From positions 6,065,001 to 6,129,000 of the forward strand of contig NZ_VAWE01000001.1 in assembly GCF_005795905.1 (NCBI RefSeq): DNA of 64,000 bases, in the 5' to 3' direction. Shown here one piece after another: positions 1 through 64,000 of the stretch. A model generated the notes under the pieces. It searched no databases. It saw only the letters and a list, made by a program, of their open reading frames with translations, and had not been told where the DNA came from. How positions within the stretch are numbered: the stretch's first letter is position 1; every line of letters starts with the position of its first letter. This DNA comes from Streptomyces marianii (GTDB lineage Bacteria > Actinomycetota > Actinomycetes > Streptomycetales > Streptomycetaceae). A program made the translations under genes and the position numbers.

Positions 1-151
1 AACTTCGAAGACCCATCAAAGATATTCCACGAGAACTCCGGTGGCCCTGAGGGGGAACGCGCGGGGATGTAACCCAATCGGCCGGGATCGTCGTGCGCTG
101 GGAAAGGGAAGGCTTTGGCAGTGACGAAACGCCAACAATGGAGGAAACAGC

Positions 152-1135
152 ATGCCCGCCTACCCTAGGTCCCTTGTCGCCGTTGTCTCGTTGGTGGGGG
201 CGGCGGCAATGCTCGTACCGACTGCGGCAGATGCAACCGGTCCGGTGGGTCGACCACGTGACATGGTCTACGTGGCCAATCGGGACTCCGGCAACGTCTC
301 GGTCATCGATGCCAGGACCAACTCGCTCAAGAAGACCATCCCTACGGGTGCGGATGCGATCGGCGTTGCCGTGGACCGTGGGCGCCACCGCGTGTACGTC
401 ACCAACGCGGGAGCGAATGACGTCTCCGTGATCAGCACGAAGAAGAACAAGGTCATCGACACGATTCCGGTGGGAAACAGGCCGGTCAACGTCGCGGTGG
501 ACGAGCGATTTGACCGCGCCTACGTCTCGAACAGACAGTCCAACACCATTTCGGTCATCGACACGCAGATCAACGAGGTCGTCAACACTATCCCTGTCGG
601 CGCTTCCCCGGGCCAGGTGGAGGTGGACTTCCGCACCCACCGCGTCTACGTCTCCAGCACCGATGCCCAGGAGGTCACTGTCATCAGTGGTTTCACCGAG
701 GAGGTCCTCACCACGATCCCCGTGCAACGCCCATTCGGGTTGGGGGTCAATCCGCTGAAGCACCGTCTCTATGTGGCCACCACAGGGGCCAATCGTGTCT
801 CCGTGATCGACACGAAGACGAACCAAATCATTGACACGATCGGCGTCGGCGCTGGCCCGGCGAATGTGGCGGTGGACATCCGCAAGAACCGCGTCTACGT
901 TCCCAACAACCTGTCCAACGATGTCTCCGTCATCAACGGGAACAGCAACACCGTCACTGCCACCATCCCCGTGGGAACCAATCCCACGGGAGTTGCGGTC
1001 GACGACACCAGACGCCGTGTCTATGTCACCAACACAGGATCGAACAATGTCTCCGTGATCGACACGAAGAGCAAAGAAGTGGTCGCGACAATCCCGGTCG
1101 GTACCGCGCCGATCGGAGTCGGCACCACCGGCTGA
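152..1135 (+). CDS. Secreted YVTN-family beta-propeller repeat protein
   Basis: The 327-aa protein starts with an N-terminal signal peptide (about residues 1-28, hydrophobic VAVVSLVGAAAMLV, cleavage near ADA-TG). The rest is about seven repeats of roughly 42 residues, each with a core like RVYVTNxGxNxVSVIDTxT followed by a TIPVG turn. This is the pattern of YVTN/surface-layer seven-bladed beta-propellers. Such proteins are extracytoplasmic and usually structural or binding; no catalytic motif is visible. The start is supported by GGAGGAAACAGC just ahead of the ATG. It stands alone, with a convergent serine hydrolase gene downstream. Family assignment is firm from the repeats; the biological role is unknown. 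Confidence 0.9.
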   Translation: MPAYPRSLVAVVSLVGAAAMLVPTAADATGPVGRPRDMVYVANRDSGNVSVIDARTNSLKKTIPTGADAIGVAVDRGRHRVYVTNAGANDVSVISTKKNKVIDTIPVGNRPVNVAVDERFDRAYVSNRQSNTISVIDTQINEVVNTIPVGASPGQVEVDFRTHRVYVSSTDAQEVTVISGFTEEVLTTIPVQRPFGLGVNPLKHRLYVATTGANRVSVIDTKTNQIIDTIGVGAGPANVAVDIRKNRVYVPNNLSNDVSVINGNSNTVTATIPVGTNPTGVAVDDTRRRVYVTNTGSNNVSVIDTKSKEVVATIPVGTAPIGVGTTG

Positions 1136-1247
1136 GCTGGCGTCGCAGTCGCTTTCGCGATCGAAGATGCTCCGGTTACTCACCGTGGACCCTGTCGCGC
1201 CGGGCAAGCGCCGGGTCGTGCGCCCGCTGGGGACTACGGGACAGCCC

Positions 1248-2471
1248 TTAGGACGCCGGTGACGGTGTCCGGGAGGGTGGTGGGCTGCTCTTCTCGGACT
1301 GCGGCGCGGTCGGCAGGTCGAACACGTTGCGCGGTGTCACCACCTCGGTGACGGCGCGCCCGAGCATCGTGCTCAGCGCCTGGCCGCGGTAGTCGGTGTC
1401 GGAGTTGACCAGGATCACCAGGGTGGCCCGCTGGGACGGCAGTTGCAGGGCCAGTGTCTCGTAGCCCGGGAGCTCCCCGTTGTGACCGATCCAGCCCCCC
1501 ACCCGCATGATGCCCAGTCCGTACTGGACTTGCGGGATGGTCGTCGGGCCGAACCGCAGACGCTCCTTCTGCGTGGCGGGGTTGAGCAGCCGCCCGTCGG
1601 CCAGGGCGGGCAACCAGGTGTGCAGATCGTCGAGGTCGGAGATCACGGCACCTGCCGCCCAGGCCCAGGACGGGTTCCAGTTGGTGGCGTCGACCGTGCC
1701 GCCGGACGGGGTGGCCGTGGCGGCACCGGACTTCGTGTAGGCGGTGTAGCCGTGGGCGTAGGGCTCCGGGATCGCCTCGTCCGTCGGGAACGAGGTCCCG
1801 TCGAGCCTCAGTGGCGCGAAGACGCGCTGCCGGAGGTAGTCCTCCAGCGGCTGTCCGGTGACCTTCTCGATCACCAGCCCGAGCAGCACCGTGTTGGTGT
1901 TGCTGTACTCCCACCGGGTGCCGGGCGGGAAGTTCGCCAGGTGCGCGAACGCGTAATCGAGCAACTGCTGCGGGGTGAACGTCTGCTGGGGGTCGGCCTC
2001 GAAGGACCTCTCCCACTTGTCGTCCTCGGTGTAGTTGAACAGGCCGCTGCGCATGTCGGCGAGCTGGCGCAGGGTGATCCGGTCGCCCGCCGGTACGCCG
2101 TCGACGTACTTGCCGACGGGATCGTCGAGCCCGACCCTGCCCTGGTCGACGAGTTGCAGCAGGCCCGTGACCGTGAACGTCTTGGTGACGCTGCCGATCC
2201 GCATGTGCAGACCGGTCTTCATCGGTGTGCCGGACGACTTGTCGGCCACGCCGAACGACTTCTCGTACGTACCGCGGCCGGGAATCCAGACGCCGACGAT
2301 CACACCCGGAATCCCGGCCTTCGCCATGGTGTCGGTGACGGCCTTGTCGAGGGCCTCCGTCACGGCGGGATCGAACTCCTGACGCGGGGTCTGCGCGTGT
2401 GCGCCGGTCAGGCCCGTGGCGACCAGCAGCAGGGCGGCGAGAACCGCCGACACGACTCTGAGACGGATCAT
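1248..2471 (-). CDS. Secreted serine hydrolase, beta-lactamase / D-Ala-D-Ala carboxypeptidase family
   Basis: I take the start at the ATG encoding MIRLRVVSAVLAALLL, which opens a clear signal peptide and has AGAGGTGG just upstream. An upstream ATG at 2672 would add a proline/arginine-rich stretch that looks non-coding. The mature protein has the class C beta-lactamase / DD-peptidase triad: SVTK (S-x-x-K) after MRIG, the YSN motif in WEYSNTN, and HNG near the C-terminus. Substrates of this family vary (peptidoglycan peptides, beta-lactams, esters), so specificity cannot be read from the sequence. The protein is predicted to act outside the membrane. It is a single-gene unit, convergent with the beta-propeller gene. 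Confidence 0.88.
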   Translation of the reverse strand: MIRLRVVSAVLAALLLVATGLTGAHAQTPRQEFDPAVTEALDKAVTDTMAKAGIPGVIVGVWIPGRGTYEKSFGVADKSSGTPMKTGLHMRIGSVTKTFTVTGLLQLVDQGRVGLDDPVGKYVDGVPAGDRITLRQLADMRSGLFNYTEDDKWERSFEADPQQTFTPQQLLDYAFAHLANFPPGTRWEYSNTNTVLLGLVIEKVTGQPLEDYLRQRVFAPLRLDGTSFPTDEAIPEPYAHGYTAYTKSGAATATPSGGTVDATNWNPSWAWAAGAVISDLDDLHTWLPALADGRLLNPATQKERLRFGPTTIPQVQYGLGIMRVGGWIGHNGELPGYETLALQLPSQRATLVILVNSDTDYRGQALSTMLGRAVTEVVTPRNVFDLPTAPQSEKSSPPPSRTPSPAS

Positions 2472-2800
2472 CCGCGGCCACCTCTGGTTTCTCGGCGAAC
2501 GAGGTGAAACGGTCCCTTCGGTGAAACGGTCGATACAGGGATCATCCATCATAAGATCGCCGCAACCGGAGGGCGACTCGGGCGGACGCGGCCCGGCCGG
2601 CCGGGCCGCGTGGGGCCGGTGGGCCGGGTGGGAGACGGGGGCGGGCGCAGGGGGATGGCCCCCGCCTCCCACGGCCGGGGTGTGTGCGTCGCCGGGTGGG
2701 TGACCGCCGGCTTGCGCGCGTCACGGCTGTGTGTATCGCCGCGTCAGTGCGTCGGTCCGTGCGTCGTCGGGTGCGTGCACCGGTCGGTGGCCCTCGGGCC
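2472..2800. other. Intergenic region without a recognised gene
   Basis: About 330 bp between the serine hydrolase start and the P450 stop. It contains the hydrolase promoter region and a GC/GT-rich stretch with imperfect inverted repeats (around 2635-2680). No open frame here looks coding. Confidence 0.5.
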
Positions 2801-4054
2801 TCAGCCGCCGACGCCGACGCGGAGTTCCTTGATCCCGTTCAGCCAGGCGGCGCGCAGTCGGCGCGGGTCGCCTGCCAGGCGGAGGTCGGGGAGGACGTCG
2901 GCGACGGCGTTGAAGATGAGCTCGATCTCCTGAACGGCGAGGGACTTGCCGAGGCAGAAGTGCGGGCCGCCGCCGCCGAAGCCGAGGTGCGGGTTGGGGT
3001 CGCGGGTGATGTCGAAGGTTCCGGGGTCCTCGAAGACCTCGGGGTCGTTGTTGGCGGACGAGTAGAAGAGACCCACCCGGTCGCCCTTGCTGATCTTCTG
3101 GCCGCCGAGTTCGGTGTCCTGGGTCGCGGTCCGCTGGAAGGAGACCACGGGCGTGGCCCAGCGGACGATCTCCTCGGCCGCGGTCGCCGGGCGCTCCCGC
3201 TTGTAGAGCTCCCACTGCTCGGGGTGGGTGAGGAAGGCGTGCATACCGTGGCTGATCGCGTTGCGGGTGGTCTCGTTGCCCGCCACCGCCAGCAGCAGCA
3301 CGAAGAAGCCGAACTCGTCGGAGGAGAGGTTGCCTTCGCCCTCGGCGGCGACGAGTTGGGTGACGATGTCCTCCGCCGGGCACTCCTTGCGCGCGGCCGC
3401 CAGGTTCATGGAGTAGCCGATCAGCTCCATGGCGGCCTCGGCGCCGATCTCCTCCGTGATCGCGTACTCCGGGTCGTCGTACGCCACCATCTTGTTCGAC
3501 CAGTCGAAGATCCGGGCGCGGTCCTCCTGGGGGATGCCGATGAGTTCGGCGATGGCCTGCAGCGGGAGTTCGACGGCGATCCGGGTGACGAAGTCGAAGC
3601 CGCCGTCCGCGCTGCCCCCCGCGGCCTCCCTCGCCTCCTCGACGATTCGCCGGGCGCGGTCGCGCAGCGCCGACTCCAGTCCGCGTACGGCGCGCGGGGT
3701 GAAGCCGCGCTGGACTATCTGCCGGACCCGGGTGTGCTCGGGCGGGTCCATGTTGAGCATGATCAGGCGCTGCGCCTCGATCTGGTCGCGGCTGATGTGC
3801 TCGTTGAAGCGGATGACCGCGGTGTTCTCGCTGGAGGAGTACAACTCGGGGTGGGTGGACACGTATTTGACGTCCGCGTGGCGGGTGACCGCCCAGTAGC
3901 CCTCGTCGTCGAAGCCGGTGATGCCGCGTGGCTGCGGGCACCACCAGACGGGAGCCGTCCGGCGCAACCGGGCGAACTCGGGGAGGGGGACGCGACTCTG
4001 CAGCAGATCGGGGTCGGTGGCGTCGAACCCTTCGGGGAGATGGGGGCAGGGCAT
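2801..4054 (-). CDS. cyp125: Cytochrome P450, CYP125 family (steroid C26/C27 monooxygenase)
   Basis: A 417-aa soluble P450. The I-helix AGNETTR motif, the heme-binding FGGGGPHFCLGK with Cys near residue 367, and the closing WLNGIKELRV segment are visible. Many stretches resemble mycobacterial CYP125: MLNMDPPEHTRVR, GFTPRAV, ELPLQAIAELIGIPQEDR, DDIVTQL-like, DEFGFFV, AEEIVRWATPV. CYP125 oxidises the terminal side-chain carbon of cholesterol/cholestenone to the acid, which starts side-chain beta-oxidation. The gene is divergent from the FadA5-type thiolase gene, the same pairing as Rv3545c/Rv3546. The ferredoxin at 20885 is a candidate electron donor (inference). ATG 4054 has GGAG six bases upstream; a TTG at 4060 is the alternative. 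KstR-like sites lie upstream. Confidence 0.92.
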   Translation of the reverse strand: MPCPHLPEGFDATDPDLLQSRVPLPEFARLRRTAPVWWCPQPRGITGFDDEGYWAVTRHADVKYVSTHPELYSSSENTAVIRFNEHISRDQIEAQRLIMLNMDPPEHTRVRQIVQRGFTPRAVRGLESALRDRARRIVEEAREAAGGSADGGFDFVTRIAVELPLQAIAELIGIPQEDRARIFDWSNKMVAYDDPEYAITEEIGAEAAMELIGYSMNLAAARKECPAEDIVTQLVAAEGEGNLSSDEFGFFVLLLAVAGNETTRNAISHGMHAFLTHPEQWELYKRERPATAAEEIVRWATPVVSFQRTATQDTELGGQKISKGDRVGLFYSSANNDPEVFEDPGTFDITRDPNPHLGFGGGGPHFCLGKSLAVQEIELIFNAVADVLPDLRLAGDPRRLRAAWLNGIKELRVGVGG

Positions 4055-4103
4055 CGGCAACTCCAGGTCTCGCGGCTGGACAGCTGTGCGGCGGCTGCAA
4101 GGT

Positions 4104-4120
4104 TCTGACGACCCATCAGA
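4104..4120. promoter_or_regulatory. TCTGAC-N5-GTCAGA-type palindrome upstream of cyp125
   Basis: TCTGACGACCCATCAGA, one base off the symmetric form. It lies 50 bp upstream of the P450 start and 14 bp from a KstR-like site. The same palindrome recurs at 19362, 28378, 43208 and 48176. The binding protein is unknown. Confidence 0.5.
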
Positions 4121-4134
4121 ATTGCCCGCAACGT

Positions 4135-4148
4135 AGTAACGGGTTCTA
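4135..4148. promoter_or_regulatory. KstR-like operator, cyp125 side
   Basis: AGTAACGGGTTCTA matches the KstR consensus TnnAACnnGTTnnA except at the first base. It lies about 80 bp upstream of the P450 start codon in the divergent region, as expected for a repressor controlling cyp125. Confidence 0.6.
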
Positions 4149-4226
4149 CAACTGGCAAGACTCGCGTCGGGAACTGTTGCGTGCAGGAGCCTTGCGTACC
4201 TGGGGTAACCCTCATAAGACTGCTAG

Positions 4227-4250
4227 AGAACTAGAACGCGTACTAGTTCT
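4227..4250. promoter_or_regulatory. KstR-like operator, fadA5 side
   Basis: The core 4232-4245, TAGAACGCGTACTA, fits TnnAACnnGTTnnA with one mismatch (GTA for GTT). It lies inside a perfect 8-bp inverted repeat, AGAACTAG and CTAGTTCT, with an 8-bp spacer. It is about 70 bp ahead of the thiolase start. Confidence 0.65.
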
Positions 4251-4300
4251 TCTTGCGGTTCTTGCGTGCGGGGTACCGGGACACCCCGCGCCGGTGCTGA

Positions 4301-5485
<1,185 letters not shown>

Positions 5486-5736
5486 GACACCGCAGGGGCG
5501 CAACTCGTCGAGTCGGGGCGGTCGTTGCCTGAGCGGGCGTGTCGGCGGCATCATGCACACGCCCGATGCGTGGATCGGTCTCAGCGACGCGGATCGGGCC
5601 TGGTGGGACCAGCGGGTCGTCAGCGTCCGTGGACTCGACGGACGCTGGAGCTGATCTCCACCGAGAGGACTTCGCCGGCCGCCCGTTCACCCCGGGCTCG
5701 GCGGGCGAGCCGGCTAGGGCGTGTTCTGAGTTGAGA

Positions 5737-6300
5737 TCACGGGAGGGCTGGCAGGCTGCGTAACCAGAGGATGGATCCGCGCAAGTGGAGCCCGGCGGCA
5801 TAGCTCTCGGGCGTCTTGTCGTAGCGAGTGGCCAGCCCCCGCCATTCCTTGAACTTGTTGATGGCGCGCTCGACGGTGTTGCGATCTTTGTAGAGCGCGG
5901 CGTCGTGGCTGACCGGGCGTCCGCCGGAGCGTCCCTTCTTCTTGCGGTTGGCGGTCTGGTCGGCCTTCTCCGGGATCACCGCCTTAATGTTGCGTCTGCG
6001 CAGGTGGGCGCGGTTGGCGCGGGAGGAGTACGCCTTGTCGCCAGCGACCGCGTCCGGCCGGGTCCTGGGGCGGCCGACCGGGACACGCACCTTGATCTTC
6101 TTGAGGACCGGGATGAAGCGCGGACTGTCCGCGGCCTGGCCGGGGGTGAGGATGATGGACAGCGGGCGGCACCGCCGCTCGACGGCGAGGTGGACCTTGC
6201 TGGTCAGCCCGCCCCGGGAGCGGCCCAGTTCGGCGGCCCGCAGCCGGGCCCTGCGGCGTCGGCGCACGGCGCGGCGCTGTTCCCGCCCGGAGTCCTCCAT
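5737..6300 (-). CDS. IS5-family transposase, C-terminal part (OrfB)
   Basis: 187 codons with GGLTSKVHLAVE, the DKAYSSRANRAHLRRR segment and the C-terminal NTVERAINKFKEWRGLATRYDK block typical of the DDE_Tnp_1/IS427 catalytic half. It lies in a different frame from the upstream OrfA. In this group the active transposase is made by ribosomal frameshifting from OrfA into OrfB. The frame is open and the terminal repeats are intact, so the element may be functional. Confidence 0.85.
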   Translation of the reverse strand: MEDSGREQRRAVRRRRRARLRAAELGRSRGGLTSKVHLAVERRCRPLSIILTPGQAADSPRFIPVLKKIKVRVPVGRPRTRPDAVAGDKAYSSRANRAHLRRRNIKAVIPEKADQTANRKKKGRSGGRPVSHDAALYKDRNTVERAINKFKEWRGLATRYDKTPESYAAGLHLRGSILWLRSLPALP

Positions 6301-6317
6301 GTCCGCGGGTTGCTCGC

Positions 6318-6734
6318 CTACGGGGTTGTTTTGTCCCTTTGCTGCAGCCCCTTTTCCTCCGCCACGGCCTTCTCCAGGTCCTCGAGGAGTTCCGGGGCGA
6401 CGACCATGCCCGCCGCGTGGTGATGCGCGCGGGCAACAGTCGAGTCCACGCTGACCAGGCTGAGATCTACATCGTCGCGGGCCGCCGCCTCGGCGATCAT
6501 CGCGTCCATGAGGGCCTGAAAGACCCCCTCACGCACCCACATCCGGAACCTGTCGTAGATCGTCGACCAGGAGCCGTAGCTCTCCGGCACATCTCGCCAG
6601 GGGCAGCCGGTGCGGAACCGCCACATCACCGCGTTGAAGTAGCTGCGCAGGTCAGGGATCGGTCCGAACGCACCCAGCGGCAGGTGCGGCTCGACCAACC
6701 CCCACTCGGCATCGGTCAGATCGCCACGAGTCAC
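6318..6734 (-). CDS. IS5-family transposase, N-terminal part (OrfA)
   Basis: 138 codons starting at GTG. It has the DUF4096-type N-terminus (LTDAEWGLVEPHLP, RTGCPWRDVPESYGSWSTIYDRFRMW), followed by the first catalytic region VSVDSTVARAHHHAAG. It ends in KGLQQRDKTTP before a stop, with OrfB in another frame; translation across the junction requires a frameshift. GTG 6734 is the only good start near the inner edge of the terminal repeat. Confidence 0.85.
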   Translation of the reverse strand: MTRGDLTDAEWGLVEPHLPLGAFGPIPDLRSYFNAVMWRFRTGCPWRDVPESYGSWSTIYDRFRMWVREGVFQALMDAMIAEAAARDDVDLSLVSVDSTVARAHHHAAGMVVAPELLEDLEKAVAEEKGLQQRDKTTP

Positions 6735-6829
6735 GCGACCGGTCTATCGCAACCGGCACCCTCCTGGAGCGGGAATGACCGAGCTCGTGATCTCAACCCA
6801 GAACACGCCCTAGTACTACAGGGCTAGAT

Positions 6830-8338
6830 CCAATGCCGCTGTTTTAAGCCGTGGTCTTGGGTTTTCGCTTGGTCGGGGCGATCTTGGAGGCGGGGGTGAT
6901 GGTGACTGTTTCGGTCGGTGGGGCGGCGGGCTGGGGCCAGGTGCGGTGGTGGGCACGTTTGAGGCCCCAGTTGGACATCTTGCGCTTGACGACGCGGGGG
7001 AACGCGCGGAGTCTGCGGGCCGGTAAGAGGCGTCGGAGGATCTCGGCGAGGGTGCGGTCCCAGGCGGCGGCGAGGCGGTCAGGGGGAAAAAGCCGCCTGG
7101 GCGGGGACCTGGCGGCGCACGACGCGTAGGGAGCGGGTGAAGGACAGCCGGTCGGGGTCGGTCCCGGCCTGGGCTGCGGCCTCGTGCATGACCTGGCGCA
7201 CGGCGTGGTGGACGAGGAGGAAGCCGTAGACCTCCTGCTCGACGCCGTCGGGGTATCTGGATCGCAGGACCACGTCGGGGCCGCGCTGGTGGACCTTGAT
7301 CTCGTCCAGCACCCCTTCCACTTCCCACCGCTCGTGATACAAGGCCGCCAGCTCGGCCGCCGGTGCCTGGTCCGGATCGAGGATCGTGGTGATCAACCGG
7401 ACCGGACCGGCCTCCTCGTGGCCGGCGACGGTGTACTCCACCACCCGCACCCGCTGCCCGTGGACGCGGCGCCTGTCCCCGGCCGCGTAGATCTCCGACA
7501 GGTACGAGCCGTCCGGGTACTGCTCGCGCACCACCAGCACCACGTTGGATGCCACCCGCCACAGCAGGTCCGCGCCCGTGGCTGCGGCGGTCTTCCACCG
7601 GTCGTAGCCGGGGAAGCCCCGGTCGGCGAGCAGCAGCATTCCCGGCTTCAGGTGCGGCAGCAGTGTGTCGGCGAGCACCGTCTCGGCCACTGTGCACGCC
7701 CCGGTGGCCGCGGCGAAGACCGCGTGCGTGCCGCACTCGGCCAGCACCACCAGCCGCACCTGCGGAAACGCACCCTTCTTCTCACCCCGCCCGGATCCCG
7801 GCCGTCCGAAGAACATATCGTTGGCAGGGGTGTCCGCCACATCCAGGGTCGTGCCGTCCACCGCCACCAGCCGCCGGCCCCGGTACCAGGCACCGACCGT
7901 GTCCGGCGTCGCCACCGGACGGCACACCCGGCCGAACAGGGCCCGCAGCGGCTCCGGCCCCAGCCGGGCACGCGCCCGGGAGATCGCCCCGGTCGAGGGC
8001 ACCTCCCACCTGCCCCGCCACCGGCCCGCCCAGGCCAGACCCTCCGTCAGCAGCCGCGCGACCTCCTCATACGCCTGCCCCGAGAACAGACACATCGCCA
8101 GCACGAAGTAGACCGTCACCCGCGCCGGCAGCAACCGGATCCGCTGCTCAACCCGACCCGTCTCGACGACGACCTCATCGACCAACTCCGCCGGGAACGC
8201 CCGCGTCAACACACCCAACGCAATCCGGTCCGACAACCGCTCCTCAACCGGCGGCTTCACCTGCCCAGCCCGTGGCACAACAGCACCCCTCCCCAACCAC
8301 AAGCTACAAGCAACTCACCCCAAAGTCAGCGGCATTGG
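6830..8338 (-). mobile_element. IS4-family insertion sequence nested in the IS701 terminal repeat
   Basis: The element is 1,509 bp, bounded by a perfect 12-bp inverted repeat CCAATGCCGCTG and flanked by an 8-bp direct repeat GGCTAGAT (6822-6829 and 8339-8346). The duplicated bases belong to the IS701 terminal repeat, so this insertion is the younger event. Confidence 0.88.
6844..8302 (-). pseudogene. IS4-family transposase, frameshifted near the C-terminus
   Basis: The main frame (7079-8302, 407 codons) has the IS4 N-terminal domain (LTRAFPAELVDEVV, ITVYFVLAMCLFSG-like), then the DDE core: LVAVDGTTLDVADT, LLLADRGFPGYDRW and YHERWEVEGVLDEIK with the catalytic Glu. It stops after PAQAAFSP at a T5C5 run near 7083-7092. 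A one-base change of phase there would continue through DRLAAAWDRTLAEILRRLLP to a stop at 6844, the normal IS4 tail. The shift may be a real mutation, programmed slippage or a homopolymer error. Confidence 0.8.
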
Positions 8339-8340
8339 GG

Positions 8341-9716
8341 CTAGATCTTGATCATCTGAAGCTGTAGCCGCCTTCTGAAATGGTGCCGTCGCGCCTCCGC
8401 TTGATGCGCGCGCCGCCAGATCGACCAGCGAAGTCCCTGGTCAATGGCGATGCGAGTCAGGCCGATCAGGTTGAACAGGCGCCGGACCTCGGCGACGGTC
8501 AGGGCCGCGAGCCGCCGCGTTCGCGGCCCGCGCCCGCCGCCCAGGTTCGAAGAGCCCCCTTTTGCGGGGTTCGGGCCATCGCGGCCAGGAACGCCAACGC
8601 CAGCATGGACAGGGTGATATGGCGATACCAGGCGTCGTATTTGCGTACCTGGTAGTTGTCCAGCCCGGCCTGCTGCTTGGCCGCCTCGAAACACTCCTCG
8701 ACCGGCCAGCGCAGTCCTATGACCGCCACCAGTTCCGACAGTGATTCCCCGCGCGGGTTGTAGCAGTGGAAGTAGGCGAGCTCCCCATCCGCGATGGAGC
8801 GGCGTACTACGTACTGGCGCCCGTCCCGCCCGGCGATTACCGCCCAGTCGTAGGTGCGGAACCCTTTGGCTCCGATCCCGCAGGCACGCCGGGAGAAGTC
8901 CCCCGGCCGCAGGTGTGATGCCAGGTTGTCCAACCGGGTCGGAGTGTCGGGGTTGGTGGAGATGCCCGCGGTGTTCACGTCGGTAGATTTCGGAACGGCC
9001 ATGCAGTAGGCAATGTCCTCTGCTTCCAGATACCTGCGCAGAATCCTGTTCTGGCCGAACTCCTCGTCCGCAACGAACCACGAAAACGGCACCCCGGCCG
9101 CCACGGCGCGCTCGATCATGGCCTGGACCTGCTGCGGACGGGTGCGGAAGACCACCTCGTCCGGGATCCCCGCCTCCCGGCGGCGTTCGAAGTCGACGGC
9201 CCAGGAATCCTTGGGCAGGTAGAGCTCCCGGTCGATCAGTACACGGTCGCCACGACGGTTGGCGTAGGCCAGGAACGACCCGATCTGGCAATTGTCGACA
9301 CGTCCGAGGGTGCCGGAATACTGCCGCTGGACCCCGGCGGATTTGGTGCCCTTCTTCGCGAAGCCGGTGGGGTCGGCGATCAGCACGCCCCGGGGATCCG
9401 CGAAGCGTTCCATGGCGTAGTCGCAGACCAGGTCCCGCATCAGAGCCGCGCTCCACGGGGTGAGGTTCAAGAACCGCTGGAGTGCTTTGGGCTCCTTCTC
9501 GCCGGCGAACTCAGCCATGGTCCAGCCGTTCTTGCGCTGCAACGGGGAGAGGAGCCCACGTAAGTACTGAAGGGCGTGCCCTTGGGATTCCGGGCGGTAG
9601 AACAGGGGGGTTATCCGCTCACCCAGCGCGGCGAACTCGCGGTCCCAGACGGCTAAATCGGCAGGGCTCACTGCGTCCGACGAAGAATCTTGATCATGGG
9701 GCTGTGTCGTGGCCAC
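8341..9716 (-). pseudogene. IS701-family transposase, frameshifted near the C-terminus
   Basis: The main frame (8499-9716, 405 codons) has the IS701 pattern: NGWTMAEFAGE near the N-terminus, VLIADPTGFAKKGTKSAGVQRQYSGTLG with the first Asp, FVADEEFG with the second, and LRWPVEECFEAAKQQAGLD with the Glu. After LSMLALAFLAAMARTPQKG the frame changes at an A4G5 run (about 8556). The expected tail, LTVAEVRRLF...WRRAHQAEARRHHFRRR, continues in another phase to a stop at 8341 inside the terminal repeat. Confidence 0.8.
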
Positions 9717-9765
9717 AGGCAGAGCCTCCCATCACCCCATGATCAAGATCTAGCCCTGTAGTACT

Positions 9766-9827
9766 AGGGCGTGTTGCGAAAGTAGCTCCGCCCGCCCGTT
9801 CCACCCCGGGCTCGGCGGGCACGCCCT
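9766..9827. repeat. Short MITE-like fragment (AGGGCGTGTTGCGAAAGT end)
   Basis: The first 18 bases are identical to the terminal repeat of the 304-bp MITE at 48255, and similarity continues through AGCTCCG-CCGCCCG. The other end is CACGCCCT, giving an 8-bp inverted pair around only 62 bp. The internal block CCCGTTCCACCCCGGGC is almost repeated at 5688-5710 on the far side of the IS cluster. Confidence 0.6.
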
Positions 9828-10389
9828 AACGCGCCACGCGGTGGCGGAGGTGGACGACTCGCGAGCCGAACGTGCGGGTCTCGACGAGCTCGAGATCCAC
9901 CCGGCGCTCGTGCCGGGGAAAGAACGGAATGCCACCGCCGACCAGCACCGGGTAGATCATGGTCCGGTACTCGTCGATCAGGCCCAGCGCCGCCGCCTCG
10001 GCGGCGAGAGTCGCGCCGCCGATCGCGATGTCGCCCTCCCCCGGCGCTGCCCGCAACCGCTCGACCTCCTCCGCCAGGCCGCCGGAAGCCAGGCGGGCAT
10101 TGCCCTGCACCGCCGACAGCGTGGTGGAGAACACCACCTTGGGGAGCGGCTTCCAGAGCGCGGCCCACTCGAGCATGGAGTCGTCGAGCGATGGATCCTG
10201 GTCGGCGGTCTCCCAGTACAGCATCGTCTCGTACAGCCGTCGTCCCAACAGGTGGACGCCGACCCGTCGAATCTCGTCGATCCAGAAGCGGAACACCTCC
10301 TCGTCGGGCGCCGTCCAGTCGAAGTCGCCGTCCGGCCCGACGATGTAGCCGTCAAGCGAGACGCTCATCGAATAGGTCACGCTGCGCAT
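9826..10389 (-). CDS. Dihydrofolate reductase family protein (RibD C-terminal-like)
   Basis: 187 aa. It opens with MSVSLDGYIVGPDGDFDW, the beta-alpha start of the RibD_C/DHFR-like fold, and contains LLGRRLYETM and the GGATLAAEAAALGLIDEYRTMIYPVLVGGG block that binds NADPH. These proteins are NADPH-dependent reductases of uncertain substrate, distinct from true FolA. ATG 10389 has GAGGAG upstream and is preferred to the ATG at 10446. The stop codon touches the short MITE-like fragment, so downstream sequence may have been replaced by insertions. Confidence 0.85.
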   Translation of the reverse strand: MRSVTYSMSVSLDGYIVGPDGDFDWTAPDEEVFRFWIDEIRRVGVHLLGRRLYETMLYWETADQDPSLDDSMLEWAALWKPLPKVVFSTTLSAVQGNARLASGGLAEEVERLRAAPGEGDIAIGGATLAAEAAALGLIDEYRTMIYPVLVGGGIPFFPRHERRVDLELVETRTFGSRVVHLRHRVAR

Positions 10390-10452
10390 CGGAAGCCCTC
10401 CTCGGTGACGGGTTCGACAGTACGGCCGCCGGGCGCCGCAGGACACGGCGAA

Positions 10453-10489
10453 GGCCCCGGGCCGACGCGTGGTGCGTCGGCCCGGGGCC
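10453..10489 (-). terminator. Strong hairpin terminator downstream of the transglycosylase gene
   Basis: Perfect 16-bp arms beginning GGCCCCGGGCCGACGC with a 5-nt loop. It lies between the transglycosylase stop (10535) and the DHFR-like gene, both on the minus strand. Confidence 0.75.
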
Positions 10490-10534
10490 CGGGTCCGCTG
10501 TGCGCGGCAGTCCGTCGTCCGCCGTCCGGCCGGC

Positions 10535-10936
10535 TCAGTACCAGTGGTTGGCCTGCCAGAAGTTCCAGGCGCCGCACGGGCTGCCGTAGCGCTCGTTCAT
10601 GTAGTCCAGACCCCACTCGATCTGGGTCTTCGGGTTGGTCTTCCAGTCGGCGCCGGCGGAGGCCATCTTGCCGCCCGGCAGGGCCTGGACCAGGCCGTAG
10701 GCGCCGGAGGAGGCGTTGGTGGCGGTGTGGTTCCAGTTGGACTCGTGCGAGACGATCTTGTCGAAGCACTGGAACTGCGCGGTGGGCATCATCTGCTTCG
10801 CGATCTCCTGCGGCGTCGCGGCCGCGGCCGTCGACGTCGTCCCCATGACCGCGCCGGCCGCACCCAGAAGCACGGCGGTACCGGCGGCGAGGGACTTGCT
10901 GCGGGCGGAGATGCGGGTGATCAGCGAGCGGGACAA
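10535..10936 (-). CDS. Small secreted transglycosylase (SLT/Rpf-like lysozyme fold)
   Basis: 133 aa. A signal peptide (about residues 1-40, ending TSTAAAA) precedes a compact lysozyme-like domain. Visible motifs are CFDKIVSHESNWNHTATNASSGAYGLVQALPG with the catalytic Glu in HESNWN, then NPKTQIEWGLDYMNERYGSPCGAWNFW at the C-terminus. Such proteins cleave peptidoglycan glycan strands and are linked to growth, germination or resuscitation in Streptomyces. The start codon is TTG with TTAGGTAAG upstream. The 5' leader of about 200 bp is GC-rich with hairpins, but I could not confirm a known riboswitch there. Confidence 0.85.
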   Translation of the reverse strand: MSRSLITRISARSKSLAAGTAVLLGAAGAVMGTTSTAAAATPQEIAKQMMPTAQFQCFDKIVSHESNWNHTATNASSGAYGLVQALPGGKMASAGADWKTNPKTQIEWGLDYMNERYGSPCGAWNFWQANHWY

Positions 10937-11236
10937 GGGCTTACCTAACGTTCGGGGACTCCGGGTCGCGAGGGGCGGGCCGAGCCGGGCTCGTGTGCCG
11001 GGCTTCCAGGCCCTGCTGCGTCTTGCGACGGGAACAGTTGTAGCCAGCCCCTGGGGGCCCCTGCCGTGACCGGGCTCACGCCGTAGATACGACGTAGAGG
11101 GGGTATTGACGGCCTAAAGTCCCAAACCGGACATATGCGGTTTAGGGCAGGTGGGGGGCGGCAGGTCGGGAACCCGCCTCCTCGGACGACGTCTACGAAC
11201 GCCGATAGTTCTGGGACCAAAGTCCTGTGGGCCGCC

Positions 11237-12289
11237 TCACCCCTCCGGAGAGGTCCTGGCCGTCTCGAATGTGACCTGGGCCTCGAACGCCGCCCGTCGG
11301 GTCGCCCGGCGGAGCGCCTTGAGCAGCGTCGGGCCCACCGCGAGGGTCAGGACGACGGTGAGGGCCGCCCGCCCCAGGTCCCAGCCGAGGGAGGTGGCGA
11401 GGACATACGCTCCGAACCGCACCAGGTTCTCGGCCACGGGAGCGCCCTCCTGGAACGAGATGCCGGAGGCGAGGCCCGGTACGAGCGTCCAGCCGTAGAG
11501 GTTCATGACCGTGCCGTACGCGAACGCCGCGGCGAAACCGTACCCCGCGAGCATCAGCAGCTCCGCACGGCCCCTGAGGCGGTGCGCACCCGGCAGCAGA
11601 CCCGCGCCCATCGTGAACCAGCCCATGGAGAGCATCTGGAACGGCATCCACGGCCCGACCCCGCCCGTGAGCAGGGCGGACGCGAACATCGTCACCGACC
11701 CGAGGACGAACCCGAACCCGGGCCCGAGCACCCGGCCGCTGAGCACCATCAGGAAGAACATCGGCTCCAGTCCCGCCGTGCCCGCGCCGAGCGGCCGGAG
11801 CGCCGCGCCCACCGCGGCGAGTACACCGAGCATGGCGACGGCCTTCGCGTCCATCCCGCCGTCGGCGATGGTCGCGACCACCACACCGACGAGGAGGGGG
11901 AGCAGGGCGGCGAACAGCCAGGGCGCGTCCTGTGCGTGGCCGGTGACGGTGGCGTCCGCGTCGGCGAGCAGCGGCCAGCCGAAGGCCGCGACACCGATCG
12001 CGCTGATGAGGACGAGGGCGGTGACGGCACGGGGGCCGAGGCGCACGGGGCGGGCGGTGCGCGCGGGGACGGGGTGGGCCGCGGTCCGGTGCAGGGCGCT
12101 CCGTTCAGATCGGTCGCTCCGGTTGTCCCGGTCAGGTCGGTTGCTCCGGTCAGGTCGGACGCTCCGGTTGTCCCGGTTGTCCCGGTCAGGTCGGTCGTCC
12201 CGGTCGTCCCGGTCGTGTCCGTCGCGCAGGTCGCGCCGCTCAGGTCGACCCTGCCGGTCGGGCCGCCCGGGGGTGTCGGCGGTGCTCAC
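11237..12289 (-). CDS. ECF transporter substrate-binding (S) component with a charged N-terminal extension
   Basis: 350 aa. After about 75 residues rich in Arg, Asp and Asn ([20 protein letters not shown] and similar runs) come about six hydrophobic segments ([62 protein letters not shown] and others), as in ECF S components. It captures the vitamin and docks with the T and ATPase subunits. The GTG start overlaps the stop of the ATPase gene (GTGA), so the two are translationally coupled. The cobalamin riboswitch at the head of the operon suggests cobalamin or a precursor as substrate (inference). Confidence 0.85.
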
Positions 12290-14127
12290 AGGGCGGCCTC
12301 CACCTGGGCGACGGTGAGCCACGGCTCCGGGGCGAGGATCTTGGCGACCTGAGGGGCGAAGGCGGGGGAGGAGACGACCACGTCGGCCGTCGGTCCGTCC
12401 GCGACGACCTCGCCGCCCGCGAGGATCACCACACGGTCCGCGATCTCCGCGGCGAGTTCCACGTCATGCGTGGCCAGCACGATGCCGTGGCCCTCGGCCA
12501 CCAGGCCGCGCAGCACGGTGACCAGTCGCGACTTCGCCGCGTAGTCGAGGCCGCGGGTCGGCTCGTCGAGCAGCAGGAGCGGGGGACGGGCGGTCAGCAC
12601 GATCGCGAGGGCGAGCGCCAGCCGCTGTCCTTCGGACAGATCCCGGGGATGGCTGGCGTCCGCCACCCCCGGGAGCAGCGCGGAGACCAGCTCCCGGCAG
12701 GTCCCGGGCGCGGCCCCGGCGTCCCCGTCCGCGGCGGCGCACTCGGCCCCGACCGTGTCCGCGTACAGCAGATCCCGCGGCTCCTGGGGGACGAGCGCGA
12801 CCCGCCGCACCAGCTCGGCGGGCCGGGTGCGGTGAGGGGTGCTCCCGCCGACCCGGATCGTGCCCGACGCGGGCTCGACCATGCCGACGAGGCTGCCCAG
12901 CAGCGTCGACTTCCCGGCGCCGTTGCGGCCCATGAGGGCGACGGTCTCTCCGGGCGCGACCACGAGATCGACCCGCCGCAGCGCCTCGATCCGACCGCGC
13001 CGCACCCCGAGCCGCGCGGCCTCCACGAGCACCGCCGGGTCGTACTCCCCGGCCGGCTCGACCTTTCGGGCCCGCCCTCGCCCGAACCACGGGACCAGGG
13101 CGGCCGGCCCTCGTCCTCTGGCGGTCCGCCGCCCGCCCACCGCGGGGCCGGAGACATCGGCACGCGCCGGGCCCGGCGCGGCTCCGCCGGTCGTGTCCGT
13201 GCCGTCCGCCGTGCGGGCGGAGGACGAGACGGGTGCCGCGGGCCCGGGCTCCCCGGCCGCCTCCCCGCGCGCCGAAGGGCGTGTGCCCCGCGCGGCTGCC
13301 GGCGTCACCCCCGCCAGCCGGGCGCGCAGTTCGCCCGCGTGGCGGCGGGCGTCACGGACGGAGAGGGGGAGCGGGGCCCAGCCCGCGAGGCGGCCGAGAG
13401 CGACGACCGGGGGGCGGACCGGGGAGAAGGACATGACGTCGGCGGGGGCGCCCGACACCAGGGGCTCGCCGGGCGCGGGCATCAGCACGACCCGGTCCGC
13501 GTACTGCACCACCCGCTCCAGACGGTGCTCGGCCATCAGGACCGTCGTCCCCAGGTCGTGGACGAGCCGCTGGAGCACCGCCAACACCTCCTCCGCCGCC
13601 GCGGGGTCGAGCGCGGACGTCGGTTCGTCGAGGACCAGCACCTTCGGGTGCGGGGTCAGCACGGACCCGATCGCGACCCGCTGCCGCTGCCCGCCCGAGA
13701 GCGTCGCGAGGGGACGGTCGCGGAGTTCCGCCAGCCCCAGCAGGTCCAGCGTCTCCTCGACCCGCCGGCGCATCACGGCGGGCGCCAGCCCCAGCGACTC
13801 CATGCCGTACGCCAGTTCGTCCTCGACCGTGTCGGTGACGAAGTGCGCGAGCGGATCCTGGCCCACCGTGCCGACGACGTCGGCGAGTTCGCGCGGCTTG
13901 TGGGTGCGGGTGTCGCGCCCGTCGACCGTCACCCGGCCCCGCAGCGTGCCGCCCGTGAAGTGCGGCACCAGCCCGGAGACCGCCCCCAGCAGTGTCGACT
14001 TGCCGACTCCCGAGGGCCCGACCAGCAGGACGAGTTCGCCCTCCGGGACGGTGAGGTCCACCCCGGAGACCGCCGGCGCCGCCGCGGCGTCGCCATACGT
14101 CACCGAGACGTTCTCGAAGCGGATCAT
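12286..14127 (-). CDS. ECF transporter ATPase, two fused ABC domains
   Basis: 613 aa with two nucleotide-binding domains. Domain 1 (about residues 1-235) has Walker A GPSGVGKST, signature LSGGQRQRVAIGS and Walker B VLVLDEPTSALDP. A linker rich in Ala/Pro/Gly (about 280-350) follows. Domain 2 has Walker A GRNGAGKST, the variant signature LSEGQRLALALA and Walker B LLLLDEPTRGLDY. This is the EcfA1-EcfA2 fusion layout. It powers uptake together with the T and S proteins. The ATG overlaps the T-component stop (ATGA). In-frame sequence upstream of the ATG is only the shadow of neighbouring genes. Confidence 0.92.
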   Translation of the reverse strand: MIRFENVSVTYGDAAAAPAVSGVDLTVPEGELVLLVGPSGVGKSTLLGAVSGLVPHFTGGTLRGRVTVDGRDTRTHKPRELADVVGTVGQDPLAHFVTDTVEDELAYGMESLGLAPAVMRRRVEETLDLLGLAELRDRPLATLSGGQRQRVAIGSVLTPHPKVLVLDEPTSALDPAAAEEVLAVLQRLVHDLGTTVLMAEHRLERVVQYADRVVLMPAPGEPLVSGAPADVMSFSPVRPPVVALGRLAGWAPLPLSVRDARRHAGELRARLAGVTPAAARGTRPSARGEAAGEPGPAAPVSSSARTADGTDTTGGAAPGPARADVSGPAVGGRRTARGRGPAALVPWFGRGRARKVEPAGEYDPAVLVEAARLGVRRGRIEALRRVDLVVAPGETVALMGRNGAGKSTLLGSLVGMVEPASGTIRVGGSTPHRTRPAELVRRVALVPQEPRDLLYADTVGAECAAADGDAGAAPGTCRELVSALLPGVADASHPRDLSEGQRLALALAIVLTARPPLLLLDEPTRGLDYAAKSRLVTVLRGLVAEGHGIVLATHDVELAAEIADRVVILAGGEVVADGPTADVVVSSPAFAPQVAKILAPEPWLTVAQVEAAL

Positions 14128-15584
14128 GACGTGGACTCCTTCGGCGGCACGGGCGCCACGAACGCGGGCAGCAGGCCCACCAGCACCGCCGCGGCGGGCC
14201 ACAGCGGCAGGGCGGGCACGGTCAGGGGTACGACACCGGGATGCAGTGCACCGGGCTGGTAGGCGCCCGCGCGGATCATCAGCGCCGCCACGACGACACC
14301 GGACCCGGCCACCAGCCACGCCCTCGGACCCCAGCGGTCCGGGCGGTACCGGGTGCGCATCTGGCGCCGTCCACCGAGCCACAGCCCGCCCAGCGCCGCC
14401 GCGAACCCGCCGAGGAGCACGGGGAGGCCGTAGCCCGCGCCCTCCGCGGCGAGCAGCCCGTACGAACCGGCGCACACGCCGAGCAGTCCGCCGAGCGTGA
14501 GTGCGGTGGTGGTGTGTCGCACGGCCGGGGGAACCTGCGCGGTACGGCCGTAGCCGCGCGCGTCCATGGACGCGGCGACCGCGACCGAACGCTCCAGCGC
14601 GCCCTCCAGGACCGGCAGCCCGATCTGCAGGACGGCCTTCACCCCGCCCGTCGGACGGCCCCGCAGCCGCCGTGCGGTGCGGAGCCGGAGCACGTCGGCG
14701 ACCATGTTCGGCGCGAACGTCATGGCGACGACGACCGCGACCCCCGCCTCGTACAGCGCGCCCGGCAGCGACTTCAGCAGCCGGGCCGGGTTCGCCAGCG
14801 CGTTCGCCGCGCCGAGACAGATCAGCAGGGTCGCCAGCTTCGCCCCGTCGTACAGCGCGAACACCATCTGCTCCGCCGTCACCCGGCCGCCGACCCTGAC
14901 GCCCTGCGCCCAGTCCGGCAGGGGCACCTCGGGCAGCGTGAGCAGGACACGGGTGCCCGGGATGGGCGAACCGAGGACAACGGAGAACACCAGCCGGATC
15001 GCGATCACGGCGAGGCCGAGCTTGACGAAGGCGCCGTACGAACGGGCCCAGGGGGCGTCCGTGCGCCGGGCCGCCACGACGTACCCGGCGACGCCCACCA
15101 GCAGGCCGAGGAGGAGGGGGTTGGTCGTCCGCGAAGCGGCCGTGGCTAGGCCGAGCGCCCAGACCCACCAGGCTCCGGCGTGCAGCGCGTTGCTCCGGCC
15201 GGCGGCGGGCGCCCGCAGGGCACCGCGCAGCGGCCGGCGCTCCTGCGGGGACCGGCCGGACGGCCGACTGCCGCAGGGCGCGGCGCCGCGCTCGTGGCTC
15301 CCGTCGTCCGGGCCGTTTCCGTGGCCGTGGCCGGAGCGTGTGTCCGTGCCGGGGCCGCTGACGGTGCCGTCGTCCGGGCCGTTGCCGGAACCTTCGCCGG
15401 AGCCCGTGTCCGCGCCCGGGTCGTTCCCGGGGCCGTCGACCGGACCGCTTCCGGAGCCCCTGTCCGCGCCCGGCTCCCGGTCGCCGGGGCGGGCGTGGAC
15501 ACCGCCCAGCAGCCGGACGGGACGCCGCCGTCCGTGCGGCTTCGCGGGGTCGTCCGCCTGCGCGGGCACGGGCGTCCGGGTCAT
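14124..15584 (-). CDS. ECF transporter transmembrane (T) component with a Gly/Ser/Asp-rich N-terminal extension
   Basis: 486 aa. The first 125 residues are low-complexity (repeats of GSG, GPGND, GSGEGSGNGPDDG, GHGHGNGPDD), an unusual soluble extension. The rest has about 6-8 membrane segments and the CbiQ/EcfT coupling motif AASMDARGYGR. CbiQ-like proteins transmit ATP hydrolysis to the S component. The ATG overlaps the upstream stop (ATGA), so all operon genes are coupled. An upstream in-frame ATG at 15806 is rejected because it overlaps the preceding gene extensively. Confidence 0.88.
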   Translation of the reverse strand: MTRTPVPAQADDPAKPHGRRRPVRLLGGVHARPGDREPGADRGSGSGPVDGPGNDPGADTGSGEGSGNGPDDGTVSGPGTDTRSGHGHGNGPDDGSHERGAAPCGSRPSGRSPQERRPLRGALRAPAAGRSNALHAGAWWVWALGLATAASRTTNPLLLGLLVGVAGYVVAARRTDAPWARSYGAFVKLGLAVIAIRLVFSVVLGSPIPGTRVLLTLPEVPLPDWAQGVRVGGRVTAEQMVFALYDGAKLATLLICLGAANALANPARLLKSLPGALYEAGVAVVVAMTFAPNMVADVLRLRTARRLRGRPTGGVKAVLQIGLPVLEGALERSVAVAASMDARGYGRTAQVPPAVRHTTTALTLGGLLGVCAGSYGLLAAEGAGYGLPVLLGGFAAALGGLWLGGRRQMRTRYRPDRWGPRAWLVAGSGVVVAALMIRAGAYQPGALHPGVVPLTVPALPLWPAAAVLVGLLPAFVAPVPPKESTS

Positions 15585-16270
15585 CCGCGGCGGCGGGACT
15601 GCCAGAACGCCGCCCCGCCCAGCGCGAGCACGGCCGCGATGCCCGCGAAGAGCCCCAGAGTGGGGCCCCCGCCGGCCGCCTCGCCGCCGACCGCCCCGGA
15701 GGGCTTCCCGGCCGGCGGGGCGGAGGCGCCGGACTCCGCGGGTGCCGGATCCCCGGCCGAGACCTGCTCGCCGCAGCCCGTCCTCGGGTAACCGGAGATC
15801 GCGCACAGCAGCGCGTCCGAGTTGTAGCGGAGCGGCTTGGCCACCGCCGCCAGGGCCTCCGCGCTGGTGGCGTCCGAGGGGACCGCGGCGCAGCCGGACG
15901 CCGACGGGGACGGGGGCTTCTCACCGGACGGCGCGTCCGCCTCGGTACCGAAGTCGATCACGACCCCGACCCGCTTGGTGCCGGGCTTCGCCGGCGTGTC
16001 CGCGCACAACTGCGAGAAGGAGGGGGCGGTACGCGGCTTCGCCGAGTCCTGCGAGTCCGCGCTGACGGAGAAGCGGTATCCGTCCACCGAGCCGTCGGCC
16101 GGCCGCGCCGTGGCCGGTCCCTGCGTGGCGTAGACCCAGGCGGTACCGCCGGACTGCCAGAACGACCAGTACCGGTAGCCCGCCGCCTGCGCCTGCGCCT
16201 GCCCCGCCACGCCCGGCACCGCGAGCACGGCGCCGAGCGCGAGGAGGAGCGCGGTCAGTCGCCTGCGCAT
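15581..16270 (-). CDS. Secreted, C-terminally anchored protein of the ECF operon (SCO2322-like)
   Basis: 229 aa. A signal peptide (MRRRLTALLLALGAVLAVPG) precedes an extracellular region beginning GYRYWSFWQSGGTAWVYATQGP and containing VDGYRFSVSA. A C-terminal hydrophobic segment (FAGIAAVLALGGAAFW) followed by SRRRG acts as membrane anchor. Small proteins of this type accompany ECF operons in streptomycetes (I recall the name SCO2322 family) and have no established biochemistry. Coupling to the barrel-protein gene upstream (one-base overlap) and to the T component downstream suggests it helps capture or hand over the ligand at the cell surface (inference). Confidence 0.75.
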   Translation of the reverse strand: MRRRLTALLLALGAVLAVPGVAGQAQAQAAGYRYWSFWQSGGTAWVYATQGPATARPADGSVDGYRFSVSADSQDSAKPRTAPSFSQLCADTPAKPGTKRVGVVIDFGTEADAPSGEKPPSPSASGCAAVPSDATSAEALAAVAKPLRYNSDALLCAISGYPRTGCGEQVSAGDPAPAESGASAPPAGKPSGAVGGEAAGGGPTLGLFAGIAAVLALGGAAFWQSRRRG

Positions 16271-17529
16271 CACTGCTGCTTGCTCTTCCGGCGGCCGCTG
16301 ATCAGGATGCCTATGCCGGCACCGGCCGCCAGGCCGGCGCCGACGATCCACCAGATCCCGGCACTGTCACCGCCCTTGTGCTCCTCGCCCGCGTCGCTCT
16401 TCGTCCGCGGAGCCGGCGGCTCGGTGGTGGAGGCCGGCGCGGGACCGGTCGCGTTGAGCTGCCGTACGAGGTCGGCGCCGCCGAAGTCCCGCGGGTCGTC
16501 GCCGTGGGCGTGCGCGGCGAGGATCAGCTGCGCGTACGCCGCCGGGCCGCCTTCCTTCGCCCACGCGGCGGAGTTCTTCCCCAGCCACTGGACCGCCCTG
16601 TCCGCCTTGTCGCCGTGCCCGGCGGCCGAGAGCGCGAGGACCGCGTCCGCGGTGTTGCCGAAGTCCGGGAGCGGGGCCGGGTCGGCGGCGCCCGGCATCG
16701 GCGGCGAGTCCAGATGGCCGGACTTCGCCAGTGCCGCGGCCAGGTACGCGGCGCCGTTGCGGGCCGACTGCTCCGGGGTGGCCTTCGCCGGGGAGGCGCA
16801 GGCGGCGCGGCCGCCGTCCGGCTCCGGGCCGGAGACGACCAGGCCGCGGCCCAGCCCGGCGAGTACGGCGGCCGCGGTGGCGTCGCCGTTGGCGAGGAGC
16901 TTTCCGGCCTTGTCCGGCTGGTAGGCGAACGCACCGCCGCCGGCCTTGTCCGCACACGGCACGGCGAACGTGACCAGCGCGTCGAACGGGCTCTTGCCGC
17001 TCTTCGACTTCACCTCGCCGGGCCGCGCCTTGGCCGCGGCGAAGGCGCCGATCACGACGGACGTGGAGTTCGCGTCGGACGGCATGCCGGGGTTGTAGCT
17101 CCAGCCGCCGTCCTCGTTCTGCACGGACTTCAGCCACTCGAGGCCCTTGTTCACGGCGTCCCCGTGGCCGCCGAGGGCACGCAGGGCCTGTACCGCCGCC
17201 GCGGTGGCGTTGGTGTCCAGCATCGTCTTCGCGTCGCACGGCCTGGACGCGTCCGCACGGTAGGAGGCGAAGCCGCCGTTCTCGCACTGCTGCCCGGTGA
17301 GCCACCCGACGGCCTGCTCTGCGGGCACGGTCTTGGCGACGTCCTGGGCGAGCAGGGCCAGCGACTGCCGCCACACCCCGTCGTAGGTCGGGTCCTTCGT
17401 GCCGTAGAGCCCGGCCGGGAGCGCGGCCGAGGGGGAGGGGGTGGGGGCGGCCGTCGCTGCCGGAGCAGCGGCCACGCAGAACACGGCGGAAGCGGCGGCG
17501 AGCGCTGCTGCGCTGCGGCGAACGGACAT
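16270..17529 (-). CDS. Secreted alpha-barrel protein (prenyltransferase/squalene-oxidase repeats), putative surface cobalamin binder
   Basis: 419 aa. A signal peptide (residues 1-29, ending ATAAPTPS) is followed by alpha-alpha barrel repeats typical of terpenoid-toroid folds (AVGWLTGQQCENGGFASYR, TNATAAAVQALRALG, WLKSVQNEDGGWSYNPG). A C-terminal transmembrane helix (GIWWIVGAGLAAGAGIGILI) ends in GRRKSKQQ. The barrel fold is shared by eukaryotic intrinsic factor and transcobalamin, which bind vitamin B12. Position as the first gene after a cobalamin riboswitch and coupling to an ECF importer make a cobalamin-binding role attractive, but this is inference. The start has GGAGAGG upstream. Confidence 0.8.
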   Translation of the reverse strand: MSVRRSAAALAAASAVFCVAAAPAATAAPTPSPSAALPAGLYGTKDPTYDGVWRQSLALLAQDVAKTVPAEQAVGWLTGQQCENGGFASYRADASRPCDAKTMLDTNATAAAVQALRALGGHGDAVNKGLEWLKSVQNEDGGWSYNPGMPSDANSTSVVIGAFAAAKARPGEVKSKSGKSPFDALVTFAVPCADKAGGGAFAYQPDKAGKLLANGDATAAAVLAGLGRGLVVSGPEPDGGRAACASPAKATPEQSARNGAAYLAAALAKSGHLDSPPMPGAADPAPLPDFGNTADAVLALSAAGHGDKADRAVQWLGKNSAAWAKEGGPAAYAQLILAAHAHGDDPRDFGGADLVRQLNATGPAPASTTEPPAPRTKSDAGEEHKGGDSAGIWWIVGAGLAAGAGIGILISGRRKSKQQ

Positions 17530-17654
17530 GGCGGGCTGGGCCTCTCCTGCGGGGAGCCGGGCACAGGCACGCTGGGGTACCAGGCTCCGGCCCCGTATTC
17601 CTCGACGGTGCCTGCCAGCGGGCCGGTCCCGATGGCACGAGCCGGTCACGGCCG

Positions 17655-17770
17655 GTACGGGGCATTCCGACTCGCCGCCTGCGACGGCGGCTCACGGCTG
17701 CGGGTCAGTGCCGGATTCGCACCGGCTTCCCCCCGTACGGGTGTGATGACGACTCGCACACTCTACCGGC
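17655..17770 (-). promoter_or_regulatory. Cobalamin riboswitch
   Basis: Read on the minus strand, the conserved core is present: GGGGGGAAGCCGGTGCGAAT then CCGGCACTGACCCGCAGCC. A P-type hairpin follows, then the B12-box-like GCGAGTCGGAATGCCCC (about 17660-17676). It ends about 125 bp ahead of the barrel-protein start, leaving room for an expression platform. It should turn the ECF operon off when adenosylcobalamin is plentiful. Confidence 0.88.
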
Positions 17771-17849
17771 CCGTAATCCCCGCCCCTCGGGACGGTCGGC
17801 CGGGTAGGGCAGGAGGCCCTCGGCGGCCCCGCCCACCGGGCCTCGCGCT

Positions 17850-18030
17850 GATCTCGGCGGGGCCGGGTGGCTTGTGCGAGGGTCCGGCTCGGGTGTCGGC
17901 GGGGCCGGGTGGTCGAGGGTCCGGCTCGGGCGGGGCCGGGGGTGGCCGGCGTGACGGGTCCGGCTCGGGTGTCGGCGCGGCCCGGCGGTCGAGGGTCCGG
18001 CTCGGGCGGGCCTCGACCCGAGCCGTGCTC
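17850..18030. repeat. GC-rich direct repeats
   Basis: GGGTCCGGCTCGGG and GTGTCGGCGGGGCCGGGTGG-like units recur several times between the riboswitch and the MBL hydrolase gene. There is no coding signal. They resemble the simple-sequence repeats at 22.1 kb and 56.9 kb. Confidence 0.6.
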
Positions 18031-18051
18031 ACGCAGCCCTCGCACTCCGGC

Positions 18052-19092
18052 TCAGCCGACCGCGGTGTACGCCACCGGGGCGCTGCCCGGCACCGCCTCC
18101 ACCCGGCCCAGTTTCACCAGGCGGCGCAGATGGGCCTCGGCCTCCGAGACGGCGATGGTGCGGGAGCCGTAGGGGATCTCGTCCCACGGCCGGTTCCACT
18201 CCATGCGCTCCGCCAGCTGCCAGGGGGTCAGCGGTGCGGCGAGGAGGGACAGCAGCCCGGTCAGCCGCTCCTCGTGGTGGGCGAGGAGCTCCCGGACCCG
18301 TGCCGGGGCGTCGGTGAAGGCGTGCTGGTGCGCCGGGAGCACCTCGGCGGCGCCGAGGCGGCCGACGCGTTCCAGCGAGTCCAGGTAGTCGCCGAGGGGG
18401 TCGGTGACCGCGGAGTCGTCGGGGTCCTCGTACAGGCCGATGTGCGGGCTGATGCCGGGGAGCAGATGGTCGCCGGAGAAGAGGCGGCCGCGGCCGGGGA
18501 GGTTCGCCGGATGCTCCTCCTCCAGGTGCAGGCACACATGGCCGGGCGTGTGACCGGGAGTCCAGATCGCCCGCAGCCTCCGCCCGGCGAGGTCCAGCAG
18601 CTCGCCGGGTGCGATCTCGCGGTCGGGCAGGGCCACCCGCAGCCCGGGGAGGGCTCGCATCCGGCCGCGCTCGCGGGCCGCGAGCAGCGGGGCGAGGTGC
18701 TCCTCCGGCGCGCCGACGGCGGTGAGCTTCCCGGCCAGGTAGTCGAGCCAGGCCCCGGGCCGGGCCTCCCGGGTGCGGCGGACGACGGCGATGTCGGCCG
18801 CGTGCATCGCGATCCACGCGCCGGACGCCTCGCGCACCCTGCCGGACAGCCCGTGGTGGTCCGGGTGGTGGTGGGTGACGAGCACGCCGTGGACGTCGGC
18901 CACCGCGAGGCCCAGTTCGGCGAGGCCGTCCGAGAGCGCCGTCCAGGACGCGGGGTCGTCCCATCCGGTGTCGACGAGGACGGGCCCGCGGCCGGTGTCC
19001 AGGACGTGGACCAGCGTGTGGCCCAGGGGGTTGTCCGGGATGGGGACCTTGAGGGACCAGACACCGCCGCCGTGCTCCGTCACCCGCGTCAT
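18052..19092 (-). CDS. MBL-fold metallo-hydrolase
   Basis: 346 aa. The metallo-beta-lactamase signature THHHPDHHG is at about residue 90, with GHTPGHVCLHLEEE further on, SGDHLLPGI and a C-terminal PAHQH. A C-terminal winged-helix-like region (EAEAHLRRLVKLGRVEAV) matches the lactamase-B family with a DNA-binding-like tail seen in human LACTB2-type proteins. Activity could be thioesterase, lactonase or nuclease. ATG 19092 is chosen because GGGAG precedes it and because the alternative ATG 19140 would lie on the KstR-like site. The operator suggests co-regulation with sterol genes. Confidence 0.85.
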   Translation of the reverse strand: MTRVTEHGGGVWSLKVPIPDNPLGHTLVHVLDTGRGPVLVDTGWDDPASWTALSDGLAELGLAVADVHGVLVTHHHPDHHGLSGRVREASGAWIAMHAADIAVVRRTREARPGAWLDYLAGKLTAVGAPEEHLAPLLAARERGRMRALPGLRVALPDREIAPGELLDLAGRRLRAIWTPGHTPGHVCLHLEEEHPANLPGRGRLFSGDHLLPGISPHIGLYEDPDDSAVTDPLGDYLDSLERVGRLGAAEVLPAHQHAFTDAPARVRELLAHHEERLTGLLSLLAAPLTPWQLAERMEWNRPWDEIPYGSRTIAVSEAEAHLRRLVKLGRVEAVPGSAPVAYTAVG

Positions 19093-19125
19093 CGGCTCCC
19101 CATCCTCCCGGCCGGGCCCAAGAAC

Positions 19126-19139
19126 GAGAACCCGTTCCA
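19126..19139. promoter_or_regulatory. KstR-like operator upstream of the MBL hydrolase gene
   Basis: GAGAACCCGTTCCA fits TnnAACnnGTTnnA except at the first base. It is centred about 40 bp upstream of the hydrolase start in the region shared with the divergent aldehyde dehydrogenase gene. Confidence 0.6.
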
Positions 19140-19191
19140 ATGGTCGCCCAAGTCGACTTCATTGCAAAGGGCTCGGCGGTGGTGCGGGGCC

Positions 19192-19296
19192 GGGAGCGCC
19201 GGTCCGCGCCCGCGCCTCTGCTTCCCGGGAGCGCCGGTTCACGCCCGCGTCGCTGCTTCCCTGGAGCGCCGGTCCGCACACGCGCCCCTGCTTCCC
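19192..19296. repeat. Three tandem copies of a 35-bp repeat
   Basis: Each copy begins GGAGCGCCGGT and ends CTGCTTCCC. Copies start at 19192, 19227 and 19262, and a truncated fourth (TGGAGCGGG) follows. They lie in the divergent region between the MBL hydrolase and the aldehyde dehydrogenase. Confidence 0.8.
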
Positions 19297-19361
19297 TGGA
19301 GCGGGTTCCGGCCGTGGACTCCTCCGGCGGGAACTGGTATCTGTTCAGGCGGTTGGCCAAT

Positions 19362-19378
19362 CTGAAATGCCGTCAGAA
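19362..19378. promoter_or_regulatory. TCTGAC-N5-GTCAGA-type palindrome upstream of the aldehyde dehydrogenase gene
   Basis: TCTGAAATGCCGTCAGA, one base off the symmetric form. It lies 43 bp before the aldehyde dehydrogenase ATG. Confidence 0.5.
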
Positions 19379-19421
19379 AAATGGAGCGCTCGGAGAGCCG
19401 GGGCCGCGGGAGGCAGTCGTC

Positions 19422-20885
19422 ATGTCCGAACTGGTGGAGCACGGGAAACTCTTCATCGGCGGGGAGTTGGTCGATCCCCTCGGCGCGGACACCATCGAGG
19501 TGGTCTCGCCGCACACCGAGCAGGTCATCGGACGCGTCCCGCACGCCTCGCGGGCCGACGTGGACCGGGCGGTCGCGGCCGCCCGTGCCGCCTTCGACCG
19601 CGGGCCCTGGCCGAGGACGCCGCTCGAGGAGCGCATCGAGGTCGTCGGCAGGATCAAGGACGCGATCGCCGCACGGCACGAGGAGATCGCCCGCTCCATC
19701 AGCTCCCAGAACGGATCGCCGTACTCCTGGAGCGTCCTGGCCCAGGCGCTCGGCGCCATGATGGTCTGGGACGCGGCCATCACCGTCGCCCGCGGCTTCA
19801 CCTACGAGGAGCGGCGCGGCGGAGTCCTCGGCCCCCTCCTCGTCCTGCGTGAACCGGTCGGCGTGGTCGCCGCCGTGGTCCCCTGGAACGTCCCGCAGTT
19901 CGTCGCCGCGGCCAAGCTCGCGCCCGCCCTGCTATCCGGCTGCGGTGTGGTCCTGAAGCCCTCGCCCGAGACCCCGCTGGACGCCTACATCCTGGCCGAC
20001 ATCGTCCGCGAGGCCGGCCTGCCCGAGGGCGTGCTGTCGATCCTCCCCGCCGACCGCGAGGTCAGCGAGTACCTCGTCGGGCATCCCGGCGTCGACAAGG
20101 TCTCCTTCACCGGCTCGGTCCCTGCCGGCCGGCGCGTGATGGAGGTCGCCGCCCGCAACCTCACCCGCGTCACCCTCGAACTCGGCGGCAAGTCCGCCGC
20201 GGTGATCCTGCCGGACGCGGACCTGGAGACGGCCGTCCAGGGAATCGTCCCGGCGGCCTGGATGAACAACGGCCAGGCGTGTGTGGCCCAGACGCGCATC
20301 CTCGTCCCGCGCCCCCGCTACGACGAGTTCGCCGACGCCTTCGCCGCGGCGGCCGGGGCCCTGGTGACCGGCGACCCGCTGGACCCGGCGACCCAGGTCG
20401 GTCCGCTCGTCGCCAGCCGCCAGCAGCAGAGGTCGCTCGGCTACATCGCGCTCGGCCAGGAGGAGGGCGCCAAGGTCCTCGCCGGTGGCGGCCGCCCGGC
20501 CGGCCTCGACCGCGGCTGGTACGTCGAGCCGACCCTCTTCGGCGGCGTCGACAACGCCATGCGGATCGCCCGCGAGGAGATCTTCGGACCCGTCGTCTGC
20601 CTGCTGCCGTACGGCGACGAGGGCGAGGCCGCCGCGATCGCGAACGACTCCGAGTACGGGCTCAGCGGCAGCGTCTGGACGGCCGACGTCGAGCACGGCA
20701 TCGACTTCGCGCGGCGGGTCAGGACCGGGACGTACAACGTCAACACGTTCAGCCTCGACATGCTTGGCCCGTTCGGCGGATACAAGAACTCCGGGCTGGG
20801 TCGGGAGTTCGGTCCCGAGGGGTACGGCGAGTACTTTGAGCACAAAATGGTTCATTTGCCGTCGGGATACGGGAGCGAGAGCTGA
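19422..20885 (+). CDS. NAD(P)-dependent aldehyde dehydrogenase, candidate steroid side-chain enzyme
   Basis: 487 aa, normal ALDH length. The cofactor motif GSVPAGRRV, the general base in LELGGKSAAVI (Glu), the catalytic Cys in NNGQACVAQTR and the EEIFGPVV motif are all present. Starts with MSELVEHGKLFIGG; GCGGGAGG precedes the ATG. It overlaps the ferredoxin gene by one base (TGATG). The M. tuberculosis gene Rv0223c, a KstR-controlled ALDH next to a methyltransferase and glycosyltransferase, is the likely counterpart because the same neighbours occur here at 23.3-25.4 kb. It may oxidise the C26/C27 aldehyde formed by CYP125 (inference). Confidence 0.88.
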   Translation: MSELVEHGKLFIGGELVDPLGADTIEVVSPHTEQVIGRVPHASRADVDRAVAAARAAFDRGPWPRTPLEERIEVVGRIKDAIAARHEEIARSISSQNGSPYSWSVLAQALGAMMVWDAAITVARGFTYEERRGGVLGPLLVLREPVGVVAAVVPWNVPQFVAAAKLAPALLSGCGVVLKPSPETPLDAYILADIVREAGLPEGVLSILPADREVSEYLVGHPGVDKVSFTGSVPAGRRVMEVAARNLTRVTLELGGKSAAVILPDADLETAVQGIVPAAWMNNGQACVAQTRILVPRPRYDEFADAFAAAAGALVTGDPLDPATQVGPLVASRQQQRSLGYIALGQEEGAKVLAGGGRPAGLDRGWYVEPTLFGGVDNAMRIAREEIFGPVVCLLPYGDEGEAAAIANDSEYGLSGSVWTADVEHGIDFARRVRTGTYNVNTFSLDMLGPFGGYKNSGLGREFGPEGYGEYFEHKMVHLPSGYGSES

Positions 20886-21118
20886 TGGGTGACCGCTGGC
20901 AGGTCGAGGTCGACCGTGGTGTGTGCATCGGTTCGGGGATGTGTGTCAGCAACGCGCCGGACGGCTTCAAGCTGGACGCCGCCCGCCAGTCGCACCCCAC
21001 CGAACCGGAGACCGACGCGAACGAGGACATCCTCGCCGCGGCGGAGGGCTGCCCGGTCGAGGCCATCTCGATCCGGCTGCCGGGCAGCGGTGAGGCGGTG
21101 TTCCCGCCCGAGGAGTAG
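20885..21118 (+). CDS. 3Fe-4S ferredoxin
   Basis: 77 aa. The cysteine pattern CIGSGMC near the N-terminus and GCPVEAI near the C-terminus is the three-Cys 3Fe-4S ligand set of actinobacterial P450 ferredoxins (a Gly/Ser replaces the fourth Cys). It is translationally coupled to the aldehyde dehydrogenase (TGATG). Its likely partner is a P450, with CYP125 at 2.8 kb the only one in the window; that pairing is inference. It is soluble and cytoplasmic. Confidence 0.88.
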   Translation: MGDRWQVEVDRGVCIGSGMCVSNAPDGFKLDAARQSHPTEPETDANEDILAAAEGCPVEAISIRLPGSGEAVFPPEE

Positions 21119-21155
21119 CCTCCTGCGGTCCGGTACCGGGAGCAGGGCGGGGAAC

Positions 21156-22028
21156 ATGGAGAGAGCAGAGGCCAGGCGGCTGATCGAACGTGCCCGGCAG
21201 GCCTTCGACGCCGGGGAGTGGCGGCAGTGCGCGGAGACCTACGAGCAGGTGCTCGCCCACTTCCCGGACGAGGAGGCCGGCGGCGTGTGGTGGTACGACG
21301 CGGCCCTCGCGTACAAGTTCCTGCGCGACTGGCCCAAGGCCTACGCGCTGGGGCGGGAGGCCGCGGCCCGGGCGCCGCGCGGAGAAGGCGATCCGGCGTT
21401 CTGGAACCTGGGTATCGCGGCGACGGTCCTGCGCGAGTGGGAGGTGGCCCGCGACGCCTGGGAGGGCTTCGGCGTCCCGGTGCCGGAGGGGGAGGGGCCG
21501 ATCGACGTCGACGGTGCCTTCGGCATGGCCTGCGTGCGGCTGGAGACGGACGGCGGGCAGGAGGTCGTGTGGGCCCGGCGGCTCTGCCCCACCCGGGCGC
21601 AGGTGCTCAGCGTGCCCTTCACCGGCGGCCGGCGGTTCGGCGAGGTCGTCGTGCACGACGGGGAGCCGAAGGGGGAGCGCGTGGTCGACGGGCAGCGGAT
21701 CGCCGTCTTCGACGAACTGGTCCTCTTCGAGCCCTCGCCCCTGCCCACGCTGGTGGTGACCGTGAACGCCGCCGAGGCGGCGGATGTGCACGCCCTGGTC
21801 GGGCTGTTCGCGGAGGAGGGCTTCGGCGCGGAGCCGAAGAGCGGTTTCGTCCTGCACTGCGGATGTTGCAGCGAGGGGACCGTCGAGTACGAGGGCGACA
21901 GCGTCCACGCCGGGGCGCAGGAAGTCGCGCTCGCGGCGCCGCTGGAGGAGGCCGGCCGCATCCTCGGCGCATGGTCGGGGCAGGTCGCGATCGGGCGGAG
22001 CTGGAGCGGGCTCCGGGCGGTCTGCTGA
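21156..22028 (+). CDS. Tetratricopeptide-repeat protein of unknown function
   Basis: 290 aa. The first 110 residues form two to three TPR-like helices (ARRLIERARQAFDAGEWRQC, WWYDAALAYKFLRDWPKAYA, PAFWNLGIAATVLREWEVAR). The remainder is a beta-rich region with HCGCCSEGTVEYEGD. No catalytic motif is recognised. The ATG at 21156 follows GCAGGGCGGGGAAC. It lies 37 bp after the ferredoxin gene and might be co-transcribed, but nothing links it to steroid metabolism. Confidence 0.75.
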   Translation: MERAEARRLIERARQAFDAGEWRQCAETYEQVLAHFPDEEAGGVWWYDAALAYKFLRDWPKAYALGREAAARAPRGEGDPAFWNLGIAATVLREWEVARDAWEGFGVPVPEGEGPIDVDGAFGMACVRLETDGGQEVVWARRLCPTRAQVLSVPFTGGRRFGEVVVHDGEPKGERVVDGQRIAVFDELVLFEPSPLPTLVVTVNAAEAADVHALVGLFAEEGFGAEPKSGFVLHCGCCSEGTVEYEGDSVHAGAQEVALAAPLEEAGRILGAWSGQVAIGRSWSGLRAVC

Positions 22029-22094
22029 GCCGGCTTCCGGCCGGTCCGCCGCTCGGCGCCTCGTCCGACCGGCCGCTCCTGGCCTCGGCCGTTT

Positions 22095-22345
22095 CGGGTG
22101 TCGGGGTGTCTGCCGGTCTGCCGGGTCGGGTCCCGGGCGGTCCGCCGTGCCTCGCTTCTGCCGGGCGGTCGGCCTGTGCCGCTGCGGTTCTGTCGAGGGG
22201 GGTTCCGGCCGTTTCGGGTGTCGGGGTGTCTGCCGGTCCGCCGGGTCGGGTCCCGGGCGGTCCACCGCCCCTCGCCTCGGCCGGTCCGCCGGGTCGGGTC
22301 CTGGGCGGTCCACCGCCCCTCGCCTCGACCGGTCCGCCGCTCCTC
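22095..22345. repeat. GC-rich direct repeats between the TPR gene and kstR
   Basis: Units containing GTTTCGGGTGTCGGGGTGTC and CCGGGTCGGGTCC(C/T)GGGCGG occur two to three times each. No coding potential is seen. The repeats fill the convergent space between the TPR gene and kstR. Confidence 0.7.
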
Positions 22346-22348
22346 GCC

Positions 22349-22984
22349 TCAGCCGGTCCGCCGGCCCGGCTGCCTTCCCGGGGCCGTGAGGTCGATCAGG
22401 CGGCAGACCGTCTCGATGTCGATCTTCACCTGGGCGATCGAGGCGCGACCGGACAGCCAGGTGATCAGGGCCGAGTGCCAGGTGTGCTCGATGACCCGGA
22501 CGGCGGAGAGCTGTTCGGGCGTCGGGTCTTCCAGGCCCATCGCGTCCAGGATGATCGCCGTGGTCTGGCGCGAGACCGTGTCCACCTCGGGACTGACGCT
22601 GCGGTCGGCGAAGGTCAGCGCACGCACCATCGCGTCCGCGAGGTGCGGTTCGCGCTGCAGCGCGCGGAACGCCCGCATCAGGGTCTCGGCCACCCGCTGC
22701 GCCGCGCTGTCCGCGACCGGCGGGCGCTTGCGCAGGGTGGTGTGCAGATGCTGGAGCTGGTCCTGCATCGTGGCCACGAGCAGGTGCACCTTGGAAGGGA
22801 AGTAGCGGTACAGCGTGCCGAGCGCGACACCGGCCGCCTCGGCGACCTCACGCATCTGCACGGCGTCGAAGCCGCCCCGGCTGGCCAGCTGCGCGCTGGC
22901 GTGCAGGATGCGGCGGCGCCTGGCCTCCTGGCGCTCCGTCAGGGGCGGGGTCGCCGGAACGGCCGGCCTGGTCTCCGCGCTCAT
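22349..22984 (-). CDS. kstR: TetR-family repressor KstR (steroid catabolism)
   Basis: 211 aa. The TetR helix-turn-helix region closely matches mycobacterial KstR: RRRRILHASAQLASRGGFDAVQMREVAEAAG, then VALGTLYRYFPSKVHLLVA. The C-terminal ligand domain shares EVDTVSRQTTAIILDAMG-type and WLSGRASIAQVKIDIE features. In actinobacteria KstR represses cholesterol side-chain and ring genes and is released by CoA thioesters of sterol metabolites. ATG 22984 gives the family length and has GGAAGAG upstream; ATGs at 23080 and 23110 add a disordered N-terminus. A perfect KstR site lies about 200 bp upstream, consistent with autoregulation. Confidence 0.9.
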   Translation of the reverse strand: MSAETRPAVPATPPLTERQEARRRRILHASAQLASRGGFDAVQMREVAEAAGVALGTLYRYFPSKVHLLVATMQDQLQHLHTTLRKRPPVADSAAQRVAETLMRAFRALQREPHLADAMVRALTFADRSVSPEVDTVSRQTTAIILDAMGLEDPTPEQLSAVRVIEHTWHSALITWLSGRASIAQVKIDIETVCRLIDLTAPGRQPGRRTG

Positions 22985-23184
22985 CTCTTCCGTCCCCGTC
23001 CCCGGTCCAGGGGCCCTTCCCGGCCCGCTGTCCGGATCCGTGCTGCGTTTCCGTTCCGGGAGCTGCCGGAGGGCCAGCATGGCAGGGCTCCGCGCCGTGG
23101 CGCGAATCACCTGATCCAGGCCTTACAGCAGCGCTACCTGCCGGTAGATTCGATGCTCCTTGAGCGATCAAGAACGATCAAGTG

Positions 23185-23198
23185 TGGAACTTGTTCTA
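23185..23198. promoter_or_regulatory. KstR operator between kstR and the glycosyltransferase gene
   Basis: TGGAACTTGTTCTA matches TnnAACnnGTTnnA at all fixed positions. It lies in the divergent region, 55 bp before the glycosyltransferase GTG and 200 bp before the kstR ATG. It could control either or both genes. Confidence 0.75.
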
Positions 23199-23252
23199 GA
23201 TTAGCGCGAGCGGTTACGCTCCGGCGAAAGTGGAGTGAGAAGGGGGCCGTAG

Positions 23253-24566
23253 GTGACCGCTGAGGCCATAGCGGCCGGGCCCCGTCGGGGTGCGTCCGGT
23301 GCCGATGACCGACCGCTGCGCATCGCGCTCCTCACCTACAAGGGCAACCCGTTCTGCGGGGGCCAGGGCGTCTACGTACGCCATCTGTCCCGGGAGCTCG
23401 CCCGCCTCGGCCACAGCGTCGAGGTGATCGGCGCCCAGCCCTTCCCCGTGCTCGACGAGGGTGTGCCGCTCACGGAGCTGCCCAGTCTCGACCTGTACCG
23501 GCAGCCCGACCCCTTCCGCACCCCGGGGCGCGGCGAGTACCGCGACTGGATCGACGGGGTCGAGGTCGCCACGATGTGGACGGGCGGCTTCCCGGAGCCG
23601 CTGACGTTCTCGCTGCGCGCACGACGCCATCTGCTCGCGCGCCGGGGCGAGTTCGACGTCGTCCACGACAACCAGACCCTCGGGTACGGACTGCTCGGCG
23701 ACCTCGGCGCACCGCTCGTCACCACCATCCACCACCCGATCACGGTCGACCGGCAGCTCGAACTCGACGCCGCGCAGAACTGGCGCCGCCGGGCGTCGGT
23801 GCGCCGCTGGTACGGCTTCACCCGGATGCAGAAGCGGGTCGCGCGCCGGCTGCCTTCCGTCCTCACCGTCTCCGGCTCGTCCGAGCAGGAGATCGTGGAG
23901 CACCTGGGCGTCCGTCCCGAGCGGCTGCGGGTCGTGCACGTCGGCGCCGACACCGGCCTCTTCTCGCCGGACCCGTCGGTCGCCGAGGTGCCCGGCAGGA
24001 TCGTGACGACATCGAGCGCCGACGTGCCGCTCAAGGGCCTGGTGTTCCTGGTGGAGGCGCTCGCCAAGCTCCGTACGGAGCAGCCCGACGCGCATCTCGT
24101 CGTCGTCGGTAAGCGCGCCGAGGACGGACCCGTGGCCCGGATGATCGGGCGGTACGGCCTCGAGGACGCCGTGCGGTTCGTGAAGGGCATCTCCGACCAG
24201 GAGCTGGTGGACCTCGTACGCAGCGCCCAGGTGGCCTGCGTCCCGTCGCTGTACGAGGGGTTCTCGCTGCCGGCCGCCGAGGCGATGGCCACCGGCACCC
24301 CGCTGGTCGCCACGACCGGCGGCGCCATCCCGGAGGTCACCGGTGCCGACGGCGAAACCTGCCTCGCCGTGCCGCCCGGCGACGCCCACGCCCTCGCCGG
24401 CGCGCTCGGCCGGCTCCTCGGGGACGCGGGACTGCGCCGCCGCATCGGCACGGCCGGGCGGAACCGCGTCCTGTCCCGGTTCACCTGGACCCGTGCGGCC
24501 CAGGGCACGGCGGAGCTCTACCGCGAGGCCATCGCGGCACGCCCGGCCGCGGCCGGTGCCCGATGA
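23253..24566 (+). CDS. Glycosyltransferase family 4 (GT-B)
   Basis: 437 aa. N-terminal acceptor domain begins LRIALLTYKGNPFCGGQGVYVRHLSRELARLGH. The C-terminal donor domain has the E-x7-E-type motif SLYEGFSLPAAEAMATGTPLVAT typical of retaining GT4 enzymes. It should move a nucleotide-sugar-derived glycosyl group onto an unknown acceptor in the cytoplasm. The GTG start follows AGAAGGGGG. It heads an operon with a methyltransferase and an alpha-barrel protein, and resembles the Rv0225/Rv0224c neighbourhood in M. tuberculosis. The upstream KstR site makes sterol-linked regulation possible. Confidence 0.88.
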   Translation: MTAEAIAAGPRRGASGADDRPLRIALLTYKGNPFCGGQGVYVRHLSRELARLGHSVEVIGAQPFPVLDEGVPLTELPSLDLYRQPDPFRTPGRGEYRDWIDGVEVATMWTGGFPEPLTFSLRARRHLLARRGEFDVVHDNQTLGYGLLGDLGAPLVTTIHHPITVDRQLELDAAQNWRRRASVRRWYGFTRMQKRVARRLPSVLTVSGSSEQEIVEHLGVRPERLRVVHVGADTGLFSPDPSVAEVPGRIVTTSSADVPLKGLVFLVEALAKLRTEQPDAHLVVVGKRAEDGPVARMIGRYGLEDAVRFVKGISDQELVDLVRSAQVACVPSLYEGFSLPAAEAMATGTPLVATTGGAIPEVTGADGETCLAVPPGDAHALAGALGRLLGDAGLRRRIGTAGRNRVLSRFTWTRAAQGTAELYREAIAARPAAAGAR

Positions 24567-24687
24567 ACACCCGGCGTTCCGCACCGCGGGCGAGGACCCG
24601 CTCCGCGGGTGCGGACGGCGGGTCCGCACCATCTGCAAGGCGCGCCCCCAGCGAGGGCGCCGTGACCCACCCGGAAGGGCAGACCTC

Positions 24688-25419
24688 GTGCTGACCGTCG
24701 ACTTCACCCGCTTTCCGCTCGCCCCGGGCGACCGTGTGCTCGATCTCGGCTGCGGTGCCGGGCGGCACGCGTTCGAGTGCTACCGGCGCGGAGCCCGGGT
24801 CGTGGCCCTCGACCAGAACGCCGAGGAGATCCGCGAGGTCGCCAGATGGTTCGCGGCGATGAAGGAGGCCGGCGAGGCGCCCGAGGGCGCGAGCGCCACC
24901 GCGATGGAGGGCGACGCGCTCAACCTGCCCTTCCCCGACGAGTCGTTCGACGTCGTCATCATCTCCGAGGTGATGGAGCACATCCCTGACGACAAGGGCG
25001 TCCTCGCCGAGATGGTCCGGGTGCTCAAGCCCGGCGGCCGGATCGCCGTGACCGTGCCCCGCTACGGCCCCGAGAAGATCTGCTGGGCGCTGTCCGACGA
25101 GTACCACGAGGTGGAGGGCGGTCACATCCGCATCTACCGGGCCGACGAACTCCTCGGCAGGATCCGCGAGGCGGGCCTCAAACCGTACGGCACCCACCAC
25201 GCCCACGCGCTGCACTCGCCGTACTGGTGGCTGAAGTGCGCGTTCGGCGTCGACAACGACAAGGCGCTGCCGGTGCGCGCGTACCACAAGCTCCTCGTCT
25301 GGGACATCATGAAGAAGCCCCTGCTCACCAGGGTCGCCGAGCAGGCGCTGAACCCGCTCGTCGGCAAGAGCTTCGTGGTGTACGCGACCAAGCCGCACCT
25401 GCCCGGGGTCGACGCGTGA
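24688..25419 (+). CDS. Class I SAM-dependent methyltransferase
   Basis: 243 aa. The SAM-binding motif VLDLGCGAGRHAFECYRRGA is at about residue 15, followed by VVALDQN (acidic ribose-binding residue), EGDALNLPFPDESFDVVI and VLKPGGRIAVT, a Methyltransf_11 pattern. The C-terminal region holds HALHSPYWWLKCAFG. GTG 24688 is preceded by GGAAGGG at suitable spacing. In-frame sequence upstream lacks a good start. Its stop overlaps the next gene (GTGA). The substrate is unknown; linkage to the glycosyltransferase suggests a glycoconjugate or lipid. Confidence 0.86.
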   Translation: MLTVDFTRFPLAPGDRVLDLGCGAGRHAFECYRRGARVVALDQNAEEIREVARWFAAMKEAGEAPEGASATAMEGDALNLPFPDESFDVVIISEVMEHIPDDKGVLAEMVRVLKPGGRIAVTVPRYGPEKICWALSDEYHEVEGGHIRIYRADELLGRIREAGLKPYGTHHAHALHSPYWWLKCAFGVDNDKALPVRAYHKLLVWDIMKKPLLTRVAEQALNPLVGKSFVVYATKPHLPGVDA

Positions 25420-26510
25420 CCGTGCCCTGGCGCCGCCAAGGGCGTACCGAGCACCTCGTCCTGCCCGGGGTCCTCACAGCCGAGCAGGCCGCCGAGACCG
25501 TCGCCGGCATCCTCGCCGTCCAGCGCGAGGACGGGGCGATCCCCTGGTTCCGGGGACACCATCTGGACCCGTGGGACCACACCGAGGCCGCCATGGCGCT
25601 GGACGCGGCGGGCGAGCACTCCGCGGCGACCCGCGCCTACGAGTGGCTGGCACGCCATCAGAACGAGGACGGCTCCTGGTACGCCGCGTACCACGACGGC
25701 GAGGCCGACCGGCCCACCGACCGGGGGCGCGAGACCAACTTCTGCGCCTACCTGGCCGTCGGGGTCTGGCACCACTACCTGGCGACCGGCGACGACGTGT
25801 TCCTGGACCGGATGTGGCCCTCCGTCCACGCGGCGATCGAGTTCGTGCTCCGCCTCCAGCAGCCCGGCGGCCAGATCGGCTGGAAGCGGGAGGCACCGGA
25901 GGACGGAGGGGCGGCGGTCGACGACGCGCTGCTGACCGGGAGTTCGTCCGTCTTCCACGCGCTGCGCTGCGCCCTCGCCATCGCCGAGGAGCGCGAGGAA
26001 CCGCAGCCGGACTGGGAGCTGGCGACCGGAGCCCTGGGGCACGCCATCCGCCGTCACCCGGAGCGCTTCCTCGACAAGTCCCACTACTCGATGGACTGGT
26101 ACTACCCCGTCCTCGGCGGCGCCGTCACCGGCGACCAGGCGAAGGCCAGGATCGACGCGGGCTGGGACGCTTTCGTGGTCCCCGGGCTCGGCGTGCGGTG
26201 CGTACTGCCCAACCCGTGGGTGACGGGCGGGGAGAGCTGCGAACTGGCCCTGGCGCTCTGGGCGGTGGGGGAGTCCGACCGGGCGCTGGAGATCCTGCAG
26301 TCCGTCCAGCACCTGCGCGCCGAGGGCGGGATGTACTGGACGGGCTACGTCTTCGAGGGCGACCGCGCCGTGTGGCCGGAGGAGCTCACCACCTGGACGG
26401 CGGGTTCGCTGCTGCTCGCGGTGGCCGCCCTGGGGGGCGACGAGGCGACCACCGCGGTGTTCGGCGGGGAGCGGCTGCCGCGCGGCCTCGAACCGGAGTG
26501 CTGCCGGTAG
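25416..26510 (+). CDS. Alpha/alpha-barrel (prenyltransferase-like / six-hairpin) protein
   Basis: 364 aa without signal peptide. Helical-hairpin repeats such as ILAVQREDGAIPWF, AYEWLARHQNEDGSWYAAYH and FVLRLQQPGGQIGWKRE resemble terpenoid-cyclase/six-hairpin glycosidase toroids. No DxDD or VSDC-type cyclase motif is visible, so catalytic activity is uncertain. The GTG overlaps the methyltransferase stop (GTGA), so it is coupled and probably acts in the same pathway as the glycosyltransferase and methyltransferase. GTG 25422 is an alternative start. Confidence 0.8.
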   Translation: MTVPWRRQGRTEHLVLPGVLTAEQAAETVAGILAVQREDGAIPWFRGHHLDPWDHTEAAMALDAAGEHSAATRAYEWLARHQNEDGSWYAAYHDGEADRPTDRGRETNFCAYLAVGVWHHYLATGDDVFLDRMWPSVHAAIEFVLRLQQPGGQIGWKREAPEDGGAAVDDALLTGSSSVFHALRCALAIAEEREEPQPDWELATGALGHAIRRHPERFLDKSHYSMDWYYPVLGGAVTGDQAKARIDAGWDAFVVPGLGVRCVLPNPWVTGGESCELALALWAVGESDRALEILQSVQHLRAEGGMYWTGYVFEGDRAVWPEELTTWTAGSLLLAVAALGGDEATTAVFGGERLPRGLEPECCR

Positions 26511-26615
26511 GTCCGTCGTCGGCCGTGGGTCCGCCTCCGGCCGCGCGGGACGGAGTGCTGTCGGTAGGTCCGTCGTCGGCCCTGGGTCCGCGGCCCGGCA
26601 CGCGCGGGGAGAGGG

Positions 26616-26909
26616 TCAGCGGTGGCGGCGCAGCCGCCCCGCCACGGCGTGTCCGACGAAGAGGTACACGAGCGCGGCGAGACCGTAGCCCGCCACGACC
26701 CGTGCCCACGCCTCGTCGAACGTGAACAGGTCGTGCGACCAGCCGGCGAGCCAGCCGGCCACGTCCCGGATCAGGATGACCAGGTCGTTGGCGCGGTTCG
26801 CGTCCAGCAGGTACATCAGGATCCACAGGCCGATGATGACGGCCATCACATCGGCGACCACCATGATGATCGTCGCCGCCTGGTTGCTACCACTTCTGCG
26901 GGGAGACAT
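26616..26909 (-). CDS. Small membrane protein, two transmembrane helices
   Basis: 97 aa. Two hydrophobic helices (TIIMVVADVMAVIIGLWILMYLL and VVAGYGLAALVYLFVG) are separated by a loop with DVAGWLAGWSHDLF. The ends are basic (MSPRRSG and GRLRRHR). No family with known function is recognised. The ATG is preceded by GGAGAACGG at long spacing, so the start is uncertain. The gene is convergent with the glycosyltransferase operon. Confidence 0.7.
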   Translation of the reverse strand: MSPRRSGSNQAATIIMVVADVMAVIIGLWILMYLLDANRANDLVILIRDVAGWLAGWSHDLFTFDEAWARVVAGYGLAALVYLFVGHAVAGRLRRHR

Positions 26910-27343
26910 GGCAACCGGATTGCCGTTCTCCGTTGAACCAAACCCGGGAGGGATTCGCCCGAGTGGCGGGGCGAACGTCGCCTGACGCCGCACCAGGAGT
27001 GGCGGCGGCCCCGAGAGAGCCGCAGGATCGGGCCGGGGTTTCGCGAGGGCCGCATGGTCGGCCGGGCCCTGCGGGAGTCGCTCGGTTCGGGTTGGGGCCC
27101 CGCCCTGCGTACGCGCCGCCCGTCGGGACCGTCCGGCGCCGCCTGATACGCGTCGTCCGGCCCGCCCGTTCGCGGAGTCGTCGGCTCGTCCGGTCCACGC
27201 CCGGTACGAGGCGGCCCCTCCCGGAGCGGTCACGTCGAGGTGGTTCCAGACGCTCCCCGGTGCTGTCGCCTCGCGAGCACATGTGCCGGAGGCGGCGCGC
27301 CCCGCCGTCCCGGCGGACGGCGCCGCTCTGCGGGCGGCGGTGC
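26910..27343. other. Intergenic region without a recognised gene
   Basis: About 430 bp between the small membrane protein and the LLM oxidoreductase stop. Frames through it are Arg/Pro-rich and look like GC shadow. I see no promoter or RNA motif beyond what the small membrane protein needs. Confidence 0.5.
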
Positions 27344-28354
27344 TCAGCCGTTCAGCTCCGCCAGGACCCTCAGGGTGCGGGGATCCGGTGCCGTCACCAG
27401 CAGGTCCGTAACCGGGCCCTTGCGCCATGACTCCAGCCGCTCGGCGACGCGTTCCCGCGGCCCGACGAGCGAGATCTCGTCGGCGAAGGCGTCGGGTACG
27501 GCGAGCACCGCCTCCTCGCGGCGGCCCTCGGCGAACAGCCGCTGGATGTGCCGGGCTTCGGCCTCGTAGCCCATGCGCGCCATCAGATCGGCGTGGAAGT
27601 TGCGGGCGGCGTGGCCCATGCCGCCGATGTAGAAGCCCAGCATCGCCTTGACCGGGAGCAGCCCTTCGGCGACGTCGTCGCAGACGTGGGCACGGGCCAT
27701 CGGCGCGATCATGAAGTCCTCGGGCAGTTCGGTGAGCGACGCCTCGTAGACGTCCGTCCGCAGCGGCGACCAGTACAGCGGCAGCCAGCCGTCCGCGATC
27801 CGGGTCGTCTGCGCGATGTTCTTCGGGCCCTCGGCCCCCAGCAGCACCGGCAGCCCGGCCCGCAGCGGGTGGGTGATCGGCTTGAGCGCCTTGCCGAGGC
27901 CGGTGCCGTCCTCCCCGCTGTACGGGAGGGCGTGGAAGCGGCCGTCGAGTTCCACGGGGCCCTCGCGGCGCAGGACCTGGCGGACGACGTCCACGTACTC
28001 CCGGGTCGCCGTCAGTGGGCTCCTCGGGAACGGCCGTCCGTACCAGCCCTCGACGACCTGCGGTCCCGACAGCCCGAGTCCCAGGAGCATCCGCCCGCCT
28101 GAGAGGTGGTCGAGCGTGAGCGCGTGCATGGCCGTGGCCGTGGGCGTGCGGGCCGCCATCTGCGCCACCGCCGTGCCGAGCCGGATCCGCGTGGTCCGCG
28201 CGGCGATCCAGGTGAGCGGGGTGAACGCGTCGGAGCCCCATGCCTCGGCCGTCCACACGGAGTCGTAGCCGAGCCGCTCCGCCTCCACGGCGAGGTCGGT
28301 CTGCGCGGGGTCCGGGCCGCGCCCCCAGTAGCCGAGTGCGAGTCCGAGCCGCAT
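27344..28354 (-). CDS. LLM-class F420-dependent oxidoreductase (Rv3520c-like)
   Basis: 336 aa. A luciferase-like TIM barrel begins MRLGLALGYWGRGPDPAQ, with AERLGYDSVWTAEAWGSDAFTPLTWIAART, LGLGLSGPQVVEGWYGRPFPRP-like and LPVLLGAEGPKNIA. These residues are typical of F420-dependent members. In M. tuberculosis a similar gene, Rv3520c, lies in a KstR-controlled sterol locus, so a role in steroid oxidation is plausible but not proved. The ATG is followed upstream by a TCTGAC palindrome 24 bp away. The gene forms its own unit, separated by a terminator from the gene upstream. Confidence 0.85.
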   Translation of the reverse strand: MRLGLALGYWGRGPDPAQTDLAVEAERLGYDSVWTAEAWGSDAFTPLTWIAARTTRIRLGTAVAQMAARTPTATAMHALTLDHLSGGRMLLGLGLSGPQVVEGWYGRPFPRSPLTATREYVDVVRQVLRREGPVELDGRFHALPYSGEDGTGLGKALKPITHPLRAGLPVLLGAEGPKNIAQTTRIADGWLPLYWSPLRTDVYEASLTELPEDFMIAPMARAHVCDDVAEGLLPVKAMLGFYIGGMGHAARNFHADLMARMGYEAEARHIQRLFAEGRREEAVLAVPDAFADEISLVGPRERVAERLESWRKGPVTDLLVTAPDPRTLRVLAELNG

Positions 28355-28377
28355 GACCTCAGCCCCTCTCCGGCGGT

Positions 28378-28394
28378 TCTGACGTATCGTCAGT
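28378..28394. promoter_or_regulatory. TCTGAC-N5-GTCAG palindrome upstream of the LLM oxidoreductase gene
   Basis: TCTGACGTATCGTCAGT lies 24 bp before the oxidoreductase ATG, where an operator would cover the promoter or transcript start. Confidence 0.55.
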
Positions 28395-28421
28395 TCGCTG
28401 TTGGTGGACGACTGTACGGCA

Positions 28422-28453
28422 GCGGCCCCCCGCCCGGAAGGGCGAGGGGCCGC
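28422..28453 (-). terminator. Hairpin terminator downstream of the 28478 gene
   Basis: 14-nt arms GCGGCCCCCCGCCC and GGGCGAGGGGCCGC with a GGAA loop and one mismatch. It sits between the membrane-protein gene and the LLM oxidoreductase promoter. Confidence 0.7.
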
Positions 28454-28477
28454 GCTGTGCGCCGGGTGAACGGCGGG

Positions 28478-29275
28478 TCAGCCGCGCTGGATGCCGGTGG
28501 TGTCCTGCAGGACGCCGCGCCGGCCGTCCTGCGTCTGCGCCACCAGGGCCGGGCCGCGCTGGTCGACCGCGAGGTACCAGGTGCCGGGCGCCAGTTCGGC
28601 GATCGGCGTCGGGGAGCCGTCCTCCGCGTACAGCGGCCGGGCCACCGGCACCGCGAACCAGAACGGCGAGAACTCCGGGGCCGGGGCGCCCTGCGGCTGC
28701 CCCTGCGCGGGGCCGCCGGGCTGCTGGCCCCCGTACGGTTGCTGCTGCCCCGGCTGGCCCCCGTAGGGCTGCTGCTGGGCGCCGGGGTAGCCGTAACCGC
28801 CTTGCGGCTGGGCGCCGTAGGGCTGCGGGGTCTGCGGCCTGGGCGCGCCGACCAGGGGGGCCTTGAGGGCGGGGACGAGCGGAGTGGCGATCGCGCCCGC
28901 GGCCAGCAGCAGGGTGCCGAGCAGGCCGAGGATCGCACCCGCGCCCGCGTCGCCGTTGATGTCGAGGAGCGTCCAGAACATCGTCCAGAGGGCGAAGACG
29001 CTCAGGGCGACGCCGAACTGCGCGACGTCCAGGCCCACGACCTTGCGCCCCGGCATGGCGCGGCCGACGACGATCAGCCCCGCGGCGATGATCCCGCCGA
29101 GGTAGATCGACATCACCGTGCCCAGCGAGTCCCAGGCGTTCGGCAGGTCCGCCGAGGAGCAGTCGACGCCGCTCGGGCAGTCGACGCTGACGAAGTCGAG
29201 GAACGAGGCGATGAACAGCACCACCGCTGCTCCGATCACCACGCCATCGCCTCGAGTGAGGGAGCGGATGTTCAC
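28478..29275 (-). CDS. Four-helix membrane protein with a Gln/Pro/Gly-rich linker (DUF5336-like)
   Basis: 265 aa starting at GTG. Hydrophobic segments at about 13-28, 55-72, 83-103 and 110-130 form a membrane domain. A flexible repeat region follows (QPYGAQPQGGYGYPG, QQPYGGQPGQQQPYGG). The C-terminal globular part contains FWFAVPVARPLYAEDG and WYLAVDQRGPALVAQTQDG. The layout resembles actinobacterial 34-kDa-antigen/DUF5336 proteins, whose function is unknown. It is monocistronic, with a strong terminator downstream. Confidence 0.75.
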   Translation of the reverse strand: MNIRSLTRGDGVVIGAAVVLFIASFLDFVSVDCPSGVDCSSADLPNAWDSLGTVMSIYLGGIIAAGLIVVGRAMPGRKVVGLDVAQFGVALSVFALWTMFWTLLDINGDAGAGAILGLLGTLLLAAGAIATPLVPALKAPLVGAPRPQTPQPYGAQPQGGYGYPGAQQQPYGGQPGQQQPYGGQQPGGPAQGQPQGAPAPEFSPFWFAVPVARPLYAEDGSPTPIAELAPGTWYLAVDQRGPALVAQTQDGRRGVLQDTTGIQRG

Positions 29276-29481
29276 GTGTAGTCCTTAGTCGGTTGCGTCT
29301 CGTCGTGGCGGTCGTCGGTGCCGCCGGTCGGCGGTGCACGCGCGGAGGCTCGGGGGTGGCCCCATCGTACGGGTGCCGGTGAGAACCGGTGTGAGACCCC
29401 CGTCCCCGGCGGAGACGAATCTATCGTCTGTCCCGTCAGCCCCGGGCGGTAGGTGCTGATGCCCCGGTCTACCGCCCTGGT

Positions 29482-30486
29482 CTACCCCAGCAGATAGGTG
29501 CTGATGCCTTCGGCGATCCCCTGCGCCGCCTTCTGGCGCCACTGCGAACTCCTCAGCAGGGCCGCGTCCTTCGCGTCACGCATGTTCCCGCACTCGACGA
29601 ACACTTTGGGAACGGTCGACAGATTCAGTCCGCCGAGATCCCCGCGCTCGTCCAACCCCGTGGCGCCGCCGACGTAGTTGGCGGGCGCGCTGCCGGTGGC
29701 CCGCACGAACTTCCCGGCGATGCGCTCCGCCAGTTCGCGGGACGGGCCGACGATCCCGGTGGTGTCGGCGGCACCGCGCTTCACCGGGGCGGGGTGGATC
29801 ACATGGAAGCCGCGGTTGCCGCTGCCCGAGCCGTCGGCGTGGATCGAGACCACCGCGTCGGCTCCGGCCTCGTTGCCGATACGGGCCCGCTCGTCCACGC
29901 AGGGGCCGAACGACCGGTCGCCGTCCTGGGTGAATCGCACCGTTGCGCCCTGCCTCTCCAGCAGGGTGCGAAGACGGTGTGAAACATCGAGGGTGAATGC
30001 GGCCTCCGTGTAACCGTCGTTGGTGGACGTGCCCGTGGTGTCGCACTCCTTGCGGTTCGTCCCGATGTCCACGGGTCGGTTGATCTCGCGGGCGTGCCGG
30101 AAGTTCCCGGGGTTGTGGCCGGGGTCGATCACGACGACCCTGCCCGCGAGCGGACCCCTGCCCGGAGTGGAGGGCTTGGCGTCCCCGGAGGGCGTCTCCG
30201 GGGTGTCCGGGGTGTCCGGGGCATCTGGGGCGTCCGGGCCCCGGGGTGCCGAGGTGCCGCCGCCCGCGGGGGCGGCACCGGACGGCGGCGCGGCGGACGG
30301 CGCGGCGCCGGTCTTCTCCGGGCCGCCGGGGGCGGGCGCGGTGCCGGGGCCGCCCGAACCGCCGCAGCCGGCGAGCGTCACCGCCGTCAGCGCGGCGACG
30401 GCGAGGACGGCTGCGCCGCGGGCTCCGGCCCGGGACGCGAGGAGGCGGGGCCGGGGCGGGGGCGGCTGGTTCAGGTCGTACGGCAC
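29482..30486 (-). CDS. Lipoprotein N-acetylmuramoyl-L-alanine amidase (Amidase_3)
   Basis: 334 aa. The lipobox LAGC is at about residue 41 after a hydrophobic leader, followed by a Pro/Ala/Gly/Asp linker (PDAPDAPDTPDTPETP). The catalytic Amidase_3 domain follows, with VVVIDPGHNPGN (zinc His), EAAFTLDVSHRL (zinc Glu), VSIHADGSGSGNRGFHV (zinc His) and PKVFVECGNMRDAKDA (catalytic Glu). It cleaves the amide bond between MurNAc and the stem peptide and would be anchored on the outer membrane face. No partner genes are adjacent. Confidence 0.9.
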   Translation of the reverse strand: MPYDLNQPPPPRPRLLASRAGARGAAVLAVAALTAVTLAGCGGSGGPGTAPAPGGPEKTGAAPSAAPPSGAAPAGGGTSAPRGPDAPDAPDTPDTPETPSGDAKPSTPGRGPLAGRVVVIDPGHNPGNFRHAREINRPVDIGTNRKECDTTGTSTNDGYTEAAFTLDVSHRLRTLLERQGATVRFTQDGDRSFGPCVDERARIGNEAGADAVVSIHADGSGSGNRGFHVIHPAPVKRGAADTTGIVGPSRELAERIAGKFVRATGSAPANYVGGATGLDERGDLGGLNLSTVPKVFVECGNMRDAKDAALLRSSQWRQKAAQGIAEGISTYLLG

Positions 30487-30519
30487 GTCGCGATGCTAGG
30501 GGATGACGGGGGCGGTACC

Positions 30520-31173
30520 TCAGATTCCGGCGCCAGTGCGCCGCAGCACCCGCAGCGAGCCGGTGGCCGACACCTCGGTGAACGCGCCGGAGGCGAGCGC
30601 CCTCAGATAGATCCGGTAGGGCGCCTGGCCGGTCCACTCGTCGACCGGGTCGGGGAAGACGTCGTGGATGACGAGCAGGCCGCCCCCGGCCACGTGCGGG
30701 GCCCAGCCCTCGTAGTCGTTCGCGGCGTGCTCGTCGGTGTGCCCGCCGTCGACGAAGACCAGGCCCACCTCGCGGCCCCAGACCTTCGCCACCTGCGGCG
30801 ACCGTCCCACGACGGCGATCACGTGGTCCTCCAGCCCTGCCGCGTGCACGGTGCGGCGGAAGGCGGGGAGGGTGTCCATGCGCCCGACCTCGGGGTCCAC
30901 GAGCTCCGGGTCGTGGTAGTCCCAGCCCGGCTGCTGCTCCTCGCTGCCGCGGTGGTGGTCGACGGTGACGGCCACGGTTCCGGCCTCGCGCGCGGCGTCC
31001 GCCAGCAGGATCGTGGACCGGCCGCAGTACGTCCCGACCTCCAGCAGCGGCAGCCCGAGCGCCCCGGCCTCCACGGCCGCCGCGTACAGGGCGAGGCCCT
31101 CGTCGACGGGCATGAAGCCCTTGGCGGCCTCGAACGCGGCGAGGATCTCCGGCTTGGGGGCGGCGGGGGCCAT
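30520..31173 (-). CDS. Class I SAM-dependent methyltransferase (Methyltransf_24-like)
   Basis: 217 aa. The motif PLLEVGTYCGRSTILLADAA is at about residue 40, then VTVDHHRGSEE, VGLVFVDGGHTDEHAANDYEGW and GGGLLVIHDVFPDP. This is the pattern of O-methyltransferase/CmcI-like enzymes. GGAGGAA precedes the ATG at ideal spacing; an upstream extension to 31428 has no good start. The substrate is unknown. The gene is 33 bp downstream of nothing functionally obvious and is probably monocistronic. Confidence 0.82.
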   Translation of the reverse strand: MAPAAPKPEILAAFEAAKGFMPVDEGLALYAAAVEAGALGLPLLEVGTYCGRSTILLADAAREAGTVAVTVDHHRGSEEQQPGWDYHDPELVDPEVGRMDTLPAFRRTVHAAGLEDHVIAVVGRSPQVAKVWGREVGLVFVDGGHTDEHAANDYEGWAPHVAGGGLLVIHDVFPDPVDEWTGQAPYRIYLRALASGAFTEVSATGSLRVLRRTGAGI

Positions 31174-31499
31174 GGGATTCCTCCGGCGGCGTGGTGGGCC
31201 TGACGTGCGCGGGGCTGACGTGTGTGGGCTGACATGGGGCGGAGCGAACGGGCCGGACGGCACGGGCCACCCGGACGTCACATCGTAGGGTCCTTGGCGG
31301 GCCGCCGTCCGGGCGGGGGCGGCGGTGCCGTTGCGGCCGTTCCAGAGGGAGCGGCCGGTGGGGGAGGCCGGCGTGTGGGCGGAGCGCGGGGCGTCCGGCT
31401 GCCTGGAGGGACATGCGGTGAGGGGCATGCGGTGAGCGACATGCCCATCCAGGCGCGGGCTCCTTCCGCGGGTGCCTGCCGTCGCCCGCGGGCTTCAGC

Positions 31500-31776
31500 G
31501 CCACCTCGCAGATGCGCGTCGGGAAGTGGGCCGCGACCCCGCACGGCCTCGTCCCGGGCCTGCTCGTCGCCGACTCGTCGCCGAGCTCGGCGCGATGCGC
31601 ATCCCCGCCGGGCACCGGCTGACCATGCACTACATCGCCGAACGGGAGTCGCCGACGACGGCACGACGTGGACCGGCGTCGTCTTCCCGCTGCTCGCGGC
31701 GGCGTTCCCGGTGCGCCTCCCGCGTACGGGAGGGGTGACGGCGCTTCGCGTCGCGGACGGCGCCCCGACCGGGTGA
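31500..31776 (+). pseudogene. Possible decayed coding remnant
   Basis: Short protein-like segments occur in different frames: QMRVGKWAATPHGLVPGLL (around 31510-31570), then MRIPAGHRLTMHYIAERES (31593-31650), then DDGTTWTGVVFPLLAAAFPV and ALRVADGAPTG ending at a stop at 31776. They read like one short gene broken by indels. I do not recognise the family. The surrounding 31174-31897 holds no other gene that I can support. Confidence 0.3.
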
Positions 31777-31897
31777 ACGGGCCCCACGGGCGGCGACAGG
31801 GCGCCGACGGGTGCTCCCGCCGGATTGGGGACACGATGGACACACGCACGAGAGCTGCCCGGCGACCGCCCGGGACGACGACTGCTGCGGAGGCGCC

Positions 31898-32179
31898 ATG
31901 GACACCTGGGCGACGTGGACGACTCAGGGGATCATCGCCGGCACCGGCGGGGTCATGACCACGGAAGGTGGTCCGATCACGGGGGACGTGACCGTGCACA
32001 CCACGTGGATCGACGGCCTGGCGCAGGTGACCGTGCAGCACACCGGGGCGACCGACTGGTACGCCGTGCAGGGCAGCCCCGTGCCCGCCGACGACGAGGA
32101 CGTGGGCCGGGCCGTGCATCAGGCGGCCGTGGAGGCGGTCAAGGAGGGCGGCGGCCGGGCGTTCTCGTTCCCCGTCTGA
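31898..32179 (+). CDS. Small conserved-looking protein of unknown function
   Basis: 93 aa beginning MDTWATWTTQGIIAGTGGVM. It contains two beta-like segments (VTVHTTWIDGLAQVTVQHTG, TDWYAVQGSPVPADDEDVGR) and a C-terminal helix (AVHQAAVEAVKEGG). GCGGAGGCGCC precedes the ATG at near-ideal spacing. No signal peptide or membrane helix is present. It is the last chromosomal gene before the Tn7-like insertion at 32398. Confidence 0.65.
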   Translation: MDTWATWTTQGIIAGTGGVMTTEGGPITGDVTVHTTWIDGLAQVTVQHTGATDWYAVQGSPVPADDEDVGRAVHQAAVEAVKEGGGRAFSFPV

Positions 32180-32680
32180 GGCGCCGGCCGCTCGGCGCCG
32201 GTGGTGCGCGTCGCGTCGGTGGCGCCGGTGGTGCGCGTCGCGTCGGTGGGGCCGGGGGTGCCCGCCGAACGACGGCGTTCGGGCCGTCCGCGGATCGTGC
32301 TCGGAGGTGCGGGGGTGTCCGAGGGGTACGCACGGAGGTGGGTGTCGTCCTGCGCGTCCCGCACAGTGTCGCCGTCGTCGCCGACCGGAAGTGGCACTGT
32401 CCTGTCCGACTGAACCTTGCGAGAACTGGTCCTGATGACCTGCGGTTCGCAACCTCAGCTGCGGCAGGTGAGAGCCAGAAGGTCTCACCATAGGTTGCAT
32501 TATCGGCAGTCTGTTGGGCGCCGAAACGATGCTTGGTTCCTCTTGGACGGGGGTGTCAGATCAGGCTGAGCTGTTCTCCCGGAGTCGGTGGCAGGAGAGT
32601 TGCTCCGCGGGACACCTCTAATTTGCGAGTCTCGTTGTCAGCGCCAATACGACGATCCCGCAGTGATGAGTGGCGGTCCG

Positions 32681-33196
32681 TCAGCAGGATTCGAAGCTGG
32701 GGACAGCCGGACCGATGTTGCCGTCTTCGTCCATGAACTCGAGCCGTTCCATAAACGCCACGATGAACTCGGTGAACGAGCCGTCGAAGGTCGCGCATCC
32801 CTCTTCGTGGGCCATGGTGACGATCGTCCAGCGGTCTGGATCCGGGTTGCAGGGCAGGAAGAAGTGCTCGTCGCCGCCATAGTCGTAGCCCCAGGAGATC
32901 AAGCCGCCCGGCTCGGGGTGGAACGGGTGCGGGAAGTCGTCCGGGCGGCGTTCGCGCGAGTTGGCGAAGCTCTCGTGGATGCGGCGCATGCGCTCCAGCA
33001 GCGGGCTGGAGCCGTTGGGGTGGAAGACCACAAGTTCTTCGGCAATCACGCCGGTGCCGTAGATGTCCAAGAATGCCTTGAAGTCGCTCGGCAAGGGTGA
33101 CCCCACATAGCTCTCGACCTCGGTCCAATCGGCGGGTGACCACCGACGTGGCAACGGCATGCCGAGCAGCTGCTTCAACGCTTCGAGTCCTGCCAT
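32681..33196 (-). CDS. SMI1/KNR4-family protein (immunity-like cargo)
   Basis: 171 aa. The SMI1/KNR4 fold is indicated by WTEVESYVGSPLPSDFKAFLDIYGTG near residue 30 and by ISWGYDYGGDEHFFL, then GCATFDGSFTEFIVAFM. In bacteria these proteins often act as immunity factors against contact-dependent or polymorphic toxins. ATG 33196 has GGTGAGG upstream. It occupies the left cargo position in Tn7-like element A, matching the place of the DUF4241 gene in element B. No toxin partner is adjacent. Confidence 0.85.
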   Translation of the reverse strand: MAGLEALKQLLGMPLPRRWSPADWTEVESYVGSPLPSDFKAFLDIYGTGVIAEELVVFHPNGSSPLLERMRRIHESFANSRERRPDDFPHPFHPEPGGLISWGYDYGGDEHFFLPCNPDPDRWTIVTMAHEEGCATFDGSFTEFIVAFMERLEFMDEDGNIGPAVPSFESC

Positions 33197-33437
33197 GTGC
33201 CTCACCTGCTCGATCACCCTGATTGAACGGGGCAAACCTAACGTGATCAACCTGTCCAGTGGAGGGCGGGGTGGCTCCCCGGCCCGCCAGATAGGGAGAG
33301 TCGGCCGGCCTGCTCGTCGCGGCGGTCAGCAAGCCGTCGGAGATCTGCTCACGAGTGATCTGTCCCTTGGCCGCGGCGTCGTCCCTGACCATCCCCTCGT
33401 AGCGTGGAGCCCTTGATTGCAGGGGAAGTTGGGGTTC

Positions 33438-33782
33438 ATGGGGTCCAAGAAGAAGCCGCCGTACGACGCTGAGTTCCGTGAGGGCGCGGTGCGCATCGTG
33501 GTCGAGACCGGGAGGCCGGCCGGCGAGGTCGCCGAGGAGCGCGGCATCAACCCGGGCACGCTGCACAGCTGGGTGTCGCGGTGGCGGCGCAACGGGACGA
33601 CGTCCTCGGACCGGCCCGTACAACCGACAGCCGCCAGTGGCGGTGGCGGTCGGGTGCGGGAGGCCGAGCGGGCCGAGCTGGAGCGGCTGTGCCGGGAGAT
33701 CGGGGAGAAGAGCAAGCGGATCCGGGAGCTGGAGATGGAGCGTGATGTCTTCAAGCGATGTATGGCCCTCTGGGTGAAGTGA
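33438..33782 (+). CDS. IS3-family transposase OrfA
   Basis: 114 aa. N-terminal helix-turn-helix (YDAEFREGAVRIVVETGRPAGEVAEERGINPGTLHSWVSRWRRNG) and a C-terminal leucine-zipper-like coiled coil (LERLCREIGEKSKRIRELEMERDVFKRC). It overlaps OrfB in the -1 phase, the usual arrangement for programmed frameshifting. It binds the element ends and is needed with OrfB, which is broken here. Confidence 0.88.
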   Translation: MGSKKKPPYDAEFREGAVRIVVETGRPAGEVAEERGINPGTLHSWVSRWRRNGTTSSDRPVQPTAASGGGGRVREAERAELERLCREIGEKSKRIRELEMERDVFKRCMALWVK

Positions 33783-34865
33783 TCGAGAACGCTCCGGAGG
33801 CGGTGGTCGCCTTCATCGGTAGCCAGAGGGTCGGGCATGGCGTCCCGCACCGGGTGTCCTGCCGGGTGGTCGGGGTGAGCGAGGCTTGGTTCTACAAGTG
33901 GCGCCGGCGCCCCGACGAGCCGACGAAACGCGTGGTCAGGAGGGCGAGGCTGGAGGAGCGGATCATCCACTTCTTCACGGAGTCCGGCGGCACCTACGGC
34001 TCGCCGAGGATCACTTTGGATCTGTGGGCGGAGGGCTGGCAGGTGTCGGTGAACACGGTCGCGGAGATCATGGCCGGGCTCGGTCTGCAGGGCCGCAAGC
34101 CGCCCAGGCGGCGGTCGCTGACCCGGCAGGGCAAGCGGAAGGCTGCCCCTGACCTGGTGAATCGCCGTTTCGACGCGGTGGCCCCGGACGTTCTCTGGTA
34201 CGGCGATATGACGGAGATCGAGACCGGCGAGGGCAAGATCTATCTAGCCACGGTCATCGACGCGTTCTCGCGCCGTTGCCTCGGCTACGCCATGGGCGAG
34301 CACCATGACGCGGCCTTGGTCGGGGCGTCGTTGAAGATGGCCACCGCGACGCGCGGTGGCCGAAGGGACGGGACGATCTTCCACAGCGACAGGGGAAGTG
34401 AGTACACGTCAGAGGCGTACAACACCCTGTGTGACCGTCCGGGCGTGGTGCAGTCCATGGGCAGGGCCCCGGCGTTCTCCGCGAATGTCCCGGTTTGCTC
34501 CGACGGGATGTTGCAGATCGATCAGCCTCGTTGCCTGATCGGAACGGGGTCCGGACCGATGACGCACGGATCTCGAAACGGACATCTCGGGAGAACGCCG
34601 GGGCCCTGAGTCCATGGGGCGGGTGGGGTCGGCGCTGGACAACGCCGCCGCGGAGTCGTTCAACTCGCTGATCAAGGTCGAGTACATCCACCGGCACCGG
34701 TTCGCCACCCGCACCGAGGCCCGCCTGAAGATCGCCACCTGGATCACCGGGTTCTACAACCCGCGACGCAGGCACAGCGCGGCCGGCGGCCTGCCGCCGG
34801 AGGAGTTCGAACGGAGCATCACCGAAGCACGCAAGAAGAGCGACCAGAGGTGCCAGGCCGCATAG
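33758..34865 (+). pseudogene. IS3-family transposase OrfB interrupted by a MITE
   Basis: The first part (33758 to about 34460) has the HTH_21 and rve core regions: GGTYGSPRITLDLWAEG, VLWYGDMTEIETGEGKIYLATVIDAFSRR with the first Asp, and TIFHSDRGSEYTSE with the second. A 147-bp MITE plus a 10-bp duplication follows. Removing those 157 bp restores the frame and joins VVQSMG to RVGSALDNAAAESFNSLIK, which carries the catalytic Glu. So this was one intact transposase until the MITE inserted. Confidence 0.88.
34462..34608. mobile_element. 147-bp MITE inside the IS3 transposase gene
   Basis: Perfect 19-bp terminal inverted repeats CAGGGCCCCGGCGTTCTCC, flanked by a 10-bp direct repeat AGTCCATGGG (34452-34461, 34609-34618). 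It has no coding capacity and needs a transposase in trans. Confidence 0.88.
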
Positions 34866-34874
34866 GAGAGGTCT

Positions 34875-35607
34875 CTACGAAACCAGGGGATTGACAAACG
34901 CCTTCCGCAACCGAGATGCAATTGGCTCCACCACATGGCGCGTATGCCGATAGCCCGCCAGCCACCTGACATTCCGCACCAGGATCTCGTCCGGCGTCCC
35001 CACCAGGCGGAAGTCCCACCCCACGTGATCGCAGGCCGCCCGCGTCGCCTCGAACTTCTCCCAGTCCCGAGGCCGGCGCCGTTCCGCCGGGCGGCAGTCG
35101 AGCACCACTGCGGAACCATCGTCCCGCCGTGCGAAGTAGTCCGGCACGTGCGAGAGACCCTTGCCGTTCCCCGACGTCCAGAACAGCCAGAACGGCTGCG
35201 ACGACACCTCCACCACGGAGACTCTGCTGCTCAATTCGGCTGAGCAGCAGAGTCATGCCGGGAAGGCCGCAACGGTCACCGCGTTGTCGCAGGTCATGGT
35301 CCGCGTGTCGGAGTTGCCCCGGAATTGGGCAGCAGAGTCCACGGACGGGTCAAAGTCCATCAGCATCACGTGATCACGTTTCAGCCAGGACTCGTACCCG
35401 ATGTGCCCGCCCGCCGTCGACGACCACCACAGCCCTGGCAGATGCCGCTGCCTTTTGTACGACTTGAACGCGCGTACCGGCGTGAACGCCCTCGAACCGC
35501 ACTGACCACACATCGGCCAGCGGCCGGCGTAGCTCCGATCCATCTTGCTCGACGTACCCGACCTCGAATCCATTGGCGGGCGGCCCCTGTACGCCGCCGG
35601 CCAGCAC
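34875..35607 (-). pseudogene. Degenerate TnsA-like endonuclease of transposon A
   Basis: Segments match the intact TnsA-like protein at 42304: NGFEVGYVEQDGSELRRPLA, then (another frame) PVRAFKSYKRQRHLPGLWWS and HIGYESWLKRDHVMLMDFDPSV, then SSQPFWLFWTSGNGKGLSHVPDYFARR and VRNVRWLAGYRHTRHVVEPI. It is damaged three ways: a frameshift near 35490, a 120-bp MITE between FDPSV and VEVSSQ that supplies stop codons, and truncation of the C-terminus by the IS3 right end. The divergence from the second copy shows an old, separate element. Confidence 0.85.
35220..35339. mobile_element. 120-bp MITE inside the tnsA remnant
   Basis: Near-perfect 18-bp terminal repeats GACTCTGCTGC(T/C)CAATTC with a 6-bp direct repeat CACGGA on both sides (35214-35219, 35340-35345). 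Its left end carries an extra internal hairpin (GACTCTGCTGCTCA facing TGAGCAGCAGAGTC). Confidence 0.85.
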
Positions 35608-35685
35608 CGCGTAGCCCAGCTTCCACGGATGGCCTAATACTCCAGCCGTAGATCGTGATCTCGGTGGTGAGTGGCGCCTCTCCGC

Positions 35686-36090
35686 CTACCCGAGTTCACC
35701 GAGACGGAGGGCGTCCCTTATCTCGCTGAGCTTCGCGGTTGTCGCCGGGGTCCGTTCCTTCGCCTGTTCGCCGAGACGGAGGGCGTCCTCAATCTCGCTG
35801 AGCTTCGCGGAGGACAGGACGCCCGCCCGCTCGATCAGGTCGTCCTGGGACACGGTGGTCAGCCACGTGCAGGGGGTAAAGCCCGGGCGCGGGAACGCGA
35901 ACCGCAGCACGCCTTCAAAGGGCAGTTCTTCCATGGCACCTACTTGCACTTCGACGCCCAGACCGCTGATGTCGACGCCCGCAGGAGTGACGACCTGCAT
36001 CGCCCGGATCCTGGACGCGTCGTCTGCCGCCAGCAGTACGACCAGCCGCCGCTCGTCGAACTCCACCCACCAGACTTCGCCACGTTGCAC
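35686..36090 (-). CDS. MazF/PemK-type mRNA-interferase-like protein inside an IS
   Basis: 134 aa. VQRGEVWWVEFDERRLVVLLA matches the N-terminal beta-strand and Arg/Gly/Glu motif of MazF/PemK, followed by MQVVTPAGVDISG and CTWLTTVSQDDLIERAGVLSSAKLSEIEDALRLGE, the classic C-terminal end. The last 40 residues contain a second, near-identical AKLSEI-DALRLGE unit, a short internal duplication. MazF family members cleave mRNA. AGGAGG precedes the GTG start. No antitoxin frame is visible in the 89-bp divergent gap or elsewhere in the element. Confidence 0.82.
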   Translation of the reverse strand: MQRGEVWWVEFDERRLVVLLAADDASRIRAMQVVTPAGVDISGLGVEVQVGAMEELPFEGVLRFAFPRPGFTPCTWLTTVSQDDLIERAGVLSSAKLSEIEDALRLGEQAKERTPATTAKLSEIRDALRLGELG

Positions 36091-36179
36091 ATGTCCTCCT
36101 GACTCAGGACGGCAGGCGGAACTGCGCGACCCTGACGCGTTGTGGAGACGGGTGCGGCCACCGTTGATCATCGTGAGTT

Positions 36180-37490
36180 GTGTGGACTGACGAAGAGACG
36201 GTGGCCGCAGGTCACAGCATAGAACCCACCCGTTGGCGGGACGCGTTCGAGGGCCTGATGGGCCGGATCGCGGGGCGCTTCGCCCGGGTCGAACCCCGGC
36301 GCAGGGCGGCGCGGTTGGTGCTCGGTCTATTGGCCGACCTGCCGCGCAAGAACTGCTGGACCATCGCCGAGTGGGCTGGCGAGACCACTCCGGACGGCAT
36401 GCAGCACCTGTTGGGCAGGGCCAAGTGGGATGCCGATCAGGTCCGCGACGACGTGTGCGGCTACGTGGTGGAGCACCTGCACGACGACCGGGCGGTGCTG
36501 GTCGTCGACGAGACCGGCGATGTGAAGAAGGGCACTGGCACGGTCGGCGTCCAGCGCCAATACACCGGCACTGCCGGCCGGATCGAGAACTCCCAAGTCG
36601 CCGTCTACCTGGTTTACGCAGGCAAGCGCGGCCACGCCGCAGTGGACCGGGAACTCTACGTTCCGCGCTCCTGGACCTCCGACCCCGACCGCTGCCGCGC
36701 CGCGGGCCTTGCCGAGGAAACCACCTTCGCCACCAAGCCGGAGCTGGCCACTCGTATGGTCGCCCGGTTCCTGGACGCCGGCCACCAGGCCGCATGGGTT
36801 GCCGGCGACGAGGTCTACGGCGGCGACCCGAAGCTGCGAACCGCACTGGAGGAACGCGGCACCGGCTACGTCCTCGCGGTGGCCTGCTCGCACGAAGTCA
36901 CCACCGGTGCGGGGAAGTTCCGTGCGGACATCTTGGCCAAGAAGGTGCCCAAGCGGGCCTGGCAGAAGCTCTCCGCAGGGGCCGGGGCCAAGGGCCACCG
37001 CGTCTACAACTGGGCAGTCATCGACCTCCCCGACCCCCGCCCCGGGAGTCGTCAGCTACTGATCCGCCGTAACCGCAGCACCGGCGAACTCGCCTACTAC
37101 CGCTGCTACTCGCCCGCGTCCGTGCCGCTGACCGTGCTGGTCAGAGTCGCCGGATCAAGATGGCGGGTGGAGGAGTTTTTCCAGTCGGGCAAGGGCCTGG
37201 CCGCACTCGACGAGCACCAGGTCCGCCGCTATACCTCCTGGTCCCGCTGGGTCACCCTCGCCATGCTCGCGCACGCTTTCCTCGCCGTCGTACGCGCAGA
37301 CGAGCACACCCGCCCCGCACCCGATGCCCTCATTCCGCTCACCTGCAACGAGATCCAGCGCCTGTTCATCACCCTCATCGTCCGACCCGTCCACGACACA
37401 GCCCACCGGCTCGGTTGGTCGAACTGGCGACGCCGCCACCAGGCCCGATCCCAAGCCAGCCACTACCGACGACAAGCCACTCAGGAATGA
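36180..37490 (+). CDS. IS701-family transposase
   Basis: 436 aa, full length for the family. Visible: KNCWTIAEWAGETTPDGMQHLL, VLVVDETGDVKKGTGTVGVQRQYTGTAGRIENSQ with the first Asp, WVAGDEVYGGDPKLR with the second, RWRVEEFFQSGKGLAALDEHQ with the Glu, and the basic tail WSNWRRRHQARSQASHYRR. The GTG start is 89 bp from the divergent MazF-like gene. Frame and both ends are intact, so the element could be active. Confidence 0.9.
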   Translation: MWTDEETVAAGHSIEPTRWRDAFEGLMGRIAGRFARVEPRRRAARLVLGLLADLPRKNCWTIAEWAGETTPDGMQHLLGRAKWDADQVRDDVCGYVVEHLHDDRAVLVVDETGDVKKGTGTVGVQRQYTGTAGRIENSQVAVYLVYAGKRGHAAVDRELYVPRSWTSDPDRCRAAGLAEETTFATKPELATRMVARFLDAGHQAAWVAGDEVYGGDPKLRTALEERGTGYVLAVACSHEVTTGAGKFRADILAKKVPKRAWQKLSAGAGAKGHRVYNWAVIDLPDPRPGSRQLLIRRNRSTGELAYYRCYSPASVPLTVLVRVAGSRWRVEEFFQSGKGLAALDEHQVRRYTSWSRWVTLAMLAHAFLAVVRADEHTRPAPDALIPLTCNEIQRLFITLIVRPVHDTAHRLGWSNWRRRHQARSQASHYRRQATQE

Positions 37491-37607
37491 AGATCACGAA
37501 CTACGGCTGGAGTACTAACGCCAGGTCCGCTCGCAAGGTAACGCGAGACCTCGCAAGATCTTTCGCAACCTATGCCCGGACTTCGTAAGGTTTAGTGAGA
37601 CAAGACA

Positions 37608-37612
37608 GGCAC
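37608..37612. repeat. GGCAC target duplication shared by two Tn7-like elements
   Basis: The same 5 bp occur at 32393-32397, 37608-37612 and 43170-43174, exactly at the outer edges of both Tn7-like elements and between them. Confidence 0.8.
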
Positions 37613-37844
37613 TGTCGTGTGCCTCTGAAGGTTGCATACCCCGAGACCCTGACCAGCGAGGTGGAGAGTCTCGCTGCGCAGCGAGCTGCGGAGTCGTGCA
37701 GATCTACCTTGCATTTTTTGGAAGCGAGTGAGGCTGAGTGCGAGAGCTGTGGGGCGCTTGACGCTCCGGGCCGGAGTTCCGCTGTCAGCGGGTGCGTCTA
37801 TCTTTCGGGCGGGATCGTCCAAAGCTGGCAGTGAGAGGTGAGGC

Positions 37845-38558
37845 ATGGTGCGGGTGACGGATGCTCGGCTGAGGGCAGGTGCGGAGGTTGCTGAGTACCT
37901 GGAGGAGGTCCTTACTGCGGGTGCGCGGCTGGGTGTGCTGTCCGACCATCCACTGACCTTCGTTGAAGTGGTCGAGGTCTCGGAGGTGACATCGATCCGG
38001 ATACCCAGTGGCCGTCTCATCGTGGACTCGCCGTGGACGGACGAGGAGCCCCGCGAGCTCAAGGAGCGGATCTCACCTGGTGTTTATCGCGTGGATGCCG
38101 CTTGGGTGGAGGCTCCCCACGAATTCATGGGCGAGTACGTTTCCGGCCGGGAGTGTGCAGCGATTCGCTTGTGTGTCAGGGATGCCCCCGTCGTCGGTTG
38201 GGAGATGGGTCTCGCGGTGGGCGACGACATCGAGCGGCTTCAGAAGGGGCAGGAGGTTGGGTTCGAAACCGATACCGCCATGGGCTGCTTCTCCGACGCT
38301 GTTGCATGGTCGGCGTTGACCGCGCCGTTCCGCAGCTTTCGGGAGGCGTGCGAGAGCCGCGAGCCAGGCACGTTCGTGTCCCGTGACACCGCGGGCCTGT
38401 GCGATGGGTACTTCGAACGGTCCCCTGACGAGTCTCATGGCGCTGACCTGCTCACCTTCGTGGCCAACGAAGGGCGAACTGTCGTCTGGCTCGGCCGCAC
38501 GGACAGCGGCAGCGTCGCCTCGATCGTCGTGGTCCCGCACCTAGACATGTTGGCCTGA
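37845..38558 (+). CDS. DUF4241-family protein (immunity-like cargo)
   Basis: 237 aa. GRLIVDSPWTDEEPREL, GVYRVDAAWVE, AAIRLCVRDAPVVGWEMGLAVGDD and DTAMGCFSDAVAWSAL fit the DUF4241 pattern, a family often found as cargo and in predicted immunity or defence contexts. GAGAGGTGAGGC precedes the ATG. It takes the left cargo position in transposon B, as the SMI1/KNR4 gene does in A. No toxin gene is next to it. Confidence 0.8.
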   Translation: MVRVTDARLRAGAEVAEYLEEVLTAGARLGVLSDHPLTFVEVVEVSEVTSIRIPSGRLIVDSPWTDEEPRELKERISPGVYRVDAAWVEAPHEFMGEYVSGRECAAIRLCVRDAPVVGWEMGLAVGDDIERLQKGQEVGFETDTAMGCFSDAVAWSALTAPFRSFREACESREPGTFVSRDTAGLCDGYFERSPDESHGADLLTFVANEGRTVVWLGRTDSGSVASIVVVPHLDMLA

Positions 38559-38894
38559 GCTGCCCGTGCAGGATGAAGCCTCACGCGCGGGAGGGTTTCG
38601 AGGTCACGGATACCGGTTGAGATGAGGGAGGTAGTGAGGGTGGGGGTTCCTCGTGGAGATCCGCACGTGAGACCACGCGCGTCGGTAAACAGACGCGAGA
38701 TGGCGGTGCCGTTCCAGGGAGTCGCCGGCTCGCTTGGTGGGGTCGAATTCTCGTGCCTGGCGTTCCTGGGCGCGGCGTGTAGCGACGTGTAGATGAGGCC
38801 GGTAGAGGTGAGGAGTCCGGGTTGGCTTTCTGTCTGGAAAGAGGCGGATCGGAGCCACCGGAGGGCGTCGGGAATTGACGTCAGCCCAATGAAG

Positions 38895-39895
38895 TCTTCT
38901 CGGCAACGTGACGGTTGCGGTGTGTGATGGTGCCGGGCGGCGGGATGGTGACTCGGCGTCAGACATGAGTGAAGCCCCTGGTAGGAACGGGTCTGCGAAG
39001 ATCACGTTCCGTACAACCAGAGGCTCCACGTGCCCTCCAGTATCACCTACACCGCCGTGCTCGATGTCCGCAGGGCGACCGCCGAGCATCTCGCGAAGCT
39101 ACTGCGCGGGCACCGCGAGCAGCTCGGGACCCGCAAGGGCACTCGAGCGCTGGGCGTCTTCAAACAGGCGGTACTCGTGCTGCGCTGGTTCGTCGACGGT
39201 ACCCGGCTGGTCCAGCTCGCCCGGGACAACGGCATCTCGGTACCGACCGCCTACCGCTACCTGCACGAAGGACTGACCGTGCTCGCCGATCATGCGCCCG
39301 ATCTGTCCACCGCGCTGGAGCGGGCGGTGGCGGCCGGGTACACCCATCTCAACCTAGACGGCACGGTCATCCGCACCGACCGGGTGGCCGCCGCCGGCCC
39401 CAACGGCGCGGACCTGTGGTGGTCGGGCAAGCACAAGCATCACGGAGGAAACGTGCAGGTCATCGCCGCCCCGGACGGCTGGCCGATCTGGGTCTCCCCG
39501 GTCCGCCCGGGCCGCGAGCACGACACCACCTGCGCACGGGCCCACGGCCTCGTCGACGCCCTGAACCGGCTCGCCGCCACCCTGGGCATCCCGACCCTGA
39601 CCGACCTCGGCTACGAGAACGCCGGGCCCGGCTTCCGCCACCCGGTCAAGAAGCCCAAGGGCGGTGAACTCGCCGAGCCCGACCAGGCGTTCAACGCCGT
39701 GGTCCGAGGCGTCCACGCTGTCGCCGAACGCGCCAACGCCCTGCTGAAGGTCACTTTCAAGGCCCTGCGCAGGGTCAGCCTCGACCCCGCGGCCATCACC
39801 CGCATCGCCCGAGCCGCCCTCGTCCTGCTCCAGCTCGAACACGGCCGCACTGCCTGAACGAAGATCACAAACCGTCACGAGACGTTACCGAGAAG
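38895..39895 (+). mobile_element. IS5-family (ISL2-type) insertion sequence
   Basis: Inverted ends CTTCTCGGcAACGT and CTTCTCGGtAACGT (inward), with a 3-bp flank AGT on both sides (38892-38894, 39896-39898), fitting the ANT duplication of the ISL2 group. It encodes one transposase and is inserted in transposon B next to the tnsC remnant. Confidence 0.82.
39030..39857 (+). CDS. IS5-family (DDE_Tnp_4) transposase
   Basis: 275 aa. N-terminal HTH (GTRKGTRALGVFKQAVLVLRWFVDGTRLVQLARDNGISVPTAYRYLHEG), then the catalytic domain with HLNLDGTVIRTDRV, WWSGKHKHHGGNVQVIAAPDGWPIWVSPVRPGREHDTTCAR, TLTDLGYENAG and HAVAERANALLK containing the Glu. The single uninterrupted frame and intact ends suggest a complete element. 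Confidence 0.9.
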   Translation: MPSSITYTAVLDVRRATAEHLAKLLRGHREQLGTRKGTRALGVFKQAVLVLRWFVDGTRLVQLARDNGISVPTAYRYLHEGLTVLADHAPDLSTALERAVAAGYTHLNLDGTVIRTDRVAAAGPNGADLWWSGKHKHHGGNVQVIAAPDGWPIWVSPVRPGREHDTTCARAHGLVDALNRLAATLGIPTLTDLGYENAGPGFRHPVKKPKGGELAEPDQAFNAVVRGVHAVAERANALLKVTFKALRRVSLDPAAITRIARAALVLLQLEHGRTA

Positions 39896-39918
39896 AGTTC
39901 AATGACTGATCGGGTCGT

Positions 39919-40290
39919 TCACTCGATCTCGGGTGTAGGGCGGGCAGGACAGGATTCGTCCCGGCCGGAGGCGCCGGAGAGGATCACGCCGCGGCGGGCG
40001 GAGATCTGGTTGCGGTTGAGCTGGATCAGTAACCGGGAGGTGGCGGTGACCTTGCGGATGACCGGGGTGTTCACCATCGGCAGATCGGCGTGATACTCGC
40101 GGCGCCGTTCGTCCTCACGCATCCCTTCCCGCGGACCCAGCGCTGCCCGTTCACCGGCTGTCAGCAGCCGGGGCGGGACTGGCTCGTGGCCGACGAAGTG
40201 ACGCCATCCCTCCTTGGTAGTCAGCGGGTTGTCCGGCGGAACCTGTGAGGCCGGGGCCGCCTCCGGGGCGGACGGGGAGGACGTGCTCAT
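39919..40290 (-). pseudogene. TnsC/TniB-like ATPase truncated at its Walker A loop
   Basis: The 123-codon frame has the TniB-type N-terminus: TTKEGWRHFVGH, ADLPMVNTPVIRKVTATSRLLIQLNRNQ, then RRGVILSGASG, where the P-loop GTGKT should follow. Instead it runs into RDESCPARPTPEIE and stops, so the ATPase and everything after it is lost (breakpoint about 39975). The ATG overlaps the tnsB stop (ATGA), showing the ancestral tnsA-tnsB-tnsC operon. In this family TnsC activates TnsB and selects targets, so loss should disable autonomous movement. Confidence 0.85.
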
Positions 40291-42314
40291 AGCCACCTCT
40301 CGGCTTCTGCGTGAGCGTCGAAGATCCCGAACTCCACCGCCGCCGCGGGCGGCTGGACCTCGGGCTCCGGCTCCGCGCGGCGTTCGGTCTCGGGCGCCGC
40401 TGCGGGCGCGGGGACGGCGCGGGCGGTGCGGGTTCGTGCGGCCACTTTGGCCGACCGGGTGTCAGGGCCGTGCTCGGCGCGGGTGAGCAAACTGTCCAGG
40501 ACGCGGGCGACGGCCGTTTCGTTGGTGTCGTCCAGTCCGGCCTCGGCTGCTAGGCGGCGCGCGTGTTGCCAGGTGAAGTCCGCGAACGGCGCGTTCACGA
40601 GGGGCCACTGCGTCCAGGGCGCGGTGATCCAACCGCCCGGTGTGCGGACGAACACCTGGGACAGGTCGTAGGGGTCGTAGTGCACTTCCCACAGACCGCG
40701 CTTGGCGGTGATCCCGGAGTGCTCGCGTCGATGCGGCGCCAGGGCGGGGCAGTCGTAGGTGCGGTAGCTGATCTGGATGCCGTAGTCGTTGATCGCCCGC
40801 CAGGCCACCGGCAGCAGTTCGAGGTAGTCCTCGCCGCGGAGCACGAGCGGCAGATAGCCGCAGGCCGCCACCAGCGAGGCGTACTTGTCGTTCGGCGACA
40901 TCGCCCTCTTCGGGCGGAACGGGTCGCGCAGAGTGCTGTGCGGCCGCACCTGCCACCCGGCCAGCAGCCACTCATCCAGCAGGTCCTGAAGCTCCGGGAC
41001 CGTCCAGACGGCCCGGTCCTCGACTCGTTCGCCGCGGCGGGAGACATCCCGCCCGGTGTAGCCGGCCAGGTGTTGGGTGAACAGCGTGTTGATCGAGGAG
41101 AACGTGGCTTCCACGATCGCCTTGTCGGTCGGCGTGCGGGGACGCGCTCGCTGGACTGAGATGCCGAGCCTCTCGCAGGCGCGCAGGAACGTGTCGGAGA
41201 TGAACACCTTGCCGCCGTCGATGACGACTGTGTCCGGCACGATCACCGGTTTCGCCGCGGCCTGCTCCATCCGCGCGTCCGCGTCCAGCAGCCGCATGTG
41301 AGGCATTCGAGACGCCGCCATGCGTAACGACTCGGACCAGCCAGGCCGCATCGGTTCGGGCACCAGCATCCGGGCCAGCAGCAGCGAGGCGTCCACCGCC
41401 TTGGTGCCCACCGGCCGCAGCACTGCGGCGCAAACCGTGCGGGTGGCGACGTCGACCGCGATCGTCAGATCCGCGCGGGCCGTCACCCCGGAGTCGAGCA
41501 CCACCATCACATCCAGCGGGGTGGAGTCGATCTGTACTTGTTCCCCGGGCCGGTCCGCGAACGTCGGCGTGAACGGCCCTTGCGGCCGGTTCGCCGCCTG
41601 GCGCCGCGTGACCGCCGAACCGAAGGTGTGCCGCCCGGCTGAGAGCGCGTCGATCAGCTTGTAGAAGGTGTTCTTGCTCGGCAGCGGCACCACCCCCTCA
41701 CCATGGGTCATTTCCACTGCTTTGATCACCCTGCGGATCAGGCGCGAGCGGGTCCCCGTCGACGTGTGCGTCTCCGCGTCGAGGACCTCACGGATCGCCG
41801 CCACCAAGCGGGCATCCGCCCGCCCGGTCGGTTCCGATGTCCGCACCAGACGCTGATCGACCAGCCCCCAGAGCCCCTGCCGGGCATAACGGGCCCGCTT
41901 CTCGTTCACCGTTCGCAGGCCCACTCCCAGCTCGTCAGCCTTCGCCTGGGCCCGCTCGACCAGCGGATGTTCCGCCGGGTCGTATTCAGGCCGTGGAGAA
42001 GCGCCCGGCTTGGCGCTGGAGGGCAGCCCCCTGTTGACCTCCAGGACATGGCTCTCCCACTCCTTCGCCGCCGTCAGCACCGGCTTCGGTAACGTCGCCA
42101 GCAGCCCGGACGGCTCCAGCGCGGGCAGGGGCTCCGTGCCCGTGACGGCGAAGTCCGGCGCCGCCATCAGGTGCGAGGCCAGCACCACCGACTCCGTCCC
42201 GGACTGAGACCGCAGCCGCACCGACGTCCCGGCGAGCGCCACCACCAGGTGGTCCCCGTCGTCGTAGGTGATCCAGTCACCGGGGCGAAGCACCGCCCCG
42301 CGCTCAGCAGCCAC
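40287..42314 (-). CDS. TnsB-like transposase (DDE, Mu/Tn7 type)
   Basis: 675 aa. N-terminal DNA-binding helices precede an rve-type DDE core: GEQVQIDSTPLDVMVV (Asp), TVVIDGGKVFISDTFLRACE (Asp) and TDKAIVEATFSSINTLF (Glu). A Mu-type beta-barrel C-terminal domain follows (HYDPYDLSQVFVRTPGGWITA). The protein cuts and joins transposon 3' ends. The GTG start overlaps the tnsA stop by 11 bases, and tnsC starts on its stop. An upstream in-frame ATG at 42425 lies inside tnsA and is rejected. No damage is visible. Confidence 0.88.
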   Translation of the reverse strand: MAAERGAVLRPGDWITYDDGDHLVVALAGTSVRLRSQSGTESVVLASHLMAAPDFAVTGTEPLPALEPSGLLATLPKPVLTAAKEWESHVLEVNRGLPSSAKPGASPRPEYDPAEHPLVERAQAKADELGVGLRTVNEKRARYARQGLWGLVDQRLVRTSEPTGRADARLVAAIREVLDAETHTSTGTRSRLIRRVIKAVEMTHGEGVVPLPSKNTFYKLIDALSAGRHTFGSAVTRRQAANRPQGPFTPTFADRPGEQVQIDSTPLDVMVVLDSGVTARADLTIAVDVATRTVCAAVLRPVGTKAVDASLLLARMLVPEPMRPGWSESLRMAASRMPHMRLLDADARMEQAAAKPVIVPDTVVIDGGKVFISDTFLRACERLGISVQRARPRTPTDKAIVEATFSSINTLFTQHLAGYTGRDVSRRGERVEDRAVWTVPELQDLLDEWLLAGWQVRPHSTLRDPFRPKRAMSPNDKYASLVAACGYLPLVLRGEDYLELLPVAWRAINDYGIQISYRTYDCPALAPHRREHSGITAKRGLWEVHYDPYDLSQVFVRTPGGWITAPWTQWPLVNAPFADFTWQHARRLAAEAGLDDTNETAVARVLDSLLTRAEHGPDTRSAKVAARTRTARAVPAPAAAPETERRAEPEPEVQPPAAAVEFGIFDAHAEAERWL

Positions 42315-43071
42315 CGGCCACCCCCACGGACACCGCAGCTTCAGTGTGCAGCGGAACGGACACGTCCACGGCCAGCTCGTGAGTCCACAGCAGGTGGAAC
42401 AGCACCGGTAGCACCGCGATCTCATCCCCCACCGAGGCGGCCCCGCTCATCAACGGCCGCGGCTCGGCGAACGCGACCAGCAACTCCGAGGCGACTGACT
42501 CCAGCCGGTGCCGCGGGTGCCGGTAGCCGGCCAGCCAACGCACATTGCGTACCACGATTGCGTCCGGCGCCCCCACCAGGGAGAACTCCCACCCCACCTG
42601 AGCACAAGCTGTCTGCGTGGCCTCGAACTTCGCCATGTCCCTCGGCTTGCGGCGGTCCGCCGGACGGCAGTCGACCACGACCGCCGTGCCGTCCTCCCGG
42701 CGGGCGAAGTAGTCCGGCGCGTGCGAGACGCCCTTGCCTGCATCCGACCGCCAGAACAGCCAGAACGGCTGCGACGAGATCCCCACCACAGACGGGTCGA
42801 AGTCCAGCAGCATCACGTGATCGCGCTCCAGCCAGGACTCGTAGCCGATATGGCCGCCGACCGTCGCCGACCACCACAGACCTGGCAGATGCCGCTGCCC
42901 CTGGTACGACTGGAACGCGCGTACCGGAGCGACGTCCTCGAACCTCACTGCCCAGGCATTCGCCAGCGGCAGGCGGAACTCGGACCCGTCTCGGTCGGCG
43001 TACGCGACCTCGAACCCCTCCACCGGTGGCCGGGTGATCCCTCCCGGCAGCACCTCTAACGCATGTACCAC
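42304..43071 (-). CDS. TnsA-like endonuclease
   Basis: 255 aa, GTG start. The endonuclease core has GHIGYESWLERDHVMLLDFDPSVVGISSQPFWLFW (Glu, Asp and Gln) and HAPDYFARREDGTAVVVDCRP, the restriction-like fold of TnsA, which cuts the 5' ends so that Tn7-type elements move by cut and paste. It is the first gene inside the right end, 98 bp from the terminus, and is coupled to tnsB. The intact copy and the broken copy at 34875 share long identical stretches. Confidence 0.85.
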   Translation of the reverse strand: MVHALEVLPGGITRPPVEGFEVAYADRDGSEFRLPLANAWAVRFEDVAPVRAFQSYQGQRHLPGLWWSATVGGHIGYESWLERDHVMLLDFDPSVVGISSQPFWLFWRSDAGKGVSHAPDYFARREDGTAVVVDCRPADRRKPRDMAKFEATQTACAQVGWEFSLVGAPDAIVVRNVRWLAGYRHPRHRLESVASELLVAFAEPRPLMSGAASVGDEIAVLPVLFHLLWTHELAVDVSVPLHTEAAVSVGVAGGC

Positions 43072-43089
43072 GACCGGTTAACGCGTCCC

Positions 43090-43169
43090 CCGATGCAAGG
43101 TCACTCTGACCACTGCGAGATTGGATGCAGAGTCAAGCTGACCTTTGCAGGGTTCAGAGCTACAGGACA
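43090..43169. repeat. Right end of transposon B with repeated TnsB-like sites
   Basis: GATGCAAGGTCA, CACTGCGAGATT, GATGCAGAGTCA and TTGCAGGGTTCA repeat at about 18-20-bp steps before the terminus. Similar sites TCGCAAGGTAAC, TCGCAAGATC, TCGCAACC and TCGTAAGG lie before the right end of transposon A (37530-37595). Confidence 0.65.
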
Positions 43170-43207
43170 GGCACGCCTTTCCGGCCGTACGCCGATTCCA
43201 CCACGCA

Positions 43208-43224
43208 TCTGACCTTCCGTCAGA
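43208..43224. promoter_or_regulatory. TCTGAC-N5-GTCAGA palindrome upstream of the SCP2 thiolase gene
   Basis: TCTGACCTTCCGTCAGA, perfectly symmetric arms (ATCTGAC/GTCAGAT with the next base each side). It ends one base before the KstR operator at 43226. Confidence 0.65.
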
Positions 43225-43225
43225 T

Positions 43226-43239
43226 TGAAACGTGTTCTA
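43226..43239. promoter_or_regulatory. KstR operator upstream of the SCP2 thiolase gene
   Basis: TGAAACGTGTTCTA matches TnnAACnnGTTnnA at all fixed positions, 118 bp before the thiolase start. Confidence 0.75.
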
Positions 43240-43357
43240 CTCTCCGGCTCCATGGGGAGCGGAAGCATCGCGATCACTCACGACACAGCGCGCCCTCACG
43301 GACTCCGTGCGCCGCTGGGTCACGACTGACCGCCCCGAGACCGAAGGAGTCCTTCCG

Positions 43358-44548
43358 GTGAAGAGCTACATCGTCGGCGTCGGTATGACGAAGTTCGAGA
43401 AGCCCGAGTCGAGGGACTGGCGATACCCGGACATGGCGAAGGAGGCCGGTACCGCGGCCCTCGCCGACGCCGGCATCCCGTACGGGCTCGTCCAGCAGGT
43501 CCCGGTCGGCTACTGCTTCCAGCCGTCCACGGCCGGGCAGCGTGCGGTGTACGAACTCGGCCTCAGCGGAGTCCCCGTCTACAACGTCAACAACAACTGC
43601 GCCACCGGCTCCACGGCGCTCATGATGGCGCGGCAGTTCGTCGAGGGCGGGCTCAGCGACTGCGTACTGGCGCTGGGCTTCGAGCAGATGAAGAAGGGAG
43701 CGCTCGGCGGCGGAGCGGACGGTGGGGACTTCGCCGCCTCGCCCGTGGCCCGCCACTACGGGATCATGGCCGCCGCCCACGGCTTCGAGCGGACCCCGCC
43801 CACCGCCCAGATCTTCGGCAACGCGGCCCGCGAGCACATGGAACGCCACGGCACCACCGAGCGGCAGCTCGCCGCCGTCGCCGCCAAGAACCACCGGCAC
43901 TCCGCCGCCAACCCGTACGCCCAGTTCCGCACGGTGTACGAGGTGGACGAGATCCTCGCCGACAAGCCGGTCCACCCCCCGCTCACCCGCCTCCAGTGCT
44001 CGCCCACCTCCGACGGGGCCGCCGCGGCCGTCGTCGTGTCCGAACGGTTCCTCGTCGAACACGGCCTCCACGACAAGGCCGTCGAGATCGCCGGGCAGGC
44101 GATGGCCACCGACACCGCCGACTCCTTCTCCTCGGGCTCCTGCGTCGACGTCGTGGGCACGCCCGTGTCCCGGGCCGCGGCCCGGGGGGCTTTCCAGGCG
44201 TCCGGACTCGGCATCGAGGACATCGACGTCATCGAGCTGCACGACTGCTTCTCGATCAACGAGCTGCTCACGTACGAGGCGCTCGGCATGTGCCCATGCG
44301 GCGAGTCCGGCAAGCTCGTCGAGTCCGGGGCGACGACGTACGGCGGACGGTGGGTGGTCAACCCCTCGGGCGGCCTCATCTCCAAGGGCCACCCCCTGGG
44401 CGCCACCGGCCTCGCCCAGGCCGCGGAACTGACCTGGCAGCTGCGCGCCGAGGCCGGCCCGCGCCAGGTCTCCGGAGCGCGCACGGGGCTCGCCCACAAT
44501 ATCGGCCTGGGCGGCGCGGCGGTGGTGACGGTGCTGCGGAAGGGGTGA
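43358..44548 (+). CDS. SCP2-type thiolase / lipid-transfer protein, Ltp1-like
   Basis: 396 aa. SYIVGVGMTKFEKP opens the thiolase fold. The nucleophile Cys is in VYNVNNNCATGSTALMMARQ, His in GLISKGHPLGATGLAQAAELTWQLR, and the DVIELHDCFSINELLTYEALG block is typical of SCPx/Ltp enzymes. It resembles mycobacterial Ltp1 (Rv2790c) closely along its length. These enzymes cleave branched 3-ketoacyl-CoA or act as aldol-lyase partners in sterol side-chain breakdown. GTG 43358 has AAGGAG nine bases upstream. The KstR site supports membership of the regulon. The Tn7-like right end stops about 40 bp before the operators. Confidence 0.88.
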   Translation: MKSYIVGVGMTKFEKPESRDWRYPDMAKEAGTAALADAGIPYGLVQQVPVGYCFQPSTAGQRAVYELGLSGVPVYNVNNNCATGSTALMMARQFVEGGLSDCVLALGFEQMKKGALGGGADGGDFAASPVARHYGIMAAAHGFERTPPTAQIFGNAAREHMERHGTTERQLAAVAAKNHRHSAANPYAQFRTVYEVDEILADKPVHPPLTRLQCSPTSDGAAAAVVVSERFLVEHGLHDKAVEIAGQAMATDTADSFSSGSCVDVVGTPVSRAAARGAFQASGLGIEDIDVIELHDCFSINELLTYEALGMCPCGESGKLVESGATTYGGRWVVNPSGGLISKGHPLGATGLAQAAELTWQLRAEAGPRQVSGARTGLAHNIGLGGAAVVTVLRKG

Positions 44549-44576
44549 GGGGCGGGGGCAGGTGCCGGGCACTGGT

Positions 44577-44620
44577 CGCGGGGGAGCGCCGGCAGCGGTC
44601 GCTGCCGGCGCTCCCCCGCG
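44577..44620 (+). terminator. Perfect hairpin terminator after the SCP2 thiolase gene
   Basis: 20-bp perfect arms (44577-44596 and 44601-44620) with a GGTC loop, 28 bp after the thiolase stop. Confidence 0.8.
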
Positions 44621-44633
44621 GGCGGCCGCTGTC

Positions 44634-44790
44634 AGTTCCAGGTGCTGAACGGCGTGGTGGAGGCGTAGAGTCGGCTGGTGGCGGCTGCGGTCCAGCCCGC
44701 CTTGCCGGGGTTGAACATAGCGTCGGGCCGGGTGGTCCAGGTCCACATCTTGACGCCGCTGTGGGGCTGGTGGTTCAGCAGGGCGAGGCC
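44634..44790 (-). pseudogene. C-terminal fragment of an unrecognised protein
   Basis: The minus strand encodes LLNHQPHSGVKMWTWTTRPD followed by AMFNPGKAGWTAAATSRLYA and ends STTPFSTWN before a stop at 44634. Codon use is coherent and protein-like, but the frame runs upstream into 17-bp tandem repeats and has no start. It looks like the tail of a truncated gene. I do not recognise the family. Confidence 0.45.
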
Positions 44791-44805
44791 GTCGCGGCCA
44801 TCGCC

Positions 44806-44876
44806 GCCGCACCGGGCTCACCGCCGCACCGGGCTCACCGTCGCACCGGGCTCACCGTCGCACCGGGCTCACCGTC
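44806..44876. repeat. Four tandem copies of a 17-bp repeat
   Basis: Unit GCACCGGGCTCACCG(C/T)C, repeated at 17-bp steps, directly between the truncated minus-strand gene and the toxin remnant. Confidence 0.75.
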
Positions 44877-45011
44877 GGGCGGCGCCTGCACCGTCGGCGA
44901 CGGTGCAGGCTGGTTCGGCGACGGCTTGGGTGCGGTACTCCGCGAGGCTCAGGCCAGAAGCTCCGCCACACAGAAGGTCACCACCGGGCCGGTCGAGGCT
45001 CCGGACACCCT

Positions 45012-45230
45012 CAAAGCCTCCCGAACGCGAGCAAGGCCGAGCCGAAGACTCCCGTCCGGGGCGGCGGCGGTCTGCGCAAGCGCTGGAAGGACCCGAAGGG
45101 GGACCTCGACGAGTGGGACTCCCGGCACGGCGCGGTGGAGAAGTACAACAAGCGGGGGAAGCAGCAGAGTTCGTTGGGCAGACCGGCGAACAGACCAGCC
45201 CGCCGACCCGTCTCGTAAGGTGACGCCGTG
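45012..45230 (+). pseudogene. Decayed C-terminal domain of a colicin-E3-like cytotoxic ribonuclease
   Basis: A linker ASKAEPKTPVRGGGGLRKRW leads to KDPKGDLDEWDSRHGAVEKY and NKRGK. EWDxxHGxxE carries the Asp, His and Glu spaced as in the colicin E3 16S rRNA-cleaving domain. The usual remainder then appears in two further frames (EFVGQTGEQTSP, then DPSRKVTP and stop), so at least two indels have broken the tail. The stop of the last segment (TGA 45229-45231) overlaps the GTG of the following small gene, as in toxin-immunity pairs. The N-terminal delivery part is absent. Confidence 0.75.
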
Positions 45231-45458
45231 AGTTGTCTGATCACTTCGTACCGGATCGATTCCGACTTCCCCGATGGCGAGACGGACGTCTCGGACCTGG
45301 ACGTGCGTGTCCTGGCCGACCTGATAGGGGTCCCGACCGACCGGCTCGTCGACGTGTACCGCCTGGAAGAGCGCCACACGGCTGTCCTCGGCCCGCTCAC
45401 GGGCATCGAGTTCGATCTCGGAACCCGCGAGTACTTCCTGGAGGCGGTGGCCGACTGA
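45228..45458 (+). CDS. Putative immunity protein for the colicin-E3-like toxin
   Basis: 76 aa starting at GTG: MSCLITSYRIDSDFPDGETD, with an acidic composition and a final EYFLEAVAD. Position, size and acidity fit a cloacin/colicin E3-type immunity protein, though sequence similarity to known ones is weak. AAGGTGACGCC precedes the start. It overlaps the ancestral toxin stop. Intactness beside a broken toxin suggests an orphan immunity gene, retained perhaps for protection against sister cells (inference). Confidence 0.65.
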   Translation: MSCLITSYRIDSDFPDGETDVSDLDVRVLADLIGVPTDRLVDVYRLEERHTAVLGPLTGIEFDLGTREYFLEAVAD

Positions 45459-45850
45459 GTCACCGCTCTCCGCCACGGCCCGCCGGTCCTCCGGGGGCCG
45501 CCCTCGTGAGCGATCCGATCTCGACGAACCGGTCCGGGGAGTGGCCGTGCGCTGTGCCGGGTCACGCCCCGGGCGCAGCACGCACTCCGGTACGGCACGC
45601 CGGGGCAGCAGCGGACTCACGGACGCGCCGGCTGGGCCAGCAGCCGCTCCACAACTGGAACCAGCCCGTTCCCGTGCAGGCCCCCGCTCCCGGCAAGGGG
45701 CGCCGACCTGGCCCGCCTCTCCTGAGAGCCCCGCCTCGGCCCGCCGGGGCGGCGCGGCCCGGTGGGGGCCGAGTCCAGGACCGGAGTCCCGGTCTCGTAC
45801 GTCGCAATGCAGGATGTACGGATGAACAGGTGCCTGGGAGCATGACGCTC

Positions 45851-47305
45851 ATGACCCACACCCACCGTGCCCCGTCCGGCACCTCAGGCCCCGCCGTAGC
45901 GGTCGCGGGGAGCACCGACCGTACCGAGCAGCGGATGTGGGCTGTGGTGCCGGCGGCCTGCGCCGGGCAGTTCCTCGTCGTGCTGGATGTGTCCGTCGTC
46001 AACACTGCGCTGCCGTCGATGCGAAGCGACCTGGGGCTGAGCAGCGCGGGGCTGCAGTGGGTCGTCAACGCGTACTCGATCGTCCTCGCCGGGTTCATGC
46101 TGCTCGGCGGACGCGCCGGGGACCTCTACGGCCGCAAGCGGATGTTCCTGGTGGGGCTGGGGGTGTTCACCGTCGCGTCGCTGGCGGGCGGGCTCGCGCA
46201 GGAGGGCTGGCACCTGCTCGCCGCGCGCGCCGGGCAGGGTCTGGGCGCGGCCGTCCTCGCCCCCTCGACACTGACGCTGCTCACCTCGGCCGTGCCGGAG
46301 GGCCCCGCACGGGCCCGTGCCATCGCCACCTGGACCGCCGTCGGCGCGGGCGGCGGGGCGGCGGGCGGACTCGTCGGCGGGGTCCTCACCGAGACCCTCT
46401 CCTGGCGCTGGACCCTGCTGATCAACGTTCCCGTGGGCGCGGCCGTCGTCGTCCTCGGCGCATGGTGGCTCACCGAGTCCCGCGCGGGGGAGCGTCGCCG
46501 GCTGGACCTGCCGGGCGCCGTTCTCGTCACCGCGGGACTCGCGACGCTCGCCTACGGCGTCGTGCAGACCGAGCAGGACGGCTGGACCGCTCCCACGACC
46601 CTGCTGCCGTTGCTCGCCGGACCGGCGCTGCTCGCCGCCTTCGTCGCGGTCGAGGCCCGCGCGAGGACGCCCCTGATGCCGCTGAACCTGTTCCGGCTGC
46701 GGGCGGTGTCGGCGGCGAACGCCGCGATGTTCAGCTGTGGCGCGGCGATGTTCTGCATGTGGTACTTCATGACGCTCTACGCCCAGAACGTACTGCACTA
46801 CAGCCCGCTGGCCGCCGGACTCGCCCTCATGCCCAGTTCGCTCGCGGTCGTCCTCGGCTCCAAGCTCGCCCCGCGGCTGATGCGCGTCGCCGGTGCGCGC
46901 CGTGTCGCCGTGCTGGGGGTGCTGGTGTCCGCGGCCGGCTTCGGATGGCAGTCCACGATGGATGCGCACGGCTCGTACCTGACGGCGATCATGCTTCCGG
47001 GCATGGTGATGATGGCCGGCGGGGGTCTGGCGGGCACACCGCTCGCCTCCCTGGCCACCTCGGGCGCCGCGTCCGGCGACGCGGGTCTCGTCTCCGGCCT
47101 GGTCAACACCTCACGGGTGATGGGCGGGGCGTTCGGCCTCGCCGTCCTCGCGACGGTGGCGGCGGCCCGTACGGGCGGCTCGATGACCCCCGAGGCGCTG
47201 ACGGCCGGGTACGCGCTGGCCTTCCGGACCGGGACCGGCATCCTGCTGGGCGGAGTGCTGATGATGCTGCTGTGGCTGCCGAAGGACCGTGAGCGTCAGG
47301 CCTGA
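45851..47305 (+). CDS. MFS drug-efflux transporter, DHA2 (14-TM) type
   Basis: 484 aa. Fourteen predicted helices with motif A GGRAGDLYGRKRMFLVGL after TM2, VLDVSVVNTALP at TM1 (motif D1) and the antiporter motif region RAGQGLGAAVLAPSTLTLL. These are the marks of EmrB/QacA proton-driven exporters. ATG 45851 lies about 10 bp after GGGAG and is preferred to 45842. No adjacent regulator gene is present, so its substrate and control are unknown. Confidence 0.87.
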   Translation: MTHTHRAPSGTSGPAVAVAGSTDRTEQRMWAVVPAACAGQFLVVLDVSVVNTALPSMRSDLGLSSAGLQWVVNAYSIVLAGFMLLGGRAGDLYGRKRMFLVGLGVFTVASLAGGLAQEGWHLLAARAGQGLGAAVLAPSTLTLLTSAVPEGPARARAIATWTAVGAGGGAAGGLVGGVLTETLSWRWTLLINVPVGAAVVVLGAWWLTESRAGERRRLDLPGAVLVTAGLATLAYGVVQTEQDGWTAPTTLLPLLAGPALLAAFVAVEARARTPLMPLNLFRLRAVSAANAAMFSCGAAMFCMWYFMTLYAQNVLHYSPLAAGLALMPSSLAVVLGSKLAPRLMRVAGARRVAVLGVLVSAAGFGWQSTMDAHGSYLTAIMLPGMVMMAGGGLAGTPLASLATSGAASGDAGLVSGLVNTSRVMGGAFGLAVLATVAAARTGGSMTPEALTAGYALAFRTGTGILLGGVLMMLLWLPKDRERQA

Positions 47306-47505
47306 ACACGGGGCGGTGCGGGGACGCGGGCCGGCGCGGGGGCGCATGCGCGCTCGGGAGTACGGGGGCAGAGGGGCGCACGCGGGAGCGGGCTGCGACG
47401 GCGGGACGTGTCCCTCCCACACACAAGCCGCACCGGTGCGAGGACGGGCGCCCACACGGCTCCCCTGCCGGTTCGTGCCGGTTCGGGCTTCGCGCGGTCG
47501 CCCCC

Positions 47506-47994
47506 TCAGGGGCAGCCGCGCACATCCCTCTCCCGCGGGGGTTGCGGACCCGGCTCCGCGCCCGCTGCCGCCGCGAGGGCCGGATCGACGACCGTCTCCC
47601 CGCGCAGCACCCGGCGGATCGCGTCCGCCAGTTCCTCCACCGGTCCGTCCTTGACGAGGAATCCCGCCGCCCCCGCCGCCATCGCCCGCCGTAGTGCGCC
47701 GGGGCGCGCGAACGTCGTCAGTATCAGCACCCGGCAGCCCGGAACCTCGTCCCGGAGGAGCGCCGCCGCGTCCAGCCCGCCGAGGCCGGGCAGTTCGACG
47801 TCCAGCAGCGCCACGTCGGGCCGGGTGACGAGCGCCGAGTCGACGACGGCGTCGCCCGCGGCCACCTGCGCGACGACCTCGATGTCCGCTTCCATTCCGA
47901 GCAGCAGCGCGAGGCCGCCGCTCATCCCCTGGTCCTCCGCGAGCAGAACTCTGACGGACTTGCCGGACCGTCGATCGTGGGGCATTTCGTCCAT
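47506..47994 (-). pseudogene. NarL-type response regulator lacking its DNA-binding domain
   Basis: 162 codons with a full receiver domain: VRVLLAEDQGMSGGLALLLG (acidic pair), VALLDVELPGLGG (phospho-acceptor Asp), VLILTTFARPG (Thr) and FLVKDGPVEEL (Lys). In this family a LuxR-type HTH should follow from a segment like LTARERDVL. Here the frame ends QPPRERDVRGCP, so the HTH is missing. No sensor kinase gene is adjacent. Either a frame error has cut it or it is an orphan receiver protein; the first is more likely. Confidence 0.7.
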
Positions 47995-48175
47995 CGCATC
48001 ATGATATGGCCGAAGTGCCCGTCGGGCGCCGGGTGTGGGTACCCGGGTTCAGGTGGATGTGGGGGCGGGCCCCGTTCGGACCGAACCCCGGAGGTCCCCG
48101 CGGGTGCCCCGGAGTGGCGGCCCGGGGTCTCCTGGCGAACGCCCGAAGGCTCCTGCGAGCGGCCGGACACACCGA

Positions 48176-48192
48176 TCTGACGTAGCGTCAGC
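48176..48192. promoter_or_regulatory. TCTGAC-N5-GTCAG palindrome upstream of the MaoC hydratase gene
   Basis: TCTGACGTAGCGTCAGC, 49 bp before the KstR operator at 48241. Confidence 0.55.
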
Positions 48193-48240
48193 AGCCTTCA
48201 CAAGTGATGGGGCGTGCGTTATACATAGGGGCCAACCGGC

Positions 48241-48256
48241 CTAGAACGCGTTCTAG
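48241..48256. promoter_or_regulatory. Perfect KstR operator at a MITE boundary
   Basis: CTAGAACGCGTTCTAG is a perfect 16-bp palindrome and matches TnnAACnnGTTnnA (48242-48255). Its last two bases are the first two of the 304-bp MITE. Confidence 0.8.
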
Positions 48257-48558
48257 GGCGTGTTGCGAAAGTAGCTCCGTCCGCCCGTAGGGCGGGGCCT
48301 GCGGCGTCTGGTGCATGGGGTCTCCTCCGGCCCTCCGGTCGAGGGGGTGGGGTCTGGTCCGGCCCTCCGGTCGAGGGGGTGGGGTCTGGTCCGGCCCTCC
48401 GGTCGAGGGGGTGGGGTCTCCCCAGGCCCTCCGGGCCGAGGGGAAGATCGCAAGGTGGAGGATCATCCTCGTACCGGACGTACTTGGACGACTCCGACAA
48501 CGCGGCGAAGCTGCGTGCCAGGCGTCGCGGGCCAGGAGGGACTTTCGCAACACGCCCT
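48255..48558. mobile_element. 304-bp MITE between the KstR operator and the MaoC hydratase gene
   Basis: Perfect 18-bp terminal repeats AGGGCGTGTTGCGAAAGT. The GGGCGTGTT ends resemble those of the IS5-type element at 5717, which could be the mobilising relative. No coding content; it contains three 32-bp tandem repeats. No clear target duplication is seen. Confidence 0.82.
48329..48420. repeat. Tandem 32-bp repeats inside the MITE
   Basis: Copies start at 48329, 48361 and 48393 (unit begins GGCCCTCCGGTCGAGGGGGT), and a partial fourth follows. Confidence 0.8.
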
Positions 48559-48675
48559 GGAGCGGCCTCGTGGAGCGGCCGGCCCCGTACGGCCTCGGTG
48601 TGGCCGACGGTGCGGACGGTCGCACCGAGGTCTTCCCCTCCTCCGGGAGCCAAGGAACCAAGGAGCAGCATCCCC

Positions 48676-49530
48676 ATGCCCATCGATGCCGCCAAGGCGA
48701 TCGCCGCGGAGCCCCGCAGCGCCGAGATCAGCTGGGACCACAAGGACATCCAGCTCTACCACCTCGGGCTAGGCGCCGGCGTACCCGCCACCGATCCCGA
48801 CGAACTGCGCTACACCCTCGAGTCCCGGCTGCACGTGCTGCCCAGCTTCGCCACCGTCGCGGGAGCGGGTATGAGCGTGGTCGGCGGGCTCTCCGCCCCC
48901 GGCATCGACATCGACCTCACCGCCGTGCTGCACGGCGGCCAGTCGGTCGCGCTCCACCGCCCGATCCCGGTCAAGGGCCGGGCCACCAGCACCTCCCGCG
49001 TCGCCGCCGTCTACGACAAGGGGAAGGCCGCGGTCCTGGTGCTGCGCACCGAGGCGGCCGACGCGGACGGGCCCCTGTGGACGAGCGACGCGCAGATCTT
49101 CGTCCGGGGAGAGGGCGGCTTCGGCGGCGAGCGCGGCCCGTCCGTCGGCACCGGGCAACCGGACCGCGAACCGGACCGGACCGTCGAACGGGCCGTCGGC
49201 GAGGGCCAGGCGCTGCTCTACCGGCTCTCCGGCGACTGGAACCCGCTCCACGCCGACCCGGAGTTCGCGAAGCTCGCGGGCTTCGACCGGCCCATCCTGC
49301 ACGGTCTGTGCACATACGGAATGACGCTCAAGGCGATCGTCGACACGCTCCTCGGCGGGGACGTCACCCGGGTCCGCTCGTACGGCACCCGTTTCGCCGG
49401 AGTGGTGTTCCCCGGGGAGAACCTGCGCATCCGCATGTGGGCGGGGGACGGGCGCGTACAGGCGACGGTGACGGCCGTGGAGCGGGACGACGCATCCGTG
49501 CTCGCGGACACCGTCGTCGACCACACCTGA
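48676..49530 (+). CDS. MaoC-family steroid enoyl-CoA hydratase (Rv3538/ChsH3-like)
   Basis: 284 aa, a double hot-dog protein. DVQLYHLGLGAG-like opening IQLYHLGLGAGVPATDPDEL, YTLESRLHVLPSF, GIDIDLTAVLHGGQ and the hydratase motif SGDWNPLHADPEFAKLAGFDRPILHGLCTYG (catalytic Asp and His) match mycobacterial Rv3538. Enzymes of this type hydrate 2-enoyl-CoA sterol side-chain intermediates, between acyl-CoA dehydrogenase and 3-hydroxyacyl-CoA dehydrogenase steps. AAGGAGCAGC precedes the ATG. It heads an operon with an alcohol dehydrogenase and an SDR. Its KstR operator is now 420 bp away because of the MITE. Confidence 0.88.
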   Translation: MPIDAAKAIAAEPRSAEISWDHKDIQLYHLGLGAGVPATDPDELRYTLESRLHVLPSFATVAGAGMSVVGGLSAPGIDIDLTAVLHGGQSVALHRPIPVKGRATSTSRVAAVYDKGKAAVLVLRTEAADADGPLWTSDAQIFVRGEGGFGGERGPSVGTGQPDREPDRTVERAVGEGQALLYRLSGDWNPLHADPEFAKLAGFDRPILHGLCTYGMTLKAIVDTLLGGDVTRVRSYGTRFAGVVFPGENLRIRMWAGDGRVQATVTAVERDDASVLADTVVDHT

Positions 49531-49559
49531 CAGTGAACCGGCCTTCCATCCGCCGGTCC

Positions 49560-49634
49560 CGGCCCTCCTTGCCCCGGCGCTCCTTGCCCCGGCGCTCCTT
49601 GCCCCGGCGCTCCTTGCCCCGGCGCTCCTTGCCC
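49560..49634. repeat. Five tandem copies of a 15-bp repeat
   Basis: Unit CGGCGCTCCTTGCCC (first copy with one difference), between the MaoC hydratase and alcohol dehydrogenase genes. Confidence 0.85.
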
Positions 49635-49690
49635 CGGCCCCGTGAACAGCGAAGCCCGAACCCGAAGCCCGACTTCCGAAGGGGGCGCAC

Positions 49691-50767
49691 ATGCGCGCTG
49701 CCGTACTGCACGAGATCGGCCAGGACAAGCTCGACGTCCTCGACGACGTCGAGACGGTGGGCTTCGGCCCCGGCAAGGTGAGGATCCGGGTCAGAGCGAC
49801 CGGGCTGTGCCATTCGGACGTCTCCGCGATGAACGGGGTGCTGCCGCAACCGGCGCCGTTCATCCCGGGCCACGAGGGCGCCGGGGAGGTGCTCGACGTC
49901 GGCGACGGCGTGACCGCCGTCAAGCAGGGCGACCGGGTGCTGATGTGCTGGCTGCCCGCCTGCGGAAGCTGCCCGGCCTGCCGGCGAGGCCAGACCCAGC
50001 TCTGCCTCGCCGGGTTCATGAACGCGGGCACGCCCAACTTCAGGCGTCCCGGCGGCGATGTCTTCGGCTTCGCCGGTACCGGTACCTTCGTGGAGGAGGT
50101 CGTCGTCGACGCCGGTTGCGCGGTGCCGATTCCCGACGACGTCCCGTACGAGATCGCGGCGCTCATCGGCTGCGGCGTCACCACGGGGCTCGGCGCGGCC
50201 ATCAACACCGCCAGGGTGGAGGCCGGCTCGTCGGTCGCCGTCATCGGCTGCGGAGGCGTCGGCATCTCCACCATCCAGGGCGCCCGGGTGCAGGGCGCCG
50301 CGCAGATCGTCGCCGTCGACCCGGTGGCCTCACGGCGCGAGGCGGCGCTGGCCTTCGGCGCCACCGAGGCCGTCGCGCCGGACGAGCTCGGCGACGCCAG
50401 GCAGCGGATCACCGGCGGCGAGGGCTTCGACTACGTCTTCGAGGTCGTCGGCAGGTCCGCCACCGCGAGGACGGCGTACGAGACGACCCGGCGAGGCGGG
50501 ACCCTGTGCATCGTCGGGGCCGGAGCCATGGACGACTTCCTCCAGCTCAACATGTTCGAGCTGTTCTTCGACGAGAAGCGGATCCTGCCCTCGATGTACG
50601 GGGGCGGCGATGTGCTCCGCTCCTACGAACGGGCCATCGCGCTCTGGCGAGCCGGCCGGATCGACCTGGAATCGCTCATCACCCACCGGGTCCAGCTCGC
50701 GGAGATCAACGAGGCCCTGACCCAGATGCGTACGGGCGAGGCGCTGCGCACCTGTATCGAGATCTGA
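49691..50767 (+). CDS. Zinc-dependent alcohol dehydrogenase (MDR)
   Basis: 358 aa. Catalytic zinc region GLCHSDVSAMNG and GHEGAGEV, structural zinc cysteines CGSCPACRRGQTQLC, NAD motif VIGCGGVGISTIQGA and acidic VAVDP. It belongs to class III-like/AdhD-type enzymes that use NAD and oxidise alcohols or form hydroxy/keto interconversions. The gene lies between the hydratase and the SDR with 160 and 13 bp gaps, so all three probably form a KstR-controlled operon acting on sterol side-chain alcohols (inference). Confidence 0.86.
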   Translation: MRAAVLHEIGQDKLDVLDDVETVGFGPGKVRIRVRATGLCHSDVSAMNGVLPQPAPFIPGHEGAGEVLDVGDGVTAVKQGDRVLMCWLPACGSCPACRRGQTQLCLAGFMNAGTPNFRRPGGDVFGFAGTGTFVEEVVVDAGCAVPIPDDVPYEIAALIGCGVTTGLGAAINTARVEAGSSVAVIGCGGVGISTIQGARVQGAAQIVAVDPVASRREAALAFGATEAVAPDELGDARQRITGGEGFDYVFEVVGRSATARTAYETTRRGGTLCIVGAGAMDDFLQLNMFELFFDEKRILPSMYGGGDVLRSYERAIALWRAGRIDLESLITHRVQLAEINEALTQMRTGEALRTCIEI

Positions 50768-50780
50768 GGGGGCGACCGCT

Positions 50781-51722
50781 ATGTCACTCCCACTCCAGGG
50801 CCTGTCCGCGATCGTCACGGGCGCCGGCCGCGGCCTCGGCCGGGCCGAGGCGCTCGAACTCGCACGGCTGGGCGCGGCGGTCGTCGTCAACGACTACGGG
50901 CAGCCGGGCCGCGACGGCTCGGGCGAGGCGTCCACGGCGCCCGCCGAGCGGGTCGCTGAGGAGATACGGGCGGCGGGCGGCCGGGCGGTCGCCCACACCG
51001 GCGACGTCTCGGACTTCGAGGCGGCCGGGGCCCTCGTCGCTCTTGCCACCGGCATGTACGGCAAGCTCGACATCCTCGTGAACAACGCGGGCATCCTGCG
51101 GGACCGGATGGTCTTCTCGATGAGCGAGGACGAGTGGGACTCGGTGATCCGGGTCCACCTCAAGGGCCACTTCAACACCACCCACTTCGCCTCGGCCCAC
51201 TGGCGCGAACGGTCCAAGGCGTCGGGCGGCCCGGTCTACGGCCGGGTCGTCAACACCTCCTCGGAGGCGTTCCTCGCGGGCTCGGCGGGCCAGCCCAACT
51301 ACGCGGCCGCCAAGGGCGGCATCGTCGGCCTGACCACCTCGACGGCGTCGGCCCTGCGGAAGTACGGCGTCACGGTGAACGCGATCTGCCCCCGGGCCCG
51401 TACGCGCATGACCGAGGACGTCTTCGCGGGATTCGGCGAACCGGCCCCCGGCGAACTCGATCCGCTCGCCCCGGAACACGTCGCCCCGCTCGTCGGCTAC
51501 CTCGCCGCCCCTGCCGCGTCCCGCATCACAGGACAGCTCCTCGTCGTCCACGGGGGCATGGTCGCGATCCTCGACCGCCCGAGGGTCGCGGCACAGTTCG
51601 ACTCGGCCAAGGAGGCCTTCTCGTACGAGGAGTTGGCGGGCGCCCTCGGCCCGTACTACGCGAACCGGGCGCCGGACGAGACCTTCGCGGCGACGGAGGT
51701 GCTGTCGCTGAAGCGGGCGTAG
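50781..51722 (+). CDS. hsd4A: Short-chain dehydrogenase, Hsd4A/ChsB1-like 3-hydroxyacyl-CoA dehydrogenase
   Basis: 313 aa. NAD-binding TGAGRGLGRAEALELARLGA at residue 12, NNAGILRDRM, catalytic Ser in VVNTSSEAFLAGSAGQPNYAAAKGGI with Tyr and Lys spaced as YxxxK. The segments VVVNDYGQPGRDGSG and FSMSEDEWDSVIRVHLKGHFN are characteristic of the 17-beta-HSD type 4 group. In mycobacteria and rhodococci the Hsd4A/ChsB1 (Rv3502c) enzyme oxidises the 3-hydroxyacyl-CoA sterol side chain. GAGGGGGCGACC precedes the ATG. It closes the operon and is followed by a strong terminator. Confidence 0.86.
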   Translation: MSLPLQGLSAIVTGAGRGLGRAEALELARLGAAVVVNDYGQPGRDGSGEASTAPAERVAEEIRAAGGRAVAHTGDVSDFEAAGALVALATGMYGKLDILVNNAGILRDRMVFSMSEDEWDSVIRVHLKGHFNTTHFASAHWRERSKASGGPVYGRVVNTSSEAFLAGSAGQPNYAAAKGGIVGLTTSTASALRKYGVTVNAICPRARTRMTEDVFAGFGEPAPGELDPLAPEHVAPLVGYLAAPAASRITGQLLVVHGGMVAILDRPRVAAQFDSAKEAFSYEELAGALGPYYANRAPDETFAATEVLSLKRA

Positions 51723-51741
51723 TCCCCCTGGCTTCCGACCA

Positions 51742-51779
51742 CCGGCACGGCCGGCGTACCGGGACGCCGGCCGTGCCGG
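51742..51779 (+). terminator. Hairpin terminator after the hydratase-dehydrogenase operon
   Basis: Perfect 16-bp arms CCGGCACGGCCGGCGT and its complement with a 6-nt loop, 20 bp after the SDR stop. Confidence 0.8.
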
Positions 51780-52250
51780 CCGATGCCACTCGGTGCGCCG
51801 GTGCTGCCCGGCACCGCCCGGTTCCGCGCGCCGCCACCGGCTCCCGAGCCGAGGGCCGGGGACGGGGCCGAGTCATCGTCGTCGTGGAGACGGCCGGGCG
51901 TGTGAGCGGGGGCGCTCGCGGCGCTGCTCGCGGTCCTGGTGCTGACCGCCGGGGCACGGGGGTGCCTGGCCCGCGTCCGCACGCCCCGGGTGGACCGGGT
52001 GGACCGGGCGGTGCGGGCGGTGCGGGCGGTGCGGGCGGTGCGGGTCACCGAGGAGCCCACGGCCTCCGCACGCGGCCCCGGTGGCGGTCGGCGGTGTGAG
52101 CGAGGGTCCCCACGGGAGGCGGCCGGGATCGAGCCGTCGTGGAGACGTCCGGTGACGCGCGTGCAACCACGGAGGCGGCCGTTGACGTGGGTGAGGGCCG
52201 CCACGGGCTTCCGCGGCGGCCCTCACCCACCCATGCGCCTCGCGGCGCTG

Positions 52251-52421
52251 CTATGCCGCCTCGCCCTTCCTCGGACGGCGGTGGCGGCCGTGCGCCGGAG
52301 ACGTCGTGTCCTCCGAAGCAGCGGCACCGCCCCGGTGCTTGCCGGAGCCGACGGCCTCGGCCTGGTTCGCGTCCGCTCCCTGCGGACGCGCCTGGGTCGT
52401 GTCGGTTCGGGCCTCAGACAT
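52251..52421 (-). CDS. Small basic/acidic disordered protein
   Basis: 56 aa: MSEARTDTTQARPQGADANQ, then AEAVGSGKHRGGAAASEDT and a basic end GRHRRPRKGEAA. The composition (no hydrophobic core, Gly/Ala/His/Arg-rich tail) resembles short disordered proteins common in streptomycetes. The frame is clean from ATG to TAG, and a GGGGTGA lies about 10 bases before the ATG. The surrounding 51780-52524 contains only tandem GTGCGGGCG-type repeats and no other convincing gene. Confidence 0.5.
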   Translation of the reverse strand: MSEARTDTTQARPQGADANQAEAVGSGKHRGGAAASEDTTSPAHGRHRRPRKGEAA

Positions 52422-52524
52422 GTGGGAAGTTCACCCCGTTGTTCCATCGCCGATGTGGTGTCACCGGGGTAGCCGTCACCGTCGGCATCCGCACGGCGCG
52501 GCTGCGTATCCCCGGCCGCAGAGT

Positions 52525-53679
52525 CTAACCACGTGCCGCGCGCCCTGTGAGAGGCGCCTGCTGCAGCGGCACGGGTCTGCACGGGGCCGGGCTTCCCGTA
52601 CCCTCGTACGGTTCCCCACCTGCGCGTTCCGGTTGTGCCGGTTCCGTGGCGGGTGCGGGCGGAAGGGGGTCCTGGGGAGGCTCCAGCCGCGCCACCCCGC
52701 ATGTCACCGCCTCCGTCGTGCAGGGCAGTTGCAGCACCCCCTCCCGGCTCCACAGCCCGGAACCGGCCAACCATCCTTCCGGTGGCGGGAGTTGGTGCAG
52801 GCGCCGTCCGGCCGGCCGCCAGACCCCCACCCATGTGCCCGCCGCCGCGTCGATCCTCAGCGCCACCGAGCAGCTCTCCGGTATCAGGACCCGGCCCGGC
52901 TGGATCGCGAACGGCGTCACCGCCGCGTCCGGCAGCCGCAGGCACTCCGGGAACCGAGCCGGCCGCAGGCTCCCGAGCACACCCCACCCCAGCCGGTCGT
53001 GGCCCGCCGCGTCCGAGCGGATCATCAGCAGACCGCTCTCCGTGTCGGCGAGCAGCAACCGGTCGTTGCTGTCCTCCGTGATCTGCAGCAGCGGCGTCAC
53101 CTCGCCACCCCGCTCCAGGTCGACGACCACCGCCTTGGTGATCCCGTCCCGCTCGCGGTCCACTGCCAGTATCCGGCCCGTGCGGTCCAGCCACACCCCG
53201 CCCGAGCAGCGGCCGGGCACCTCCGCGACCCGCTCGGGCCCGAACGCCCCGCCCGCCACCAGCCACACGGCCGTCGAGCTCTCGCCCGGCGCAAGCGCAT
53301 AGGCGCGGGTACCGTCCGGCGATGGCGGAAGCAGCCGAAGCTCCGCCGACTCCACGGAGCCCAGTGGAAGTTCACCCGTGCCCGGCCCCGCCGGGTAGAG
53401 CAGGGAGAACGAGCGGAGCCCCGCCACCCGCCGGTGGACCAGCACCCGACCGTCGGCGAGCGGGGCCACCTCCGTGTCGGCCTCCTCGGGCTGGCCGAGC
53501 GGCAGCGGCACCGCGTACGGCTCCGGACCGTCGAGCGTCCAGCGCTCGGCGAACAGGGCGTCTCCGCGCCCCGCGAGGCGCGCCGCGTAACTGCCGCCCG
53601 CGCCGACCGTGAGCGCCGCCCGCGGTGCGGGCCTCACGGCCTCGTGCTCCGCGGCTTCCTCGATGGCACACGCTGTCAT
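52525..53679 (-). CDS. Beta-propeller-like protein of unknown function
   Basis: 384 aa with no signal peptide. Successive short beta segments such as LPPSPDGTRAYALAPGESSTAVWLV, GVWLDRTGRILAVDRERDG and RLLLADTESGLLMIRSD resemble WD40/TolB-type propellers. The C-terminus is Pro/Ala-rich (PPQDPLPPAPATEPAQPE). GGAGGTGACC precedes ATG 53679, while an ATG at 53718 lies upstream without such a site. No enzymatic motif is visible. It is divergent from the Nif3-like gene. Confidence 0.75.
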   Translation of the reverse strand: MTACAIEEAAEHEAVRPAPRAALTVGAGGSYAARLAGRGDALFAERWTLDGPEPYAVPLPLGQPEEADTEVAPLADGRVLVHRRVAGLRSFSLLYPAGPGTGELPLGSVESAELRLLPPSPDGTRAYALAPGESSTAVWLVAGGAFGPERVAEVPGRCSGGVWLDRTGRILAVDRERDGITKAVVVDLERGGEVTPLLQITEDSNDRLLLADTESGLLMIRSDAAGHDRLGWGVLGSLRPARFPECLRLPDAAVTPFAIQPGRVLIPESCSVALRIDAAAGTWVGVWRPAGRRLHQLPPPEGWLAGSGLWSREGVLQLPCTTEAVTCGVARLEPPQDPLPPAPATEPAQPERAGGEPYEGTGSPAPCRPVPLQQAPLTGRAARG

Positions 53680-53997
53680 CGGATGGTCACCTCCGGCCAC
53701 TGAAGCTAGTTTTCGCACTTCCAGCCGAACACCGCGAGCCGGTTCACTTCACACATAAGGATGGCCGAATCCGGATTTTCCTGAGGGAGGGGCGGCTGTT
53801 GTGCTCCAGGTTGCGAGGACCGAGGCGAGGCGCCTGAGCCGGACCGCCGCGGACCGCTCGTGCGCCCGCCGCCCCGGGAGGCCCTCTCCCACGTCGGAAG
53901 CCACCCGGTCGTGTGCGTCGGGGGCCACCAGGTCGTGCGGGTCCCCGAGCACCCGGCGCCGGACGGCGGGACACGGCGGGCAGGTAGCCTTGCCTCC

Positions 53998-54813
53998 GTG
54001 CCCCGTCTGTCTGAAGTCATCGCCGAGCTCGACGCCCTCTGGCCTCCCGAGCGGGCAGAGGAATGGGACGCCGTCGGCACGGTCTGCGGTGAGCCCGACG
54101 CCGAGATCACCCGCGTCCTCTTCGCCGTCGATCCCGTTCTGGAGATCGCCGAGGAGGCCGTCGCACTCGGCGCCGACCTGGTCGTCACCCATCACCCGCT
54201 CTATCTGCGCGGCACCACGACCGTCGCGGCCTCCCACTTCAAGGGACGGGTCGTCCACACCCTCATCAAGCAGGACATCGCCCTGCACGTCGCGCACACC
54301 AACGCCGACACCGCCGACCCCGGCGTCTCCGACGCCCTCGCCGGCGCTCTCGACCTCCGCGTCACCGGTCCCCTCGTGCCCGAGAACGGCCTGGGCCGGA
54401 TCTGCGAACTCGACCGCCCCGAGACGCTGCGCGAGTTCGCGGCCCGCGCCGCCGCGCGGCTCCCCGCCACCGCCCAGGGCATCCGCGTCGCGGGAGACCC
54501 GAACGCGACCGTCCGCCGCGTCGCCGTCAGCGGCGGCTCCGGCGACAGCCTCTTCGAGGCCGCCCGGGCCGCCGGCGTCGACGCGTTCCTCACTGCCGAC
54601 CTGCGGCACCACCCCGTGTCCGAGGCCGTTCAGCAGGCGCCGGTCGGACTGGTCGACGCCGCCCACTGGGCCACCGAGTGGCCCTGGTGCGAACAGGCCG
54701 CCGCCCAGCTCGACGAGATCTCCGACCGCCACGGCTGGAACCTGCGGGTCCATGTCTCCAAGACGGTCACCGACCCCTGGTCCTCCCACCACACCTCTGG
54801 AGCCCCCAACTGA
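53998..54813 (+). CDS. Nif3-like dinuclear metal centre protein
   Basis: 271 aa, GTG start. Metal-ligand motifs ADLVVTHHPLYLRG and VAHTNADTADPG at the N-terminus, and LTADLRHHPVSEAV with DAAHWATEWPW near the C-terminus are typical of Nif3/DUF34 proteins, ring-shaped hexamers with two metal ions. Their substrate is uncertain (a role in nucleotide or GTP cyclohydrolase metabolism has been proposed). It is followed without gap by the zinc-ribbon and RNase H genes, the same order as Rv2230c-Rv2228c. Confidence 0.9.
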   Translation: MPRLSEVIAELDALWPPERAEEWDAVGTVCGEPDAEITRVLFAVDPVLEIAEEAVALGADLVVTHHPLYLRGTTTVAASHFKGRVVHTLIKQDIALHVAHTNADTADPGVSDALAGALDLRVTGPLVPENGLGRICELDRPETLREFAARAAARLPATAQGIRVAGDPNATVRRVAVSGGSGDSLFEAARAAGVDAFLTADLRHHPVSEAVQQAPVGLVDAAHWATEWPWCEQAAAQLDEISDRHGWNLRVHVSKTVTDPWSSHHTSGAPN

Positions 54814-55553
54814 ACGCCGCGCCCGCCGACCAGATCCGACTCCTCGACGTCCAGGCCCTGGACGTGCGTTTGTCGCAGATCGCGCACAAGCGCAGGTCCC
54901 TGCCAGAGCACGTCGAACTGGAGTCCCTGAACAAGGACCTCTCGCAGCTGCGCGACCTGCTCGTCGCCGCGCAGACGGAGGAGAGCGACTGCGCCCGCGA
55001 GCAGACCAAGGCCGAGCAGGACGTCGACCAGGTCCGCCAGCGCTCCGTGCGGGACCAGCAGCGTCTCGACTCCGGCGCGATCACCTCTCCCAAGGACCTC
55101 GAGAACCTCCAGAAGGAGATCGCCTCGCTCGCCAAGCGCCAGGGCGACCTGGAGGACGTCGTCCTCGAGGTCATGGAGCGCCGTGAGTCCGCGCAGGAGC
55201 GCGTCGCCGAACTGACCGAGCGCGTCTCCTCCGTCCAGGCGAAGGTCGACGACGCCACGGCCCGCCGGGACGCCGCGTTCGAGCAACTCGACGGCGAGTC
55301 CGCGTCGGTCGGCAAGGAGCGCGAGGTCGTCGCCGGCTCGGTGCCCGCCGACCTGATGAAGCTCTACGAGAAGCTCCGCGAGCAGCAGGGCGGGGTGGGC
55401 GCGGCCCGGCTGTACCAGCGCCGCTGCGAGGGCTGCCACATCGAGCTCAACATCACCGAGCTGAACGAGGTCCGCGCCGCCGCCCCCGACGCGGTCCTGC
55501 GCTGCGAGAACTGCCGCCGCATCCTGGTCCGCACGTCGGAGTCCGGTCTCTGA
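54810..55553 (+). CDS. C4-type zinc-ribbon coiled-coil protein
   Basis: 247 aa. It starts NAAPADQIRLLDVQALDVRL and runs through a long coiled coil (about residues 20-180) to a C-terminal zinc ribbon CEGCHIEL...CENCRRI. This is the DUF164/YbgI-neighbour family found after Nif3 in actinobacteria (Rv2229c). The best start is CTG at 54810, overlapping the Nif3 stop as CTGA, with GGAG seven bases upstream; no ATG or GTG is well placed. A CTG start is unusual. Function is unknown. Confidence 0.85.
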   Translation: MNAAPADQIRLLDVQALDVRLSQIAHKRRSLPEHVELESLNKDLSQLRDLLVAAQTEESDCAREQTKAEQDVDQVRQRSVRDQQRLDSGAITSPKDLENLQKEIASLAKRQGDLEDVVLEVMERRESAQERVAELTERVSSVQAKVDDATARRDAAFEQLDGESASVGKEREVVAGSVPADLMKLYEKLREQQGGVGAARLYQRRCEGCHIELNITELNEVRAAAPDAVLRCENCRRILVRTSESGL

Positions 55554-56827
55554 TGCGCGAGCTGGTCGTCGAGGCCGACGGGGGTTCCCGGGGCAACCCG
55601 GGACCGGCGGGGTACGGGGCCGTCGTCCGCGACGCGGCGAGCGGGGAACCGCTGGTGGAGCGGGCCGAGTACATCGGTGTCGCCACGAACAACGTCGCCG
55701 AGTACCGGGGCCTCATCGCCGGTCTGAAGGCGGCGAGGGAACTCGATCCCGACGCCCGGGTGCACGCCCGCATGGACTCCAAGCTCGTCGTGGAGCAGAT
55801 GTCGGGCCGCTGGAAGATCAAGCACCCGGACATGAAGCCGCTCGCGGCCGAGGCCGCGGGGATCCTTCCGTCGGGACGGGTCACGTACGAGTGGATCCCG
55901 CGCGAGCGCAACAAGCACGCGGACCGGCTGGCCAATGAGGCCATGGACGCGGGGCGCCGTGGCGAGCAGTGGGAGCCGTCGGCGTCCTCGGCGGCGCTGT
56001 CGTCCTCCGACGAGGATGTGCGGGCGGCCCGGGTCGTCGGCGACGCGGCGGCGGGCGCGGCGAAGGCACGGGCGGCACTCGCCTCCCGTACGGGGAACGC
56101 GGGCGTGTCCGATACGGGCGGGTCCGGTGCCCCGGCGCGCGCGGTGGCCGCGCAGGCGACGCTGCCCGAGAGCACCGAAGTGGAGGGTGCCGGCTGGAGC
56201 CCGGACCTCGGGCCGCCGGCGACGTTCGTCCTGCTGCGGCACGGAGAGACCGCGCTGACCCCGGAGAAGCGGTTCTCCGGCAGCGGCGACCACGAGCTGT
56301 CCGCGGTCGGCCGTCGCCAGGCCCAGGCCGTGGCGGCGGCGCTGGCCGAGCGCGGCACGATCCAGGCGATCGTCTCCTCGCCGCTCAAGCGCTGCCGGCA
56401 GACCGCGGAAGCCGTCGCGACCCGCCTCGGGCTCGACGTGCGGATCGACGACGGGCTGCGCGAGACGGACTTCGGTGCGTGGGAGGGCCTGACCTTCGCC
56501 GAGGTCCGGGAGCGGTACGGCGACGACCTCGACGCCTGGCTCGCGTCCCCGAAGGCGGAGCCCACGGGCGGCGGCGAGAGCTTCGCGACGGTGTCGCGGC
56601 GGGTCGCGGCGACGCGGGACCGGCTGGTGCGGGAGTACCGGGGGCGTACGGTCCTCGTGGTCACCCACGTGACGCCGATCAAGACCCTGGTGCGCCTGGC
56701 CGTCGGCGCGCCCCCGGAGTCCCTGTTCCGCATGGAGCTCTCGGCGGCGTCGGTGTCGGCGGTGGCGTACTACGCGGACGGCAACGCCTCGCTGCGACTG
56801 CTGAACGACACGGGCCACCTGCGCTGA
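55553..56827 (+). CDS. Bifunctional RNase H / acid phosphatase
   Basis: 424 aa. Residues 1-135 are RNase HI: VVEADGGSRGNPGPAGYG (Asp), NNVAEYRGLIAGL (Glu), ARMDSKLVVEQM (Asp). An Ala-rich linker follows (about 140-215), then a histidine phosphatase domain with VLLRHGETALT and VVTHVTPIKTL. The fused protein degrades RNA in RNA-DNA hybrids and dephosphorylates alpha-ribazole phosphate-type substrates, as shown for Rv2228c. It overlaps the zinc-ribbon gene by one base (TGATG). Confidence 0.93.
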   Translation: MRELVVEADGGSRGNPGPAGYGAVVRDAASGEPLVERAEYIGVATNNVAEYRGLIAGLKAARELDPDARVHARMDSKLVVEQMSGRWKIKHPDMKPLAAEAAGILPSGRVTYEWIPRERNKHADRLANEAMDAGRRGEQWEPSASSAALSSSDEDVRAARVVGDAAAGAAKARAALASRTGNAGVSDTGGSGAPARAVAAQATLPESTEVEGAGWSPDLGPPATFVLLRHGETALTPEKRFSGSGDHELSAVGRRQAQAVAAALAERGTIQAIVSSPLKRCRQTAEAVATRLGLDVRIDDGLRETDFGAWEGLTFAEVRERYGDDLDAWLASPKAEPTGGGESFATVSRRVAATRDRLVREYRGRTVLVVTHVTPIKTLVRLAVGAPPESLFRMELSAASVSAVAYYADGNASLRLLNDTGHLR

Positions 56828-57471
56828 CCCTGCCCGGCCGCGCTGATCGTGCGCTGCACGGGCGTGGACCCCGGGCCTTCCCACCGGGACGGGCCCGGGG
56901 CCGGGAACGTGCCGGGGGTGCGGGGGCGTGATCGGGGCACGGGCGTGATTCATGGCGCGGGCCCGCCACGCTCACGGTCGCGTCAGGGCGCGGTGGATCC
57001 CGCGCTCACGCACACGAGCCCCGGAGCGGCCCCGACCGCCGCGCCCGCCGCTCGGGCAGGGCACGACGCCCCAGCCCGTCCGGCGATGGCGGACGGCCAA
57101 CGCCGCCCACAGGGCCTGGAACCGCCGCGAAGGCCCGCGCTGCGTGAAATGCCGCACGCCCCGCACGGCCGGCGCGACCGTACGCGAGGGTCCGGCGCCG
57201 ACGGCGTCGTCCGGCACGGGGCACACCCTGCACGGCCGGCGTGACCATAGGCGAGGCAGGTCCGGCGCCGACGGCGTCGTCCGGCACGGCGACGGGGACG
57301 ACAGGGCCGGGCCGAGCACGGAGAGCATGCCGGCACCCGCCCCTCGGCGGACTCTCTGCGTAACGCACGCTGCACCGTGTGCAGTGCAATGGGGTCGGTG
57401 CATGCGCAGGGCCGCCGGCGACGCACGCCGACCGGCGCGACGGACCCGGCGGGCGCGTCACGGGCGGAAGG
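56828..57471. repeat. Intergenic region with GC-rich repeats and no gene
   Basis: A near-identical unit containing GGTCCGGCGCCGACGGCG and TCGTCCGGCACGG occurs at about 57189-57220 and 57261-57292, along with variants of CCGCACGGCCGGCG. No frame looks coding. It separates the RNase H gene from the convergent yaaA. Confidence 0.55.
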
Positions 57472-58272
57472 TCAGTGGATCTCCGTCACCACCACGTCGA
57501 GCGCCCACGCCTTCCCCGGCCGGTCCGGCGCCTCGGCCTCGACCGTGTATCCGAGGTCACGCAGCGCCCCCACCAGATCGGCCGGGTCCTTCGGTGCGGC
57601 GCCGGCCTCCAGCAGACCGCGCACGATACGGCCCTTGGTCGCCTTGTTGAAGTGGGAGACCACGGAGCGCTTCTCGACGCCGTCGACGATCTGCGAGTGC
57701 AGCACCCGCACGGTGGCCGTACGGCCCGCGATCTCGCCCTTCGGCCGCCACGCCGCCGCGTACGCCGACGAGCGGAGGTCCAGGACCAGCCCGTCCCCGG
57801 CGGCCTCGGGCAGCGCGGTCGCCATCGGCGCCCGCCAGTGCGCGCCCAGCGCCCCGAGACCGGGCAGCTTCACGCCCATCGAGCAGCGGTACGAGGGGAT
57901 CCGGTCGTCGACGCGGACCGCACCCCACAGCCCGGAGAACACCAGCAGCGACTTCCGGGCCCGCCGGCGCGCGGCGGCGTCGAGTGTGGCCAGTCCGAGC
58001 GCGTCGTACAGCACGCCCGTGTAGATCTCGCCGGCCGGGCGCGCCCCGGCCGTGCGCAGCCCGGCGTTCTTCGCGACCTCGTCCCGCAGCCCCTCGCTCA
58101 GCCCGAGTACATCGCGGGCCTTCTCCTCGTCCGCCAGGCACAGTTCCACGAGTTCGTCGAGCACCTGTGTGCGCGCCGTGGTCAGGGCGGGCAGCGACAG
58201 GGCCTCCGGCTTGAGCGGCGCCCCCCGTCCCGAAGCGGCTTTGCCCTCGGACGGCGGCAACAGCACGAGCAC
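57472..58272 (-). CDS. yaaA: Peroxide-stress protein YaaA (DUF328)
   Basis: 266 aa, GTG start: VLVLLPPSEGKAASGRG, the hallmark YaaA opening. GEIYTGVLYDALGL, FSGLWGAVRVDDRIPSYRCSMG, SSAYAAAWRP and SHFNKATKGRIVRGLLE follow in the order seen in the family. YaaA binds DNA and limits damage by peroxide through control of intracellular iron. GCAGAGGAG precedes the start at correct spacing; the frame extends upstream only as non-coding sequence. Monocistronic, with an unannotated upstream region of about 400 bp shared with the RNB gene. Confidence 0.9.
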   Translation of the reverse strand: MLVLLPPSEGKAASGRGAPLKPEALSLPALTTARTQVLDELVELCLADEEKARDVLGLSEGLRDEVAKNAGLRTAGARPAGEIYTGVLYDALGLATLDAAARRRARKSLLVFSGLWGAVRVDDRIPSYRCSMGVKLPGLGALGAHWRAPMATALPEAAGDGLVLDLRSSAYAAAWRPKGEIAGRTATVRVLHSQIVDGVEKRSVVSHFNKATKGRIVRGLLEAGAAPKDPADLVGALRDLGYTVEAEAPDRPGKAWALDVVVTEIH

Positions 58273-58672
58273 GGCGTTTCTCCTCTGCGACGTACGGACA
58301 CGGGGGTGCGGCCCCTCGCCAGGGTAGTCGGCCGCGACGGCACACCGCGCCGGCCGTCGGCAGCCCGCCGCCGACCGGAGCGAAACAGCGGACTCCGCCG
58401 CCACGCCCGCCGTCGCGGAGCCCCTTCCTTCACCTTCCTTCACCTTCCTTCACCGGTGGTCGTGCGCGGAGCGCCTGCGTTCACCGGCGGTCGTCGTGGA
58501 GCGCCGTCGTCCGGCGGCCGCCCGGGCGCGGGCGGGGACCGTGCCCGGGGCCCGTCCCAGCCCGGCCGGGCCCGGGCACGGGGCCGAACTGCGGGCCGGG
58601 CCGCGGGGGTGCGTCCGGGGGTACGCCCATGCCCCGGTCGCACCCCCGCCGCCCCCGCCATACGCTCGGCAC

Positions 58673-60115
58673 ATGCCACGCCGTCGTATGCACGTGACCT
58701 GCGCGGCCGACGCCCCGCTGCTGGCCTGCCTGCGCGCGCTGCGGGTACGGCTCGGCGTACCCGCGGGGTTCCCCGTCGAGGTGCTCGTCGAGGCGGAGGG
58801 GACGGCGCGGGACCCGCGGCTGCCGGAACGGGACGCGACGGATGTCCCTTTCTTCACCGTCGACCCGCCGGCGTCCGCCGACCTGGACCAGGCGATGCAT
58901 CTGGAACGGCGGCCGGGCGGCGGCTACCGGGTGCGGTACGCCATCGCCGACATGGCCGCGTTCGTGCCGCCCGGCGGCGCGCTCGACGCCGAGGCGCACC
59001 GGCGGACGCAGACGCTGTACTTCCCCGACGAGAAGGTCCCGTTGCACCCCCCGGTGCTCTCCGAGGGCGCGGCCAGTCTGCTGCCCGGCGGGACCGCGCC
59101 CGCCCTGCTGTGGACCCTCGACCTGGACGCGGACGGCCGGACCGTCGCCACCGACGTACGGCGGGCCCTGGTCCGCAGCCGGGCCAAACTGGACTACGCG
59201 GAGGTGCAGCGGCAGATCGACACGGGCGCGGCGGAGGAGCCGGTGGCCCTGCTCAAGGAGATCGGGCTGCTGCGCGAGCAGCTGGAAGTGGAGCGGGGCG
59301 GCATCTCGCTCAACCTGCCCGAGCAGGAGATCGTCACCCAGGACCACTCGTACGCACTGGAGTTCCGCGCCCCGTACCCCGTGGAGCGCTGGAACGCCCA
59401 GATCTCGCTGCTGACCGGCATGGCCGCGGCCGGGCTGATGGTCACCGCCGGGACCGGCATCCTGCGGACCCTGCCGACGGCGCCGGACGGAGCCGTCGCC
59501 CGGCTGCGCAGGACCGCGCGGGCGCTGCGCGTCCCCTGGCCGCACCATGTCCCGTACGCGCAGGTCGTACGGTCGCTCGACCCGTCGAACCGCCGGCACG
59601 CCGCGTTCCTCCAGGAGTGCACGACGCTGCTGCGCGGCGCCGGCTACAGCGCGTTCAGCGGCGGACGGCTGCCCGACCCCTCGGTGCACGCGGCCGTCGC
59701 GGACGTGTACACGCACTGCACCGCCCCGCTGCGCAGGCTCGTCGACCGGTACACCGGCGAGTTGTGCCTGGCCGCGTCCGAGGGCCGGGAGCCCCCGGAG
59801 TGGGTACGGGAGTCCCTGGACGTCGTCCCGCGGGAGATGGCGGAGGGGACGCGGCGCGCGAACACCGTCGAGCGCCAGAGCGTCGACACCGTCGAGGCGG
59901 CCCTGCTGACGGGCCGGATCGGCGATGTCTTCGACGGGTTCGTGGTGGATGTGCGGGAGCGTGAACCGGATCTCGGTACCGTCCAGTTGGACGATCCGGC
60001 GGTCGTCGCCCCGGTCGACGGCGACGGGGCGGAGCTCCCGCTGGGCGAGGCGCTGCGGGTGCGGCTCACGCTGGCCGACCCGGGGGCGGCGCAAGTGCGG
60101 TTCGCGCCCGCGTGA
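58673..60115 (+). CDS. RNB-domain ribonuclease (RNase II/R type)
   Basis: 480 aa. The catalytic Asp cluster is in FTVDPPASADLDQAMHLER, followed by YAIADMAAFVPPGGALDAEAHRRTQTLYFPD, PAPL-type and HCTAPLRRLVDRYTGELCLAA, the RNB core. It would degrade RNA 3'-to-5'. It lacks clear S1 and cold-shock domains at the ends, so it is a short form. The ATG has no Shine-Dalgarno, but TACGCT at 58661-58666 would place a transcript start on the ATG, so a leaderless message is likely. It converges on the next gene with a 50-bp overlap. Confidence 0.87.
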   Translation: MPRRRMHVTCAADAPLLACLRALRVRLGVPAGFPVEVLVEAEGTARDPRLPERDATDVPFFTVDPPASADLDQAMHLERRPGGGYRVRYAIADMAAFVPPGGALDAEAHRRTQTLYFPDEKVPLHPPVLSEGAASLLPGGTAPALLWTLDLDADGRTVATDVRRALVRSRAKLDYAEVQRQIDTGAAEEPVALLKEIGLLREQLEVERGGISLNLPEQEIVTQDHSYALEFRAPYPVERWNAQISLLTGMAAAGLMVTAGTGILRTLPTAPDGAVARLRRTARALRVPWPHHVPYAQVVRSLDPSNRRHAAFLQECTTLLRGAGYSAFSGGRLPDPSVHAAVADVYTHCTAPLRRLVDRYTGELCLAASEGREPPEWVRESLDVVPREMAEGTRRANTVERQSVDTVEAALLTGRIGDVFDGFVVDVREREPDLGTVQLDDPAVVAPVDGDGAELPLGEALRVRLTLADPGAAQVRFAPA

Positions 60116-60896
60116 CCGCCCGCAGCAGGTCGCGGGCGTCGTCGGCGTGGCAGCGCACGGTGTGCACCTGGCGCGTCCTGCCCAGCAGCCCCACCGACTC
60201 GACGGGGTCCGACAGCGTGAGGGTGAGCGACGTCTGCGCACCGACGGGCAGGTTGAGCACGCCTTCCTCCTTCTTGTCGTGCGTGAACACCAGCTCGTAG
60301 GAGGCGGAGGCGATCCGCTCCAGCGGGATCCGCACATCCACGTGGGCGGCCTGGCGCAGCCGCAGTGTGTCCCCGGACAGCGTGTGCGGCCGGGTCACGG
60401 ACGCCGCGTGCAGACCGACGACGAAGAGGACGGTGTAGACGTCGAGGACGAGCACCACGGCGTGCAGCACCGGCCAGGGGCTGAGCAGGTACGCCATCCC
60501 GACGGCCTCGACGACGCAGACGAAACCGAAGCCGAAGAGGAGCGCGGCCTGGTCCCGGGCGTGCCCGAAGACCCGGTCGCCCGGCCCGACGCCGCTGCGC
60601 CGCCGGGCCGCCCAGAGCAGCAGGCTCCACATGAGCCGCAGCTCGTGCCCGGCCAGCCGGAGCACGGGCTCCGGCACCAGCTCCCGTACGGCCTCGCGCG
60701 GTGTCAGCCCCTCCCCACGCCACAGCCGGAGGAAGACGGCCGCCTCGGCCAGCAGCAGGAACAGGACGGCCGCCTCGGCGGCGGCCAGTACCGGCGCGGG
60801 CGGCCGGAGCCCCGCCATCAGGCAGACCAGGAGCACCAGTTCACCGGGCAGGACGAGATAGGCGACGCCTCTGAGCAGCCGCTTCACGCGCGTCAC
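60066..60896 (-). CDS. Membrane protein of unknown function
   Basis: 276 aa with about four to five helices (VAYLVLPGELVLLVCLMAGL, VLAAAEAAVLFLLLAEAAVFL, LLFGFGFVCVVEAVGMAYLL, AVVLVLDVYTVLFVVGLHAA), then a cytoplasmic region resembling a PH-like/bPH fold (RIPLERIASASYELVFTHDK). GTG start overlaps the MerR stop (GTGA), so it is coupled to the regulator. Its last 50 bp overlap the end of the RNB gene on the other strand. The pairing with MerR suggests the regulator controls this protein (inference). Confidence 0.78.
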   Translation of the reverse strand: MTRVKRLLRGVAYLVLPGELVLLVCLMAGLRPPAPVLAAAEAAVLFLLLAEAAVFLRLWRGEGLTPREAVRELVPEPVLRLAGHELRLMWSLLLWAARRRSGVGPGDRVFGHARDQAALLFGFGFVCVVEAVGMAYLLSPWPVLHAVVLVLDVYTVLFVVGLHAASVTRPHTLSGDTLRLRQAAHVDVRIPLERIASASYELVFTHDKKEEGVLNLPVGAQTSLTLTLSDPVESVGLLGRTRQVHTVRCHADDARDLLRAVTRARTALAPPPGRPA

Positions 60897-61681
60897 CGGG
60901 CCCGCTCCGCGACCAGGCGCAGCGCGCGGCGCACGGCCTCGGCCTGGGCCGGGGGGAACTCGGCGAAGAAGGCGTCCATGAACGTGCTCCCGCCCTCTCC
61001 CGCCGGTGTGCCTTTCTCCCCGAGCCCGTCCGCGACCTCGTCGGGCATGCAGTCGGCCAGCGCCCGGGCCGCTTCCTCGACCCGAGGATCGCCGGTGTCG
61101 GCGTCTGCGAGCGCGTCGAGCAGCCCGTACACCTCGTACGCGCGCTCCACCGCGCCCGGAGCCTCGGTCATCCGCCGCATCGCGCCGAGCAGCCGGTCGC
61201 GCTCCCCGGCCGGGACGACCGTGTCCAGCAGGGCGAGCACCTCGCGGTCCTTCGCCGCCGTCGCGGACTCGGGCCGCCCGGCGGTCTCCGCGGCGAGACT
61301 GCCGAACAGCGCCGCCAGCTCCGGCGACACCGGACCCTCGGCGGGCAGCCGCCCGGAGCGCGCCTGCTCCAGCACCGCACCCAACCGTTCGCGCCGTTCG
61401 GAGAGCAGTCCCTGCTGCCGGGCGAGATCGTCGTCCAGCTCCTCCAGGACCTCCACGAGCTCCCGTCCCGCGTCGTCGGCGAGCACGTCCCTGACCTCGT
61501 CGAGGCCGAGCCCGAGCTCCGTCAGCCGCCGGATGCGGGCGAGCAGCACGGCGTCGCGCACCGAGTAGTCCCGGTAGCCGTTGGCCCGGCGGGTGGGCTC
61601 GGGCAGCAGGCCCTGATGGTGGTAGTGCCGCACGGCACGCGGGGTGACCCCGACGAGTGCGGCGATCTCTCCGATCCGCAT
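60893..61681 (-). CDS. MerR-family transcriptional regulator
   Basis: 262 aa. The N-terminal winged HTH begins MRIGEIAALVGVTPRAVRHYHHQGLLPEPTRRANGYRDYSVRDA, followed by the dimerising coiled coil (EVRDVLADDAGRELVEVLEELDDDLARQQ). The long C-terminal region is a helical sensor domain without Cys pairs, so metal sensing is unlikely. It probably regulates the coupled membrane protein or itself. Start ATG 61681; no partner outside the operon is visible. Confidence 0.87.
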   Translation of the reverse strand: MRIGEIAALVGVTPRAVRHYHHQGLLPEPTRRANGYRDYSVRDAVLLARIRRLTELGLGLDEVRDVLADDAGRELVEVLEELDDDLARQQGLLSERRERLGAVLEQARSGRLPAEGPVSPELAALFGSLAAETAGRPESATAAKDREVLALLDTVVPAGERDRLLGAMRRMTEAPGAVERAYEVYGLLDALADADTGDPRVEEAARALADCMPDEVADGLGEKGTPAGEGGSTFMDAFFAEFPPAQAEAVRRALRLVAERAR

Positions 61682-61874
61682 GGCCTCAGTAGAAACCCTG
61701 ACGCTGCGGCAAGGTCAAGCGGGGACGAGCAGGTCGGCGGGACCGGCAGGCAGGCCGGCGGGGCGGCGGGCCGGCGGGGTCCGGGAGAGCGGGCTCGGCG
61801 GTGGCGCCTGTCCCGGCGGGCGGCGGGGACGGGTGGCCCCGGGACCCGGACGTGCCGGGTAGCATGGTCGTCAC

Positions 61875-62293
61875 GGCAGACGAGCCGGGCGGACGGCCGC
61901 GTGAGGACCCTCAGGGCCTCCCGAGGAACGTCCGGGCTCCACAGGGCAAGGTGGTGGGTAACGCCCACCCGGGGTGACCCGCGGGACAGTGCCACAGAGA
62001 ACAGACCGCCGGGGACCTAGGTCCCCGGTAAGGGTGAAACGGTGGTGTAAGAGACCACCAGCGCCTGAGGTGACTCAGGCGGCTCGGTAAACCCCACCCG
62101 GAGCAAGGTCAAGAGGGGCCGCCGCCCGAAAGGGACGGTGGCCCTGCGCGGACGACCGAGGGCTGCCCGCCCGAGTCCGCGGGTAGACCGCACGAGGCCG
62201 GTGGCAACACCGGTCCTAGATGGATGGCCGTCTCCCCGGCGACCGCGAGGTCACCGGGCGACAGAACCCGGCGTACAGCCCGACTCGTCTGCC
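61875..62293 (+). ncRNA. rnpB: RNase P RNA, bacterial type A
   Basis: Complementary ends GGCAGACGAG (61875) and CTCGTCTGCC (62284-62293) form P1. Conserved blocks include GAGGAACGTCCGGGCTCCAC, ACAGAGAACAGACCGCC, GGTAAGGGTGAAACGGTGG, GTAAACCCCACCCGGAGCAA and AGATGGATGGCCGTC. Order and spacing match actinobacterial RNase P RNAs of about 400 nt. It processes tRNA 5' ends with the protein RnpA, encoded elsewhere. Confidence 0.95.
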
Positions 62294-62313
62294 GCTACCT
62301 GGGGCTTTGCCTC

Positions 62314-62349
62314 GGAAAGGGCCTCTGACCTGCGTCGGAGGTCCTTTCC
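62314..62349 (+). terminator. Terminator after rnpB
   Basis: Imperfect 16-nt arms GGAAAGGGCCTCTGAC and GTCGGAGGTCCTTTCC with two G-U pairs and a CTGC loop, 21 bp after the RNA, followed by GGTCTTTC. Confidence 0.7.
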
Positions 62350-62594
62350 GGTCTTTCAAGGGCTTGCCACGTTAGGCCGCGAAAAGTCCCTCGGAAGTCT
62401 CTCGGACAGAGCTGAAAGTCCCTGAAAAGTCCCAGGAGCGGAGGGGCTGTCGACGCCTCTGAGCTGGTTCGGATCGATGGGGGCGCGACGCTGCTGCACA
62501 ACCCCCGAGTTTTGGAACTGCCGCGACGTGGGGGGCGTCGTGGTGGTTCGTCCCTCCGCGTTTTGCGTGTCGGTGTGCAACCGATGGTGATCGT

Positions 62595-63542
62595 TTACGC
62601 CTGGGGTGCGGTCTTCTGCTTGAGGCGTTCGTAGGGAGTCTGGCCGCCGAGGCCGCCGTGTGGGCGATGGTAGTTGTAGTAGTCCTCCCACTCGCGCAGC
62701 TTGTCGTTGAAGACCTCGGCGTCGTCGATGATGACGCCCTCCAGGAGCCGGTAGAACTCCTCGCCGTCGATCCGGTGCGAGCGTTCGACCTTCCCGTTCA
62801 GCCGCGGTGTGCGGGGCTTGATGTAGGCGTGGCCGATGCCTTTGTCGAGCACGTGGAAGTGGAAGGCGGACTGGAACTCAGCTCCATTGTCCGTCTGGAT
62901 CACCTCCACCTGGAACGGCAGCCTCTGCAGGACGTAGTCGACGAACTGGATGGCGGTGGCCTGGTTGAGCGTCGGGTAGATCTTCAGGACTCGCAGTCGG
63001 GTGCAGTCGTCGATCGCCGTGAACTGGTAGTACTTGTTGCGGCCGCCTCGCCGGCCTTGAGGCATGGAGGCGAGAGGTTCGATGAACTACACGTCGATCT
63101 GCACCCGGTGGCCGGGCAGTTGCTTCTCGTACCGCTTCCATCGGCGGTCGTGGCGCTTGTACCGCTGAGAGGCCGGCAGGCGGCCCATGTCCAGGCGCTT
63201 GAGGATCCGCCACACACCCGACTTGCTGATCGTGACGTCGTGGTACCGCTTGAGGTACATCGCGATCTTCTCGGGCCCGAAGTGGTAGTTCTGCCGGAGG
63301 TAGATGATCTTCCCGACCACCTCCACATGCGTGGCGTTCGGGCTGTGCTTGGGGGCCTTGGACCGAGTGCGCAGCCCCTCGATGCCCTCGGCCTGGTAGC
63401 GGCGGTACCAGATGTAGTACGCCTGCCGGCTGATGCCGAAGTACCGGCAACTCATGGCGACGTTGCCGGTGACCTCTTCAACATGACGTATGACGGCCAG
63501 GCGCCGCTTGGCCTCACGATCGAGCGGGGGTGTCTTCGACAT
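62595..63542 (-). pseudogene. IS481-family transposase with an internal stop codon
   Basis: N-terminal part MSKTPPLDREAKRRLAVIRH, helix-turn-helix ISRQAYYIWYRRYQAEGIEG, then the frame ends RVQIDV at a TAG (about 63087). Reading on in the same phase gives FIEPLASMPQGRRGGRNKYYQFTAIDDCTRLRVLKIY, QTDNGAEFQSAF (Asp) and RLNGKVERSHRIDGEEFYRL (Glu) to 62595. A single A-to-T change (AAG to TAG) explains the break. Terminal repeats could not be fixed with confidence. Confidence 0.82.
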
Positions 63543-63834
63543 GTGGATCTCCGTAGTGATCAGAGACCCAGGTGTCAACGATGATCGGCAGTTTTAGACC
63601 GAGATTGCGGGTGCGTCGTTGGCGGCGGACGAGTTCACGACGGCCCCGGCGGCCTGGCGGGCTGATCACCGAGGCGAAGAGGCCGACGACTTCCCTCAGC
63701 AGCCACCGCCCGGGGGGCTGGACCACGGCCAGACCCAGCAGCCCGTATCCGAACGCCAGAGCCCCGACAAACAGCAGGGCAACCACACAGGCGTATGCCG
63801 ACGGGTGGCCAGGCCGGGTAAGCGATGACACCAT
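63514..63834 (-). CDS. Hypothetical protein with a hydrophobic N-terminal half, possibly truncated
   Basis: 106 aa from ATG 63834: a helical hydrophobic stretch AYACVVALLFVGALAFGYGL followed by LGLAVVQPPGRWLLREVVGL and a basic tail (RRGRRELVRRQRRTRN). The frame runs into the IS481 start region, so its C-terminus may have been replaced by the insertion. Longer upstream starts exist to 63948. I do not recognise it. Confidence 0.35.
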   Translation of the reverse strand: MVSSLTRPGHPSAYACVVALLFVGALAFGYGLLGLAVVQPPGRWLLREVVGLFASVISPPGRRGRRELVRRQRRTRNLGLKLPIIVDTWVSDHYGDPHVEDTPARS

Positions 63835-64000
63835 CCGCTCAGGGCCGACGGATGAGCCCAGCCAGCGGGTCAATACCGGACTCCCGGCGCGGAGGACCGC
63901 GCGCCAAGCGCCTGCGCGAGGCCGGACTGCTCCCGGGCTGGCTCCCATGGTGTTGCCGCGGTCGGCCGGGACATGGCGGCCTCGAGCCGCTGTCGGATCC

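Follow-up and report, generated by a model that had tools for sequence, protein, structure and literature searches.

How a second transposon could settle beside a first one of the same type is the question raised by this locus. Owing to Tn7 target immunity, a target that stays intact upon insertion does not normally accept a second copy, as outlined in a review (PMC11406308). At one chromosomal site of Streptomyces marianii, two Tn7-like elements are nevertheless placed head to tail, namely element A (32398-37607) and element B (37613-43169). All positions refer to the window, which is the whole stretch of 64,000 nucleotides analysed.

32393..32397: GGCAC, left target duplication of element A, present as a single copy in the empty site of G289
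32398..37607: element A, Tn7-like and decayed, delimited by ends and duplication and by blastn to the intact element of G332
37608..37612: GGCAC, common to the right end of A and the left end of B
37613..43169: element B, Tn7-like and defective, delimited by ends and duplication
43170..43174: GGCAC, right target duplication of element B

Each of the two Tn7-like elements has its own ends, and a chain of 5-bp duplications is shared between them. An earlier note on this DNA had described them as separate head-to-tail elements, with GGCAC at both outer edges and in the middle (32393, 37608, and 43170) and TGTC(N)TGT at every element end, and the present results agree. TGTC.TGT, read inwards, occurs at all four termini, TGT...ACA ends are combined with 5-bp target duplications, and a search for flanked inverted ends gave three end pairs with an identical 5-bp duplication in the window. 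In the relative G289, both flanks are joined at one GGCAC, which is the kind of empty site that the earlier note proposed to look for in related Streptomyces. The sequence GGCACTGTC alone is weak proof, as it is observed four times in the window against 0.98 expected and four copies are reached in 1 of 100 shuffles. What carries weight is the joint evidence of the matched ends, the duplications, and the empty site.

The outermost ends had also been described as resembling each other more than the inner ends do, with a single outer composite as another reading, but the outermost pair is not special and the composite is not borne out. A-left and A-right match at 19/24 nt, B-left and B-right at 18/24 nt, and the outer pair A-left/B-right, with its duplication in common, at 18/24 nt, while the two inner ends (A-right and B-left) share 15 nt in the same alignment. 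A composite spanning 32398-43169, inserted once with the middle GGCAC arising by chance or secondarily, would explain the outer match. However, the inner ends pair as well with their own outer partners, A-left is mainly of GCGA type whereas B-right is of GCAT/GCAA type, and an A-type element is present alone in G332 with its own left and right ends. Since the outer ends match no better than those within each element and combine two end motifs, such a composite is unsupported and extremely improbable. The combination that would mark one, namely outer ends alike, one transposase, and no independent inner duplication, was not found here. Formation of the tandem by homologous recombination or amplification, instead of two transpositions, is also very improbable. 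It draws some support from the tnsA genes of A and B, which are ~75-87% identical in aligned stretches, but exact 5-bp duplications at all three junctions are not expected from it, and the elements differ in cargo, ends, and TnsB relatives.

Element A retains 83-91% nucleotide identity to the G332 element in four blastn stretches (32398-32599, 34897-35219, 35339-35637, and 37515-37608) and contains the following features.

32681..33250, minus strand: SUKH-1 (SMI1/KNR4) protein, cargo of A (PF09346, 29.0 bits, cut-off 25.4)
33417..34609, plus strand: IS3-family transposase ORFs 33417-33782 and 33758-34609 (NF033516, 201.4 bits, cut-off 160; PF01527)
34897..35637, minus strand: tnsA remnant of A, split at 35219/35339 (91% and 90% nucleotide identity to G332 tnsA; PF08722, 29.2 bits, cut-off 26.5)
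35220..35338: small inverted-repeat element within A tnsA, with 18-nt inverted repeats and the 7-bp duplication CCACGGA
35638..37514: IS701-family insertion in the right-end region of A, with inverted repeats and the 4-bp duplication CTAA
36180-37490, plus strand: IS701-family transposase (NF033540, 421.5 bits, cut-off 150)

The second IS3 ORF is broken by a short stretch (34462-34608) with 29-nt inverted repeats. The tnsA remnant is all that is left of the Tn7 machinery in A, and no tniQ was found in this element. The lack of most of its machinery had escaped the earlier note.

The features of element B are as follows.

37845..38558, plus strand: DUF4241 protein, cargo of B (PF14025, 70 bits, cut-off 27)
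38610..38891, minus strand: C-terminal remnant of B tniQ (70-71% amino acid identity to residues 270-365 of G332 TniQ)
38887..39904: IS5-like insertion between the tniQ and tnsC remnants, with inverted repeats
39030-39857, plus strand: IS5-like transposase (PF13359; NCBIfam IS5 model 77.7 bits, below the cut-off of 140)
39919..40296, minus strand: N-terminal fragment of B tnsC, with similarity over 39964-40239 (71-78% amino acid identity to residues 18-109 of the 360-aa G332 TnsC)
40287..42425, minus strand: B tnsB, with homology from near 42314 (PF09299, 25.9 bits, cut-off 21.7; 78% amino acid identity to G332 TnsB)
42304..43071, minus strand: B tnsA (NF033179 TnsA_like_Actin, 318.4 bits, cut-off 110)

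A TnsA-type endonuclease adjoining a TnsB-type DDE transposase is thus present in B, with both NF033179 and PF09299 over their cut-offs. The TnsB of B has a PDB sequence match to Tn6677 TnsB (E 1.1e-8), and its rve match is under the cut-off (25.2 vs 32.6). The description of tnsA beside each right end holds for B, whereas in A the gene is a broken remnant. The left gene once taken as immunity-like encodes the SUKH/SMI1-KNR4 protein in A, its counterpart in B being the DUF4241 protein; a PADLOC search with seven cargo proteins gave no match at E <= 0.01. Loss of most of tnsC and tniQ from B had likewise been overlooked. With most of the machinery gone from A, and with tnsC and tniQ largely missing from B, autonomous movement of either element is unlikely. 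Both are now defective elements of an actinobacterial Tn7-like group.

The site itself can be understood from G332, which carries an intact tnsABC-tniQ relative in the same intergenic region and the same orientation, with a different duplication (GCGGT); the spacing between this duplication and a box conserved in front of an acyl-CoA dehydrogenase gene is 36 bp. Its TnsC is complete (PF05621, 55.4 bits, cut-off 22.4; PDB match to Tn6677 TnsC at E 1.9e-9). Its TniQ scores slightly below the cut-off with PF06527 (26.4 bits against 27) and gave no match to PDB sequences at E up to 1. From B into the flank (39964-43324), the present locus is 75.6% identical in nucleotides to the G332 locus.

43210..43239, plus strand: conserved promoter box TGACCTTCCGTCAGATTgGAACGTGTTCTA, proposed target reference, 35 bp from B's duplication
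43253..43330, plus strand: 5' stub of the acyl-CoA dehydrogenase gene, the gene which follows the box in G289, G034, and G332

The acyl-CoA dehydrogenase gene ahead of the thiolase is deleted in this chromosome, a point absent from the earlier note.

Insertion is at a fixed distance and with the tnsA end proximal in two secure cases, at 35 bp here (G000) and 36 bp in G332. Two different duplications at these distances point to two independent landings at one measured point, and the shared site seems to behave like a promoter attachment site. The box region is matched in 141 and TnsA-like genes in 217 of 392 genus genomes; among the matches listed, with coordinate lists compared by eye, the two lie side by side only in G000 and G332. 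ACA.GACA within 60 bp upstream of the box is likewise confined to these two among 29 boxes (loci L085-L114), and the box was not found in 24 named loci, apart from one poor match (L140).

The intergenic region might instead be a mere permissive hot spot, with the 35 and 36 bp coincidental. In its favor are the small number of secure occupied sites (two) and a pattern scan in which GACA lies 38-43 bp before the box in 6/362 genomes, where we estimate ~3 by chance. But the same orientation, a distance equal within 1 bp, different duplications, the grouping of the B and G332 TniQ C-termini, and comparable fixed spacing in lon-site relatives make this improbable. G034, with GACA at the same distance (35 bp after GGCGA), was considered as a relic site and is not counted, because the scan also returned G004, G328, and G329, which is about the chance number.

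The components of B appear to have different histories. Its TnsA, TnsB, and TnsC fragment are most similar to those of elements located upstream of lon. Compared with L133, the amino acid identities are 86, 87, and 88% for TnsA, TnsB, and the TnsC fragment and 33% for the TniQ C-terminus; the corresponding values for G332 are 74, 78, 71-78, and 70-71%. In the TnsB core tree (14 rows), B is placed with L132 and L133 (support 99/96) and B+G332 is rejected (p-AU 0.0025), whereas in the TniQ C-terminus tree (14 rows) B is placed with G332 (support 92/99) and B+L132+L133 is rejected (p-AU 4.75e-66); the AU groups were chosen after the identity table had been seen, and the B+G332 grouping of the TniQ tree carries no star. 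Lon-type TnsA, TnsB, and TnsC together with a G332-type TniQ remnant are evidence of a swapped target selector, and the TniQ of B looks exchanged relative to its other proteins. The earlier suggestion of a route such as exchange thus survives in another sense, that of the selector. This TniQ type is tied to this site by two intact-enough elements, B and G332, the tniQ of A being lost. Moreover, the lon-upstream elements have two very different TniQ C-termini, so C-terminal class and site do not correspond one to one.

The ends of the elements bear on immunity. The main end motif is ACCTTGCGA in A and ACCTTGCAT in B. These classes are not pure, as one GGTTGCAT lies amid the GCGA-type motifs of the A left end, and GCAA and GCAG variants occur as well in the right end of B. 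A CCTTGC-type motif, a putative TnsB motif, is present in several copies in the right ends of A and G332 and in fewer in their left ends. Across 14 relatives (two further elements, of 16 in all, were left out because their TnsB was short), end class covaries with TnsB residues 100-180, with 0 or 1 of 2000 label shuffles reaching this excess, relatedness being handled only by subtracting core identity and the classes having been set after some TnsB identities were already seen. No such excess was found for residues 0-60, 520-600, and 600-660 in the same shuffles. G187, another Streptomyces, carries a second triple-duplication tandem (GCCGC-e1-GCCGC-e2-GCCGC), the members of which differ in end motif as A and B do. 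In G439 (L152) and G080 (L154), which have tandem tns genes, no convincing chained duplication was found.

From the motif difference between A and B and its covariation with TnsB, it is likely that B escaped target immunity through diverged end recognition. The proposal that the elements were different enough to escape a presumed immunity fits these data. Such an escape would be unneeded if the ends or machinery of A were already dead, if immunity were weak in this group, or if a rare second insertion occurred despite it. This is rather unlikely, even though A is heavily decayed and repeated laboratory insertion at one locus is described for some related systems in PMC12452197. The terminal motifs of A are still recognisable, and a motif difference in both the A/B and G187 pairs, two cases only, is not predicted by it.

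Taken as a whole, the favored explanation, with a probability of about 0.75, is a TniQ-measured site at which A landed first and B second, with a swapped selector and a different end motif. TniQ of this lineage would recognise the box or the gene start, and the right (tnsA) end would be set at a fixed distance. Element A, of G332 type, would have arrived first. B would have followed at that measured point, inserting on the box side of A, so that GGCAC was duplicated again and A was displaced outwards. The G332-type TniQ of B presumably allowed B to target this site despite its lon-type TnsA, TnsB, and TnsC, and A would not have stopped B because the TnsB of B reads a different end motif. After stacking, A would have lost tnsB-tnsC-tniQ and gained insertion sequences, and B would have lost most of tnsC and tniQ beside the IS5-like insertion. 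A may already have been decayed when B landed. The order is supported by nested cases in which the newcomer sits at the tnsA end. In L140, the outer element has the duplication CGCGC, and 24 bp inside its right end there is a second element with the duplication CGAGC; L153 has a similar arrangement.

A search of the open-licence literature turned up no comparable stack in Streptomyces. Older reports describe the accumulation of several Tn7-like elements near a single attachment site, and hence no priority is claimed for stacking as such. The general mechanism is already known, and what is new are the details, namely the site, the swap, and the divergence of the ends. Tentatively, with some doubt, Streptomyces Tn7-like elements may form incompatibility groups, in which TniQ exchange would set the promoter site aimed at and co-divergence of the TnsB DNA-binding stretch and end motif would set which elements share a site, the chained-duplication stacks of G000 and G187 being the record. 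Natural pairs which share a site but apparently not immunity make the sequence basis of target immunity testable, and the locus is a case of discordant selector and transposase histories at a shared attachment site. Orthogonal ends with a shared site could also be of use for repeated DNA insertion at one locus. Additionally, promoter sites (the acyl-CoA dehydrogenase box and lon) are indicated for a clade of which no member is characterised by experiment, according to PMC8649781.

The elements resemble Tn7 and Tn7-like transposons with a TnsD/TniQ attachment site in having TnsA, TnsB, a TniB-type TnsC, and TniQ (in the intact G332 element), TGT...ACA ends, a 5-bp duplication, the tnsA end by the target gene, and a fixed spacing between the insertion and a conserved sequence. 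In Tn7, the sequence bound by TnsD is the end of the glmS coding region (PMC2918618), whereas the conserved sequence here is a promoter box before the gene. Host group and TnsA family (NF033179) are those of the actinobacteria-dominated clade of Benler et al. 2021 (PMC8649781). Exchange of selectors between elements is shared with the modular target selectors of Faure et al. 2023 (PMC10293859), where TnsD/TniQ C-terminal parts are proposed to follow the attachment site. Unlike those cases, the swap here involves closely related elements that use promoter sites, and it is linked to a stacked insertion. Finally, set against the target immunity of Tn7 from the Hughes/Craig work, covered in the review cited above (PMC11406308), a second and divergent element did land beside the first.

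The stack of two Tn7-like elements is real. Three copies of GGCAC, starting at 32393, 37608 and 43170, flank and separate elements A and B, which lie head to tail in a genome (G000) of 9.0 Mb and seven contigs. The region is arranged as follows.

31811-32179: small gene, left neighbour of the pair
32398-37607: element A (left end, SUKH gene, IS3-family copy, broken tnsA, IS701-family copy flanked by a CTAA duplication, right end)
37613-43169: element B (left end, DUF4241 gene, C-terminal tniQ remnant, IS5-like copy, N-terminal tnsC fragment, tnsB, tnsA, right end)
43232-44548: lipid-transfer/thiolase gene (NF006102), right neighbour

Against the NCBIfam model TnsA_like_Actin, the TnsA of B scores 318 bits; PF08722 has three matches across the whole genome and none in 14 control genomes. 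Neither element looks able to move by itself at present. The tnsA remnant of A also holds an inverted-repeat element of 119 bp (35220-35338) with a 7-bp duplication. A third, more distant tnsA-tnsB-tnsC set lies elsewhere in this genome (C1:7278595-7281350; locus L064 from 6533), beside a gene whose start, we assume, resembles PhzF-type proteins.

When the left flank was used as a DNA query against 295 genomes, close matches were obtained in G289, G034, G332 and G349. An empty site with a single GGCAC, which the earlier note had proposed to seek in related Streptomyces, is present in G289, where the left flank runs through GGCAC directly into the right flank with no element between. The join is clean save for small between-species differences: from GGCAC to a conserved promoter box (43210-43239) it is 37 bp in G289, against 35 bp for the window. 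In G332, the same intergenic region is occupied by an intact tnsA, tnsB, tnsC and tniQ set (tnsB, 765-aa ORF; tnsC, 360 aa, TniB family; tniQ, 366 aa, with a Pfam score of 26.4, slightly under the cut-off of 27), whose tnsA end faces an acyl-CoA dehydrogenase gene and whose cargo faces the small gene. That cargo (L066 14496-17410) includes two phage-integrase-like proteins (PF00589), the second under the cut-off. The G332 element is flanked by GCGGT, and its last duplication base lies 36 bp from the box TGACCTTCCGTCAGATT, compared with 35 bp in the window. Because the duplications differ, the window and G332 represent independent insertions made at a common measured distance. This box extends as GGAACGTGTTCTA and is almost invariant over 29 boxes of loci L085-L114; it resembles an operator, perhaps a KstR-like motif. 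The acyl-CoA dehydrogenase gene is present between box and thiolase in G289, G034 and G332. In the window it is deleted (43232-43370); what remains is a 5' stub, about 80 bp long, directly ahead of the thiolase.

The two elements have different relatives, and the genomes named among these are mostly Streptomyces. Element A shares with the G332 element 83% DNA identity at the left end, 91% and 90% over tnsA stretches and 86% at the right end, and B shares 75.6% with the G332 locus over 39964-43324. Among 29 loci compared, L133 is closest or nearly so to B in TnsA (86% aa), TnsB (87%) and the TnsC fragment (88%); this fragment is 89% identical to L131, but over a shorter stretch. The C-terminal TniQ remnant of B is 70% identical to G332, 33% to L133 and at most 51% to the other loci. 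Trees of 14 rows match these identities: B groups with L132 and L133 in the TnsB core (99/96), and with G332 in the TniQ C-terminus (92/99), within a clade (100/100) lacking L132 and L133. The opposite grouping forced on each tree was rejected (p-AU 0.0025 for the TnsB core and 4.75e-66 for the TniQ C-terminus), the groups having been named after the identities were seen. We read the ancestry of B as probably including an exchange of the TniQ selector, or of only its C-terminal part.

By their innermost right-end motif, the elements fall into classes: A, G332 and L125 have ACCTTGCGA; B, L126, L127, L128, L137, L139 and L073 have ACCTTGCAT; L129-L133 have ACCTTTCGT; and L135 and L136 have ACCTTGCGG. 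The classes are impure, with one GGTTGCAT in the left end of A and other variants in the right end of B. Class was compared with TnsB segment identity, taken relative to the catalytic core, in 14 of the 16 elements (L135 and L136, with short TnsB, were left out), using 2000 label shuffles that allow only partly for relatedness. Same-class pairs exceeded different-class pairs at residues 100-160 (observed value reached in 1/2000 shuffles) and 120-180 (0/2000), and neighbouring segments 60-120, 150-210 and 180-240 gave 4, 0 and 8 of 2000; segments 0-60, 520-600 and 600-660 had no comparable excess (306, 1345 and 258 of 2000). Between B and L133, TnsB is 93-97% identical at residues 240-600 and 63-72% at 60-180. 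End motif and TnsB DNA-binding stretch thus appear to diverge jointly, which would allow two elements to ignore one another's ends. Immunity matters, as a review puts it, since the target sequence survives insertion (PMC11406308).

Stacking recurs elsewhere. Same-strand TnsA pairs less than 25 kb apart occur in at least six genomes among the matches listed (G000, G439, G079, G080, G187 and G447), and four besides G000 were retrieved for inspection. The triple-duplication pattern of the window is exactly repeated in G187 (C2:9655000-9696000, reverse complement; L155, L163, L164), where GCCGC, a first element (4627-17268), GCCGC (17269-17273), a second element (17274-23601) and GCCGC follow head to tail. 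Their end motifs also differ (GACA before.GAA in the first, CTCA before.GAA in the second); tnsC of the first falls into two matches, and tniQ was found in the second only. This pair belongs to another subfamily than that of the window. Nesting is present in L140, where one Tn7-like element (5185-16193, CGCGC) carries a second (5209-10444, CGAGC) 24 bp in from its right end, and, on reading by eye, in L153 (6488-10640), where the offset from the right end of the receiving Tn7-like element is about 14 bp. Both place the later arrival at the tnsA end, which is what the model for the window calls for. A search for matched ends with a duplication gave no convincing chained duplication in L152 or L154.

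Twenty-four loci were taken from the TniQ alignment in named genomes, and lon is the right neighbour in 8 of the 17 with a readable right flank (L128-L133, L137 and L149). All three tested lon genes (L128, L133, L137) match TIGR00763; the other five were identified from translated starts. Close relatives have repeatedly landed upstream of lon, at about 5900-6050 in those loci. In six of the eight, 4-6 bp separate the end of the duplication from a GATCGCT inverted-repeat box, L129 and L137 being the exceptions. For four (L128, L130, L131 and L133), a matching left end flanked by the identical duplication was found. The two repeats at the lon promoter are presumably the ClgR box and HAIR. HspR is described as binding the lon promoter region in S. 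coelicolor (PMC2687793). The lon-site elements carry two very different TniQ C-termini, which counts against a simple rule. Elements of G152 (L127), G370 (L126) and G090 (L073) are located at other places.

Two successive insertions directed by TniQ are the best explanation of the stack. Element A would have come first; B, landing at the measured distance from the box, would then have fallen between the box and A and made GGCAC anew, as is observed. In the opposite order, A would have had to insert at the distal GGCAC of B, which lies more than 5 kb from the box. Of the two, A is the more decayed. Fixed attachment sites and selector exchange are already described for Tn7-like elements (in PMC10293859, PMC8649781 and PMC11406308). 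As far as searches of the open-licence literature show, the promoter site, the conflict between selector and transposase where a site is occupied, and the way in which end motif covaries with TnsB are new.
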